Below are positions 1 to 64,000 of a stretch of DNA of 64,000 nt, one piece after another; position 1 is the first letter of the stretch; each line of letters opens with the position of its first letter. This DNA comes from Ceratodon purpureus (Eukaryota > Streptophyta > Bryopsida > Pseudoditrichales > Ditrichaceae). The position numbers and the translations under genes are program-made. The stretch spans positions 57,004,089 to 57,068,088 of the forward strand of contig CM026426.1 in the NCBI GenBank assembly GCA_014871385.1, written 5' to 3'. The notes below the pieces were generated by a model that saw nothing but the letters and a program-made list of their open reading frames with translations, had not been told where the DNA came from and did no database searches.

Positions 1-175
1 GGTACATCAACCATTCCCGCCAGATTTAGTGTTGCTTTGCTCTGAACTGTGTCCACCATTGTTTCCACAGTTGTTTCAATCACCTGCTCTGCTTTAGACT
101 TCTAGCTTGCTGCCGCTCCTTGTTGTCGATCTGGTTGCTGTAGCTTTGTTGTAATCGAGGTAAATAGTTTCCACC

Positions 176-1495
176 ATGCCTCCCTTGGGCAAGAGAACCC
201 AACGTCCCAACAGAGGAAAAGCGGTTTTGCGAATTGAAGCAACTGATCGTGAGGCAATAGTTGTCAAGTCCGAGGTGCCATCACAGTGTCATACAGAGTC
301 TACCTGGGAAGCGCCATTTGACTTAGAGGGGATTCCAACAGAGTTGAGAGAGAAGCTTGTCCTGGCTGCACCATGCTTGCTGGGTCGATCAGCTGCTGTC
401 CACGACCAAGATTTCTTCCATAGAGTGGTAGGACTTTGCAAGGAAGGTTGTACGCCCAAAGAAGTCACGGAGAAGATGGTTCCAGCAAACACATATGAGG
501 AGACTTGGCCGCCTGGGGAGGGTGCAAACAAGACGCGCTACTTGCTGGACCGGTGTAAAGACTCCAAAGCAAGGGACTTGTATCTGAGGATGTACCAACG
601 AGTATATGGCGATGCTCCCGACAACAAAGCATTCAGCCAAACTTTTCTACGCGCATGTGTGTATTACTACAGTGGTGGGCGAGACAGCAACGTCAACTGG
701 GCTGCTGCAGCTGCAAAGGTGAATCAAGAACGCCGAGCCCATGCTGCCAACAATCCACAGAAGCTGAGTCCTCCGGCGTTGAAGCAACAGATGGCGGACA
801 TCATCTCGGCGGTGGCAACGTATTATCATCACAATGGTGTTGGCACCGGTGCTAGGAAAGTGGATGCATTGCTTAAGGAGTTGCAGTTGCAGACTTCAAA
901 ACTCCAACAGTCTGCATCTGCGCTAGACAAGAATAAGTTAGCTCACCTCGGTTTGCATGCCCAGATATTGGCGTTGGAAACCGAGGATGAGCGGTTGAAC
1001 TCTAAGAAGGAAGATCTGCGGAGAAGAAGCAAGAAGCATGCTACAGCCAGAGAGCTCCAAGAGAAGGCGGATGTAGACAAGGAGCAACGGGAGATCAGCA
1101 AAGCAATTGTTGCAAACAACGATGCATTGGAGGCCGCCCAAGAGGAAGCAGCAACGCTGGCATCAACCTTAGAGCGCGACAGTTCAGCTTACCGGAGTTC
1201 CCAAGAGCAGCTGCGCCAACTCGAGAAGAATTGTGCATCTGAGAGAATTGCGCAGCATTCTATCAAGCCGAAACGCCCTGTTGGGAAGAATATGTCTGAA
1301 GCAGGCGTCCCTCTAAAAATTAATCTTGACTCAGCGTGTAGATGCTGCAACTACCTCTTTGTTTCAAACTGTGCAGTGCCATATTCATGTGGTTGTTTGT
1401 TTCACCCTTGGTGCTTGTTTCCAGCGCTAATTTCGGGACGTGGCAATTGCCCTCTCTGCGGCAAACTCGGTGATGCAAGTTGGTTGGAATCATGA
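176..1495 (+). CDS. Family member A: coiled-coil protein with C-terminal RING-like zinc module
   Basis: The open frame of 439 codons starts at an ATG with good context (ACC ATG). The N-terminal third carries a motif block around residues 40-100 (FDLEGIP, APCLLGR, DFFHR) that is repeated in the decayed gene at 54.1-55.5 kb. Residues about 140-210 match that copy too (AFSQTFLRAC, LSPPAL). Residues about 225-360 are charged and heptad-like, so a coiled coil is likely. Residues about 388-430 form a Cys/His cluster (CRCC, SCGCLFHPWC, CPLC) that looks like a degenerate RING. Function is unknown; RING-like modules often serve ubiquitin transfer, but I cannot show that here. The frame ends in TGA where relatives have Trp. 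The same frame stays open beyond it and across a GT-AG intron to 2202. Confidence 0.75.
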   Translation: MPPLGKRTQRPNRGKAVLRIEATDREAIVVKSEVPSQCHTESTWEAPFDLEGIPTELREKLVLAAPCLLGRSAAVHDQDFFHRVVGLCKEGCTPKEVTEKMVPANTYEETWPPGEGANKTRYLLDRCKDSKARDLYLRMYQRVYGDAPDNKAFSQTFLRACVYYYSGGRDSNVNWAAAAAKVNQERRAHAANNPQKLSPPALKQQMADIISAVATYYHHNGVGTGARKVDALLKELQLQTSKLQQSASALDKNKLAHLGLHAQILALETEDERLNSKKEDLRRRSKKHATARELQEKADVDKEQREISKAIVANNDALEAAQEEAATLASTLERDSSAYRSSQEQLRQLEKNCASERIAQHSIKPKRPVGKNMSEAGVPLKINLDSACRCCNYLFVSNCAVPYSCGCLFHPWCLFPALISGRGNCPLCGKLGDASWLES

Positions 1496-2202
1496 GGGTT
1501 TGATGGGCTGGAGCGCTCTGGTCCAGTCTCTCGTGACAGCAAAGGCAAATGTCTATCGAGTCCACCAGACTCTGGCTTTGTGAAGCGAATGAGAGAAGGT
1601 GCTGGCGATGCTCAAGGTCGACCAGCTCCAAAGGTGGCCAAAACGAAGGTCAAGGTAAAGGGTCCATCGCCTCAACCACCAATTTCTCCATTTATTCCAG
1701 CGTTCCCACGTCCCAAACCACTTGCTAGCCGACCCGCTGGCAGCATACACAGTGAAGTTGTCAATGTGGCCGTTGCAACCTTGGCGCATCACAGTAAGTT
1801 TTAGTGTTTTTTAGCTCCCTGCATTTTTCAGAATTTTAGCCAAGGTTCTTTTTAGTTTAGTATCATGCTTACAATTTCAGTTATGATTTAATGTGCCGGA
1901 ATTGTCCATGTGTTCGTTTGGAACAGCGTTTTCTCTCTAAAGAAATAAGTACTAATGCTAGATGTGTTGCCTTCTAAACAGCAAAACAAAAGCTAGAAGA
2001 GTTCAAGAGGGGGCTCCAGGAAGGTACAAGCCTTGTTCGGGACGTTGAACCATGCCCAACAGCTTCAGAGGACGTGCCAAGCCGTTCTTCCAACAAGCCA
2101 AGTACTGGCAAGTTGCCACCAGCGCCACATTCCTCCCCAGTGTCACTGGATTTGTTGGTTGAGCAGAGCATATCGACCGTTGAGCAGAGCATATCGACCT
2201 AG
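1496..2202 (+). CDS. Continuation of member A frame beyond an internal TGA, with one intron
   Basis: After the TGA at 1493-1495 the same reading frame runs on without a stop to a donor at 1794 (ACA|GTAAGT). An acceptor at 1980-1981 (AACAG) leads to a second exon whose phase fits exactly and which ends at TAG 2200-2202. The translated tail is Pro/Ser/Lys rich (RPAPKVAK, GPSPQPPISP) and then charged (KQKLEEFKRGL). A kept frame over about 650 bp and an intron suggests the ancestral protein ran to 2202 and that the TGA is a recent nonsense change (TGG to TGA in a family SW/GW motif), or that the last part is lost from the product. I cannot tell which without transcripts. Confidence 0.5.
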
Positions 2203-3325
2203 TGTTTAGTTCAAAGATGTTAGCGGCCGAGTTTTATTATCATGGCGTTAGTACCAAAGTGGTTGTAGTGTTTATAATAGCTAAGCCTGTACTCCATTCA
2301 CTTCCTTGCCTTGTGCTGAACATTTTGATGAAAAAAAAGTTGGCATTTTTTCACAACTTCATGACTTCATGGACGTTTCCACTTCCCCTTTGTTTCCACT
2401 CCATGGTCTTTCCACTTCCATCTGTTTCCACTTCGCTTGTTTCCACTTCACGCGTTACAATTCTACACTCTGTTTCCTCTTCCCGAGCTTACTGACGAAT
2501 TCATTTAGTTCAGTCTCCATACTATGCATTGGAGAATCTTTCAATGAAGGATTTGCGGTGTTCATATGTGCCTGGCTTGTATGATTGTGTTCTTTTATGT
2601 TACCCAATGAGGCACAGCCTAGTTTCTGTTGAATGAGTTTGCAGCTCAAGAATGATACTTTGGAGTTGTTGCTTCACTGCTTTAATCAGCCTTTTTTCCG
2701 AGGATAGGTGAACTCTAATTGGACAAGATAAGCGACCAAAGGACCGATTCTAATCACCGTTGACATGCATGCAACTCGCATTGACGTCGTCTAGACGTTG
2801 CTAGCAGTTTATATTCTTTGTGTTGTATTTGCAGGTGGCGGCAACAAAGGCAGATTATTTTAAAGGCGGTGGCAACAAAGGCAGACTGAATTATATTCTC
2901 TGTGTTGTATTTGCAGTTTGTTCAGATTTCTTGAACACCTGATTCAAAGCGAGGCACATTACATCGTAATTTATGCCACCAATGAAGAAAATATTGAGGT
3001 TTGGTTAACTGTGTTGGGGTGATCTGGTTTTTTTGAATTCGTGTGAACACTGATCGCACATTTTCGTGAACACTGAGAATGGTACAAATAAGCTAATAAA
3101 GAATATACAAATTGAAATATGGATAATTGGGTAGAAAACAAACGTGTATTTATGAAACCTCTACCATTTAGCTAGAATTCAACCATGGCTGAGCCATAGT
3201 TCCTATTCAGCTTGAGATGTATACAAAACTACCTTTCCAGGTCTACATCCGTTTAACTGCCTCGCGTGTTTACAACGTGTCTACTTAAAAATACACCTGC
3301 GGCACTAGCCACTCTAAGCTCAAAA
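2203..3325. other. Gene-free stretch with short direct repeats
   Basis: No convincing coding frame. It holds a pyrimidine-rich run of repeated TTTCCACTTC units at about 2375-2450. It also holds a tandem duplication at about 2815-2925 in which TTGTGTTGTATTTGCAG and GGCGGCAACAAAGGCAGA-like units recur. Confidence 0.5.
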
Positions 3326-4796
3326 CTAGCTGGTAAGTGCTACTATCTCAAAAGTCCACGGTGGTAGAACTTGTGATACAGTGTTGGAACCTTCGTGTCT
3401 GCGGTTCACCTTGACGTCTGGATACCCAACTCGCTTGAGCACAAAGTGGAATTCCTCTGGAGCCACGTCGCCTAAGGTGATAGCAACCTCTCGACGAATA
3501 TGTGACAACGGCCACCCTCGACCAACTTCAAACCGTGCCACTGGCAGTCCTTGAAAAAAACATGGAAGCACCACCATGTCTTCTTCCCGCACTTGGTCAA
3601 TTAGTTCCCAAGTTACACCATCTTGCGCCAGACCCTCCCTCCCGTATTTAAAGTTCGAGTACAACACTGATCTTCCAACGTGGTACCTGTGCAATAAACA
3701 CATACGAGAGCTTCACACAAGAGAGCTTCGGTCATAGCATGCAAAAATGGCATTACAATGGCAACAGCGGCAACAGTGGCAACAAGCATCAAACGATGAC
3801 AACAGTGGCAACACACCTGAAAGTTACAGGTGGTAAGGATATTGTGCACCGCACAATATCCTTACCAAACACCACTTTGGTTTGCCAACCTGGATCCATC
3901 AGAGATGTGAACACTTCTTCCGAGGGATTCTCCACGATATACAACGTGGATGTTCGTCTCATAGTGTCTTCAGCTGCAGCAAAAAGGTCTACGAAGACAT
4001 GTAGAGGAAGAAACCACTGGAGGTGGCCCATACGGCTCCCAGTGGTGGACTTTGTTACAGACTGAAAGTCTGCATACAGTTTAGCTCTAAATGCCTCACT
4101 AGTATGCATATCTGGGAGAGGCCACTCCGGATCACTGAATGGTGGCAATAGCAATGGCTCGACTGATCCATACAAAAGCCCTGGCGTAGGTGGAACATAG
4201 ACAAGATTAGAAAAAAAGATGCCAACATCAAGCAACTCCTTATACGACCGCCCATTGCGAGTTGCTTCACCAACATTGCTGTGCACAACCATGATCACTC
4301 CCAGTATGGAATCAGGGTCGACCCAATCTTCAAAATACGACTGGTATAAAACTGTTCTCAACACCCAAAGCAAACCACAAAATTAACGACTCCTCGTCAT
4401 AAAGGGATGGCCACATGAGAAAATTGATGGTTAGCTCAGAGTTAGTCGTGACTCACAATTGCATGGAACCCGATCCCGAGTAACCTGTGGATCCAGTAGC
4501 ACCTGATGCCTGTGGTAGGCATGCCTCACCAACACGGACTGCAGTTCCGGCTTGTTGGTGACAACCTTGCGATGATCTACCTTGAATTTAAAATCCCTTA
4601 TCTGAGCCTTGTAGGTTCCCCTCATGTCATCGCCGCCATGGCGTCGCGCATCTCTAGCCCAAGCCCCAATACTCCCAGGATTCAGCCTCACCCATGACAT
4701 CCGCTCATACCTCGTTGGAATCCATTCCCCATCGGCGTTGTGAGTGCTGTGAAGAACAACTGCAGCAACCTGCGAAGTTGGTCGGCGGTTCTCCAT
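3326..4796 (-). CDS. Unrecognised spliced gene, at least three exons
   Basis: Three minus-strand open stretches (about 4796-4460, 4345-3874 and 3688-3326) are joined by plausible GT-AG introns. There is an acceptor before 4345 (TATACCAG) and a donor at about 3873 (TTTG|GTAAGG). Another acceptor sits just before 3688 (TTGCACAG|GTACC). The ATG at 4796 is the first internal Met, and an upstream exon is possible. The C-terminal exon (GRGWPLSHIRREV, FVLKRVGYPDVK) has a beta-grasp or ubiquitin-like feel, but I do not recognise a family. The donor of the second intron lies in the stem of a 17-bp inverted repeat. The gene could be host or transposon-borne; its neighbour on the same strand is the DFAENY gene. 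Confidence 0.45.
3831..3867. repeat. Perfect 17-bp inverted repeat with 3-nt loop over a splice donor
   Basis: Arms 3831-3847 and 3851-3867 are perfect complements. On the minus strand the first arm contains the GTAAGG donor of the gene at 3326-4796, so the pre-mRNA could fold the 5' splice site into a hairpin. Confidence 0.6.
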
Positions 4797-4959
4797 ACTT
4801 CCAACTACCTCAAGAACTTTCGATTCAAAGAATTTCGACACTGTTCCTCACTAGCAACAACATCACAGCAACAGTTGCAAGCTGATTCTTCCTAAACTCA
4901 AACAACCAATCATCCCACATTTCCCACCCAAAATCACCGTTGACCATCTATGGTCACAT

Positions 4960-5100
4960 CAAGGTTCATCGAATTCCGGCGCCACTACCTGTCCCGACTC
5001 TCCAGCACGTGTGATGGTGTTGCCAACAAGGACATCCACTACGCGGCCCCAGCACGTGTGTGGGTGTTGCCACCAAGGACAGCCAAGGCCCCAAAACCGA
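4960..5100. repeat. Short imperfect direct duplication
   Basis: CAGCACGTGTG followed by GGTGTTGCCA and CAAGGACA occurs twice, at about 5004 and 5050. Nothing else is recognisable between about 4900 and 5460. Confidence 0.4.
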
Positions 5101-5462
5101 GTTACACCCCACTCCCAACAAGGACCCTCGATTATCTTTTTACTATCCAGCATTATCCAGGACCACCATCCGCGATTGGCTCCCACCCATTCAAAATCTG
5201 ATGTCACCGCCTTATACTCCACCATGGCAACCTGCATGTGGAATTTCTTGGCAATTTTTATTTTGACAAAATCCGGATATTCCAATTTCGGATTTGGGCA
5301 TCCCAGGACCTCAAATTTTCTCTAATGATAAAACTCAACTGCACAAAGCAGAGAGAAACTGCACTAATCAGACCAAAATAGCCTGAACTTAGAACTAAAC
5401 CAACTGTAAAAATAAAAGGAAAAGAGTCTGAATTAACCAAAAGTTAACCAGAGAAAAAGTAA

Positions 5463-5636
5463 ACCACGGCCTGGGCACCTCAAGCCCTCGGCCTCGGCAC
5501 CCCAAGCCCTCGGCCTCGGCACCCCAAGTCCTCGGCCTGGGCACCCCAAGCCCTCGGCCTCGGCACCCCAAGCCCTCGACCTGGGCACCCCAAGCCCTCG
5601 GCCTGGGCCATACTTCAACCCTCGGCCATACTTCAA
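5463..5636. repeat. GC-rich minisatellite, about 20-bp unit
   Basis: About eight imperfect copies of CTCGGCCTSGGCACCCCAAG in tandem. They produce a meaningless Gly/Arg/Trp-rich frame on the minus strand. Confidence 0.75.
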
Positions 5637-5930
5637 CCCAGCTAACTGAGTGAAAGTGGAAACATCCAGAATGAAGCTATCAACAATCCATTTTCAAATC
5701 ACTAAATTACCATCTGTGCGAGCCCGCTTAGGTCCATTCGGTCCACGAAAATCCGTCTGCCCAGATATAAAACAAGAAATTTAATAACAAATAACAGCCA
5801 GCCCAATCAATATATGAAATGACAAACTATAGAGGTGGATTTAAGCACATAAACACAAATAAAATAAGACAAGTACGCAGGAAAGGGAACTTGTTGCCTT
5901 TCACTTACCCCTGAGGTGCTGCAAATAACC

Positions 5931-8900
5931 TCAATGAGCATTATAAGCCTGGCGGCCCTCCACATTGGATAGAATCTCCTCCCTTCTCTCCGATGTCATT
6001 TTAAAACGCGGATTCCTCTTGTTGCTTTTATATTGCGACAACTCCACCCTGGACTGCACCACTAGGTGGGAGTAGGTCCAGGCCTTTGGTTCATCCTCCA
6101 AAAGTTTGTACCTGTAGGAGTCACTGCCCCGACCTACACTTGGAATTCGCCTATAGTACGTGCCACTGATCAACATCGTATCCTTCGGCCAAGAGCAACC
6201 CCATCCATCAGTGAATGTTGCATTGTTGTTGTGGACGGGCATGTCACATAACACTAAGAAAAAAGGATCACCGTGTTCAGGTAGATCGGTGTACACTACA
6301 TAAGTATCCCCTATCTCGACTCTTGATGCCTTGGAGTCCAAGTCGCATTCGTCCTCGCCTTCGTCAATCAAACCGTCTTCGAAATCTTCTGTTCTCCCGT
6401 TGTTGCTTGCAGTCCCAGCTGCAACATGTAGAACAGTCTCCCCTAGGGTCTGTTCTCCCTCCGAACGTCGTTGCACGTCAACATGCGCCTCAGCAGTCTC
6501 TGCGCAGTTTTTGCTTGCACGTTGGAGACGTGTACCTGCACCTGCGCTCTGCATGTGGACCCGAAACAACATTACACATAGCTGATAAAAAACCTGCCAA
6601 GCCATGCTACGATGACACCTACAGTTAAATGATAATTAACAACTCAATAAAAACTTAACAACATAAATCTCTAAACTCTCCAACAATGTGCACTTTCTCA
6701 GATCCAGGCTCTCAGCACGACAGAAACGCAGGTCTAGCTCACTCAATTGGCTGCAACAGGCAAACACATTCGGCAGCCAAGGTCCATTTCCCCTTGCAGT
6801 TTACACAATACACAAATCCGCCTGAACCCTAAACCAAAAAATAAACGGACAAAAATGCAAAATGGTGGGGACTCACGGGAATTGGCGTTAGGGGCTGGAG
6901 GACCTTCAAATCCCAATGCCGCACATGGTTCTGTCTTGAACAGAACAGGGGGTTGTCGTCCATACACTCCGTGCAGAAACAGGCAAGTTGCCTAATGTGC
7001 AAATATGTCACATTGATCGGTGACACGGAAGAGACAGAGTGGACGGACCTAGTGCCGGGTATGGCCATACAGTCTAGGTCACGCGTCCGATCGACAGCAG
7101 CTGGATCAATTAAGTGGAAGTAGCGTATCACACTGTGCCGCGCTCTTCCATATGCCCGATGCTCCTCAAGCTCTTTGCAGTTGCAAAAGTTAACCACGTC
7201 TGCCGCACTTTGAAGCCTCGTGCGAGACTGGAAGTTCATTTCCTCCCTGCGAAGTGCACACTTAAGCATGGCTCTTGCCCCGTCATGTACCCCCTTGCCA
7301 TGTCCACTCCCGAAGTAGGACCAAACCATTCGGCAGCCATTGGGTAACTCAGGCGAGACAGTTGTTGAAGGATACCTACACATGCAGGCCCACAAAACGT
7401 GACAGTATAATTTCAGAGCACACACTCCATGGTTGTTCATATAAAATCTTGACTACACGGGAGTTGTTATTTTTGAACATACCTTGACACATGATACCAA
7501 CATCTCCTTGATTTGAATTGGGCTGCACACCCATCGGACCACACGATGTGCTCATTTGGTCTGATCCCCCTTCCAGTAATGTGTTTCCAGTGTAACGCAA
7601 AGCAATGTTGTACAAACAAAGTGTCATGCTCTGGAGCATCACTAATGTAATAGTGATACTCCGTGAGCAGTTTCGGTGCGTCTGAACTTGGATCTACAAG
7701 AAAAGCTGGATTCCACCTGTAGCATATGTGCACCAAAATTGTAATCTGGTGTTGCAGCCAGTGCATAGACTGCAACTCATGATATGGCTGGAAAGTATAG
7801 TTCTCCGCAAAATCCACAGCCGACAAGATAGAGTCAGGTGGGAAAGTGTCAATTGACTCCTTGAATCGCTCAACCTGCCATTTTGCAATATAATTGTGGA
7901 AAATGAATGGGCGCAGCTTCTCGGCCAAGTAGGTTATGAAGACTGGCGCTCTAGTAGTTTGATATATCATCCGCGGGACTTTATTCTCTTTCCCACTTCG
8001 AGTCCTCCCGTGAACTACCATTTCAAAGTTATGCCACTGGACCATGAGTGGCAAATCTGTCTCCATTTCTCTCGGACAAATATGCAACATCTCCACCCCA
8101 CACAGGTCACATTCGCCCTTGAGACATTTTTGTGCATGCCAACCGTCGGCAGTCACTAGGCATACGACGATGTGCCACATGTCGGTCAATCCGGTAAAGT
8201 GTGATAAGTCAGCGTGGCATGAACTTGGGCGACTTACGGCAGTAGGCTCCATAGTGGGAGGGCACAAGCACACATCACAGAAGCAGTCACAGTGCCGCCC
8301 ATGAATGCCCTTGGTCGCGGATCTCATGTTGTTCCAGCCAACTCTCAACTCCGCAAGTTCACAGTGATATCGACAGGCACATGTGTTTCTCTCCCTCAAC
8401 CTCCTCACATAGAAGGGCTTTAGAAGCTCAAACGCTCGGAGCCCAACTGTCCTCTCCTCGTTGGTCTCCCTAAACCTCGCATGGAATTCCAACTGCCACA
8501 ATAACACACAACTCCATTACAAAAGTGCATTCAGAGCAGGTCAGATTAACCAACACTTTGAATTTAGTCCATTGAAATGGCAAAATAAGAGCCCCTTCCA
8601 TGAAATACCAGGACACCGAGACACTGCGGATCGGAGCACCCAAATATCATATTTCCCATCAAAGTATCTCTCACCTTGATGCTTCATTAGTACCATAATT
8701 TAGGTAGTAATTACTGAGGCAGCTGCAACGCTTCGCATTCGACAGCCTGATCAGATTCAGCAACTCAAATGCGGTGGAACTTACATGGACGCTTGACAAA
8801 CCAATAACTTCTCCTATTTGGGCAGAATTCAGAACGACTTCTTTCACTCATATATGTTATTCAACTTCACGCAAGAATTCTAAGGAAACTGGAGCAAATT

Positions 8901-11873
8901 ATCCAAATCAGTCGAGAAAGCGTTATGATGTACCAACTAATTTGAGAAAGATCTAAATTCTAGTGTGCCATTTAATGCTCAAACAGCAAGAGCCAATCTT
9001 CAAGACTCATATATTATTCCAACACTCATATATTATGGCCCACGGTACACTTAAACCACTTAAACCAAGCATGACAGTCTTGCATATACTTGATAGCTCA
9101 TTCTATCGCTATGCGCTAATTCTGCTTCGTCATTAAGCTAACCAGCTTTGCTAAACCTAAGTTCACAGCTATGAGAGATATGACAACGCTGCAAGAGAGC
9201 CGTTGATAATGGCATATCATATAGTTCACGTTTATTCAAGAGCACAAATCATACGTTACAGATTTTGAGTTGCAAGGCATTCAACAAATCAATGAAAAAG
9301 GTGCACTCTTCAAGTTTGTCAATCCATGAAAATTCTTACGTATTCTTACACCAGTATCCTACTCCAATTCAGAGCATGATGGCGGTGGAGATAACATAAT
9401 TCATTTCGGGAATGCAACACTCGAAAAGCAACGTCGACCACTCAACCAGAAGACCCAGACCTTATTCGACTCCACAGCACTGGAATCAGCTAGGAAGCCA
9501 AACTTTAGGTCCCGCTCACAGAACTATCTAGATCAGATCTATGGCAAATCTCACTGACGTTTCTCCAGATGCCTCGAACGGCTTCCAGAAACACGATTCA
9601 ACTGAGATCACATCCAGACTAATAACAACAAAGACACAAAAAGACATTGTGCTGATATTCTATGGGTGTAAAGTTGTCTGTCATGCCTTCGGCACTCAGT
9701 ACGAGGAATTGTTATAATCATAGCACAACATCACACAAACAAAAAGCACAAAATAACAATACCTAACCACAGGACAGTGGTTCATCAGCGACATAAATAT
9801 CGGTAATCAGAAGCATGCTTTGTTTTGTTGCAGTATTTCTGTCATCACAACCCCATCGAAACAACCACTTCCCCACATACACATACAGCAAACAAAAAAA
9901 ATTAAGCCTCCACACGCACAACAACTCCATCACAAAACGCAACTCACAGTGCTTCATTTTTTAAGTGTTTTCGCAATCTTAGTTTCAGACTCTGACCCAG
10001 ATATCAGTCGGTGTGACCAGTCTGTTCCCCCCTTCTGTTGCCCGAGACATAAACAAAAAAGATTCCCCAATGAGCTACTCCCACCCAGCACCGCACTGCT
10101 AGGAGCCGTTTGATTAAGCCCCTGACAATGAATTGAAGAAAGACAACCAAGAGGAAAAACAAGCTCCACTAACCTCGTGACCAAGTGAACTAGCCATGGC
10201 CAAACTTTAGATATCAAAATTGTTAACAGCCATCACGGCCAACTTTCCAAGCATGATCGATAATCCTCCACCTTCCAACAATAATCCAACACTCACACCT
10301 CATATGTTGTATTCTACATTACAATCAAAATGACAACATCGCTGACTATCTTTACATCCAGATAATTTCCGGAGCCAGTGAAAGCATAAAAATCACTAAA
10401 GCTTCCGAACTCATTTATCGTGAATCACACTACATTAGACCTCACGCCTTGGCATCGAGCTCATCTAAAGACGAAATAGCCATTGCACACTGTTCCTATC
10501 CAATTCAAGAAGGATAATTCGCAGCCAAACACCAATCATTACATCAAATTCACTAGCTCAATCACGAGACTTGCTTATCAAGCAACAATAAAAACCACCG
10601 CAATCAGGCTAACCCTAAACAATAACTAAACATGAAAATGCAGCTCAGGAAACAGAGGAGCAATCCAATGCGGCACAATCAGGCCACGAATTAAAACCTT
10701 ATGCAGCTCACGCCTCTCCTTCAAACAGAACTGACCATCGCAAACAGCATTTCCCAAACTCCAGCAGAATAAATTACTAGTCCAAATCCAATCACCTAAT
10801 CCATTACATCACTTCAATCACAACTCTGGCTAATCAACCACAGTCAGTGCTCTAACCCTAGCCACATCATTCCATACAAAAATCACTAGCTCATGAACCA
10901 GTAGGGCAATCAAATGCAGCTCAAGCCGCACCATCAAGCTCATCCCAAGCCAAATTCACCAAATTCACAACAAACGCGATTCTAAATTGGCATTCAAAAT
11001 CCAATCGCTTAATCAAATCCTCCTCCTGAATTGCGGATAGTGCAGTAGTAGTAGCACAATGAAAAATTGAATTAAGAAAAGATGCATTGGCAACATGTCC
11101 TGGCACACTTTGCAAATAAACGCTGCAGCTTGAGCATGATACAAGTAGAAGCCATGGGCAAGGATGTGGCAACGCTCTACCTGCGACACCTGTAGGTAAT
11201 GGGTAGCATGCGTTTCGTGGTCCTTCACTCCTATTCGGCGCCTCTTCACATCCCTTTTGTTCGGGGAGACTGTGGTCTCTGTCTCCCACCAAGAGCACAC
11301 CAGAGTCTGATCCTCTGTACTAAGAGCGTCATTCCGACGCTTTCTGCACCCCCCAGCCCATAGAATTTCGCCACTTTCATCAACTGAGCTGCGCCGTTGA
11401 AACTCTTTGCGAACAAGATACCTTGACGCCCCTAATGCCATGCTTATCATGTTTTGCGAGCTGTCCTTGGACACAGCAGCCGTGAGCACTATGTTCCTCA
11501 CCTTGGCCCTTCCCTCCATACCCGCCCCTCGTATGGTCTGGAGCGCCCCTCGCAAGCTCTGCACAGTTGTTGCAGCAACAGTATTGAATCCCAACACCGT
11601 AGCGCTTAATTCCAGATCAAGCGCGCGTATGCGTTCCTCTGCGAAACAACGGTGCAAGACAAGCTTCTTCTCTTCGTCAGTGAATCCTGACTGCAAGAGT
11701 TGCATCAAGTGACTTTCCACTTTCACGGCTGCTGCTCTTATCTTGCAATTGCGTGGAGTCGCTGTTCCGTGGTCACCATCTTCTCCGTCCTCTGCCGTGA
11801 AGTCTGTGCCAGGAGTTAGAAAAATATCTTCCTCATCAGACATTCCACCTCTTCTCTCATCGCCAGCACTCAT
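5931..11873 (-). CDS. Four-exon DFAENY-family protein, transposase-like, open over about 939 codons
   Basis: Exons on the minus strand are 11873-11181, 8492-7483, 7375-6877 and 6548-5931, with GT-AG joins; the lengths sum to 2820 bp and all phases agree. Exon 1 is acidic, then basic, ending in the block SWWETETTVSPN/KRDVKRRRIGVK/HYLQVSQ. Exon 2 has a Cys cluster (CACRYHCEL, CDCFCDVCLC), then DFAENYTFQ and SDGCAAQFKS. Exon 3 has YFGSGHGKGVHDGA and a CxxC pair. Exon 4 is acidic, then a BAH/Tudor-like stretch (EIGDTYVVYTD, MLISGTYYRR). I know the DFAENY/SDG/HGKG set from uncharacterised, high-copy proteins in invertebrates and early plants. Spaced acidic residues suggest an RNase H-like (DDE-type) fold, but the superfamily is uncertain. 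Start ATG 11873 is chosen because the upstream frame has stops. No inverted repeats were found around it. Confidence 0.6.
8493..11180 (-). other. Long intron 1 of the DFAENY gene
   Basis: About 2.7 kb of AT-rich sequence with no supported gene. The donor (GCAG|GTAGAG) and acceptor (TTGTGGCAG) keep phase 0. The length is unusual beside the 70-330 bp introns elsewhere in the gene, so it may hold an unrecognised insertion. Confidence 0.45.
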
Positions 11874-13879
11874 CTCCACTCCCTGGTCGCGCAATGGTGA
11901 CTCCAAAACCTCGTGCTCCGATGTGTTATGTTCTTCACCAGAGTTCTCTCCTCAGGGCCCGGCTCCGGTCCCTATATCCTCCTGTTCATTGACCTCGTCC
12001 CTCGTCCTCCTCGTCCTCCATGTTCTGTGATACTCTCGCCTTTGAGCCGCCCTACAAACAGGACATTTCAATTACAAAGTTGGTTTCTATCAATACACTG
12101 CACACTCTGACACACCGATTCTTACAATGCGATCTGAGTTTCACAAATACATTCACGTTTTGCTCTGGATGGGCACCTGAAAGCACCATTGATTCACCAT
12201 GAAAGTCCCCCATTCCACGCAGGTCATGGAGAGCCTAACCTGAGGACTTGAAGTCGCTCCTGCTCCCTTTGATGTTCAACCTCTACCTCCGGCCGTTGGC
12301 TTTCCTCCAATCTCTGCTCTCTCCGTGCTGACGCAGGTGTCCGTGCACGCAGATTCTTTTTTGTACCCATTCCTGGCAAAACACTTATGAGATCAGAGAG
12401 CAATCTCTGAATTTCTATGAATTCAATCTCTATGAATTCAATCTCTGAATCTCTGCTCTCTATAAGTCGGAGACTGCTGCATTACATAGAGAGCAGAGAT
12501 TGAATTCACCACAGCGTGTTTGACGACGTTCTACCCTGATGCCATTAAACTTTCCGCCATGTTGTTATTAAACAATGACCATTGCAATAATTTGCGACAC
12601 TATTTGCGAATGTCGCGGCATGGCTCATGTTACGTACCTGGCGTGATCTGACTCTGCTGCCGATATGGCCGAGCTGCAATTTGCAAATGGTATGCAACTG
12701 CAAGATGCTACCTCGTCCCCCAGGAGATGCGAGTCTACGCTCAGAAGGAATTTTGTATCTGCAGCAGTCGTCCTCGCCCTTCCACCAATCTAATAAAAAT
12801 GTACCAAGTATCCACACACATACATGGTTAAGACACGGCCATTGTGTGTGCTCTCTGATAACATAAGCCGAAACCCGACCTGACCCGTCACAATACGTTC
12901 TGCAATCATTTTCCTTGTTATTTCTTCATGAAAACAATTTAACTGTTCAAGATCCTAAAGCACCATATTCTTGTCACTGTGCACTAATTTTCAATGCACA
13001 CCAAGCATGCAGCTCAAACGTAATGGAGCCCCTACATTGAACCCTAATTTCTTCTTAAGCATGGCCAGAGTTTCCAAACCTAGAATTCTTACCCCGTCTT
13101 CCGTGTTGCTTAGGAATCAGTCCTCCTTTTCCTCTTCCACGCCTGTCGTTGGCCCCGCAACAGTCCGAGTGAGCCGCATTGTCGGCTGTAAAACTGGATA
13201 ATCCGTTTCATGTCACTTGATGATTGCTTGCAGTTGCAGAACGCCTGACCCATTGCACTTTGTGACGGTATGGACCCATCTTTGCCTAACCGCCATCGCC
13301 AATTCGTTTTTTTTTGTCAGCAATTAGCACCTGTCACAGTATTTGCGATGTCTCGCAAATTCCTTGGAGCTTTCTGTTGTCAAACCCTAATTTCCACGTA
13401 AACCCTATTGAAGAAGACCGCACCTCCCTTTCCAGTTACCAAGTTAGTTCGTACGCCACAGTCCCGCCGGCAGCTTCACACAATTATTTTGCCCCCAAGG
13501 GGAATCGCATTTACAGTTCCACACGAGTGTAATCCACGTAGACCCATCGACGTCTGGAGCAAGTGTTGTTTATTTAAACGAAACACTTTCAAAAGTTTCC
13601 TCCCCTTCACAGTTCTGAATTTAGGAATATTGTCAGTCTCACACGTTGCCCTTCATTAATAAGTACAGTACATACAGTCGAAAGGAGCGATGTTCCCATG
13701 AAAACTGTTCAGCTACCATTCAGGACGTGGCAGTTTTATGGGGCACTTGCATTCCATTGCCACTTCCTCTCCCATGAATTTAAAGTGAAACTTCAATTTT
13801 TAATTTAGATATTTTCCACTTTTTTTTTTTTGGGTGCTAGAGAATCTTCAAGTGATCATGAAAACGTAATCAAATATGT
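11874..13879. other. Upstream region of the DFAENY gene, no supported gene
   Basis: Short frames exist on both strands (for example 12971-13201 +, 12545-12817 -) but show no family signature. There is a small tandem duplication of TCTATGAATTCAATC at about 12410-12450. The promoter of the minus-strand DFAENY gene would lie here; I see no clear TATA box. Confidence 0.35.
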
Positions 13880-14308
13880 CAATATTAGAAGGGAAGAGGC
13901 ACAAAAGTTTCATCACTCACGATGCCCCAAAAACGTCCCAAAAGTACTTCTCGCCCCCGCAAACAAACGACCAACTTAGTTAGCACCATTTCTACAACCC
14001 TCTTTGACAAACGGAGTGCCTCAAAAAAACAAAAGTGGTTTTTGACTAAAGTATACACCCAATTTCATCACTTTTCAAAATCGTTGTATTCACTTTGTCT
14101 CTCTTTGAGGTCTTTCCAAACCATCGTAAAAGTTGTGTCTTACTTTGAAATTTTGCAAACTTGTAGTGGATCAAGTCTATTTTCTATATTCCAAATCGAA
14201 TTTTACATATCCAGAACGTAGATGCCACTTTCTTTAGTGTTTACAAGAAGGGCTGAAATTGACAAATAGATAAGCACTTTTCCTGTACACTTTATCATGC
14301 TTCCCCCC
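13880..14308 (+). mobile_element. Partial, diverged copy of the GGGGGG-AAGCACAATAAAG inverted-repeat element
   Basis: The right end (TTATCATGCTTCCCCCC, to 14308) and the inner blocks AAAACGTCCC, GTACTTCTCGCC, GATCAAGTCTA and GATGCCACTTTCTT match the three fuller copies at 22.2, 29.5 and 58.3 kb. The left half is not recognisable, so this copy is older or truncated. It abuts the captured Kish promoter and 5' region. Confidence 0.55.
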
Positions 14309-14422
14309 ACCAACAAACTGCGAACTCAACTTACACTCCCAGCGCATCGCGACATCTCTCCGTCTCCGCCGTCGCCACCGATCGCGCCACCTTGCCATTG
14401 CGGTTGGAGTGCCTTCGTCACC

Positions 14423-14925
14423 ATGGTATGCTGCCACTTCCGCTCCTCTTCGTGGCCTCTCTTTCTGTGGAGTATTACAGAAGTTCGACTTCTTTGTCGT
14501 TAGGGTTTGGGGTTTTGTCTGGGGTTCTATGTCGATGCTCTGTGATGGGAGTTTTTGGCTTCAGCTCCGGGCGTTTTTGCTATGGTGCATGCATGGTGGT
14601 TGTGCTCTTTTGGGTTTGACGATGGGGTGGTGTGGGGTTGGGCAGTCAGCGTTGTTCAATTTTCAGTCATTCTTGACTGTGATGCTGCTCGTCATTTGCA
14701 CTTGCACCTTTGTCAAGATCGAGGATCCTAAGCTCATGGAGCAGAGAACCGGGTGAGTGAGTGAATGAGTGATTGAATGGAGCGATGATTCAGTTTCTTG
14801 CTTTGTTGTTGTTTTTGTTTATGTTTCAAGTCGCTGAATTAGGGTTTGGTTGAATTTCATCTGTATGTTGATCATTGGTGTGCGTTGCAGGTTTCGGGGT
14901 TTTTTCTGGAAAGCAGCTCACATTG
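14423..14925 (+). pseudogene. Kish (TMEM167) gene fragment, first three exons
   Basis: Kish is a small two-helix Golgi secretory-pathway protein of about 72 residues. Exon 1 is the lone ATG at 14423-14425, followed directly by GTATGC. Exon 2 is 14646-14752 (SALFNFQSFLTV, LLVICTCTF). Exon 3 is 14891-14925 (GFRGFFWKAAHIG), followed by GTATGT. Together they give about 50 residues that match the family closely. The last coding exon (second membrane helix) is absent. Kept introns and 5' leader mean capture at the DNA level, not through mRNA. SnRK1 and ClpB pieces follow in the same orientation, so this is one block of a gene mosaic. Confidence 0.8.
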
Positions 14926-15045
14926 GTATGTTTACTGCTTTGAGGTTATCTATCCTGCTAACAAAATAATTTTAATGTTTCGATATTGTACTCTGAGGTT
15001 TTTCTCCCGGTAACAGAATTGACATGCTTGTGTGATGTTTTGTAG

Positions 15046-15276
<231 letters not shown>

Positions 15277-15280
15277 CAAG

Positions 15281-16197
15281 TCGAGTTGTGAACTTCACCA
15301 ACACCGTCATCATAATGACTTCGAATGTAGGAGCCGGATCAATTCTGGAAGTCAGCGCCAACCCCAACGCATATACCAGCAAGGACGAGGCCTACTAGGC
15401 GATGAAATCCCAGGTCATGGATGCTGCGAGAGCCAAGCACCGCCCTGAGTTTATCAACCGCATTCACGAGGTTGTAGTCTTTCAACCCCTCAATCCTCAG
15501 CAAATTTGTGAGATCGTGAAACTCCAGGTACTCATCCACTCTCCTCCAAAAACCACCTCTAGGGTATGCTGCCAGATTGCTCCATACATTTGTCTATTCA
15601 CAAGGCCCAAGCCATCACCTGATCAGCATTACAATTTCGACTTGCCATCTCATTTCAATTCATGCATGAACACTAAAAGCACACCTAGTGAACCAAATTT
15701 AGGTGGATACCTGAAAATTTCACTTGGAACTTTCAGTACTTGGACTTTGCACTTAATTCGAAAGACTGTCTGCGGAAGGGCTTTGGAAGGGTTTTGTTAG
15801 ATGCTTCTACTATTAAATTGGGTTTGTTTTCAAAACCGAGGATCAGTTGTGTTACCCAAAGGCTTGCTGGCGTGTGTTGCAACCAAGTTCGACCTCCGAC
15901 ATTTCAGTTCGCGCTCCGACACTTTCTTCAACTTCCTTTCCTCGCCTCCCGCTGTTTCAAAGTTCACTGACAAAAAGTGGATATGAGATACTGAAGCACG
16001 TTAAATTTTGTCCAGGTTGTGCACCTGGAGGGTGTGAGCAAGCGACTACAAGAGCGCCCAAAAATCCGGGTCAGTGAGAGCGTGATTCAGCTCCTATCGA
16101 CGATGGGGTATGACCCAGATACGGCGCTCGACCTGCGAAGAGAGTCATCCAAAAAAGCATTGAGAGATAGTGACATTAGTCTAGATACGATGTAGAT
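15281..16197 (+). pseudogene. ClpB/Hsp100 disaggregase fragment, two exons
   Basis: Exon 1, about 15281-15527, encodes VVNFTNTVIIMTSNVG (sensor 1 region of the second AAA+ domain) and HRPEFINRIHEVVVFQPL. It contains one TAG (Tyr-stop-Ala, in the family's YEA motif). A GT-AG intron follows. Exon 2, 16016-16197, encodes VSKRLQERPKIRVSES and LLSTMGYDPDTA from the C-terminal small domain, then ends. ClpB is an ATP-dependent protein disaggregase of about 900 residues, so this is a small captured and decayed piece. It is the third block of the mosaic that starts with Kish. Confidence 0.8.
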
Positions 16198-16198
16198 T

Positions 16199-16345
16199 AG
16201 GCGTACAATCTAGACATGATGTAGATTAGGCGTACAATCTAGACACGATGTAGATTAGACGTACAATCTAGATATGATGTAGATTAGACATACAATCTAG
16301 ATACGATGTAGATTAGACGTACAATCTAGATATGTTGTAGATTAT
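16199..16345. repeat. 29-bp tandem repeat, about five copies
   Basis: The unit is GATGTAGATTAGRCGTACAA followed by TCTAGAYAY. It lies just after the ClpB fragment and before a CACTA-type end, so it is probably a subterminal repeat of that element. Confidence 0.7.
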
Positions 16346-16498
16346 GAAATGTAAAAATGTAAATTTAAAAATATATTTAATCTAATTACACATCTTTCGA
16401 ATCAACATGTAGCCCTAGATTACACCACATCTATAAATTGTATCCCTAGATTCATCACATCTACTGAATCAACCATATATTCTTAGATTCCATTGTGT

Positions 16499-16652
16499 CT
16501 GTAGAGTCATATATGGTTGACTATCCTTAGTCACCTATACCGTATTGGTGACTGAAGAGTCATATATGGTTGACTATACTTTGTCACCTATACCATATTG
16601 GTGACTAAGTATAATTAACAATATATGACTCTATAGAGTCATATTTTCCCAA
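16499..16652. repeat. Tandem and palindromic repeat (AGTCATATATGGTTGACTAT)
   Basis: AGTCATATATGGTTGACTAT and GTCACCTATACC-TATTGGTGAC units occur twice. From about 16557 the sequence closes as a near-perfect palindrome of more than 70 bp that would fold into a long hairpin. Confidence 0.6.
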
Positions 16653-16837
16653 GTCCCAGAGTAGGTCCCTAGCCGAGGTCCCAAAACACCATGGGAACGC
16701 AGTATCGGGAACAAAAATTATCCGATGTGACCGCTAGTCAGATTGTCCGGAGCGACTGACTCAAAATGACTGGAAACAGTATAAGTCACATTTTGGTTTA
16801 TGCCCTATTACAGTCATAAAACCCAGTCACATTGGGC

Positions 16838-16852
16838 TGGATTTGTTGTAGT
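16838..16852. mobile_element. CACTA-type terminal inverted repeat (one end only)
   Basis: The sequence ends GGATTTGTTGTAGTG, whose complement is CACTACAACAAATCC, a CACTA-like terminus. Directly after it, Copia reverse-transcriptase sequence resumes at CCGAGACC. I could not find the matching left end. It probably closes an element that contains the Kish/SnRK1/ClpB mosaic. Confidence 0.5.
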
Positions 16853-18200
16853 GCCGAGACCTTTGCACCTGTAGTCAAGTGGAATACGCTGCGAAGCATA
16901 GTGGCTCTTGCTGGCCATCGAGGATGGAACATCTATCACCTGGACATCAAAACTGCGTTCCTCAATGGGGTAATTGAAGAAGACATCTATGTTACACCTC
17001 CACCTGGTTTTTCAAATTCAACTCAGGCCAGCTACGCCTGCAAGTTAAAAAATGCCTTGTATAGCCTCAAACAAGCACCACGTGCTTGGTACAGCAAGGT
17101 TGATGGCTACCTACTAAGCCAGGGTCTCCATAAGTCCAACGCCGATTACAACTTGTACTACTTCGAACACCAAAGCAAGCTGACGCTTCTAATACTGTAC
17201 GTTGACGATGTTTACATTACCAGCGACAATGATGCTCACATCTCGCAAATCCGCAAAGCGATCCAGTCCGAGTTCGAGATAAGTGACCTGGATCTACTTT
17301 CCTACTTCCTTGGCCTCGAGTTTCTATTTACCGCCTCCGGAATTCTGGTCACCCAGCGACAGTATGTCCGAGAACTGCTGACCGAGTTTGGTCTCGCTGA
17401 CTACAGACCCATGCATGTAACTTCCATGGTCGACAAGCTCAAACTTGAGCCCGACATGTCGGCTCCTTCCACCGACCCAAAGCTGTACAGCTGATGGTTG
17501 GCAAACTTATTTTTTTGACTCATACTCGTCCTGACATCTCTTTTGCTGTGAGTATTGTGAGTCGTTTCATTTGCTCTCCCCAGGAACCCCACCTCCAGGC
17601 TGTAAAACACATCTACCGGTACCTCAAGGGCACCACCAAATTCGGCCTGTTATACAAGCGAGGGGAGGGAGATAACATCTGTGGCTACACCGATGCAGAC
17701 TGGGCTAATGATATCCATGATCGTAAGTCTACTACCGGTTTTGTATTCTTTCTAGGTAGCACACCAATTACATGGAATAGCAAAAAACAGCCCACAGTTG
17801 CGTTGTCATCAACAGAGGCCGAATATATGGCCACTACAGTAGGCACGAAAGAAGCTTTATGGTTAAGAAGACTTTTTGGAGAATTAAAACTACAAGATCT
17901 GAGGTGTTTGACAACTATTCATGGTGACAACCAGGGAAGTCTCAATCTAGCACATAACCAAGTATATCATGGAAGAACCAAACATGTAGAAGTGAGGCAC
18001 CATTTCATCAGGGAAAAGATATTATCTAGAGAGATCAGCCTAAAATACGTCCCCACAAGATACGCAGATATATTCACCAAGGCGTTAGGAAGAACAGCCT
18101 TCGAGAGAATCCGAGATCAGTTGGAACTAGTCAAGGTCAACGCAGAAAAGTCAAGCGGCTTGGTTCAAAGCAACTTACAAATCCGTTATTAACAGTAACA

Positions 18201-18986
18201 TTACAGATCATAGTACTCAAGGTTCTCTCCCGCATCACGCGCGCACCCTTCACTAGAAACATAGTAAGGTACACTACCAAGCCATAGCCTAGAAAACTTA
18301 ACCCTCTCCTCTGACTCTCTCATGTCCTCTGCTAACAAGAACCAATAATTAGCGACCTCTACCTCCAAACGCTGAGTAGTCACTAACTGATCCAAGTAAC
18401 TGCGGGCCACAATCTTACTCATGTCCATCGACAGTAGGAATGGACAATTTGTATTCTCTAAACCTGGATGCTGAGAAGTAACCATTTGCCCTAAGTCACT
18501 GCGAGTTACTATCTCTCCACTGATTGTCATCTCCAATATGATGAAACCCAAGGCATTCCACTCAAGTGTAGTGTCGATAAACTTGCTCTAGTGCTTACTA
18601 ATGCATCGCAGACGAAAAAGCTGAGAAGCCGAAGGAGACCTCATGAGCAAGGGCCAAACCCTCTCTCTGACAATCTGGTCAGGTAGAGCAGGAATGAGAC
18701 TGCTCGAATTCAACTCATCACTGAAATGCTCATCATCAACCTCTTCTATGGGAGAGTGCAGGCCATCATCATTGTTTGAAGTGTCTCCACCTGTCCCCAC
18801 TTCAACACAAGTTAAGGAGTCCAAGAACCATAGCCAGAGCGGCAGATAAACCGCCTCAGCAAATTTCTGAACAAGAACGTTGAAGACCCAAAGACTGAAG
18901 AGAAAAGTCTGCCAAAGTGACACGTCTACAACGAATGCATGAAGAGATTCCATTGAAAGTCCTTGAGGAATCGACATCTTTGACAT
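18201..18986 (-). pseudogene. F-box gene fragment, antisense inside the Copia remnant
   Basis: The minus-strand piece 18986-18588 ends in an F-box core (IPALPDQIVRERVWPLL, QLFRLRCISKH). The next piece, 18551-18201, continues as NYWFLLAEDMRESEERVK and SVPYYVSSEGC, a tail I associate with a moss F-box family. An N-terminal hydrophobic stretch (SLWQTFLFSLWVFNVL) precedes the F-box. The frame is interrupted once between the two pieces. F-box proteins are the substrate adaptors of SCF ubiquitin ligases. Its place between RNase H and the polypurine tract of a Copia element suggests the host gene piece was picked up by that element. Confidence 0.6.
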
Positions 18987-19033
18987 TGCCTCTGTGATCG
19001 CTCCGCAAACACAGTTACTGGAGCGAGGGGGGT

Positions 19034-19320
19034 TGTTGGAGCAGCCAAAGATGCTCCACTTAATATCATCAAGGCAACTGGCCGTTGCCTGTACCAGTAC
19101 GAGCAGCTACACCATAGGAACGTAACAGCCAGCTTACGTATCTGGAGTATAAACGGTAGCAGGTAGATCGGTTAGGATTTAGTTAGTGGTCATTAACACC
19201 TCTAACTAATCAACATTAAGAATCGGATTAGTGGAGCAGTTAATGCTCTAAAGGTATATCAAGCTCTCTAGGAAATTTTTAATCAATCTGTTGTTTAGTC
19301 TCAGCCAAGGATCCTCTACA
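19034..19320 (+). repeat. Probable 3' LTR of the Copia remnant
   Basis: It begins TGTTGGAGCAG right after a purine tract (GGAGCGAGGGGGG) and ends TCTACA, giving the TG...CA form of plant Copia LTRs, 287 bp long. Confidence 0.6.
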
Positions 19321-20300
19321 ATGATTTGGAATGCTCCGTATGCTTGTATCTGATTTTCAATGAGCAAGTAGAACTCGAAAATAAAATGATTTGACTCCAT
19401 CCTCTTTGTTTTTGTAAATGTCTAAGTGCATGACTTCGAACACATGTAATACTACATCAGATGATGCCATGACGGAAGGATATCGAATATCGCGTATCAA
19501 TCGCTCGAGGAATTGATACTTCCGATTACCTCCACTTACCATAGTTGACACCCCCGCATTGTAAGATGCTCACAATTTGACCTGTGCTAGGTAAACCGAG
19601 AACTCTGTAGGTCAAGAGACCTTGGATGAAGTCCTCGTCAGATTTCCCCAATAACTTGGTGGGGCGCGAGGAAAATCAGAATGCTTTGGGTAAAGTGGAA
19701 CTCACCTCGCAGAAAAGCTGCCTTCAAGGATAGTGGCCCTTCGCAGTAGCCCACAATACCATAGGTTAAGAGCAGCTTCGGCGCCCTCTTACCGAATAAT
19801 TAATTAATTTACGATTTTAGTGTTTGGCACCTAAAAATAGTATATTCAAAATTTCGGCATCTTTCTTTTTAAATTTTTAAAAATTCGACTTTAATCATTT
19901 TTTACATTGCTACTTAAGTTTGTACCATTTCGTTCTTTATGTCTACTGGCCCCTACACTTGCTTTCCATCTTTGCTGGGGTCGATGTTCTAAAATCGCTT
20001 TATAAGCAACTCCACAAATTTCTGCCAAAATCACAGTTTAAGATTAGCTAGACTTAAATCCATTAATTTATCTCTAAAAAATTAATACACTTATGCAACT
20101 ATATCGCTTTACAAACCATCACATCTTACATCTGTATCACTATAGAAAACCATAAACAATACAGCTTAACAACCATACTCACTCGTAAACATTACAACTA
20201 CTTATCTATTACAACCCATGATGAAGACAACAATTCAACTATACAAATCCGCAAGCCATACATCTGTAGAGCCCATTAAATCATATGAAATAACAAATTT
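19321..20300. other. AT-rich stretch without a supported gene
   Basis: A 64-codon minus frame at 19357-19551 has no recognised family. The rest is low-complexity AT-rich sequence up to the start of the palindrome repeats. Confidence 0.4.
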
Positions 20301-20440
20301 AGCTCACAGTGAGCTAAACACGGCCTTAGAGGTCTGTGTAAATTGAAGTTCTCAGTTTAGCTCACAGTGAGCTAAATTGATGTACATTAATCTACATATA
20401 CAGCTTCAAGAAATCACATATAATATTCACATATATGTAC

Positions 20441-21891
20441 CTAATATTTCTTGGTGTTGTATAGAGCTCCGTTGTTGCGATTGTTGTCCTTCATATTCGT
20501 AGGTTTCTCTTGGCTAATCAAGACATTCCGCGCACTAAGTATGTTAGTACCCCATGTAGGTTCCGCGTGATTAAGATGGTTACACATATTATAGAACTTG
20601 GAGATTCTGACTAGGATCATAGCATCTTTGCTCCATACAATGTACGCGTCCCAATATTCGAGCTCCTTCTTCCTCTTTTCCCCGCAACCTGAAACCTGTA
20701 ACTCCTGTGAAGCTACTATACTATGTTGACCATTGATGATTCCGTCTTTTATGTCGCCCCACGACTTCGGTTTCTCTGGCAGGTGCTCCAAATTGTCAGC
20801 CAGTGGCATCAGGCAAACCTTCTGTCTCTGGCTAATGTCTCCCATCCTAACAAGCTCCTCTTTCACAGATTTAACAATATCTCTCTCTAAGTCTCTGACA
20901 ATATACTCATCCTTCGCAATATGACACTGCTTTACATTAACAGGAAATGTGGTCTTCATTTCGAAGACATATGCGGATTCACAGTCATCCCAGAATGTCT
21001 TCTGGATCTTTGTAAACTTTTGATAATCTGGTACGCCCTTATCCTTTGCCTTTGCCTTTGCCTTTGCCTTCTTTGCTTCTTCTTTCTGAGTTAGTCCAGA
21101 TCCCGAGCTTCCTGCCTTCCCTGTTTGCTTCCGCATCTTCTTCGAAGTGGATGCTTCTGGCACGTCATTGGCCGGGCGCTTGCTTGCACGTGAACGAGCA
21201 AGTGCCGGAATTGGTGATGCCTCTGTCTGCCGAATGCTCCCTCGAGATAAAGCAGCAGAGTCCTCACGCATAGAAACGAGCGCCGTGCTCTGTAACGGAA
21301 CCGTAGAGATCTTGGAGGCGGATTTGTCAGTTATGTAATGCGTTAGCGTCAAGAATACTCGATTTAGTCTACGTCCAAAGGATACGGTGCTCAACTCTGT
21401 ACCATCATCATTCCTCCACGAGGTCTTCTCTACGTCGAGTCGAAGATCCTCGCATGATGTTCCGATCATGCGGTTGATCAACGGATCTGCGTCGAATCGA
21501 GCATGTGGAACTCCAACCTTGATTATCAAGGAGTGAACATGTGTTAGATCACACTCTGATTCTCGGTCCACAGCACCAACTGTTAGTACAATGTACTTTC
21601 TGTGATGTTCCTGGATAACTTTCATTAGTTCATATAGAGAGAGATCTAGATACCGTGGGCTGTTCTTCTCCTTATGCAATATCCGCACAAACTTGTGGTA
21701 CCGAGATACGGCAAGAGACCAACCCTTGACCTGGGTCTTGAACTTCCAGAGGGAACCGTAGGGGTACTCCAACGACGGGTTGAAGAAGGGGGTCGCTGGA
21801 TCAAGGTTCGTAAATGTTTCAATAAATGGATCAAGGTGACTCATGTTGTATCCATCTGGCATTAGCACTGGGGACGCCATTGTCATCTGCA
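20441..21891 (-). CDS. Protein with ParB/Srx-like NGQHS motif, element-associated
   Basis: The exon begins after an acceptor (TTTGCAG) at an ATG, reads MTMASPVLMPDG and stays open for about 480 codons. Residues about 250-330 are low-complexity and basic (SKKMRKQTGK, AKKAKAKAKAKDKG), a likely nuclear-localisation linker. Behind it lies a conserved-looking domain: PVNVKQCHIAKDEYIVRDL, then IINGQHSIVASQEL, then EYWDAYIVWSKD and YNMCNHLNHAEPTWG. NGQHS recalls the D/N-G-Q/E-H-R motif of the ParB/DndB/sulfiredoxin fold; this link is inference. The C-terminus may run past a splice donor. The gene sits inside the palindrome array and is probably part of a mobile element. A possibly related downstream gene lies at 63.1-64 kb next to similar repeats. 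Confidence 0.5.
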
Positions 21892-22220
21892 AACATTCCG
21901 AGAAGTCGATATCAGTACAACTTAGTTCTTGTAGATGTATACCATGTTTCAATCTAATTCGTGCCGTGGAATATCGCTCTAGATATAATCACCACTACAA
22001 AATAATTTAGCTCATTGTGAGCCAAATGTACTCCAATCAAAGCAATTCTGACGACTTTGTTTCCTAGTGATTTAGCTCATTGTGAGCTAAATTTACGAAT
22101 AGTCATATAACAAAAAGTTAGATGTCGGCTATAGCGTTCAATTTCCTAAGCATTTAGCTCGCTGTGAGCTAAATTTTGAAGTATGACTGCAGAATTTAGC
22201 TCACATTAAGCTAAATTCTA

Positions 22221-22957
22221 GGGGGGAAGCACAATAAAGTGGACCACCAAGTGCAATATGTGATCACTAGCAAGTGAATATGAAGTGTGCTGTTTTTTAA
22301 AGCTCAAAGCTGATTTTGAGCATTTTGGTGTAGTTTTTGAGCATTTTAGTCACTTTTTAAGGTGTCATGAGGTATCTTACATGCATTTCCATAAAAAAAA
22401 ACATCTTCAATTGAAACTTAATTTGACCACTAGTTCTAAATCATGAAAATGAACTATTCCAAAGTCTTAATTTCTTCATTTGGGGCCCTCTACTATCTTT
22501 AGAGGATGTTTTTTCCAATTTAAAAAACAATGTTTGGTGAAAAAATCCTCACAAAAAGTTTCTCAAAAAACAGTGTTTTAAAAACGTCCCTGCGGTACTT
22601 CTCGCCAATCTAGGATTGCAAACACGGCCACCCGGATCATTTCTACAAGCGTATTGTACAAACGAAGCGACTTGTCAAGTCAAAGTGATTTCTGTCAAAA
22701 CTACAATGTAATACGGTCACTTTTCCAAATGACTGCATTCACTTTGTTCAACTTTGTGGTGTTCATAGAGGTGTCTCAATCCGACAACTACGAACGCAAA
22801 TTTTGGAAGTTGTAGTACATCAAGTCTACTTTCCGTATCCCAAACTTAATTTCCCATCAAGAAGTTTTAGATGCCACTTTCTTGCGTGTTTATACAACGG
22901 GCTGAAATTGACAATGAGCTAAGCACTTTTGTGGTCCACTTTATTGTGCTTCCCCCC
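22221..22957 (+). mobile_element. 737-bp inverted-repeat element (MITE-like), copy 2
   Basis: It starts GGGGGGAAGCACAATAAAG and ends with its complement CTTTATTGTGCTTCCCCCC. It is flanked by a 4-bp duplication, TCTA. The terminal repeat covers about 35 bp. The interior carries repeated TTTTGAGCATTTT units and no coding frame. It sits inside the palindrome array, so it landed there after the array formed. Confidence 0.8.
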
Positions 22958-23375
22958 TCTAACTAACATATACTAAGCTCAAGTCTTGGAGCTCTATGGT
23001 TTCAATTATATTTAAAACGTTTAGCTCACTATGAGCTAAAGTAACTACTTTATTATCGGAATCAAGCATAAGTCATTAACATTGTATCGGAATTGTGGAG
23101 AAGATTTAGCTCACAGTGAGCTAAATTGGTTTCGAGGGCATATAATTTAGCTCACTATGAGCTAAATTCTCTAAGTTGCACTCTGATTTAGCACTCTGTG
23201 AGCTAAATCGTCTGAGTTGCACTATGATTTAGCTCACTGTGAGCTAAATCCTCTAAGTTGCACTACGACTTAGCTCATTATGAGCTAAAGCCTATAAGTT
23301 GCACTACGATTTAGCTCACTCTGAGCTAAATCCTCTAAGTTACACTACAATTTAACTCACAGTGAGCTAAATTAC

Positions 23376-24099
23376 CCCGATTTCTCTAAAGAATTTAGGT
23401 ATCCGGGACACAAAACTACAACATGTCTAACATAATGCATTTTATATAAAAAGGTTATTCTGAGAACACAAATTTAGCTATCAGTACCTGATAAACATGT
23501 GCTTTAATAGTGCAACAGTATTGCACATAAGTATAAAACTATGTCTACTTTCAAAACACAAGGCCAGTTCACTGCTTCTCCCCTTCAGTTTGATTGATAA
23601 GTGTAGAGAATAGAGAAAAAATTTAAGTCCAAATCGTTAATGGCATTAGAGTGAAATCTAGAAATAGAAACAGAATAGACTATAAATCATTTACATTCAG
23701 AACAGACAGTGTCCCCAGCAATACATTGACCTCAGGTGAAGAATCTCTATCAATAACAAATATAGATTCATTTTGAACTTCCAAAATTATAACACATATA
23801 ATAATGATCAATAAGCGAGAGTACACTAAACATTCTGAACATCCTAATTTAAGCAATAGAAAAGGCTACCATAAATAACTAAAAAAAGCTAATTCTATAC
23901 ATCTGCAAGGTCAATTGCACGTTAATGACAAAGTGTACATCGACTAAAGTGCGTACCACTCTTCTTCAGCTCTGACGTTTACAGGTTAAAGATAGCGCAC
24001 GCCTTGGACTCCTTCAAGATTGCAACTTGCAATACTTCGACAACTAAAATGCAACGCCTTCATTAGCCAACAACACGAACTATTCAACATACCAGGCAC
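23376..24099. other. AT-rich stretch, nothing recognised
   Basis: No frame, repeat or motif that I can support between the palindrome array and the hAT element. Confidence 0.4.
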
Positions 24100-24749
24100 C
24101 AGGGCAGATTTTTCACAAAGTCCCAACCCGTCCATGTCCAAAAATCTTGAATTGAAAGGCAAAAAAAAATGGAACCCGTCCCAAAACCGGTAATCTCAAA
24201 ACCAACCCATCCATGGAAAGGATAAAAAAAAAAAAACCTCGTCCCAAAACCGATTGAAAAAAAAAGGACCCGTCCCGTAGTATTTGTAAATCTTTTTATA
24301 AAAAAAAACCAAATTTTAAAAAAATAAATAAATTTAAAAAAGCCAAGGGCTCTCAATACAGAGCCGCAGCCCTGGCCTGGCCCGGCCCGGCCTACTGGCC
24401 CGACCCGGCCTGGCCATTGAGCCCGGCCCTGGTCTAGAGCCCCTGCGGCACAAGGAGCAGAGCAGCGACTCACCGAGCACAGAGCAGGCTGGCTGCTGCG
24501 GGGAGACAGAGAGTAGGCTGCGCAACATTTTTCAAATGCTGTGGTTTCCAGTGGAGGGGGGACTTCTTCAATTGTTTTTTTGAGAGGTTACGCTTGTTAA
24601 CATTTTATTATTTCATCTCCTTCAAGTGTTATACAAGTAATGTGTAGAAGAATTAACATAGAGTCTAGATTTAGGGCAAGTTACACATTTAGGGTTTTTG
24701 TATTTCATATGAGTGGTGATTGATGTATTTTGAATTTGCATTGCAGTCA

Positions 24750-25300
24750 TGTCTTTGCCAGTGTCTGGAGTACCCAGACAGAGGAGAGATGCCCAACATC
24801 AAAGCATTCTCCATATGTTTAGGGCATCTTCTTCTTCTCAAACTTTGAGTGATGGGAGGAATGAAGTGCCTGAGTTGTCAGAATCGTCTGTTAGGGGTTC
24901 TCCACGTGGTATTCCAGATGTAAGGTAGAGCAAGGTGGCATTGAAGATCATGATCACATTGAGGAGGACACTGAGATGGAGGAGGACAATGATTTGGATG
25001 ATAGTGCAAATAATGAGGATAGTGTAGGAGTACATGTTCCAGTTCATGGTGGTGGAGGACGGCCTCCAAGGAGGAGGAAGTTTATGCCGGCATGGCGTCA
25101 GAGAAGGCCCTAGTTGATGCACATTGCTCCCCCTAGACAGAAGCCCTATATGAAGTGTGCAACATGTACAGCAGCTGGTCAAAACTCACGATGGGGGACC
25201 AGAGGAGAAGGTTGTGAATCATTGCAACTTTCAGCTGTGAAGGAGCACGAAGGATCAACCCTTCATGCTCATGCCATGCTCAGATGGAGACCATGAGAAA
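24750..25300 (+). pseudogene. hAT N-terminal region with BED-like zinc finger, decayed
   Basis: It starts at ATG after an acceptor (TGCAG TC ATG) and reads MSLPVSGVPRQRRDAQ, then acidic sequence. The BED-like part spans about 25080-25290 (FMPAWRQRRP, MKCATCTAAGQ, LQLSAVKEHEGSTLHAHA), with the C-x2-C and H-x4-H spacing expected of a DNA-binding BED finger. The frame carries several stops between here and 25527, so it cannot be translated straight through into the catalytic part. Confidence 0.55.
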
Positions 25301-25526
25301 TAACCCTGAGGCAGTTGCCATGGCTAGACATGTGGTAAATGCCATTGATGCAGAGAGTGCCTAAATTGTATGTTGTATGAAGATTATATACCATTTGGTA
25401 GTTAATGATAGAGCTATCAACCAGTATGAAGGTATGTGTCACATAATTAGACACCTCAGGGCTCTAGACATGCCTGTCAATGATGAGTACAATGCTTACA
25501 CTAGTAAATAATTTGCATATGATTTT

Positions 25527-27167
25527 TTGTGGACCATTTCACAGCATTTGAGGGATGTTGATCTTTTAGGAGTTAGAGATTCACCGGTGATCTCTCTTCT
25601 TGTAGATGAATCAACCGATCGTAGTCTAGAGCAGCATTTGATTGTGTATGTGTGTAGTGTACCTCGTGGTGGCTTAGGCCCTCCACGTATGCAGTATGTT
25701 GGTTTGTCTGGTGTTCCACGAGCCACAAGAGAGGTATTCTACAGGAATGTGGTGGATTTATTGGAGGAGTTCCAGTGGCCTCTGAAGAAATTAGTGGCTT
25801 TAGCTACTGATGGAGAAGCTTCTATGACTGGGGTGAGACAAGGACTAGCAAGCAGACTTCGAGCAGATGTATCAACACTTATTAATGTGCATTGCATTGC
25901 ACATAGGTGAGTCTTTAATTTTAAGATCTTTTTTTATGACTTTCATTATTTTCTAGAATGTAATATAATCACTAATTAATTCATGTGTTTGTTTAGGGAT
26001 GCATTGGCAGCCATTGATGCAACTGAGGCATCACCGGAGCTGCGGGTTTTGGATGATTTCTCCAACTTTGCATACACGTAGGTGGACATGTCATCATTAC
26101 GGCGGACACAGCTTAATCAGCTGATGGTGGAGTTTGCGATAGATCCATTGGTTGTTCTCCACATACATGGAGTTCGATGGTTATCTCGTGGACAAGTGAT
26201 GCAACAGGTATTGGATTGCATGCCCTCATTTCTGGAGCTTTTCCGTGAAGAAGAAGAAATGTGGTATCGTAAACTTACATCCTTTCAGTTTCAATTTCTT
26301 CTACGGTTACTTGTGGATATTCTTACTGAGTTGAATAAACTCAATAAGCTATTTCAGAGTGACCATGTGGATATTACTCAAGTTCGAGGTCATTTAAACA
26401 TTTGTATCAATATATTGAGCAGACATTTTCTAGCAGCTAGAGGTGCAGCATTTGGAAGAGGTTCAAAGGCATTGTGGCCATTTTTGGAGACCTGTGCAAC
26501 TTCTATGGAGATGGAGTATCCAGTTGCAGATGGTGGCATGAGAACTTATCCAATGCATTTCAAGAGTGTTACTGGGAGAGCTGGCACTATTGAGGAGTGC
26601 AGACTTATTGGAGCAGAGTATGTGCAGAGGGTGGCAGATGCATTGAATAACAGGTTTCCAGACTTAGGCATCTTCAATGCATTCAAGTTCTTCAGCCTCT
26701 ACAGCCCCAATCTCTATCCTGCAGATGATGAGGAGAGGACTCGTATTACTGAGGAATGGTTGGAGATGTTATTTGTGAAGTTCCAGAGTTCTCAAGCAGA
26801 AAAAGATCGGTGTCAAGGTGAGTGCTTGGAGATGGTAGAGACCATGAGAGAGATGATTCCAAATAAGTCTTTATTTGAAGCATGGGAGTTTGCAGGTACA
26901 ACTCCAGAGTGGTCCATCAATTGGCCTGGTTTGAGTAACTTGTGGAGGAGAGTTATGGTGATTCTTGTGAGCACGGCAATATGTGAGAGGGGTTTTTCCA
27001 AACAGAACTTGATCAAGAGTCATCTCCGTACTAGCTTGAAGTTGGAGACTTTGGATGCTTTGATGCGCATTTCATGTGCAAACATTCTAGTTGAAGACAT
27101 CAATTGGAATGCAGTGATGCTTGTTCGGAAAAACATGGAGGATAGGAGAATTCATCCACATGTTTGA
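25527..27167 (+). CDS. hAT transposase, catalytic and dimerisation parts
   Basis: Exon A, 25527-25906, has ISLLVDESTDRSLEQHLIV (first catalytic Asp region) and ATDGEASMTGV plus NVHCIAHR (second). A GT-AG intron (25907-25996) joins it in phase to exon B, which starts DALAAIDATEASPEL. One TAG at 26079-26081 interrupts exon B before the long open stretch 26082-27167. That stretch contains VRWLSRGQVMQQVLD and ends with the hAT signature STAICERGFSKQNLIKS and TSLKLETLDALMRI. The style resembles KIAA1586/ZNF862-like hAT proteins. The enzyme would cut and paste the element; with the TAG and the decayed BED region this copy is likely dead. Confidence 0.8.
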
Positions 27168-27699
27168 ATGGTAAGTTCTTTATTTTTTTGTAAGAATTGA
27201 ACATCTTTATATAAACTTAATTTTAATGCAATTGCATAGATTACCTTCAATTTAAATCTCTGACATTGTGCTTAAAAGGTTCTAAATATCCTGGTTGATG
27301 AATTAATGTGTGCAGGTGAATCAAGCTCTTGAAGATTGGTATTTTGATTAGGTATTAGTGATTTGACTCCATTATGTTCCCATTCACATGTCATATATGA
27401 CATGATGTAATTGATATTTGCATCATTCATTTTTTTGTGAAAAATGATCCAAATTTTTTTTTATTTTTAGAACCCGTCCAAAGTCAATTTGACACGTCCC
27501 AAAACCGGTTCATTTTCGGAGGACCCGTCCACTGGAAATGTTTTTTTTTTTCCAGAACATGTCCCTGGACATGTTGGGGACCTTGTGAAAAATCACCACT
27601 AAGTGGTAGTTCTGGGTAGGATACATTTGCTGACTATGTGATCGGACGACCGACACTTTCTACATTGTGTCGGTAATTTATTGAACTCCACCTGATATT

Positions 27700-28480
27700 A
27701 AATTGTGCCCCTGCCATCGAGTCGATTAATTCTGACTGTACTAGGTAGAGAGTCTACGCTGGAAGTTAGAATTCAAACTCGAGGGCCAGAAATCTTAGAA
27801 AGGTAGCTTTCTAAATCATCAATGTGAACCACCTCAGCAAATGTGGAGAAGATTTCCGATTAAATTGCTTTTGATCTCATCCAGGGAGGAAGATCAATAA
27901 GCTGTGCCCAGAGGGTAATTGTTTGACGTTGAAGTGGAGCCCCTTCAGCGTCAATATAAGGTGACCATGGGAGGATGAGGATCTCTTGATTTTGAAGTTC
28001 AAAGAACTGTTTGGCCAAGGTTTCCTCTGCCTTTAGGCTATCAGTAAATATAAGTTCAAAGTTATTGTTAGACCGGGAGGTAATCGATTGGAAGGACGTG
28101 TGAAGAGTGTGACAAGCCTAGGCCAATAAGTACCGAATCTTGGGGTACTCCCCCGTAATCTGTCCAATTACTGTGTGTCTTTCTAGGTGTTGAATTTTTG
28201 CTGTAAGCTTGCTGACTGTAGAGGTCGAGAGGTTGTTTACAATCACCTTCTGAGAATCGCTCTCTGGTTCTTGATCTATGCACAGTTCTGGAGTTTCTTT
28301 GGAGGGTGCCGCCTCCATCGGGCCAGAGTCTGGCGAAGAGTTCAAGGTTTGCTGAGGATAGACTGAAGGAAGGAACCTTGCTAGTTCGGAAGAGACCATG
28401 TGGACTAACTGAGCTTCTTCTTCATATTCTGAAAGCTTATGAGTTAAATCCAAATGATCGTTGTTTCTGAGTAAATCTAC
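27700..28480 (-). mobile_element. LINE ORF1-like remains (DUF4283-type)
   Basis: On the minus strand, RSNNNFELIFTDSLKAEETL, QEILILPWSPYIDAEGAP, TLWAQLIDLPPWMRSKAI and DDLESYLSKISGPR follow in order. This matches the layout of the DUF4283 domain in plant L1-type ORF1 proteins (some plant gag-like genes also carry it). Stops interrupt the frame, and no reverse transcriptase is seen nearby. Upstream the frame 28453-28118 is acidic and unrecognised, probably the N-terminal part of the same protein. Confidence 0.5.
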
Positions 28481-28499
28481 TCCAACTTTACCGTTCGTG

Positions 28500-29056
28500 A
28501 TGACTCTCTACCTAAGCAGCTCAAAGATGTCGCCGTCTGGTGCTGCAAATGAGGATGTGGAGGTGGTAACCACGGGATGTTGTGGTGCTTGCGAAGTTGC
28601 ATTCTCTGCCGGGGTCGGTGTGTAATAGTTGTCGTGACCCTGTAGGGTCTGGTTCTCGGGCGTGACCGCCGCTTCGTCCCCATTGACCTGCAAAACAGTT
28701 AGTAGGGGAGCGATTGTACTTACCTGATGACCGGGGAGAGTCCTCATGTCGGGGCTGATGCTCCCGTCCTTGGGAATGTAGCTCCGTCTCCTTGGTGAAT
28801 GCTGATTTCAGACCACCAGCGTCGTCGTTGCTGTCTTAGCACGTTGCTTGAGTGGTGCCGGCTCCAACATTGTTGTCAACAATTGTCTAGTTGTTTTTGA
28901 TTGCGTTTGAATTTTGTACCTCTGCGCCAATCCTTCTTCGTCTGCATTACTACCTACATCTATTGACCTTGCTCGAGAGGACAAGGCATACAAGCTGCCT
29001 GAACCTTTCTGAGCTCTGGTCCGGCCAGATGCTCTATCTCGCTCCATTCTACTCAA
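28500..29056 (-). pseudogene. Unrecognised decayed exons upstream of the ORF1-like remains
   Basis: The minus-strand pieces 29056-28808 (RDRASGRTRAQKG, LAQRYKIQTQSK) and 28690-28508 (after an acceptor, TGTTTTGCAG) read as low-complexity, Ser/Thr/Pro-rich protein. A clean donor (CATCAG|GTAAGT) lies at about 28720. Stops separate them. They may be the N-terminal exons of the ORF1-like gene downstream. Confidence 0.35.
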
Positions 29057-29228
29057 AATTCGACAAAATCACTCGCATTCTACTCCCTTAGGTGTGAAGG
29101 TTGCACATCTAACAAAATGTAGACAAAAATTTTGAGTCACAACCGACTCAAAATTTCATCGCCGAAAAATTCGGATCTCTGCGATGCAGCTCCAATTTTC
29201 ACAGAGCCCCAAGGGTCAGGCCAGGCAA

Positions 29229-29256
29229 GAGCCTTGCGCTCTACCATAAAGACCCC
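29229..29256 (-). repeat. tRNA-Lys-like fragment (left flank of the MULE)
   Basis: The complement reads TGGTAGAGCGCAAGGCTCTT, which matches the D-arm to anticodon stem of plant tRNA-Lys. No T-arm or 3' end follows. Related fragments lie just outside the other end of the MULE. Confidence 0.4.
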
Positions 29257-29377
29257 ACCGGGGTTAAGAAAAGAAGCGCCGAAGCGCAGGGAAGTACAGG
29301 GAAGCCCGGCCGGGCCCCAGAGCCAAGGCCCCAGGGCCGGGAGGGACAAACAGCCACAGGCCGTGCCAAGAGTACCC

Positions 29378-29386
29378 TAAGAAGCC
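29378..29386. repeat. 9-bp target duplication of the MULE (left)
   Basis: TAAGAAGCC here is identical to 45483-45491 directly beyond the right end. A 9-bp duplication is diagnostic for the Mutator superfamily. Confidence 0.95.
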
Positions 29387-29515
29387 GGAGAAGGCTAAAT
29401 GCCATGTAGTGAAGGATAAGGCGGGAGCGGCGCGCCGTGCGCGCCCCCGTGGCGCGCCACGTCAAACGCTCGGTTTCCACCTAAAGCAGCCGTCGCGGGT
29501 AATTCCCGGCTACAG

Positions 29516-30250
29516 GGGGAGAGCACAATAAAGTGTACCACAAAGTGCAACATGTGATCACTAGGAAGTGAATATGAAGTGTGCTGTTTTTTATTGCTCA
29601 AAGCTAATTTTGAGCATTTTGGTGTAGTTTTTGAGCATTTTAGTCACTTTTTAAGGTGTCACAAGGTATCTTATAGGCTTCTCCATAAGAAAAACATCTT
29701 CAATTGAAACTTAATTTGACCGCTAGTTCTAAATCATGAAAATGAACTTTTCCAAAGTCTTAATTTCTTCATTTGGAGCCCTCTATTGTCTTTAGAGGAT
29801 GTTTTTTCCAATTTCAAAAACAATATTTGGTGTAAAAAACCTCTCAAAAAGTTTCGTCGAAAACAGCTCCTCAAAAACGTCCCAACGAAACTTTTTGGCT
29901 GTACAAACTTCCAAAGGAATTGCTTAGGCTCATTTTTGAAACCGCAATTCACAATCGGAGGGTACAGCGCAGTCAAAAGTGATTTCTAACATTTGTGCAC
30001 TCTTTTTTGTCCACTTCTTCAAATGACAGCATTCACTTTGGATCACTTGCCGTGACTCGTAAGGCTTCCTAAAAGGCACACATCGGTTCCAAAATTTTGT
30101 AGACTCAAGATGACCGAGTCTATTTTCTATACCCGAAGCCCCTTCCAACATCTCATCAAATTATATGTCACTTTTCTTAGTGTTTACAACAATGGCTGAA
30201 ATTGGCAATGAGCTAAGCACTTTTGTGGTACACTTTATTGTGCTTCCCCC
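29516..30250 (+). mobile_element. 735-bp inverted-repeat element (MITE-like), copy 3, nested in the MULE TIR
   Basis: It begins GGGGAGAGCACAATAAAG and ends CTTTATTGTGCTTCCCCC. TACA (or CTACAG, given the G/C-run ambiguity) is repeated at 29510-29515 and 30251-30256. The uninterrupted right TIR at 45.35 kb shows the empty site. It therefore landed after the MULE took its present form. Confidence 0.9.
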
Positions 30251-31039
30251 CTACAGTGATTACTTCGTTTTGTGACATAGAGCTTGTGACTCTGAACCCC
30301 GTGACACAATCATATCCTCGTGACACCAACAGTGAGACACTGATGTTTGTAACACTGCCCGTTGAAAAAAACATTGTGACGCTGGCATGACGTCAGCCCT
30401 CGTCTCCATCAGTTCTACCGGGTTAGGGTTTTCGTGTTTCAGTGTCTCCGAGGCTCAGCACCAAAGCTCCGCTCCGTCTTCTATGCAGTGTTTTTGGGTC
30501 ATATTGTATTAGCGCAGGGGCTATGTCGCATTGATAATGTTTAGGGTTTGTGGCGATTTGAAGGTCGTTAACACGAAATTTAATAGAGGTCATGATTGTA
30601 CCTTCCATGTGATTGTTTACCTTGTACGTCGAGACTCGATTTAATTGTGCAATGAAGGGTTGGCGGGCGAGGACTTGATACATTGGGGTTTAGGGTTCCA
30701 ATGGCGCATTCAAGTTATGCTCCCGCAACTGACTACAACATGAAGGGGGTTACGTGATGGGCACAATGCCGGTAAGTTTACGGAGCCTCTCTGTTTCTTC
30801 CTTCGTGGTTAGCAATTCCTTCGGTGATGGGGAGTGAGTCACGCGTTCGCAAGAACAGGCGCTGTCTACGCACGGTGAAGCCTGTGAAGCCCAATAACAC
30901 CGGACTGTTTTTCTGGAGTATTCCTAGGTTGTTCCGCGGATTGATTTCGAGGAGTCTTTGAATTGCGCAATTCAGAATGTCTTCCTTCTTGTTATTTTCC
31001 AGGACCTTCGGATACAGTTTATTCGGTTAACCCTATTTC

Positions 31040-34000
31040 ATGCTTGAGGAGACTAACACATCCTCCCACTGTTGTTCTAGGGACCAAGTGAATTACGAAG
31101 AAGCGGATTGGTACTACAGTTCTGTGCGGTGTCTAGGAGGCTGTGGGCGCGTAGTGGGGCTACAAAACAAATTCAGGTACATTAGTTTTTCTGATACGGA
31201 CTGCCCTACGTGTGGAGAAATGTCATTCCCCTGCAGTGCTGAAGAAATGGCTCCTCAACCTGTGACATTGAGGGTGAAGATTTACAAGCAAACATACAAC
31301 GTTACGTATCCCAGCCAGCAATGAGTGGAGGATCTCAAGAGAGAGTTTGCAACCATGGCTAAAGGGGGAGTGAAACCATGTGGCAATCGCAAGTTCTTCC
31401 TCTGCATATACTGTGGTAAGAATCACTACTCTAACAAAATGATGCTTAACAAGCACAGATTTATTGAAGGGTGTGATGAAGCCAAGTATCCGGATGGAAA
31501 GAAAGCCCTGCTGCTTCCGTATCCGGATTTCAGGACGGGAGAGGGGAAGAAGGTGGAGGTCCTAGGGAAGTCAGTCGCGGTTTTGAAGAGCCACGATAAA
31601 CCGCATGGCAATTCCGAAGATGGAGCAGATGACGACCTTGGTGTGGACGGGGATGACTGTGACGATTTCGAGGCAGATTTAGTCACAGCGGAGGATTGCG
31701 AGAAGGCGACTGAGGTGAAAGGGAGTTCCCATACTGAGCCACATACTTCTCCACGTGCGGGTTGTAGTATTCCACAGGATTTTCTCTTCAAGGGACCAGC
31801 AGTGCGGATAGGAAGTGCATCCGCCACACGGTTAGCAGGTACTGAAAAGCCCACGGTCGCGCAGGTTGAGGGGGTTCAGATACAGAAGGCAAAGAAGATT
31901 ATAGGGAAAAAACCGAAAGTACTTGTAGGGAAGGACTGTGCACCCAGGGAATCCCCGACGCTTAATGCGGGAAGTGGTGTCAATTTCAGCAAGAAGAATA
32001 GCACAACTGAGACTCGACGGAGTCCTCGGGTTACTTCGGCAGATGAGAAGAAGGGTTCCAGAGATGTCTCACCGCAGGTCCGGGCTGTAGAGAAAATGGC
32101 GACTCTCGATTTATCGCCACATCGTAAAGGAGGGATGTTGTCAAGAGAGGGCATCTCTAGCCCAATGTTTTGCGACACGAATTTGGCACAAGAGCCAGAG
32201 GTCAGCGGTGATGGAGCAGATGGTGTCGGGAGGGATACGTTGAAGCGAAAAGCATGTAGCGACGACGACTTGGAAACGTTCAAGGTCTTTGTCCGGGATC
32301 CTCTGCTGCATCGAAAACTTAAATTACCTAGATCCACAACAAATTCTACTTCTGAGGTTAGTTACTTCTCGTGACATTAAATGACAGGTTTAATTCCTTT
32401 CTCTTGAATTCCTACAATTCGGAAGTTCTCCACTTAACTCTGGATTGTGTTTGTTGGCCAAAGGTGGGGATCTCTTCAGGAAAGCTGACTGTCGGGGCAG
32501 AGTCACAGTGTCACACAGGTTGTGACAATGTTACAGGAAGCGCCCTAGACGTTGTATCAGTGGTTCCTACGGGCCCATCTACACCTGCGATCTCAGAGGA
32601 CCCTACATACGCCGCTATCCCTAAAAGTGACGGCTGGAGTAGGAATGCCAAACTCCGACAATTCTGGGCGGATGGGATGGGCAGACCTCATCCTCTATCG
32701 TATCATCCCGATGTCGAGGTGGCTCACCAAAGAGGGCTCGCCGATTTTAAGAGAGCTGAAGACGAGTACATCGAGAAGAATTGCCCGTCGGAGGAAAGCC
32801 TACAGGTCCAGATTCCCCCTCCCGTCTGTCCGTTGAAGCCACGCATGCCTGGATTGTACTATCTGAAGGAGATAGGGGCGGAGGTTGATCTGCCATGGAC
32901 GTGGGAGTGCAGCAGTGGAGATAAGTTCGTAGAGAAATGGGAGCTTTCCCTAATGTGTACAGATTTCAAACTGAAGCTCATGCGTTGCGTGTACTGGTGG
33001 ACTTGTAGAAAGGTGAGTAATCGATTCCTGCTTGCGCTGTTCATTAGTTTTTTGACCTTTTCTAAATTCAGTGACCATTTAACGGCCGAGTGACACTGGC
33101 GCATAAGGTCACATCCAAACTAACAAGAGAATCTGATATTCAGGGGGATAGGAAAGCACCTCTACCTGCTGATGTAATTGAAGCAGTTTCAGTTGCCATT
33201 GACGGATTAGTTTTTTCTGTGGAAGAGGGCACTGTTTACAAAGACCTGGAATGCCTCCGTCAATACATTCAGTGGACACAGGATTATTCTAATTACAAAC
33301 TAGCACTTGCTGCGTACCGGGTCGACATCGTAAGGAAACGCGACGACATGTTGGAGTCCGCGATTATCCAATTCCGCCGTAAGAATGGGAAGTTAAGAGA
33401 GGCATCTGTATGGCACTGGTGTCCCATGTGGCAGATTCTTACAACGGACGAGGGAATAATGCAGAAGTTGCCATCCTTGCCTTGGGTGCACGACGGTAAA
33501 AATTTCTGCTCCAATTCTGTTTCACATTCTCATTTTTTTTCGCTCTAAGCTTTACTGTCGTGACTTTTTAGGTTTAAGGGTGTTCCACTTTCGTACGACT
33601 GATACCCTGTTATCGTGTTCTCTTCATTCCGTCGCAGTAAGCGAGGCTCAGGAGGTGCGACGCATTCTCTATGAATCGCGGGTGAGCCCACGACCTCCTT
33701 CGCATTTTGTGTATATTATGCGGATTCTCTTTAGAAACAAACACGGGATTTTTCGTCAGTTCACATGTCCCTTTTACGGAATTACAAGCCACATTTTTAG
33801 AAGTGAATGTCGGGAACTGGAGGACGTGATGAAGGCGCTGTCCATGCTGATTTTGGAAGGACCTTCTTTATTTGCGACGTTGTCGGTGGATGTCAAAGAT
33901 GCTGCGTTTAGGGAATTGGTGTTTTTGGAAATCCAGCTAGTGAACTCCGGATTGGGCGAAGACATAGTATCGAATTTGGTTGCTTGGGTACGATTGGTGC

Positions 34001-36387
34001 AATTGAGAGCGTTGCAGGATTTTGCGGTATGTCAGCCAGAGCAGTTTCAAGAGGCCTGGACTACCACAGACCCTAATCTCTGGGCGGAACACTATTCCAA
34101 TTGGCGATCAACACTTAGAGTTCGAGAGGAGCGAGATGTTGGGTGGATTATGGGCGGTTGTATTACAAGCACGAACCCCCTTGTGTCCGAGTTGCGACTC
34201 AAACTCCAGGACAATGTTCACACTATGACCAACCTAATCCGCGAGGAGGATGAGAAGCATTGGGGGGACTGTACCCGTGATATGCGACTGCCCGACTCTG
34301 CGACTTCTACAGAACCCTTACTCAATGATTCAGAAGCCGGCCAAGGTTATGATGTAGAGAATGCGTCCAAAGCGATGCCATCCGGTTGTGATTCTGGTCA
34401 CGATGAGAGATTAGAAGATACGGTTATAGTGACGGACATTGTCACCGCGACTGATACTACTGCCGAAGGAGAAATTGCAGTTGAGGAGATCGGGGTGTCC
34501 GGTGGTTTAGGGTCAGGAGACTGTGACACTGAGGTGCATGATGGAGCCGAACCAGGAGTCAGTGTCACAGACCTTCTGACACTGACCGACGACAATGACT
34601 CTGTAATCGCAGCAGTGATAAAAGATATAGCAGACGGTGTTGACAGATGTGACTCCGGAGACTCTACTGAGACAGAGCTCTGTAACCCTGTTGTGCCTTC
34701 TGTGACCGGCGGCAACTCTGAACTTCAAACAACATCTGCTGTGAACGCTAACCTGTCTCAAAGCGATAATTCAGTACCCGATGAGCCAGGGCATGAGGCG
34801 ATGCTGGAGTTCAAGCGAGATCAGAAGGATACAGTTGACTTCATTCGCGAAAAAGGTAAAATAATTACCCCCGTCGTTGCAGACTTACATTCTACCGGGG
34901 TGAGTTCAACGCAGGCTGTATTTCCGGAGATCGACAAAATTCTGGACGAGGACATAGTGTCCCCAGGTGCGGCACCGTTACTTACGCTAAGTCAGTTTAC
35001 TAACAGTGCCCATGCAGGTCAGGACGTCGTAGTTGAAAATGGCACGTTTTCACAAGACCCTAGCTTTCATCAGTGGGTAAGAGATGATGTACAGAATCAT
35101 GTACAAACGCCTTATAAAGGGGTGTCCATTGTTGCGGGGCAAGACAGTGGGCATCTTGGATTTGCTGATGAAGCTACGACTTGCAGGAACCTTGCCCAGA
35201 GCTTTGAAGACGAAGAAGACCTTGAAGCGGTGTCTCAGTTGGTGAACCTGTCCCAGGCTGCTGAACGTGATACTGCTGTGGGCCCGATGAGGAAACCTGC
35301 CACACGATCAAGATATCTTACGAAGAATGAGGTTTTGAAGAGGGGGGCTCATTCATTGCCGGACTTGTGTCTAATTCAGGTTGGGGAAATTGGAGTTTTG
35401 ACATTGGCACAGGCCTATACTTCTCTCAATATTGAGGACTTATTACGGAAACTCCCCGGAAGGGAAGGAAAGAAGGACCCCGCGGATGTAGTTGTTTTTT
35501 ACAACGAGTCGCGTAAAGAGATAGAGGTGAAATTTTCCAACATTCGCGATTTGAAGCGTCTTCGCACTCGTCTCGGCAACGACATTGTTGATTTTACACT
35601 GTCACGAATGTATTATCAATACCCGGCTCGTAGTCGCCACGAGATTCAGTTCCTCACGTCCCGGGTATCCAGTTGCTATATGACAGTGGCCAAAGGCAGG
35701 ACAACTTTGAAGAAGTGGGCGTCCGTTTTTCTTCAGCCTCCTTCACCTGTTCGGATATATCAAGTGAAGGAATTACTCCTCCCCTGGGTTACGGCCAATC
35801 ATTGGTCTCTACTTGTGTTTCAATACGATAGAGTCCTTCACTTTGACTCATTTCCGGATAGTGAATTGCATGTTCCAGGGAAGAAACATGCTGATTTTGT
35901 TAATGTCATTAGTCATTCTTGGCAGACTCTTAGAGGAGTGGAGTTGTACGCTGTCCCCGTAGTCTCTCAGAGTGTTTTCCATCAGAAGGGGACTTACGAG
36001 TGTGGTCATCATACTCTACGCAATGCTATGCTGTATTTGAAGGTACGTGGCATTCACTTGTATCGACTGTTTTCGAACTGTGTTCAGCTTATAGTCCCAT
36101 ATTACCATTCAAACTTTTTCTTACGTAATGTCATAGTCAGTGTTGAACTTCATGTGCAGTTTCAAGGGCATCTGAGTGTGGACAGAGAGGAGAGCTTGGC
36201 CGCGGCACTAATGGAGCCGTTCAAACCTAAGGATACCAGTCTCGAGATTCTGACACTCTTGGCAAGAGAACTTGACTTCAGGAGGCGGGATACTAGATAC
36301 AGACCACCGCTTTGCGTAGTTGCGAATGTGTTAGAGAAAGACGTAGAGCCAGACGGAGATATGGTGCTGTTAGATTCCTGGGTTTAG
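31040..36387 (+). CDS. MULE-borne gene with Ulp1/C48 SUMO-protease domain
   Basis: Open stretches follow one another with GT-AG joins: 31040-32354 (donor GAG|GTTAGT), about 32490-33013 (AAAG|GTGAGT), 33144-33494, then about 33640-36041 with a likely short intron at 33681-33796, and 36161-36387. The N-terminal part has paired CxxC and C/H residues (CGRVVGL, CPTCGEM, CIYCGKNH). The middle is long, acidic and unstructured. The C48 domain lies at about 35.74-36.03 kb, with His in NHWSLLVF (35800), Asp in HFDSF (35845) and Cys in YECGHHTLRN (36001). Such proteases cut SUMO-type conjugates. ULP genes in MULEs are known as KAONASHI. One TGA at 31322-31324 splits the first exon in frame. Confidence 0.8.
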
Positions 36388-36584
36388 AACTTCTATGCAT
36401 AGTGCCACTGTTGTGTATAGCAAACGTTCACTGTTTCTGTACGAAGTCACAGACTGTACTCTTCAATTTTTTTTATTCCACACACTGTCATTATCGCTGA
36501 GTGTATACTATGTTCCGAAATGGGAGTATGCTCCGTTGAATGTCTTCTGTGATTTGTCCAAGTGTTTTCCTTGTTGTCTCGCGG

Positions 36585-36800
36585 GTGACACTGGTGACAC
36601 TGGTGACATTGCTGGCAGTGGTGACATTGGTGACACTGGTGACATTGCTGATATTGGTGACACTGGTTAACACTGTTGATACTGGTGACACTGGTGAACA
36701 CTGTTGATACTGGTGACACAGTTGATACTCCTAACACTAGTGATACTGGTGACACAGTTGATACTCTTAACACTAGTGATACTGGTGACACAGGATTGCA
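36585..36800. repeat. GTGACACTG minisatellite behind the ULP gene
   Basis: Near-perfect tandem 9-mers GTGACACTG, GTGACATTG and GTTGATACT fill about 215 bp, starting some 200 bp after the ULP stop codon. The same 9-mer is scattered singly through the whole MULE. Confidence 0.9.
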
Positions 36801-37520
36801 GGAAGAGTCTTCATAATTTATCTGTTTCCCAGTGTTACAATGAACGGGAAGTATGCTGTATTCTGGCTGTCTTTGTTATGAAGAATACCATTAAATCGCA
36901 CACCCGATTCTTCGATCTATACCCTCGACTATACAGTTGAGATCGAACATTTTCGTGGCCACTTCGACATTCCATTCATATATGGCCCTGGGATTAACGT
37001 GCAATGAGGCAATGAGTTTCAAAATGTCCTTCACTTAGCTAGTTCGACGTATAACGCATTATTTCATGGAGATTGACAGTTAATTTTTGTGCTAACAGAA
37101 TTTACCCTTTCTAATACTAAGAGACTGTATTCCAGTATTTGCAATATCTAACTTTTAAATAAATATCAATGGCTAAATAAACGGTCATCGAAGTCTGAGC
37201 TCGCAATCAATATACGTAAGTCATCCAGTTAATATATATAGGAACTTCTGTAATATATGTATCGTGGATACATTATGTCATTGTCCTCGAGATTTACAAT
37301 ATGGAAACCTTATTATATATCAAAATCTTTATTCTACAAATTAGTTGGGATGCATTATGTCCCTCTAATATATGAAATTACAGAACTACCCATTATCAAT
37401 AACTCTTTCTTAATGCAATGGATTTGTTAGCTTCCTAAATTTAAATATTTATAAATATATACCTATGTTTATGTATACATAGACTTGAATTCTATATGGA
37501 AGTTTTTATATATATAGATA

Positions 37521-38077
37521 TAGTCGAACCTTGATAAGTGTTAACGGTTGGGAGCATACCATTTGTTAACACTTAGAGAATAGCAACACTTAACATTTAA
37601 CACTTATAGAAAAAAAGGATATAATATCTATGCATGAAGTTCGCAACATTAATAATACGTAGTAATATTTTATATAGCATTCACTCCCTTTTTATATCAT
37701 TTACACCTTCCCTACTTGCTTTTATTTCAATGTTTATGAACTTAGAAATACACTTACCTTTTATTTCATGAACTAAAAATATATAATCTTTTAATTTACG
37801 ATTTAAATAAACATGTGCTAATAAATTTGTTTCTCAAATGGGAAGTACAAACTACTGCTTCACCTCAAAGTTACCTCCCTCCAAGTTATGGTTCTTACAA
37901 AGTCCCTTTTAAGAAAGATATCACTTATCGAGGTAAAAATAACAAGGTTAAGAGCATAACATTACATAACACTTAACACATTACACTTACTAGACTTAAT
38001 TTCAAGAGAGCAAAAATCTCCGTAACAGATATAGAGTTTTAACACTTATGAAGGCAACGCTTATCGAGGTTAGACTA
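37521..38077. mobile_element. Small mariner/pogo-like inverted-repeat insert in the MULE
   Basis: The left end, AGTCGAACCTTGATAAGTG, and the complement of the right end, AGTCTAACCTCGATAAGCG, match at 16 of 19 positions. They are flanked by TA, the duplication used by Tc1/mariner elements. About 557 bp, non-coding, with inner AACACTTA repeats. Confidence 0.55.
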
Positions 38078-38080
38078 TAC

Positions 38081-38196
38081 AAACAATATATATATATATA
38101 TATCTATATATATATAGATATATATATGTATATATATCAACATTTATATAAGTATCTATGTATATACATTAATATAGTTATGTATAAATATATATA

Positions 38197-38256
<60 letters not shown>
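38081..38256. repeat. TA-rich microsatellite
   Basis: Long (TA)n with a few interruptions. The YIYIYI frame it yields is not a gene. Confidence 0.9.
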
Positions 38257-38257
<1 letters not shown>

Positions 38258-39190
38258 ACGTATTAATATAAATTTAATTACTCATTTGTATTTTTTGTGA
38301 ATTTCCTTCACTATTGTTTTATTAATGAACTTTTAATTTCGAATAAATGCATTCATTGCTTATTCATTTAAAAAAGTTTTAATGTCCTTATTTTTTATAT
38401 TTTTTATTCTCTCTATGTTACTATTTGCATCGAATTAATGGTTGCATTTAATATTTCCAAATTATTTTATGGTATATTACTCTGTCCCTGTTTTTAAAGA
38501 AATTATATAAACGAAATGTAAACGACATGGAAATTGTTTATAAAAAATTAATTGCATTTCAGTCCGTTCACCTAATTAAACTCTAAATTATTTGTTTTTA
38601 TTTTTATTACATGGTGTACTGTAGGAAAGAAGTACATCGTAGTAATGGGTAGGGATTAATATAATTTGTTTCCAAAGTAGTGCGTTATGTACAAATTTTT
38701 TACATGTGTTTTGAAATACAAATTAGCGAGGATATTTGTACTAATACTGTAATCTCGCGGGGATATGTGTACTAAAAATGTAGTCGATACCATACTGAAG
38801 ACAAGTCCATCAGATAAGAAAGAAATTGGAAAACTGAGAACATAAAATCGTCAAGTTCTGTAGCAAAACCAATAAGAAGATAAAAACAATGGCAAATTAA
38901 CTTGCAAAGATGGAGTATAATGCGAATATATTACTTTAATTCTTCATTAAAACTAGTATAAAATTGTAGACATAAGAACATAAAACTCCGTATCGTCTGA
39001 ATACAGTCTCGAGTGAATCATTTATTGATTCAGTAACTCTCGTACAGACTGTCACAGTGTCACAGTGTAACACATGATGGATAGTGTCACACTGTAATGA
39101 CTTAACACTTTATGGCTACTGTCATAATGTAAGACGCTTCTACACCTGCATTACTGTACGTACCACGACATACAACTAATTGCCTTAAGT

Positions 39191-39588
39191 TCAAAACTGC
39201 GAGCTGCTGTGGGTACAAGAAACCACAGAGTTGCAACCACACTGAAGTCTCTTAGTGTCACATGTCGATTTCTCCCACTTGGAATGCCCTTGCAGTAGAG
39301 ATACGTAAGTAGTAGAACAGTGTACTCCCTGGAAGTGTCCACTGTCGGGGAAGAGAATGACCCTCTTCCTTTCTGGAGCCTCCGTATTAACACCTAAGGG
39401 AACAGTCTGCTTACGCTTCACATGGCCACGGACTAATGACAGAGGTGGAAGATAAATTCGATCATTTTGCGCAGGCACGCCGATACAGTTGGAGGACGGA
39501 AGGGAGATATGCGTTTTCCGGAGAGGTGCCTCTACATAGTCTGCCATAGTTGCTAAGAAGTCCAGTACTTCTGATTCTAACGCATCCA
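39191..39588 (-). CDS. Small MULE gene with its own TATA box
   Basis: A minus-strand TATATAAGG lies at about 39697-39705, and the first good ATG (39588) opens a frame of about 132 codons: MDALESEVLDFLATMADYVE, then a Pro/Lys-rich stretch (VRGHVKRKQTV, APERKRVIL), then a Cys-rich tail (CDTKRLQCGCNSVVSC). I recognise no family. The basic KRKQ and ERKR runs could serve nuclear import or DNA contact. It lies downstream of the other minus-strand genes of the element. It is a candidate for an accessory factor, but that is inference. Confidence 0.45.
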
Positions 39589-40188
39589 TACCTACTTTAG
39601 AGTCTGAAACGAGAGCAGTCCTAACGAAAAACACAGCCTAGAAAATGGAAGCTCAAAAAAGAGATTGAAAGAGAGTTTCTGAGACAAAGAGTTTCTCCCT
39701 TATATACAGAGCAGAGGGCGTCGATGTGTTGAGTACGTTCACGTTCTTCTCCTCTGGGAACTTGTTCACGTCCGGAAGTATGAACCCTAAATCAAATATA
39801 GTTATGGTGCGCAACCGCAAATAATGACGGGCGTACGATTCTTATGTAAGTACTGAGTAATTCTCTTAATTGAGCAAAGGAAGATGTAGTCTCGGACACA
39901 TTGGAGGTGATGATTAGATTATACCGTAGGTTCAGTGAAAGCAGTTCGATAGTGTCACAGTGTAACACATAAGTGAAGGCAAGCATTGAACATACAATTT
40001 GATAACGATGAACATATTATAAACATTTATTCCATTAGCACACGCGTGGCCAAAAATTAGCCGAAGCCATACACTTCGTCCACGGACATCGTCAGTTCTG
40101 ACTGTTCCACTCCAACGTATGCTAAGTCGTCAATAAACGTAGGGGCGACTCAGGAAGATATATACCCATCTGCGCAGACTCGTAATCA

Positions 40189-40611
40189 CTAACTGCGACT
40201 ATAACAGCTTATGTTATGGTCTTCCTCCTCACCCATGGCAGAGTAGAAATTCTTCATAACCCATCGCATCTCTTCACTGTCTGACCCGCTTTCCGTTTTA
40301 GGAAGGGTTAGAAAATGACGTTCTCTGCAACTCTGCCGTCCAGCAACATTGCTCTCAAAATCCGATGGGTCGACATCCTTAGAGCGCCGCCTCGACCGCA
40401 CATTCCGACTCTGGTTGGACGCGCGGTCAACCCTCACGCGGTAGCATCTACCGCCCACCCTCTTGGCTCGCCCACGTTCACCTATCGACTGACCATGCCC
40501 TGCCACCGGAGAGACGCAGAACTTGAGCAACAGGCATATCGATAAGGTGAACAAAGAAAGTAAGAGCCAATCCCCTAAACCATCAACAACGACACGGAAA
40601 CTGATATACAT
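40189..40611 (-). CDS. Small MULE gene with a membrane segment and an Arg-rich region
   Basis: ATG at 40611 opens 140 codons. Residues about 14-34 are strongly hydrophobic (WLLLSLFTLSICLLLKFCVS), a likely signal anchor. Then comes an Arg/Ser-rich middle (RSRRRSKDVD) and an acidic end (SGSDSEEM, GEEEDHN). No family recognised. It lies between the transposase gene (upstream, same strand) and the small TATA-driven gene. It could instead be the last exon of a longer transcript. Confidence 0.4.
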   Translation of the reverse strand: MYISFRVVVDGLGDWLLLSLFTLSICLLLKFCVSPVAGHGQSIGERGRAKRVGGRCYRVRVDRASNQSRNVRSRRRSKDVDPSDFESNVAGRQSCRERHFLTLPKTESGSDSEEMRWVMKNFYSAMGEEEDHNISCYSRS

Positions 40612-40790
40612 GCTGACGGATCGAAAATGAGAATGACGAGCTTTGGAGATGGAGTACCGTCAAACTAGAATGAGCGACTATAGGACGCGACTAGAAACAA
40701 AGTAACCATCACCGAAGAGTGTGGTTGACGTCTCTTAACAGCGCTACTATTCACTGGTTGGATGAAACATGATATTCTTACGTATCGTAC

Positions 40791-43700
40791 CTATAACCGT
40801 CGTGAAACTGGATTGAACGACCTCTCAAGGAAGTCCTTATTGCGACCTAGCTTGAATCCTTGACCGTCGTCTACAACCTGTAACACTGGTGACTCAGCAA
40901 GCGGATGCAGAGAACCATGCTTCAGCTCAGCCTTAATCTTCCGGATACGACCCAACGTTCTATTCAACTCAGCTATTAGGTGCTCCATCATTACGGAGTC
41001 ACCGTCTACTTCCTCGTGTAATTCAATCACTTGAAGCCGCAAGCGTTCAGCGGGGTCCTCAGCATTCCTCGTTTGTGGGGTGGGTCTCAGAGCCGAAAAA
41101 GGGGTCTCTGACTGTGACATGTTCGGCATTTGAACCCTCTGGGGCGTGAGAAGCTGATGCAGTCCACCTGTGACACTGCCAGCCAACCTGCCACAAAACC
41201 TAGCAATTGTTCCTTCCGTGACATCCGGGTTCATCATCATGACCACTTTGACGTGGTGTTTACACATATTCCCACGCTGCGCCCAGACGCAGTTACAGAC
41301 TGCCCATTCTGAACCCGGATTATGGACAGTGTAACGGAGATGACGATGTTGAGTGGATGTCACAAGGGCAGTGTCACCATCATGTTCTGGCAGTGTCACA
41401 TCTTCGTCTGGAATTTTCCTGGCTCGAAGGATAGATGAGACCACGATATCCTGACCTTTCTTATTGTCAACGAACCCTATTTCTTTACGTAACCACTTGT
41501 ACCAGTAATGGTCTACAACGTCTTCTGTTAGAGCTGTAATGCACCAATCAACCCTTCTACCAGTCATTCTACTCCTCTCAGACTTCAGTATCGACTTCGC
41601 AAACCCGTGATAACCCTCTATGGCCGCATTAGTGTCTTGTCCACAGTACGATAGATTTCGAAATCCAACTACCCACATATGCACCTTATCAAGCCACTGG
41701 AATTTCATATATTCCCAGAATTCCACTTCCTTTGGGTACCTCTTTTCCAACTCTAAGATTTTATTCTCAGCCCATTCCCTACCTTCCGGTCCAGGTGGAG
41801 CACTCCTATCATACATCAACATACCGAGCTCCTTCATTATGACGGCTCTCATTTTCAAATCAGAGATTTTGTAACACGCATTCTTCTGCCACGCTCTACG
41901 TACGTGCCATAGGCACAGGAATATCTCTATCTTAGGCCATGTTTTGCTGTACACATAGAATAAAATAACAGTTTCATTAGGAGGATACATTTCAGGAATG
42001 ACATATATCCATAACTAATAGATTGGACTAAATTTTACGTGAAGGGGGATCACATACTTGATGGCATTAATCTCGCCCTGCGCACAGTCCACGATGAAGG
42101 CTGCGGGTTTCCATTCTGGTTTTATCCCCACCATTTTCTTGTTTAAGGCGGCCATCCACGGAGTTAAATCCGCTTCAGCACATCTAGAGGTGAGAATGAA
42201 TGCAACAGGAATTCCGTTGTGCCATTCGTCGAAAACCATTAGCGTATACAGTGGGAACAGCGAAGACAATTTACACACGGTTTGAACAGTGAGGTCAGTC
42301 CTGACCAGTGTCACAATGTCACAGTATCGAATGTAAGAAACTCAAAAAAAAAAAGGGAAGTTTGAATCTGATGAGTACCTTCTTCTCATTAGTACCGAAT
42401 GTGGCGTCAACAGAAATTCCACCCAAATGACCGTGCTTAAGCATCATCTTGGCCTGCCATGGCGTTTGGATCCCGATAGTAAAAGGCATATTTTCCCCTG
42501 TCAATTCACCTTCAACTGGTTTGGCCTTTTCCTTGTTTGATTCAGAGTAATAGAAAATCTTCTCAGGATTTCTCTGCACCCACATCCGTACACTTTGGGC
42601 GTCGTTTTTGTGTAACATATATGTCTCTTGGGCAAGCTTCCCAGAGATATTACGAATATCTTTCGTTGTCAGCAATAAATCCCTAGTCAGATCTTTCCCT
42701 TCCGCTTCCCATTGTTTCAGCAAGTCCAGATGCTTCCTCATGATCTGGTTCGGTGTGTCCTTCCGCCTCAAGCATTCCTCCACAAACGTTCTGATTTCAG
42801 GGGACAGATGAGCTGAGAAGGCACTTCGATCTCCAATTTTCATCCCTCCATGAACCACGAGGCCATCGCTATTCACATGTTTCTCTTGAATGATACAAAT
42901 CTCGGAGACATGAGGGAGGTACAACAGCGACTTCACAGTAAATTGCGCCAAACAGCCCCTCTTAATGGACGATCCCCATTTCTTCTTAGAATCCCGAGAC
43001 TTTGGAGGTGGCTTCTTCACGTTGCTTGGTTTCGGTGAACCCCCACTTGTGTGTACTTCTACCTTGGGAGCCACAGTATCCACAACCTCCCCGTCATCTG
43101 AAGGTCCACTCTCAATTTCTGGAAAATCCATACAGGACTCCGTAATATCACCAAGCGCGGAGAGTAGTTCTGACAACTCACAACAGTCACCATTGTTCAC
43201 GGACGCAGTGGCGTTACCTTCATCTATTGATGCCGAACAGCAAGAAGACTTTGCATTGTCTGTCACCGGGGAACAGTAAGTTCCGCTGCCAGTACACTGA
43301 TCCAGAACTGATGGCAGTGGAGCGTGACACTGAACCACTGGTGTTTCACACCCCTTCATCTTCCTACAACCACACTTCGGTGAAGTTGTGGTCGTTTTAT
43401 TTATGACAGGTGTAGAACCGGCCATGGAAGAGGATTGGTTCAGGTCCATGACAACGGACTCCGCTGGTATGTGGTCCGATGATACCAGACATGCTACCTG
43501 TTCGTGAGTGGCATCTGTTTTTTTCTTCCTAGGCGCTCGTTTTTTCTTCTCTTTTGGTGAAAGTTTGCACGACTGTTCTATCGACGATCCATCAGAGTCC
43601 ACGGGAGGTTTCTTCTTCCGAGGCGCTCGTTTTTTCTTCTCTTTTAGTGGATGTTCGGTCGACTGTTCTATCGTTGATCCATAGGAGTCCGCGGCCGGTT

Positions 43701-44853
43701 TCTTCTTCCGAGGCGCTCGCTTTTTCTTCTCTTTTGCTGGAAGTTCGCCCGACTGTTCTAACGTCAATCCTTCGGAGTCCACGGGCAGTTTCTTCTTTCG
43801 AGGAGCTCGTTTCTTAGTGACATTTGCCGAATCCACAACTGGATCTTCCACAGCGGGAACCTCATTCAGGTCCGGAATGCACCCAGCATGCCCTTCAGTA
43901 GGATCAAGTGCTGTGACACCGTCTCCAACAACTCCCTTGTTCTTCCTACTCACCCGCATCTTAGGTGGGACGACTGGATCTTGAAGCATCCAGTCCATGG
44001 CGTCTACCTCTACTCCAGGTCTAGACTTGAACTTCCGTGGTGCCTTGCGTGCTTGACTCTTGGGAGCCCGTTTCGCCCTTGCCTTCCTAGTCGGTGCCAA
44101 CATGTTCCCTTCTGGAATTGAATCTGGAATACGGTGCTTCTTCCTCTCCTTAGGGAGGAGGTCCTCAGTGATTGGTTTCACGATACGGGAGTAATCCTTG
44201 GGCCCATATTCACATTTGTACCTGCGCTCAATAAATCAGAAAGCAATGCAGGCCACAAATTCATATGACTTTCACCCTTAACCACGACAAACAAAAACTG
44301 CCATTGGAGAACTGTCGACCACATCTTTTAGATCAATCGGGATGGAACATGACACGCGGCAGAGCATGTAGTACCCAGTGCTTCTGATATTGTACATAGA
44401 TTTATCTGTGAACCACACCTACCTAGATGCAACAATACAACAATACATGCATTACGAAGGAATCCCTAAACCATACCTAGTTAAGGATAGAGGCGTCCGC
44501 GGTCCATCTCGGCGTAGATTCGGCTTCCGGTTCTCTTTATTCGCCCTGAACCTACATTGTGTCCCTTCTCGCCCACATTGCATACCATCTACAAAATCGC
44601 CTACTCGGCTTGTTGGAATGTAACACTGCTGAACCAGGTGTGACTTCTTGTGTTCCCCTCGGGGAGGCCGATACTCTAGCTCCCACCTTAGGTCACGAGC
44701 ACCGAAAACACCCGGGGGTGGTTCCTGAACTAGGTCCTCAATCTGTTGAAGCTGGAGTGCGTGAATGTCAAATTGGGAGAGATCCACCTCAACACCCATA
44801 TCATCGTCAATGATGGGTTTCTGTTCGGGCTGTCCATTGCAAAATCCCTCCAT
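40791..44853 (-). CDS. MULE (mudrA-type) transposase with SWIM zinc finger
   Basis: Exons on the minus strand: 44853-44477, 44221-42379, a catalytic exon ending at 42058, and 41946-40791. The first and last joins fit GT-AG and phase; the intron between 42379 and about 42300 does not resolve cleanly by eye. Exon 2 opens with basic Pro/Lys sequence and four repeats of KEKKKRAPRKKK. It then carries a Cys-rich patch and a zinc-binding DNA-contact region (GCLAQFTVKSL, HVNSDGLVVHGG). The DDE triad: Asp in ISVDATFGTNE, Asp in AFIVDCAQGE, Glu in NAAIEGYHGFAK. A SWIM finger (CNCVWAQRGNMCKHH) follows, then a coiled tail. The protein would bind the 352-bp ends and move the element. Confidence 0.88.
43500..43830 (-). 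repeat. Coding repeat KEKKKRAPRKKK in the transposase
   Basis: About four copies of a unit of roughly 35 codons, KEKKKRAPRKKK followed by a Ser/Asp/Gln spacer (SDGSSIEQS), lie in tandem. The RAPRKKK core resembles an AT-hook-like, minor-groove or nuclear-import patch. Confidence 0.8.
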
Positions 44854-45130
44854 GTTGCTCAAATGCGTCGATTGAAATGGGAAGTGCAATCAGAAGGACA
44901 TAGGTAGCGAGAGATACATAGAAACTGTACTGTTTAGAACACGATGCAACTCCATTATCGTAAGTTTACAATAACCCTAAACCGTAAACGCACACAACTG
45001 ATGCATGTGACATTGCTCACATCAAGGAGAACAAATTGAGCAACCACAGATCTGAGACCTAAACCGATTGAAGAAATAGCACAAAGAACCGTCGCTAAAA
45101 GGAAACCCTAAACGTACATTCCTCACTATG

Positions 45131-45482
45131 AGACGGAGCGGAGCTTCGGTGCTGAGCCTCGGAGACACTGAAACACGAAAACCCTAACCCGGTAGAACTG
45201 ATGGAGACGAGGGCTGACGTCATGCCAGCGTCACAATGTTTTTTTCAACGGGCAGTGTTACAAACATCAGTGTCTCACTGTTGGTGTCACGAGGATATGA
45301 TTGTGTCACGGGGTTTAGAGTCACAAGCTCTGTGTCACAAAACGAAGTAATCACTGTAGCCGGGAATTACCCGCGACGGCTGCTTTAGGTGGAAACCGGG
45401 CGTTTGACGTGGCGCGCCACGGGGGCGCGCACGGCGCGCCGCTCCCGCCCTATCCTTCACTACATGGCATTTAGCCTTCTCC
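45131..45482. repeat. Right terminal inverted repeat of the MULE, 352 bp
   Basis: Complementary to 29387-29515 plus 30257-30479. It contains a GC-rich outer part (GGCGCGCC repeats) and an inner part rich in GTGACA motifs. Confidence 0.95.
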
Positions 45483-45491
45483 TAAGAAGCC
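45483..45491. repeat. 9-bp target duplication of the MULE (right)
   Basis: TAAGAAGCC, identical to 29378-29386. Confidence 0.95.
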
Positions 45492-45580
45492 GAGCCTTGC
45501 CCTCTACCAACTGAGCTGAAGGACCCAAATCCGGGATGAGATTAGCTCTACCAACTAAGCTAGGACGGCTGTGCCCTATC
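45492..45580 (-). other. Two tandem tRNA 5'-half-like fragments
   Basis: The complement reads CCTAGCTTAGTTGGTAGAGC and, 40 bp on, TTCAGCTCAGTTGGTAGAGG followed by CAAGGCTC. Both match the box A/D-arm of tRNAs (the second resembles tRNA-Lys), but neither has a T-arm (GGTTCGA) in place. They could be tRNA pseudogenes or the head of a SINE. Confidence 0.4.
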
Positions 45581-45599
45581 ACTGTACCCCACGTTTGCA

Positions 45600-46850
45600 A
45601 AAATTGTAACGTTGATTGGTGCTGGGGCCTATGACTGCGGCGTCAATGTCGTTGATTATAATCACAGACTTCACCCAAAATTTGCATGCAATTCATTAAC
45701 ATTGTGTGGGGATATTGTCTGAAAATTGGATTAGAAATAGACAAATATTACGTAGAATAATTTTTTCATATTTTTGTTTTTCTATCCATAAAATTTCTTT
45801 TGTATTTTGTTTTTAGAATAATCTATGAATGAACTTGCTATCGACTTCATAAACAATTATTATTTTAAAGAAATCACCATGTCCTTCCTTTCCTCAAATT
45901 CCACTGAAGACAAGTCTGTAGACACTCTTGCAGTATTTTGAGGCCAATCACATAGTGTATCAATAACAGCAGCAGAACAAATGCATTCCAACATCAGAGT
46001 GAGCAAAGTAAATGAACAAAAATTATCTGGGTTTTTATACACAGTAAGTGCAGCTCTCTTGAGGGTTGTAAAACTATTCTACCATGATGTCTAATTTCTC
46101 TATAGATCCTTACTTAGACTTACATTTACTCACATCAAAGAGGGCACGGGCAGGACATCCCCTAAGCTGGAACTTACCGCGCCCTTTGCGTGGATGGATG
46201 GGTTGGAGTCCACGTCTCAAGTCAAAATGCTATTCACTCTGCAATACGTGCCGCACAATATCTACACTAATCCTTCTAATTAAGCTACATCTTGACTTAT
46301 TATTTTAAATGAAAAGTATTGTTCTTGTTGCTTCTTGTTTTGTAGTGCATTTGTTATACTTTAGATACTAGATTCCAATCTTGTGGAGTATCAAATAAGA
46401 TTTGTGGCACATTCATTTTGCAGCAGGTATTGCACTCTCTCTTCCATCCTTCATTTAAGCAAGCATACAAGGTGTCCAAAGAGCTTACAATGTATATATT
46501 TGTTGCGTCAGGTATTGCATGGTTGTTGTGATTTGTTCTCAAGTTGTATTTGTAGAAGTTATTAGGATTCATTTGTTTAAATCTAGTAAATTATAAAGCT
46601 ATGGCTCACATATAAAATGTTTCTTCTTTGCATGATTTAGTTTAATCTATATAGTTTTGTATTTTGTTATTTCATTATTTTTCAGTTTTCAATATCACAC
46701 TCCATTTCGTTATACTTTCCATGAATGTGAATGTTTAGAGTACATTGTATGTTTAGTGTGGTATAGAATTCATAGTCTTGTTTGTTTTTTGGTTGTGTTG
46801 ATATATCAATTAAGATTATATCTTTCTATTGGTTGCTTAAGGTAAGATAA
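45600..46850. other. AT-rich stretch without a supported gene
   Basis: Short frames only. A 60-codon minus frame at 45860-46042 shows no family that I recognise. Confidence 0.35.
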
Positions 46851-47154
46851 TAGCCTTGGAGAGGATAAAGGAAGTGCCACATATTCAATATCCAAGTGAA
46901 GGACCTATTCATTACTAAGATTTGATATGGACTCAAGGGATGAGACGGGGTACAAAGGACTCATCTATTTGTACAGTGATGACGGCCTATATTTTGTGAG
47001 AAAGAATAAACGACTTTATTGAAGGACAAGTCATGGATGACAGATCTTCAGTTGAATGGGCCAAGGAAGATAGCAAGGAAAACAAGAAAGAGCTCAATCG
47101 CATCCAGTTGACTTCATCTATAGTTCAAACATGGTATGTAATCTTATTTTTTAT

Positions 47155-49035
47155 CACTATAAGAATCCCGCGTTTTAGGTGACGTTCTCCAAAAACATGG
47201 TCGTGTTTTTTTCATGTCTCTGTGTTAGTCATTCATGTCTTGAGGAACGTGAAGACGTTAACTTGTTTTTTGAGATAAACTGGGCTTATCGTCACCAGAC
47301 ACGAGCGCGCTATCCTAAAAACACAAAGACGTTTGGAAAAACGTCCGCGTCTATGGGGACGTGGCAGAGGACATCCTTGTAGACACGTAATTGCCACGTC
47401 AACAACGACCTCGTTTTGACGGACGGTAAAATGGGCGCGAAGTTACGGGGCTGCAAGGTAACTTTCTGCCCACAGTGAAAAAAACCACAAGAAGGGCAGG
47501 GTCAGCAAAGGGAGCTAAAAAAGGCCGAGAGGGATTGAAGAATCTTTTTTTATTTTTTCTTTATAAATGAAATTTACAATATCAAAGTTCTTCTCTCTTT
47601 CTTTTTTGGAGATGTCCGCATGTCTCGAAAGATGTCGACACAGACATCTGTCAAGACATGGTGATGTTCAATAATCCATTTTTCATTCATTGGTGGCAAC
47701 ATTCATCCATCAAGGCTTTAGGTTAGGGTTTTCAGCCTTGGTAGGGTTAGGGTGAGCCGCCACTTCGGTGGCTTCTCACCTTGTATTTGAGAGCTTGTTT
47801 TCAAGCTTTTGGTGTTTTCTTCCTCCTCCATGGACTGTCTCCCATTGTTTTCCCTATCAGTCCCTTGTTTCTTCTCCAAGTAGAGTGAGATTCATCACGG
47901 TTGTAGATCTCTTGTAGGGATTTCCAATGGTAGTTAGCACGTCCAATTCCAATTTATAGGTAGTGAGATATTGCCTCCCAAAGTCGGGGTTGTCAAAGGA
48001 GTGCGGCTGGAGGAAGGGTCTCGGATTTTTAGCAATCAGTCCAAGGATTTTGATCCTATGCTTTTGAGATTTTGAGGGTAGATGCACAATCAACTTAGCT
48101 TTCCAAAAAGCTAAGGCACGCCTCAATCCAAGCTAGAATGGAGAGATGGCAACCTAAAAACTGAAAGGTACTTCAAAAAAATCCGGGGGGTTCTCCTAAC
48201 TTCATTCTTGTTCTCCATCTTCTTCTTGTCTCCTTTCCTCCCTTGTTCCTTTCTTCATGTGATCTTCTTTCCTTAGTTTTCTTGTGATCAAATGCCACCA
48301 TCACGGCTATTCAAACACCTTTGTGGCTGCAAAGACACCTTCATGTCTGCAAAAACACTCGCATGTCTACAAAAAACACCCTCATGTCTGCAAAACACCT
48401 TCATGTCTACCAAAACACATTCATCTTTGCAAAAATACCCTTCCACACATCACGTACACATTGACATGGCCATGTCAAGCATAGCAAATTCTACAGCATG
48501 GGGATGTCCACTATAACAAATGTCGGACACAGTTTACGTCCGCACAGACATCGACGTGGACATCACGTTGTCACCACATAGACGTCTCAAAAATCACGGT
48601 GATGTCCTCAATGACGTCTACAGTAACGCAGTTCTAACTCAAAAATCACCGGAAACTATGCTTACGTGGCAAACCATGTCACTTCTTCGCGGCTGACACG
48701 TCAGAATTTCGCGCCGCCACGTCAGAAAATGGCGGGTCCACGTGGTCCGCTACGTCACCATGGCAGCGATGACATCCTCCTCCCATGTGGCACTGCCCGG
48801 AAAAAACTTTGCTGATGTGTCGTCGACGTGGCGTCCACGTTGCATACTTCACTGCCCCTCAAAATCACCCGGAGATGCGCGTGCTACGGAGATGTCTGCA
48901 TGTTTTTTCGGATGTCTGCATTTGTTTTTGCTGCGTCTTAGATGTTCTCATGTCTGCCCAACATCCTTTACAACGTCCACTTATTTTTTTAGACATGATT
49001 CGAGATGTCACCTAAAACGCGGGATTCTTATAGTG
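47155..49035. mobile_element. CACTA-type (En/Spm) non-autonomous element, 1.88 kb
   Basis: The left end is CACTATAAGAATCCCGCG and the right end is its complement (CGCGGGATTCTTATAGTG), a near-perfect repeat of about 27 bp. TAT is duplicated on both sides, the 3-bp duplication of CACTA elements. Subterminal repeats of CATGTCTGCAAAA-type units lie at about 48,325-48,430. No transposase frame; a minus frame at 47857-48126 is unrecognised. Confidence 0.85.
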
Positions 49036-49069
49036 TATTTGCTCGTTTTCCATTTCGTATTCTTTAGAA

Positions 49070-49073
<4 letters not shown>

Positions 49074-49150
<77 letters not shown>
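49074..49150. repeat. TA microsatellite
   Basis: Pure (TA)n just beyond the CACTA-type element. Confidence 0.95.
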
Positions 49151-49154
<4 letters not shown>

Positions 49155-50469
49155 AATAATTGAAATTAAAACAACTACTTGTGCTTTTTAAAGTTTTATT
49201 GTCCTTATGGAAAAGAAGATCACCGATTTGATGCTAAGTATTAAAAATCCAAAAAGGGGATGTTTAGCACAATTTTCCGTAAGGCAATTGCAATTGTATC
49301 CTCATATTGGTGAGATTATTTATTACCATAGTGAGCATCCCAAGGAGAATGGTGAAGTTGCACATGGAGTAATGGATCGCGATTCAATAGTAATGGATAG
49401 CTCCTTGGATATCCGAAGAGTTGAAGAGATGGTTTTTTAAGCGTTTGGATGATGGACTTACAGCTAGACAAGTCGTTGAAGAACATAAGAAGGTATGGTA
49501 TGATAGTTGGACAAAAAACATGATATTCACAGAACAACTCTTTACTTCTTGAGCATGTTTGTTACTATGAGTATCAAAGGGAAAAAATGTATTTGGTATT
49601 TGAACAAAAACGCATTAGTGAGTGTGAATATGTGGAAACTGGAGAATCCTAATTTAGTTTTCTACTATCAAAATGGTGGCGCTACTAGAAGTGTTCTATT
49701 CACCATTGGAATTCAAACTCCATGGCAAAAGACAACTCTTTTGAAATATAGAAGAGTTGGATGTATTTCCATGGATGCAACTATTAATACAAATGAATTG
49801 ATGTACTACTTGTTTACTTTGGTGGTTTTTGATGAGTGGCACAATGGGATTCCAATTGCATGGATTATTTCTTTGCGACAAATAGAAGATGATATTTATG
49901 ATCGGCTATGGGCACTGAAGTTGTTTGTCAACAACAAGGACATAGATTGGAAACCATCGTGCTTCATTGTCGATGATACAATACAAGAACGAGAAGCAAT
50001 CAAGTAAGTATGCAGAATCAGAGAGGTTTAGGGTGAGATAGAGAGATACAGAATTAGAGGGTTTGAGGTTGTATGAGATACTTGTGTCAAGCTTAGGGTT
50101 CACTTTGTTGTCGGAGTTTTCTAGCATTGTGCTATTGTTTAGGGTCTTGGAGTGTTGGAGAGGAGCATTGATTTTGGGGATTGAGCATATTTCAGACGGG
50201 GATTGAGGGCTTGAGGTTCAAGGTTAGAAATTGGTGTTGCGCTTAGGATTCAATTTGTCGCTAGTGTTTAGAATGTGGTTTTTGTGTTGGTCTAGGGTTT
50301 AAGGTTGGATTCTTGTTTTCAAAGTTTTGCTCAATAGGTTTACGTTGCAAATCAGCTTGTTTAGGGTGTCCGCAATGTCAAAGAGGTCCAAGTCCAGGGG
50401 GGAGGGAGGGGTGGGGAGATAGAGTGAAAACGAGTTCTCAAGATGGCCGAATTAAGTCCAATGGGAATG

Positions 50470-51620
50470 GGGATCTAGGTTGGGAGTGAAGGTCGGGAAG
50501 ACAAATTCTAGGGGTAGCGAGGTGGTTGGGGTTTTTGTGAAGGAGGAGGAGCGCTTCTTCAACATTGATGATTTGGAGGAGTTGATAGCGATTCTGAAAT
50601 CCCCTCCGGATTTGTTAGCTTGGGAGGACTTCTGCGAGAGATAGAAATTGGAGTGTAGTCCTAACTCCATCAACCCGCATCGATGTTGGAAAGACAAGGA
50701 CATCTCGGACAAGACGATGCAAGAGTTAGGTTTTAGGCCGGAGGGGGTTAAGGGTTGCGGCGGATACTCTTGGTCCAATTGCAAGGTGCGGAAGATCATC
50801 AACCGCATCAAGTACCTGCACCCAATTGTGTACTAGCATAGACCAGATGAGATCCCCGGATGTGTGACGAAGTAGTTTGCAGGCGGCGTCGTGTTAGAGT
50901 ACCAAAAGAATTTGGTGAATTGGGCGTTGTATGGTCAAGAGACAAACAACTCCTAGCAAAGGAAGTTTGAGTAGGATCTTTCGAAGCTCCAATTTGCTAT
51001 TAACACGGGGGCCAAGGTGACGAAGTGCACTTGGAGGAGCTTGAAGGTCGATGCTTGTGTGAAGTTGGAGCCAAATGTTGGAGTAGAGGATGCAACGGCG
51101 ACAAAGGTATGTACACTACCTCAGCCAACTTTAATTTGTATGTCTTACTTAATTAGAGTTGTTTAGGTAATTTGATTAGTATTATTCTAATTTGTCTGTT
51201 GTTTGTCTAATTTGATTAGTGTTATTCTGAATTGTTTGTTTGTAGACTTTTAGAGTAAAGAATACAACGTACTGAATTTTAAATGAAAAATTTAAGGGTT
51301 TCCTGTTCTACGTGGTGAGTAGTTTTAGACTTAGCATTGGAAATCCAATCCTATTACATTGTATTGTTTTGTGATATACTTCTGTTAGCTTAAAGTATAG
51401 TATTGTTGCATTCAGTTTAACTCTAGGTGCAATACATCTTCTGAAAGCATTGTTTGAAGTTACCTATATGTTATTGTTTAATATCTGTGTTGTTGTAGAG
51501 GATATCTGTGCCGCCACCAAACAATATGGATACGACTTGGAAGGTGGGAACGAAGGGTGAATTGGCCACCCATTCCGTGAAGGTAGAAGAACAGAGTATA
51601 GCATCGATGTCAAAACTGGA
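50470..51620 (+). pseudogene. Family member C, decayed N-terminal exons
   Basis: The frame reads VKEEERFFNIDDLEELIAIL, then CSPNSINPHRCWKDKDISDK, then GCGGYSWSNCKVRKIINRIK, with several stop codons between. A donor-like GTATGT lies at about 51110 and an acceptor (TTGTAGAG) near 51500, before ISVPPPNNMDTTWK. It seems to lead into the coiled-coil/RING-like exon at 51673-52338. The N-terminal part does not obviously match members A or B, so a related architecture rather than a close copy is likely. Confidence 0.4.
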
Positions 51621-51672
51621 GTATTTCCAGACAATGCATACGATACTCTTGATGAAGATAGAGGGATAGAAG

Positions 51673-52338
51673 ATGGACGAGGAGTTGGCGGTGAAGGCTA
51701 AGGAATCAGTAGCACAAGACAAGCAACTAGCGCTTTTGATGGTGGAATCCTACGAGGCTAACTTGGTTCAACTTCAGAGCAGTGACGTGGAGCACCCGGG
51801 AAATGAAGGAAAGAAGAATGTGCTTGCTGAGCTTCTGGAGGATCAAAAGCGAGCCCTAGCAAGGAAGGAGTCCGAGGCGGTGGAGAAAGACTTAGGAGCA
51901 GCAGAGTGTCGGCGCCTAAGAGAGCAGAAGATTCGGATGTGTGAAGGAGTGAAGGTTGAAATTGAACGCATTAAGTATGGAAGACACACTGCCAGCCTCA
52001 ACCCAGTTCCACTCGTGTACCCTGACAGTGCGTTTGGAGAGGACGACTCTCCCGAAGACAAGTTCCTAAAAAACACTAAGTGTGCCCTTTGCGGTTCTAA
52101 CTTTCCCAAGAGTGACATTGTGATTGCATCTTGTAAGCACATGTATCACCCTTTTTGCGCAAAGGTTACCTACAAGAGTGGTTACAAATGTGCTGCGGCG
52201 AACTGTAGTGATAAACTTGTAGATCCAAACTGGCATCGTAGCTTTGGGTGGGGAGGTCCAGGGAGTGTTGTCGTTGAAGCACTACAAGAAGAACTATGTC
52301 GAATTGACAGAATTGTGACAGCAAAATGTCCAATATGA
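51673..52338 (+). CDS. Family member C: coiled coil and C-terminal RING-like module
   Basis: An open frame of 221 codons starts at ATG (a stop lies just upstream, at about 51667). Residues 1-110 are charged and helical (coiled coil). Residues about 135-185 hold the zinc module CALCGSNF, then ASCKHMYHPFCAKV, then CAAANC, followed by DPNWHRSFGWG. The order C-x2-C, SC-x-H/C-x-Y/F-H-P-x-C and a final W-x-x-S-W/F-G is shared with member A at 1320-1495. The last 25 residues are a short helix. Since the upstream exons are full of stops, this may be only the surviving 3' exon of a pseudogene. Confidence 0.55.
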   Translation: MDEELAVKAKESVAQDKQLALLMVESYEANLVQLQSSDVEHPGNEGKKNVLAELLEDQKRALARKESEAVEKDLGAAECRRLREQKIRMCEGVKVEIERIKYGRHTASLNPVPLVYPDSAFGEDDSPEDKFLKNTKCALCGSNFPKSDIVIASCKHMYHPFCAKVTYKSGYKCAAANCSDKLVDPNWHRSFGWGGPGSVVVEALQEELCRIDRIVTAKCPI

Positions 52339-52573
52339 TAACTTCAACATTATTCTCCGTTTTCTTGTCAATTTGGTCATATTTGTTAATCCCTGTCAAC
52401 TTTTTGTCAACTTTTTAGTCCCAAATATTCTCCCAAAGGACAAGCTGGCAATGCAAGGAGAAAAATGCCGAGCTTGCACTCTGAGGTGGAAGGTGGAGGT
52501 GAAGATGAAGAAGATGTGGGGAGTGTTGGTGGTGGTGTTGGTGGTGGTGGAGGGTCACGGGGTTGTGTGATGG

Positions 52574-53390
52574 GAAGAGGGAGGCTTAGGGTTGTGGGGA
52601 GTGGGATGGGGGGGGCATTGGTGGCATATTTTCTACGGGAGTATGCGGTAGAGCATGTGCGGATTTCTATCTTCGAGAAGGTGGGCGGGCGAATGGCCAT
52701 GGTGGAGCTCGAGGGGATACGTTCGAAGCAGGTGGTTTGACAATCCGTCCAAAGAATCTCCACGCTGTGAGATTTGCGGAGCTTCTGGGGCTCAACCAAA
52801 CTTCCGATAACGACGAGGAGAGCTTCGAGATCTGAGATGGCACCTGGTTTGTGTTCCAGACTGCCCGTGCGGGTGACTCTGTCTTCTCCAAAACCATCAC
52901 CCGGATCATGAACACGGTCTCAGTCTTGTGGAGGTATGGCATCAGCTTTTGGAGAATGCAAAACTATGTCAATGTAAGTATGGTCAAAATCCTCTGCCGG
53001 TAAACCCTCAGGTTGAGCCATTTTTTGAAAATAGGGTTTTGGAGTTTGAGAGTTTTCTTAGAGTCAATTAATACTCGAATTGAAATTTGTTCAATTTTTT
53101 TGGAGGGACTGGAATCATTGAATACTTAATATGTGCACATGCGTGAGTTAAGAAGTACAAGGGATTGTCTGCGTGGGTTGATGTGCTTCATTAAGTCCAT
53201 TTTGGCTGAAAATGCATGAATGAGGGATGTTAGACAAATTTTTAAGCTTAACAGAAAAGAGCGTCCAGCCTTCGACCTAGTGGAGGAGATGGTGAAATCG
53301 GTGGACCTCTACAACAACACCCAGTATACTATAGAAGAGTTTCTACTAAATGCGGGACTGTCTAGGCTCTTAATTGAAGAGCTTATCACG
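52574..53390 (+). pseudogene. Prenylcysteine oxidase/lyase (FCLY-type) fragment
   Basis: Exon 1, to 52973 (donor GTAAGT), encodes an FAD-binding start, VVGSGMGGALVAYFLREYA and IFEKVGGRMAMVELEG. After a frameshift near 52725 it goes on as RPKNLHAVRFAELLGLNQTS, with one TGA near 52833, then VSVLWRYGISFWRMQNYV. Exon 2, about 53255-53390, encodes RPAFDLVEEMVKSVDLYNN and FLLNAGLSRLLIEELIT, followed by GTAAAT. The enzyme frees cysteine from farnesyl- or geranylgeranylcysteine using FAD. Only the N-terminal third or so is present. Kept introns show DNA-level copying. A prefoldin fragment follows 70 bp later in the same direction. Confidence 0.8.
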
Positions 53391-53470
53391 GTAAATTAGA
53401 TCAAGGCCTAGTCTGTTATTCTGCTTCTTTCACATTATTGTGCAATTCTAGCTTACTGATTTGGTTTGGT

Positions 53471-53701
53471 GGAGACGACGTCGAAGCTCAAACAGGTGCG
53501 TGGTTGGGGGAGTGTGTTGGGGCTGGAGGATCAATTGTGATTTTGTGGTTTTGTTGGTGAGTTGGGTTTTTGAGTTTGTTGAGTTGTGGTGATAGGTTCA
53601 AGTACAGATTCGAAACAAGGAAGCTGAGAAGAAGCGTGCGTTTCTGACGTTGGAAGAGTTGGATAGCTTGCCTGAAGGGACCAATGCGTATCGGACCATT
53701 G
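53471..53701 (+). pseudogene. Prefoldin subunit 1 fragment, two exons
   Basis: Exon 1 ends ETTSKLKQ at 53495 with donor GTGCGTG. Exon 2, 53596-53701, encodes VQVQIRNKEAEKKRAFLTLE and SLPEGTNAYRTIG, then GTATGT. This is the first helix and hairpin start of prefoldin 1, a small chaperone subunit that hands actin and tubulin to the CCT ring. About 43 of some 125 residues are present, with normal splice sites and no stops, but no further exon is seen before the CACTA-type element at 53908. It forms a gene mosaic with the prenylcysteine oxidase piece. Confidence 0.75.
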
Positions 53702-54118
53702 GTATGTTTGATCGACACTTGAATTGTTGAGTCGTTGGGCAATTCTCCTTTGAGCATGCATCTCTGTTGTTTGATAGATCGTGATAAAGGCTGGGTTAGA
53801 TGTGAGGTGAGTATCAGGAGCTCAGGATTGTGCTGCGCAATTTTGAATTGGAAATGGGTTCTATCTCTAATTTTCAAGAATGCAAGCAATAGTTGAGCGT
53901 GAATAATCACTACAAGAAACTGACCCTTGAAGCAACGTTATAAAGCAATGTTTACGCAGAGTAGCAATTCCTCCGCGGCCTTGGAGTCAAGGTCAAAGCC
54001 CCATTGCCCAAGCCATCCTCCAATCATCCCCCGCTCGCATCGATGGCATCGGGCGTCCTGGGAGAAGACTGCCTCAAACATACAATGGGGATGTGCCAAG
54101 CAGCCGCAGAACAAAGGT

Positions 54119-55469
54119 ACCTAGCAAGTGTCAACAAAGTGACGCTCGCAGAAGGGGCATGGGTCGTTCACGGCTATTGGCAACACCTGCAACTTTTGGG
54201 GGTAACGAGCCAACACCTTCTTCGGCCGCAAGAAAGCTGATGCCAACTCCAAGGCCGAGATCTCCGCTATCAGTGCGGAGACCTCAGCATGCCGTCTCTG
54301 CTCATCGGCTTCCATCTCCTCCAACTTCTTGTAGACCCGGTCAATGCGGGCCTGGGCCTCAAGTAATGCCTTGATCGCAAGCCCCAGCTTGTCTTGGCCT
54401 AAGCGGGCCGCCTATTCAAAGCACCTCTTCTCTTGATCGTTGCCATCAGCCGCGGCCTTCTTGGCGACCTCGCGGGCGGAGAAGATGTCGTCATAGAGCT
54501 TGGACTCCTCGACCTCCTTGGCCTTGATGTAGTCCCGCTGGGTTGCAAGGTCGACCTTCACGCGGTCCCGGCTGGCCTCCACCTTCACGAGTGCCACCTC
54601 CAATGTCTTCTTCTTGAGGCGCTGCTGCTCCAGGACCTGCTTCGGATCCGTTGCCACCAAGGGTTGCACCTTGATGGCAACGGCAGCTGGGGTCTTCACA
54701 GCCTTCTTCTCCGCCACGGCCTTGGCACGAGCAGGAGAGGATCGAGGACCTCTCACCCTCTTTGCCTCCGCGGCCGTGACGGCCTTGGAGGTGGCTCCAC
54801 CTGCCTTGGCTCCCTTGCCCGCCTCCGCCCCTCCGCCCATGCCCTTGCTGCCAGCACCGGGGATGTGGCCAGCAAGGAAGTCGATGATGGCTTCAATCTA
54901 CTCTCTCAAGGCCGGGGGTGTCAACTTCCGCACATTACGCCATGGCAGCTTCTCACGCCCCTTCTGAAGGTCCTCCGCCTTCTAGGCGAAGTTGACATCC
55001 TCACTCTCCTCAAAGAAGAGGTCGCAAGCCCGAAGGAAGGTGGTTCCAAATGCCCCATTGTCGGGGTCACCTCCATAGGTCTTCCGGTATTGGAGCAAGT
55101 AAGTCCTCACGGCCTCTTTATCCTCACAGTACGCTCCGGCCATGCCTCGATGAAGTCAGACTTCCTGCAATGCTTGTCGCCGCTGAGGTCATTGAACTTG
55201 AACCCCTTGTTGGAGAGCTCCAAGGTGCGGTGGAAGAAGTCCTCATTGTAATCCGCAGCCTGCCTACCCACTAGAAATGGGGCGAGGTGGTGGAGCTGTC
55301 GATGAAGTGCAGGGGGTAAGGCCTCCAAGTCAAATGTATTGTCCCACGGCGTTTCAACTCCTTCCTCCTCCTTGCTGTCAGCAACCTCCATGACCTCCTT
55401 CTTCTCCCCCTTCTCAGCGTGGTCCTCCTCCCTAGAAGCCGCGGCCTTTTCCTTCCTGTGACTCGACAT
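54119..55469 (-). pseudogene. Family member B (coiled coil, decayed)
   Basis: ATG 55469 opens MSSHRKEKAAASREEDHAEK, then FDLEALP, APFLVGR and DFFHRTLELSNKGF, the same block as member A residues 40-90. After a frameshift near 55130 it continues as GGDPDNGAFGTTFLRACDLF and KLTPPALRE (member A: DNKAFSQTFLRAC, KLSPPAL). A basic Ala/Lys region and a long coiled coil follow (LVKVEASRDRVKVDLATQ, KKLEEMEADEQRRHAEV). It ends at CPFCERHFVDTC, the first half of the zinc module. I count one frameshift and about three stops. Its GC content is clearly above its surroundings, which suggests a different origin. Confidence 0.7.
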
Positions 55470-55739
55470 CCCTGGTGCTCGTAGTGCAAAAACAACACGT
55501 TTTACGACAAGGGGATTGCACATGGCAGCTGAAAGGAGAGAAACGGACAGGGTATTATTCTTGCGGATTAGACTAGTTAAATTGTTTCTCCAAAAATCTT
55601 GTAGAACTAAGGACTGTGGCAGCCATGGCTGAACCTTTGCGCCTCCGAATACACCATGGCCGATTCATTCCAACAGCTAATTGAAAAAAAACAATGCGAA
55701 TGGGAGAGAGCAGAAAACGGACAATTTACCTCGCCGAAG

Positions 55740-56135
55740 TCCTAAGCAGTCTGCGCGTTGCGCCTCCGCAGCTCGCCCCACGTGCCTCGCAGCTCGTACC
55801 TTGCACCTCCGCAGCTCGCAAACGCAACTCGCCCCTCGCGCCTCCGCAGCTCGTCCCTTCCGCCTCCACAGCTCGCCTCCGTGGCCTCCGCAGCTCGCCC
55901 CTCACGGCCTCCGGAGCTCGCCTCTCACGGCCTTCGCAACTTGCCCCTTGCATCTCCGAAGCTCGCCTCCGCAGCCCCTTGCGCCTCCGCAGCTCCTTGC
56001 GCCTGAGCTTCCTGCCCCGCAGCTCCCTCCTCAGCTTCTTGCTGCTCACTCGCAGCTCCCTTGCGCCTGAGCTCCGCTGCCCCCTCCTCCACGGCCCGCT
56101 GCTCACGCTGCAGCTCCACCACCTGCTCTCCGCAA
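55740..56135. repeat. GC-rich repeat of CCTCCGCAGCTCGCC units
   Basis: An imperfect tandem array of about 15-bp units, open in several frames on both strands, giving Ser/Arg/Leu or Arg/Glu-rich translations that are not proteins. It lies just upstream of member B. Confidence 0.75.
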
Positions 56136-56449
56136 CGGCTCCCTCGACTTCTTCGACTCCTCGGCTGCTGCTCTTCGTCATTTGCTCCCGATCATCAACG
56201 GCATGAAGACGGCTTTCTTCTCCTCCACGGTCTCTCCCCGGCACCCACAACACCAATTGAAAAACCAAGAAAAGCCCGGCCGCTTGCTGGAAGCAAGGGG
56301 AGCGGCCTCGACAGTCTGTAGGCGCGGACTTGTGCTGGAGTCAACCACGTGCGGCGTATGGGAAGAAGAGAAGAAAAGAGAGGGCAATCCGTGCTGGAGT
56401 CAACCACCTGTGCATCCTTGGTTAGAGGGGGTTGAGAGTCTCAAATAGA

Positions 56450-58290
56450 GTTTAATGAAGGGAGGTTAAGAAGTTGGTGGGAAGCTCTCATATCCCCATT
56501 AATTGCCACTCCATGCAAATCATTGCCATGGCCCTAAACCACACATCCCCATTTGATGTAGGTACTTAGAAAATCATCTCAGAAATTAAAATTTTAATTT
56601 TTGCGTGACCGGTACATAAGATTACTAAGACCCATTAATTAAGGAGATTATTAATTGCATGGACTGGGCACTATCGTGAGTTATCCACAAAACAAGTTTA
56701 CGCAGCTGTTTTTGAATCCATTCGGTGTTTTGGGTATCGAAGACAGCAACCTAGGACCGAAGCAACGTTTTGTAGCCCGAAGCATTTTTTTTTCTAGAGA
56801 ACTTCGTTCCCTGCTCACGAGCAGCCGTGTTCCTCAAAACTACCATGATGTTCATGAAGAACTCATCTATATTACAATTGTCTCACTCGGCGGTGACTCC
56901 TGCATGCTTACCATATTTCACTCAGCGGTGACCCCTGCATACTTACTTTATCTGCATACGTTTGGCTTGCACTCGGAAAGAAGATCATGGCAATAATGCA
57001 GGGCACACTCTTCAAATCAGGGAAACTGGGTGGTGCTCTCTAACCTGAGTGAACGGAGTTTATGGCGAGTGTTATTGGCATGGATTTCTCCTTCTCTTCA
57101 ATGCATTGTGTTTGGATTGAATGCAGCACTTGCGTAGTGCAGTGCAATGCAGTGCAAAGGTGTCCATCCTACCATATAGGGTTGGAAGCTGCAACATTTT
57201 ATCATTTGGAAATCTTACGGTTGCGCGGACACTCTTTTGTTTTCTTGTATGTTGGAAGGATCTGTATGCTTGTTCCGTGCAGTTGTTTGTTGGGGAGTCG
57301 ATTATAGTTCCAGATCTGGTGAGAAGTTGATGTATGGCATATTGCTTGTGATTGTATTGGAGGGAATTTAAGGATTACATTCCATCCCTGCAAAACCCTA
57401 AGTAAACCCTGCATATGTTGAAGGAGGTGTTGAGGCTTGCCATTACAGCTACGAGGTTGCCCGTTATAGATGCTGCTGAGGTGGCTTAGGTCATGGGATT
57501 TGATGTATTTCTCAGAAGTATGCGTCGCTTAATGATTAGAAGTGGTTGAATTTTTAGGCTACAGATTTGGATAGCCTCTGCTCGAAGCACTTCTTCATTT
57601 TTCATTGTTGCAAGCAGAAAATCGGATTGGAAAAACAAACCCAAGTCTGCGTATACTACCGCTACACCTAGGTCCGGGTGTGTCCCCAGGATTGGGGCTG
57701 CCCAAAAAAAAATGAGAAACCGTTGCCCAAGTATAGCGTTCCCACTGATCAAACAGAGTGCCCAAAGCGACCCCCCATGTGTCGCTTACAACTAGCAACG
57801 CATTCAGAGACGCAGTAGCGATGTTTCTCTCTGTGAAATTTTAGCTTCACTAGTGTATAAAGCATGACGAGAAAGATTGCTTTGAGAGGGAGTTTTTAGT
57901 AGTGAATGCGGCTTTTGTTATCAAGCTGAGATTAAGTTTAGCAAGGCCAAAGATTGCACTTGGTGATGATCCTATCCATCACTTCATCTTCGGCTTGTTT
58001 TCAAAGAGCCCTAAATTCTGCCTTAGTGTATTGACAATGGTTTTGATGATCACAGGTGAGGGACCAGTTTTCCACATGCCACCTCCTTATAATTTGGACT
58101 TAGAATTTTGACATTTCAGTATTCAATTTTAGTTTTTGAAATTGCAACAGGCTTCACATAGAAGACCATAACAGAACACTGTTCCTCATATCATGCTTCT
58201 GAACATTTGAATGAATTGAAATTCTTTTATTTAATGTGCATGCATGTATTATGAAAATTGATTTTCCACATCAAATATAGCAATTTCACC
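56450..58290. other. No supported gene; right part of the CACTA-type element and its flank
   Basis: Short frames without family signatures (for example 57062-57307, 57902-58111). The interval includes the right terminus at 57904. Confidence 0.4.
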
Positions 58291-59031
58291 GGGGGGAAGC
58301 ACAATAAAGTGAACCACAAAAGTGCTTATCTTTTTTCCAATTTCAGCCCCTTCTGTAAAGACTAGAGAAAGTGGGATTTACGTTATGTTGATGCAAAATT
58401 AAGTTTGGGATACGGAAAGTAGACTTGATCTTCTTCAACTTCCCAAAGTTGCGAGAAAAGATATTGAGTTTACAATGGAAAACGGAGACGTCAAAGTCAC
58501 ACAAAGTGAATGGTCGTCATTTGGAAAAGTGAACATATCGGTTTAGGGTTTTGTCCGAAATCACTTTTAATTTCGCGGTGCACTCTATATATTTAAGAAG
58601 TATTCTAAAATAGTCAATTAATATACTCATTGATTGGTTTAGGGTTTCAAAAGTACCGCAAGGATACTTTTTAAGAGGGTCACTTCCGCGGTACTTTTTG
58701 TGCGTTTTTTTTTCACCGAACATTGTTTTTCAAATTGAAAAAAACATCCTCTAAAGACAATAGATGGCTCCAAATGAAGAAATTAAGACTTTGGAAAAGT
58801 TCATTTTCATGAATTAGAACTAGTGGTCAGATTAAGTTTCAATTGAAGATGTTCTTTTTATGAAGATGTATATAAGATACCTTGTGACACCCTAGAAAGT
58901 GACTAAAATGCTCAAAAACTACACCAAAATGCTCAAAATCAGCTCTAAGCCTTAAAAAACAGCACACTTCATATTCACTTGTTGGTGGTCACATTTTGCA
59001 CTTTGTGGTCCACTTTATTGTGCTCTCCCCC
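58291..59031 (-). mobile_element. 741-bp inverted-repeat element (MITE-like), copy 4
   Basis: It begins GGGGGGAAGCACAATAAAG and ends CTTTATTGTGCTCTCCCCCC, in the reverse orientation to copies 2 and 3. CACC (or ACC) is repeated at both edges. Inner blocks (TGCTCAAAAACTACACCAAA, AAGACAATAGA) match the other copies closely. It lies just upstream of the SUVR-like pseudogene. Confidence 0.85.
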
Positions 59032-59493
59032 CACCTATAAATATTTCAGATATGGAAATATGACGTATGTTGGATGATTTCCACCTACACAAAAGCATAA
59101 TAATCAGATTGTAATCAAGACACATGGTTAATCAAGACACATGGTCACTCTTAATAGAACACTTGTTTTTGAGAAAATCAAAGCTTTGCAAATTCCACAA
59201 AATTTCCATATAGTTAAACCTGAAAGTAAACTGATTTTACCTTCTAGCTGACATGGATTCATGAATCCAACGTGGCGATGGGCTTCAACCACATGTGCTG
59301 CAAACGTATAACTATGTCCTAATTGATAGAAAAATTGACAAAATAGTACTACATTGTACTCAAAAAGTACAATGTAACAGGTTGTAGTAGCCAACCATCA
59401 AGGTTCACTTAATAATAATAATGTACTATTAGTATTTTTTGCAATAGTAGAAGTATTTATACTATAATGATGTAATTCTAAACAGCTTGTTCA

Positions 59494-61094
59494 TTGAGAT
59501 TATTTGTTGTGATTGCAGACTCGTTGTTGAAGCCCATGTTTACTCTTTCTCACGGGCTTGCAAGTTTCGGTGAGCAAAGTCAAGCAGTTTACTCAACATG
59601 GTTACGGGACTCAGCTGCTCGTGAAACATTCACTAGTAGCCTTATGCTGATCAGAGAGGAGGCAAATTCGAAGACTGTGGTGGACACTCCACAAAAGGTA
59701 AAAAACACGGCTACAAGGTCTGGCACGTCGATTGAGAGTGTAGATGGAAGAAAATGTCTGCCACAGGCGCAGCTACATCCAGAGAAGGTTTATGAATGTC
59801 TTGTGGAGGATTCTCGAGGGAAGTCAAAGGTGATGGAGCCTGAGTTGATCAAATCCTCAGACAAGGAAGATTCTGAATTTGAAGGTATGTTTCTTGATCA
59901 CTATGTTTGATTTTCGGTAGTATATAGTCGTGATTGTAGATCGTTAGAACATATAGTTTATACATAGGACAATTCATGACCCTTCTATAATGTATGGTGA
60001 ACGACTAATTGTGATGTTGGAATGTTGCAGGTAATCTTTCCGATTTAAAATCAAGCTCGGGAACTAAAGTTAGTAGCAGTAGCAGCAACAGCGAGGATAG
60101 TGAGGATGAAGCACACGAGGGAAATGGTGGCCAAAGTCGCAACCTAGACGGGAGAGTAGAAGAAGAAGGTAAGGGGGAGAATACTAGAAAGCTAGAGGTA
60201 GAGAAGAGGTTTAGGGAAGGGGGTTTAAATAATCTACCAATTCAAAAGTTGATACCTGAGGACCTAGAGGTTGTGGAAATACCATGTGTGAGTGTGCCCA
60301 CAGCTCACGTAGAAGAAGTTGAGGGGGCGGGATGTGAGGGAGTTAGAGAGCCGGTAGTAGAAAAGAAGGAGAGTAATATGGAGTTGGATAGTGAAATGGA
60401 AGGAGAAGGGGAGAGCATGAGGAAGGCGGGGGGGGGGGGGGGGGGGGTGAGGTAGTGAAGCTATCAGGCATAGAGGAGGGTTAAGATGAGGGACAGGAGG
60501 TGGAGCTCAAACAAGAAAGCTTGGAGATATGGGGCAGGCCTTGGACAACGCTAGTCCAGTCGAACATGGCCATAGAACTGAGGATAAGGACTGCCCCATA
60601 CAGGGGAAGCCGTTGACTTCCGAGAGTCAGCATAAGTCTGGAAGGCTTGAAGGAATGTCAAAAAAGAAGATGCCAGAGGAAGATGTGGAGGCCTTAATAG
60701 TCGAGGTCCCTTCTGGGATTAGAAATTTGAGGGGAAGAGGAAGTTGGAGGAGGGACGGAGGCTCTAGGAGGAGCTCGAAGGTCAGAACATGATAAGAGGA
60801 GTTGGTATGGAGCAAGGGCCAGCTCAGAGGAATCGGTCTAGCAAAAGATCCACTGATGCTGGCAATGACCATCACAAAGGAGAAGGTGAGGATTTGGCAA
60901 CCCAACGGAAGTTGAAGACAAGGAAGCAAAAGAAGGATAGTGCGGTGGAGAGGGGTGGGAAGAAGAAATCAAGTAAAAGGAAGTCAAAAGAGACCCCTAC
61001 TCAACGTAGTTGCCTCGATGTTGCAAGTCCCGAAGGCAGCCCTGGTGAAAAGAAGCTAAAACTGATGAAGTTTGTGTTGGCCTCCTTTGAATAA
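59494..61094 (+). pseudogene. Probable N-terminal part of the decayed SUVR-type gene
   Basis: 59494-59884 encodes a Ser/Lys/Glu-rich protein (LASFGEQSQAVYSTWLRDSA), with a good donor (GAAG|GTATGT) and an acceptor at 60030 (TTGCAG). The second exon is Ser/Glu-rich (VSSSSSNSEDSEDE) and runs into a poly-G tract at 60427-60447, after which the frame is lost. Later pieces at 60529-60792 and 60789-61094 are Lys/Arg-rich; the last contains SCLDVASPEGSPGEKKLKL, which recalls the conserved D-I/V-A-S-S patch before the pre-SET domain of SUVR proteins. The link to the pre-SET exon downstream is inference from position, strand and this patch. Confidence 0.45.
60427..60447. repeat. Poly-G run of about 20 bases
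   Basis: A mononucleotide G tract inside the Glu/Gly-rich exon. Length errors here, real or from sequencing, would shift the frame. Confidence 0.9.
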
Positions 61095-61289
61095 CTAATG
61101 TACTAGGATTCTGTAGGGTTGTATAGGATTGTGTAGGTAGTTTAGAGTGGGAGCAAAACAAATTTGTACACTCTGCTTTGTATTGTGAGATGTACATACG
61201 TAGGCTCCTTTGGGTCTATGGCATTGTACTATTATAGAATACATTTTTGTATATACTCCATCACTTGCAAAAAACATCTGAGGTCGCAC

Positions 61290-62118
61290 ACAAGTCTCCC
61301 ATTTGAATTGCTGATTTCACCTGCCTTGTCAAAAGAGGGTACTATATTGGTTGAAGATCTTTCGTATGGTTTGGAGCGGAATCCTGTACAAGTGGTCAGT
61401 CCTATTGGATCTGACATCCATCCACCTCAATTCAGGTACACTAAAGAAAGTATGGTACTTGTTGAAGAGCCTAATGGTGGCGACTTGTGGAGGAGTGAAA
61501 GAAGGTCATTCAGACCGAAAGGAGGTTGTATAGGATGCGATACGGATTGCCTAACTTCCACGAAATCTGGTTGCGTGTGCGCCCTTCAATCGGGGGATTT
61601 TGCATACAATAGAGTTGGCCTCCTTCAGGCTGACGTCATAAAAGGATTTGGATGACAAACTTGCTTTGGAATATTGTAATAAAGGGACCAAGTGTTTTTG
61701 TGCAAGTCTCTCTGCTGAAGACAGTAGTAGCGGTGACGAGGATGTTTGTTGTGGTCACCAACCAAGGACCTTTATTAGAGAATGTAACTCCTTGTGTGCT
61801 TGCCACTTAAAGTGTGGAACCTGTGTTATACAGCATGGCATGACGGTGAAAGGACATGTAAGACTTGTTTTGTTTTAGGGAGATCTCATTTTGTTATCAA
61901 TGTCCATTTTAAATATTCACATTTTTTAACACGTAATTTCACACTTGCAGATTTTTATGACTCCTTCTCACACCTGAGGTGTCCGGACAGTGATGCACAT
62001 CCAAGCAGGTAAGTTTCTATTTGAGCTCGCCGAGGAGATTGTGACTAATGGTGAACTCATCGAGCAGAACCACCTCGTACACAAGCTACTTGGTTATCGT
62101 CAAACCTACACTCTCTAA
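61290..62118 (+). pseudogene. SUVR-type histone methyltransferase fragment (pre-SET and SET start)
   Basis: 61320-61655 encodes GSDIHPPQFRYTKESMVLVE, then GCIGCDTDCLTS, CVCALQ and GDFAYNRVGLL. 61665-61860 encodes CCGHQPRTFIRECNSLCACHLKCGTCV and HGM. These are the ordered Cys clusters of a pre-SET domain, the zinc cage of SU(VAR)3-9-class enzymes. After an intron, 61950-62118 gives SET-start sequence (IFMTPSHT, then one stop, GVRT, and LAEEIVTNGELIEQN). The rest of the SET domain (NHSC, GEELTxDY) is missing and several frame breaks are present. SUVR enzymes methylate histone H3 Lys9. This is a dead or truncated copy. Confidence 0.75.
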
Positions 62119-62865
62119 CTGGATGTTTGTTGAACACCATATTCATTAAAATGGGACTTTTGGAAGTCCCAAATTAATATAGTGCTTAAAATAGTCCTAA
62201 AATTGTATCAACTATAACGAGACTTTCATTATATTGGGACTCAAAATCGATACAATGTTCTTTTAATCAACCATTTCTTACACATTCCATCATATAATAG
62301 GAGCATCGCTATCATTGCAATATAAATAATTGTTGCTTATTGCTTCAAAATAGGACATTTTAAGCAATTCAAGCATGTCAAAATATCATACATATCACTT
62401 TAAAGTGTGAGAGGTTTGAGGTTTAGCTCAGAGTCAACTAATTCCTCATAATGACTATTGCTAAGATAATTCTAACAAATGTTAAAGTGCAATTTGCACA
62501 ATATTATCATGAATGGGAAAATGGATGTGTAACAATAGAATTAGAGAGTATAGAGTCTTCCACGACAACAGATAATACTTGAACTACATGTGAGTAGTAT
62601 AGTGCCTGTAATTTATAATTAATATTAAACTTCACAACCTTGAAGCTTAAAAAATGATATACAAATTAGACAGTTTCTGCCCTCATATCACAGCAGTTTG
62701 TCTAAGAAACATAGTGCACATAATATAATCCAATAACGTTTCCAACATACAAACACTAACGACCTATCCTACTAATATGACAAACTTCCTTATACAAAGA
62801 AGTTGTCCTACAATTCAGGTCATATCAATCTGATTTAAAGATACTTTAACTTCATAGCACCGTAC
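62119..62865. other. AT-rich stretch without a supported gene
   Basis: No frame or motif recognised. GGGACT-containing short repeats (GGGACTTTTGG, GAGACTTTC, GGGACTCAAA) occur at about 62150-62245. Confidence 0.35.
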
Positions 62866-62867
62866 TA

Positions 62868-63045
62868 TTTAGCTCACATCAAGCTAAATGAAGTATAGTT
62901 CAACTTCCTAGAACTGCAGTATTTAGCTCACATCAAGGTAAATAAATTATACATTAACTTCATGGCACCGTAGTATTTAGCTCACATCATGCTAAATGAA
63001 TTATACTTTAACTTCATAGCACCGTAGTATTTAGCTCACATCAAG
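62868..63045. repeat. TTTAGCTCACATCAAGCTAAA repeat, four copies
   Basis: Four units of about 50-57 bp, each with TATTTAGCTCACATCAAG/CTAAATGAA and a CTTCATAGCACCGTAGT spacer, lie just 3' of the minus-strand gene at 63070. They are imperfect forms of the palindrome at 20.3-23.4 kb. Confidence 0.8.
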
Positions 63046-63069
63046 CTAAATGAAGTATACTTTAACTTC

Positions 63070-63951
63070 CTAGAACCTCATCAAACTATCGGAGATAACA
63101 TTTCTCTGAAGAACAGGAATACGAACTTTTGGATTTGGAGTCCCATGTTTAATTTTTGATTTCCAACTAGTCATAAGTGAATCGGTATCAATCCACTCAG
63201 GCGTGTGATCCTCATCTGCTATCCATTGGAAGGATCTTCCAGAGTTCCAAGCAACATAACACTCTAGGACATCTTCTTTGGTAGACACTGGTTTCCAGTA
63301 TAGGACTTTAATACCATTGGGATGATTAATTGAGTCTTCACAAGGATTCGACATTGCTCTAGCTACCCAGAAGGGTCGTGAATCATCATCAGCAGGGCGT
63401 ACAATAAGAAAATATCCCTCAAAAACATCACCAGCCACCCGAAATGATGCATTTGGTCTATCACGGTGTTGCCCGATGAAGGGCTCATCTATAGCAAAAG
63501 CTTCACGCACGATGCCGTCATCAAGGTACTCATCTTCAGCTGACGGAGCAAACCGAGATAGTGGCCAGAATCCATCCCTCAAAGTAGAAGGCAATATAAT
63601 ATCCTTTGTAAGGGCTTGATGCAACCCCCTCCAATATTGTGAAATCCATTCATTTCTTCTCCGGAACTCGCCTGACAAGTCTTCATTGGCCATGGTATCC
63701 CAATGATTGATAAATCCTCCAATTCCCCTAATGATCTCGTCCTTGTTCTTCATGCACTGCGCTGGTAATGCATTTGGACTTCCTAATGGCAAGCTTGGCC
63801 TCCTGTCACCAAGCTCACTCCACAACTTAATGCCACCATTCTCTTTCGGAAGCCAGTCACTATCGGTGCAATCAATCTTATATTGCATCATCGGCCATCC
63901 ATTGGCATGTTTGTAGAATTTGAACTGTTGGGCATTAGAATGTCCTTCCAA
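63070..63951 (-). CDS. Unrecognised element-associated protein, 3' part
   Basis: The frame is open for 293 codons and probably extends beyond the window. It reads MQYKIDCTDSDWLPKENGG, SQYWRGLHQALTKDIILP, AFAIDEPFIGQHRDRPNASF, then RVAGDVFEGYFLIVRPADDD and FWVARAMSNP. It ends IKVLYWKPVSTKED, WNSGRSFQWIADED and DSLMTSWKSKIKHG. The middle (VFEGYFLIVRP, PFWVARA) has the feel of a BAH- or Tudor-type beta barrel. I know no named family. Repeats like those around the NGQHS gene lie directly after its stop, so both genes probably belong to one element family. Confidence 0.5.
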   Translation of the reverse strand: MEGHSNAQQFKFYKHANGWPMMQYKIDCTDSDWLPKENGGIKLWSELGDRRPSLPLGSPNALPAQCMKNKDEIIRGIGGFINHWDTMANEDLSGEFRRRNEWISQYWRGLHQALTKDIILPSTLRDGFWPLSRFAPSAEDEYLDDGIVREAFAIDEPFIGQHRDRPNASFRVAGDVFEGYFLIVRPADDDSRPFWVARAMSNPCEDSINHPNGIKVLYWKPVSTKEDVLECYVAWNSGRSFQWIADEDHTPEWIDTDSLMTSWKSKIKHGTPNPKVRIPVLQRNVISDSLMRF

Positions 63952-64000
63952 AGCCTTATCTCCTGAAGCAATATGACCATCAATAAACCCTTTGAAATCT

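What the first reader, a model, noticed from the sequence alone, without database searches (positions are those of the whole stretch)
30260..45340. A 9-bp motif, GTGACACTG, is scattered all through the MULE and almost nowhere else
I read exact copies (either strand) at about 32506, 33090, 34523, 34560, 39055, 41170, 41369, 41391, 42306 and 43324, plus several in the tandem array at 36585-36670. Close variants (GTGACATTG, GTAACACTG) lie in both terminal repeats, introns, exons and spacers. Chance predicts about 0.12 exact copies in 16 kb on both strands. I noticed only one outside (2138). In Arabidopsis VANDAL MULEs, short dispersed motifs are the targets of the VANC anti-silencing proteins and accumulate in the element. 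A parallel system, with a motif-reading protein encoded here, would explain this pattern.
Basis: partly seen in the sequence, partly recalled or inferred. Interest (0 to 1): 0.88.

Follow-up and report, generated by a model that had tools for sequence, protein, structure and literature searches.

The report
Self-marking DNA motif in plant transposon
A 16-kb plant jumping gene carries dozens of copies of one short DNA word, even inside its protein-coding parts, as if one of its own proteins recognises the whole element by that word, perhaps to keep it from being silenced.

Summary
GTGACACTG occurs 16 times in 64 kb, 15 of them in the MULE. With inner TIRs and tandem array masked, 10 exact copies remain; Markov simulations give 0.14-0.19. 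No 9-mer in the 15 slices tested is more dispersed. Copies share almost no flanking sequence and exceed synonymous-codon expectation in exons (8 against 0.72), so they look selected as DNA.

I corrected the element to 29387-45482: 352-bp TIRs, the left one split by a ~0.73-kb insertion, perfect 9-bp target duplication TAAGAAGCC. Seven degenerate copies in one direction lie 144-256 bp from the right end, mirrored on the left; the outer TIR has none: like subterminal sites of an accessory DNA-binding protein.

It works like VANDAL-VANC (dispersed 9-mer, tandem array, several genes, Ulp1-like domain) but is not shown to be a VANDAL: long TIRs, no DUF1985 match, sites in exons about as densely as elsewhere. 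The reader protein and any effect on methylation are inferred. New variant of a known kind.

The parts
29387..45482 (.). whole MULE, 16,096 bp including a nested ~0.73-kb element
   Evidence: 352-bp TIRs and perfect 9-bp TSD TAAGAAGCC at 29378-29386 and 45483-45491
29387..29515 (+). outer part of left TIR, without motif sites
   Evidence: 2 mismatches in 129 bp to the right TIR; no site with up to 2 mismatches
29516..30250 (.). small TIR element nested in the left TIR; further copies at about 22221-22958 and 58291-59032
   Evidence: TIR word ACTTTATTGTGC in three inverted pairs; CTACAG on both sides of the insertion; ends read by eye
30251..30479 (+). inner part of left TIR with the subterminal motif array: 7 plus-strand sites (0-2 mismatches allowed, none exact) at 30272-30384, start-to-start spacing 14, 15, 19, 14, 15, 27; 4 minus-strand sites, 3 of them overlapping plus-strand ones, the fourth at 30440
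31082..36387 (+). ULP gene, approximate exons 31082-31321, 31325-32353, 32462-33007, 33090-33494, 33799-36042, 36160-36387 (a further short exon near 33640-33682 is possible); in-frame TGA at 31322-31324 (nonsense, splice or gene boundary not resolved); C48-like domain near the 3' end
   Evidence: ORFs and splice-like sites by eye; Peptidase_C48 E 0.011, 16.0 bits, below cutoff 20.7
32498..32530 (.). coding motif cluster: CAGAGTCAC, CAGTGTCAC, GTGACAATG
34523..34584 (.). coding motif cluster: sites at 34523, 34560, 34576
36584..36791 (+). 9-bp-period tandem array of the motif (unit GGTGACACT, 22.9 copies) about 200 bp downstream of the ULP stop codon
   Evidence: 5 exact copies
36839..39040 (.). 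AT-rich spacer without any site of up to one mismatch
39194..39589 (-). possible small third gene (132 aa, start codon near 39589), motif clusters on both sides
   Evidence: ORF; no Pfam match up to E 10; expression unknown
39055..39094 (.). noncoding motif cluster with an 8-bp doublet: sites 39055, 39063, 39082, 39086
39950..39966 (-). noncoding 8-bp motif doublet
40791..44853 (-). MULE transposase gene, approximate exons 44853-44479, 44418-44281, 44205-42382, 42257-42057, 41943-40794 and stop codon; MULE and SWIM-like regions
   Evidence: Pfam MULE 36.7 bits, E 5.8e-09, above cutoff 27.6, on a piece joined across introns; exons by eye; SWIM-like C-C-C-H pattern read by eye
41369..41399 (-). 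two exact copies in the transposase exon
42306..42322 (-). intronic 8-bp motif doublet
45131..45482 (-). right TIR, 352 bp, uninterrupted, with the mirror motif array 144-256 bp from the end

Best explanation
[quoted passage not shown] A subterminal array in each TIR, 20 separate places in the body (14 single sites, 6 clusters) and one 9-bp tandem array let this protein coat its own element and ignore the rest of the genome. The most likely purpose is sequence-specific anti-silencing: keeping the element's genes and ends unmethylated or open so that it can be expressed and move, as VANC does for VANDALs and as TnpA is reported to do for Spm. Shown: the excess, the unshared flanks, the DNA-level excess in coding exons, the subterminal position, the absence around a related relic. 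Inferred: that most sites arose independently, that a reader exists, that it is element-encoded (the ULP-gene protein, with Cys-rich and zinc-finger-like N-terminal stretches, or the transposase), and that it opposes silencing.
For: Masked core: 10 exact sites against 0.14-0.19 expected. Each half alone: CAGTGTCAC is the top exact 9-mer on the left (4) and second on the right (6, against 7 for its one-base shift AGTGTCACA); by one-mismatch neighbourhood it is second on the left (12, against 13 for the overlapping ACAGTGTCA) and tied first on the right (19). The excess is at 0 and 1 mismatch; at 2 mismatches the coding count lies in the synonymous range (26, mean 30.9, sd 4.9). Coding exons hold 8 exact and 13 one-mismatch sites against means of 0.72 and 5.4 (largest 3 and 11 in 120 synonymous-codon permutations), in five of the six orientation-and-phase combinations; the missing one would read TGA in frame. 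Flanks are not shared beyond T at -1 (22 of 31) and a weak T at +1 (14 of 31). Sites cluster: 11 neighbour gaps of at most 60 bp, mean 3.6 for uniform placement, largest of 2,000 trials 11; 4 of the 11 gaps are exactly 8 bp, head to tail. Right TIR: 7 sites in one direction. A degenerate related transposase at 49252-50004 (36% identity, E 2.6e-36) lies in an 18.6-kb flank with 0 exact and 3 near sites. CpG observed/expected is 0.84 in 30244-45366 and 0.65 outside. Precedents: VANC (PMC5735166, passages and two sections), TnpA and MURA (PMC10398659, discussion).
Against: No binding or methylation data. No reader identified: ULP-gene pieces match no DNA-binding family in Pfam beyond a sub-threshold zinc-finger hit (E 0.16). 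VANC21 sites are noncoding; here exons carry them about as densely. One element copy only. CpG ratios also reflect age and coding content, and the CHG ratio does not discriminate: 1.21 in the element and 1.00 outside, but 2-kb bins left of the element (1-30000) run from 0.90 to 1.34, like the element's own 0.95-1.38. Raw one-mismatch neighbourhood counts in eight 7-kb control segments reach 11-28 for their best 9-mers, some of them in tandem or simple repeats, so that measure alone is not special. A 2.2-kb noncoding spacer has no site. Two of the four 8-bp doublets (39055, 39950) share their sequence beyond the motif and may be one duplication. The in-frame TGA may mean that this copy is not intact.
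Confidence: 0.5

Rival explanations
1. The sites are bound by the transposase or an accessory transposition protein only. The TIR arrays are subterminal sites for synapsis, as TNPA sites are in Spm; body copies hold the protein on its own element (cis-preference) and have nothing to do with silencing.
For: One-directional array 144-256 bp from the end in the right TIR, mirrored on the left; TNPA recognises the subterminal repeats of Spm (PMC2613891 passages).
Against: Most sites are far inside the element, many in exons, where synapsis does not need them. The outer 129 bp of the left TIR have none. Body copies are closer to consensus than TIR copies: no exact copy in the TIRs.
Confidence: 0.25
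2. A host factor (transcription factor or insulator protein) reads the motif and drives expression of the element's genes.
For: Sites lie in or near all three genes; TGAC cores are common in plant regulatory sites (recalled).
Against: One exact copy in 47.9 kb outside; the W-box TTGACY is not enriched (7 in 30244-45366, 52 in the 48.9 kb outside it); sites within exons on both strands; absent around the related relic.
Confidence: 0.12
3. By-product of local duplication (slippage and spread of the 9-bp array) without selection.
For: Tandem array at 36584-36791, four 8-bp doublets.
Against: 20 separate places with unrelated flanks; excess in exons over synonymous permutations in both orientations.
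Confidence: 0.08
4. A true VANDAL/KIU element with a strongly diverged VANC.
For: Two clear genes and a possible small third one, with a Ulp1-like domain; motif 2 of 9 positions from that of VANC21.
Against: 352-bp TIRs, about 98% identical; no DUF1985 match up to E 10; no preference for noncoding DNA.
Confidence: 0.05

Closest known systems
VANDAL21-VANC21 (and VANDAL6-VANC6) of Arabidopsis
   Same: MULE with several genes; a 9-bp motif (8-bp for VANC6) repeated through particular element families, with tandem repeats; YAGTATTAY is 2 of 9 positions from CAGTGTCAC
   Different: VANDALs have degenerate TIRs, VANC carries DUF1985, VANC21 sites are in noncoding DNA; here long TIRs, no DUF1985 match, sites about as dense in exons. 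YAGTATTAY itself occurs 0 times in 30244-45366
KIU (Kaonashi) Ulp1-carrying VANDALs
   Same: Ulp1-type domain in a MULE accessory gene; reported to recognise motifs in their own group (PMC13317346 passages)
   Different: KIU elements are described as non-TIR MULEs with noncoding sites
En/Spm with TNPA (CACTA)
   Same: subterminal array of short sites; the Spm protein TnpA is also linked to demethylation (PMC10398659 discussion)
   Different: different superfamily; no spread through exons is mentioned in the passages read
MuDR with MURA
   Same: TIR MULE; the transposase is reported to lower methylation of TIRs (PMC10398659 discussion)
   Different: no dispersed internal motif mentioned in what I read; no Ulp1 gene (recalled)

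Membership tests
MULE (Mutator superfamily) | MULE transposase domain | tested here: met
   Pfam PF10551 36.7 bits, cutoff 27.6, on a piece joined across introns; single exon alone 19.9 bits, below cutoff
MULE (Mutator superfamily) | about 9-bp target duplication and TIRs | tested here: met
   TAAGAAGCC at both ends, TIR 352 bp
VANDAL | degenerate or absent TIRs | tested here: not met
   352-bp TIRs; 5 of 236 aligned inner positions differ, two of them in the end of the small inserted element, and 2 of 129 outer positions
VANDAL | VANC gene with DUF1985 | tested here: not met
   no DUF1985 match up to E 10 in the ULP pieces searched; sequence profiles only, and I did not check separately that the DUF1985 model is in this Pfam copy
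VANDAL | short motif enriched in the element and rare elsewhere | tested here: met
   elsewhere means 47.9 kb only
VANDAL | motif concentrated in noncoding regions | tested here: not met
   21 sites in 8,632 coding bp (2.4 per kb), 10 in 5,764 noncoding bp (1.7 per kb; 2.8 per kb in the 3,562 bp left without the AT-rich spacer); array and inner TIRs left out, exons by eye
VANDAL | motif in tandem repeats | tested here: met
   36584-36791
VANDAL | encoded protein binds the motif and removes methylation | not testable with these tools
   needs EMSA/ChIP and bisulfite data
KIU Ulp1-carrying MULE | Ulp1 (C48) domain | tested here: inconclusive
   E 0.011, 16.0 bits, below cutoff 20.7; H-D-Q-C-like residues read by eye; AlphaFold model unusable, pLDDT 35
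CACTA (En/Spm) | CACTA ends and 3-bp TSD | tested here: not met
   ends GGAGAAGG, 9-bp TSD

The most novel reading that the evidence does not exclude
A sequence-specific self-recognition and anti-silencing system that arose independently of VANC, in a TIR-bearing MULE: reader sites are written by selection into the element's own coding exons, in both orientations and all permitted codon phases, so that nearly the whole element is marked while its proteins stay readable, and the subterminal array serves transposition and anti-silencing together.
Probability: 0.33. Interest if true: 0.88.

Novelty: new variant of a known kind. Interest (0 to 1): 0.7.

Why it matters
In what I read, sequence-specific anti-silencing by dispersed motifs rests on VANDALs. 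A TIR-MULE with the same signature but another gene content would suggest that such systems evolved more than once, and gives a simple computational test for finding more: a short word dispersed and selected in one element family. Sites inside exons show two codes sharing one sequence. A 9-bp tag with its reader could also become a tool for locus-specific demethylation.

Tried and rejected
Whole-genome count: no genome is held. Relatives of the transposase: none in viral contigs; in genome contigs 7 stretches matched a pattern and none was confirmed; these collections hold viruses, bacteria and archaea, so this says little. PDB search with the ULP ORF: 0 hits. AlphaFold of 35140-36042 from a single sequence: pLDDT 35, discarded. 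An expectation-maximisation motif model collapsed to background (2,788 'sites') and was dropped; direct site tables were used instead. RNA explanation: sites lie on both strands; the one Rfam match at gathering score is a snoRNA at 9648-9729, and no tRNA was found. I first took the TIR to be 236 bp without a TSD; the flanks of the small nested element showed it to be 352 bp with a perfect TSD. I first thought that the terminal array spoke for transposase binding at the very end; the corrected ends put it 144 bp inside. A second word, AGTGAAGGA, near both element ends and 4 times inside, shows a weak excess only (12 sites with at most one mismatch in 14.4 kb, 24 in 47.9 kb).

Literature: the listings (20 of 101 shown; 18 of 18; 8 of 347; 10 of 10; 10 of 536; 12 of 38) showed no title that reports a dispersed-motif system in a TIR-MULE; the library is open-access only. 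Sasaki et al. 2022 on eudicot VANC coevolution was not in the listing and I did not ask for it by id; I know it only through a review. Exon boundaries are by eye; one search counted transposase exon 2 (44281-44418) and a possible 43-bp ULP exon as noncoding; neither holds a site.
Full report
Observation. GTGACACTG, either strand, occurs 16 times in 64 kb, 15 of them in the MULE. Masking the inner TIRs (236 bp each, as first delimited) and the tandem array leaves 14,404 bp with 10 exact sites and 31 with at most one mismatch. Three hundred simulated sequences per Markov order (1, 2, 3) gave means of 0.14, 0.14 and 0.19 exact and 3.8, 3.9 and 4.7 near sites, with largest values of 3 and 12. The 47.9 kb outside the corrected element hold 1 exact and 15 near sites. 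Among 9-mers with at least 3 G/C it covers 9 separate 300-bp bins (8 without the array). Of the 15 overlapping 15-kb slices, those clear of the element reach at most 6 bins, and the best 9-mer of each of 200 order-3 Markov sequences reached 3-6. Each half of the element, analysed alone, gives the same or an overlapping word: on the left CAGTGTCAC is the top exact 9-mer (4) and second by one-mismatch neighbourhood (12, after 13 for ACAGTGTCA); on the right it has 6 exact copies beside 7 for AGTGTCACA and ties for the largest neighbourhood (19). Neighbourhood counts alone are not special: the best 9-mers of eight 7-kb control segments reach 11-28, some in tandem or simple repeats.

The element. 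The right flank of the presumed TIR reappears, inverted, left of a small TIR element that abuts the left TIR. Aligning these gave a further 129 bp of TIR with 2 differences. The MULE is therefore 29387-45482, with a perfect 9-bp duplication TAAGAAGCC. The small element, about 0.73 kb, sits in the left TIR and has two further copies in the window. The MULE carries a transposase gene on the minus strand (Pfam MULE 36.7 bits, cutoff 27.6), a plus-strand gene ending in a Ulp1-like domain (E 0.011, below cutoff) and a possible small gene at 39194-39589.

Where the sites are. With exons set by eye, coding DNA (8,632 bp) has 8 exact and 13 one-mismatch sites and noncoding DNA (5,764 bp) has 2 and 8, inner TIRs and array excluded. 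None lies in the AT-rich spacer 36839-39040; without it noncoding DNA has 2.8 sites per kb, coding DNA 2.4. Permuting synonymous codons within each gene (120 times) gives 0.72 exact (largest 3) and 5.4 one-mismatch sites (largest 11), so the proteins and codon usage do not explain them. Sites use five of the six orientation-and-phase combinations; the missing one would read TGA in frame. Flanks are not shared, apart from T at -1 in 22 of 31 sites and a weak T at +1 (14 of 31). I infer repeated origin by point change, with local help from duplication: four 8-bp head-to-tail doublets (two may be one duplication) and a 9-bp array of 22.9 units. In the right TIR seven degenerate sites (1-2 mismatches) run in one direction, their outer edges 144, 158, 173, 192, 206, 221 and 248 bp from the end; the left TIR mirrors them. 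On the opposite strand there are four sites with 1-2 mismatches, three of them overlapping these. The outer 129 bp of the left TIR have none with up to 2 mismatches.

Controls from relatives. The transposase finds a stop-ridden relative at 49252-50004 (36% identity, E 2.6e-36), with a weak further match at 46850-47089 (E 0.53). The 18.6-kb right flank holding this relic has 0 exact and 3 near sites, and in 45367-54000 no 9-mer covers more than 4 bins of 200 bp. So the word belongs to this family, not to MULE transposase coding in general. The relic is too decayed to show whether it once had another word.

Mechanism. A word in excess on both strands, in exons, introns and ends, most likely serves as a protein-binding site in DNA that benefits the element. 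Its restriction to the element suggests an element-encoded reader. The subterminal array resembles accessory-protein sites (Spm TNPA; PMC2613891 passages). The body-wide spread and array resemble VANC targets (PMC5735166: passages, section 9, section 7). CAGTGTCAC is 2 of 9 positions from the VANC21 motif YAGTATTAY; 0.78% of 9-mers are that close. This is suggestive only: YAGTATTAY itself is absent from 30244-45366, and the VANC6 motifs AGTTGTCC and AGTTGTAC occur once each. CpG observed/expected is higher in the element (0.84; 2-kb bins 0.70-0.98) than outside (0.65; bins 0.39-0.83), as expected if it has been methylated less, but also if it is younger or richer in genes. CHG does not discriminate, since the left flank runs as high as the element (0.90-1.34 against 0.95-1.38). 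I put 0.5 on an element-encoded reader acting in anti-silencing, 0.25 on transposition or cis-preference alone.

Against my reading. No reader is identified, no methylation is known, one copy is available, sites are not noncoding-biased as VANC's are, the C48 match is below its curated cutoff, the structure prediction failed, and an in-frame TGA at 31322-31324 leaves the ULP gene model open.

Known or new. VANDALs are described as MULEs with degenerate or no TIRs whose VANC binds noncoding regions (PMC10398659 introduction and discussion; PMC6446971 passages). KIU VANDALs combine VANC with Ulp1 (PMC13317346 passages). This element shares the logic but fails two tested VANDAL features (TIRs, DUF1985) and the noncoding bias. 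I call it a new variant of a known kind: it works like VANDAL-VANC, and membership is not shown. The host is probably a plant (snoR8a snoRNA match at 9648-9729; that this family is a plant one is recalled); species unknown.

Noticed in passing
20298-23378: 14 copies of a palindrome TTTAGCTCAC-n-GTGAGCTAAA (not all perfect) lie on both sides of a 515-aa ORF (20441-21988, minus), partly as a 41-bp array; related words at 62423-63038. Possibly another element with its own short-word system.
   Followed up: partly
22221-22958, 29516-30250, 58291-59032: Three copies of a ~0.73-kb TIR element (ends like GGGGGGAAGCACAATAAAG), one nested in the left TIR of the MULE.
   Followed up: partly
47155-49035: 1.9-kb segment with perfect 29-bp inverted ends CACTATAAGAATCCCGCGTTTTAGGTGAC, perhaps a CACTA-type element nested in the MULE relic.
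   Followed up: no
46850-50004: Degenerate MULE transposase related to the one studied, 36% identity over the catalytic part (49252-50004); the 46850-47089 match is weak, E 0.53.
   Followed up: partly
29408, 35763, 35834, 37027, 38304, 45453: Second word AGTGAAGGA: about 21-30 bp from both element ends and four times inside, twice elsewhere in the window; weak excess, perhaps a transposase site.
   Followed up: partly
43519-43812: 90-bp in-frame repeat in the transposase exon encoding lysine-rich KKKRAPRKKK units.
   Followed up: no
46001-54000: CHG observed/expected is low here (0.56-0.89 in 2-kb bins) compared with 0.95-1.38 in the bins of the MULE and 0.90-1.34 left of it.
   Followed up: no
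164-1495, 51670-52338, 55107-55664: ORFs that look related to each other by eye, with a RING-like finger in 51670-52338 (Pfam zf-RING_2 E 0.0016, below cutoff); unknown repeated gene family.
   Followed up: no
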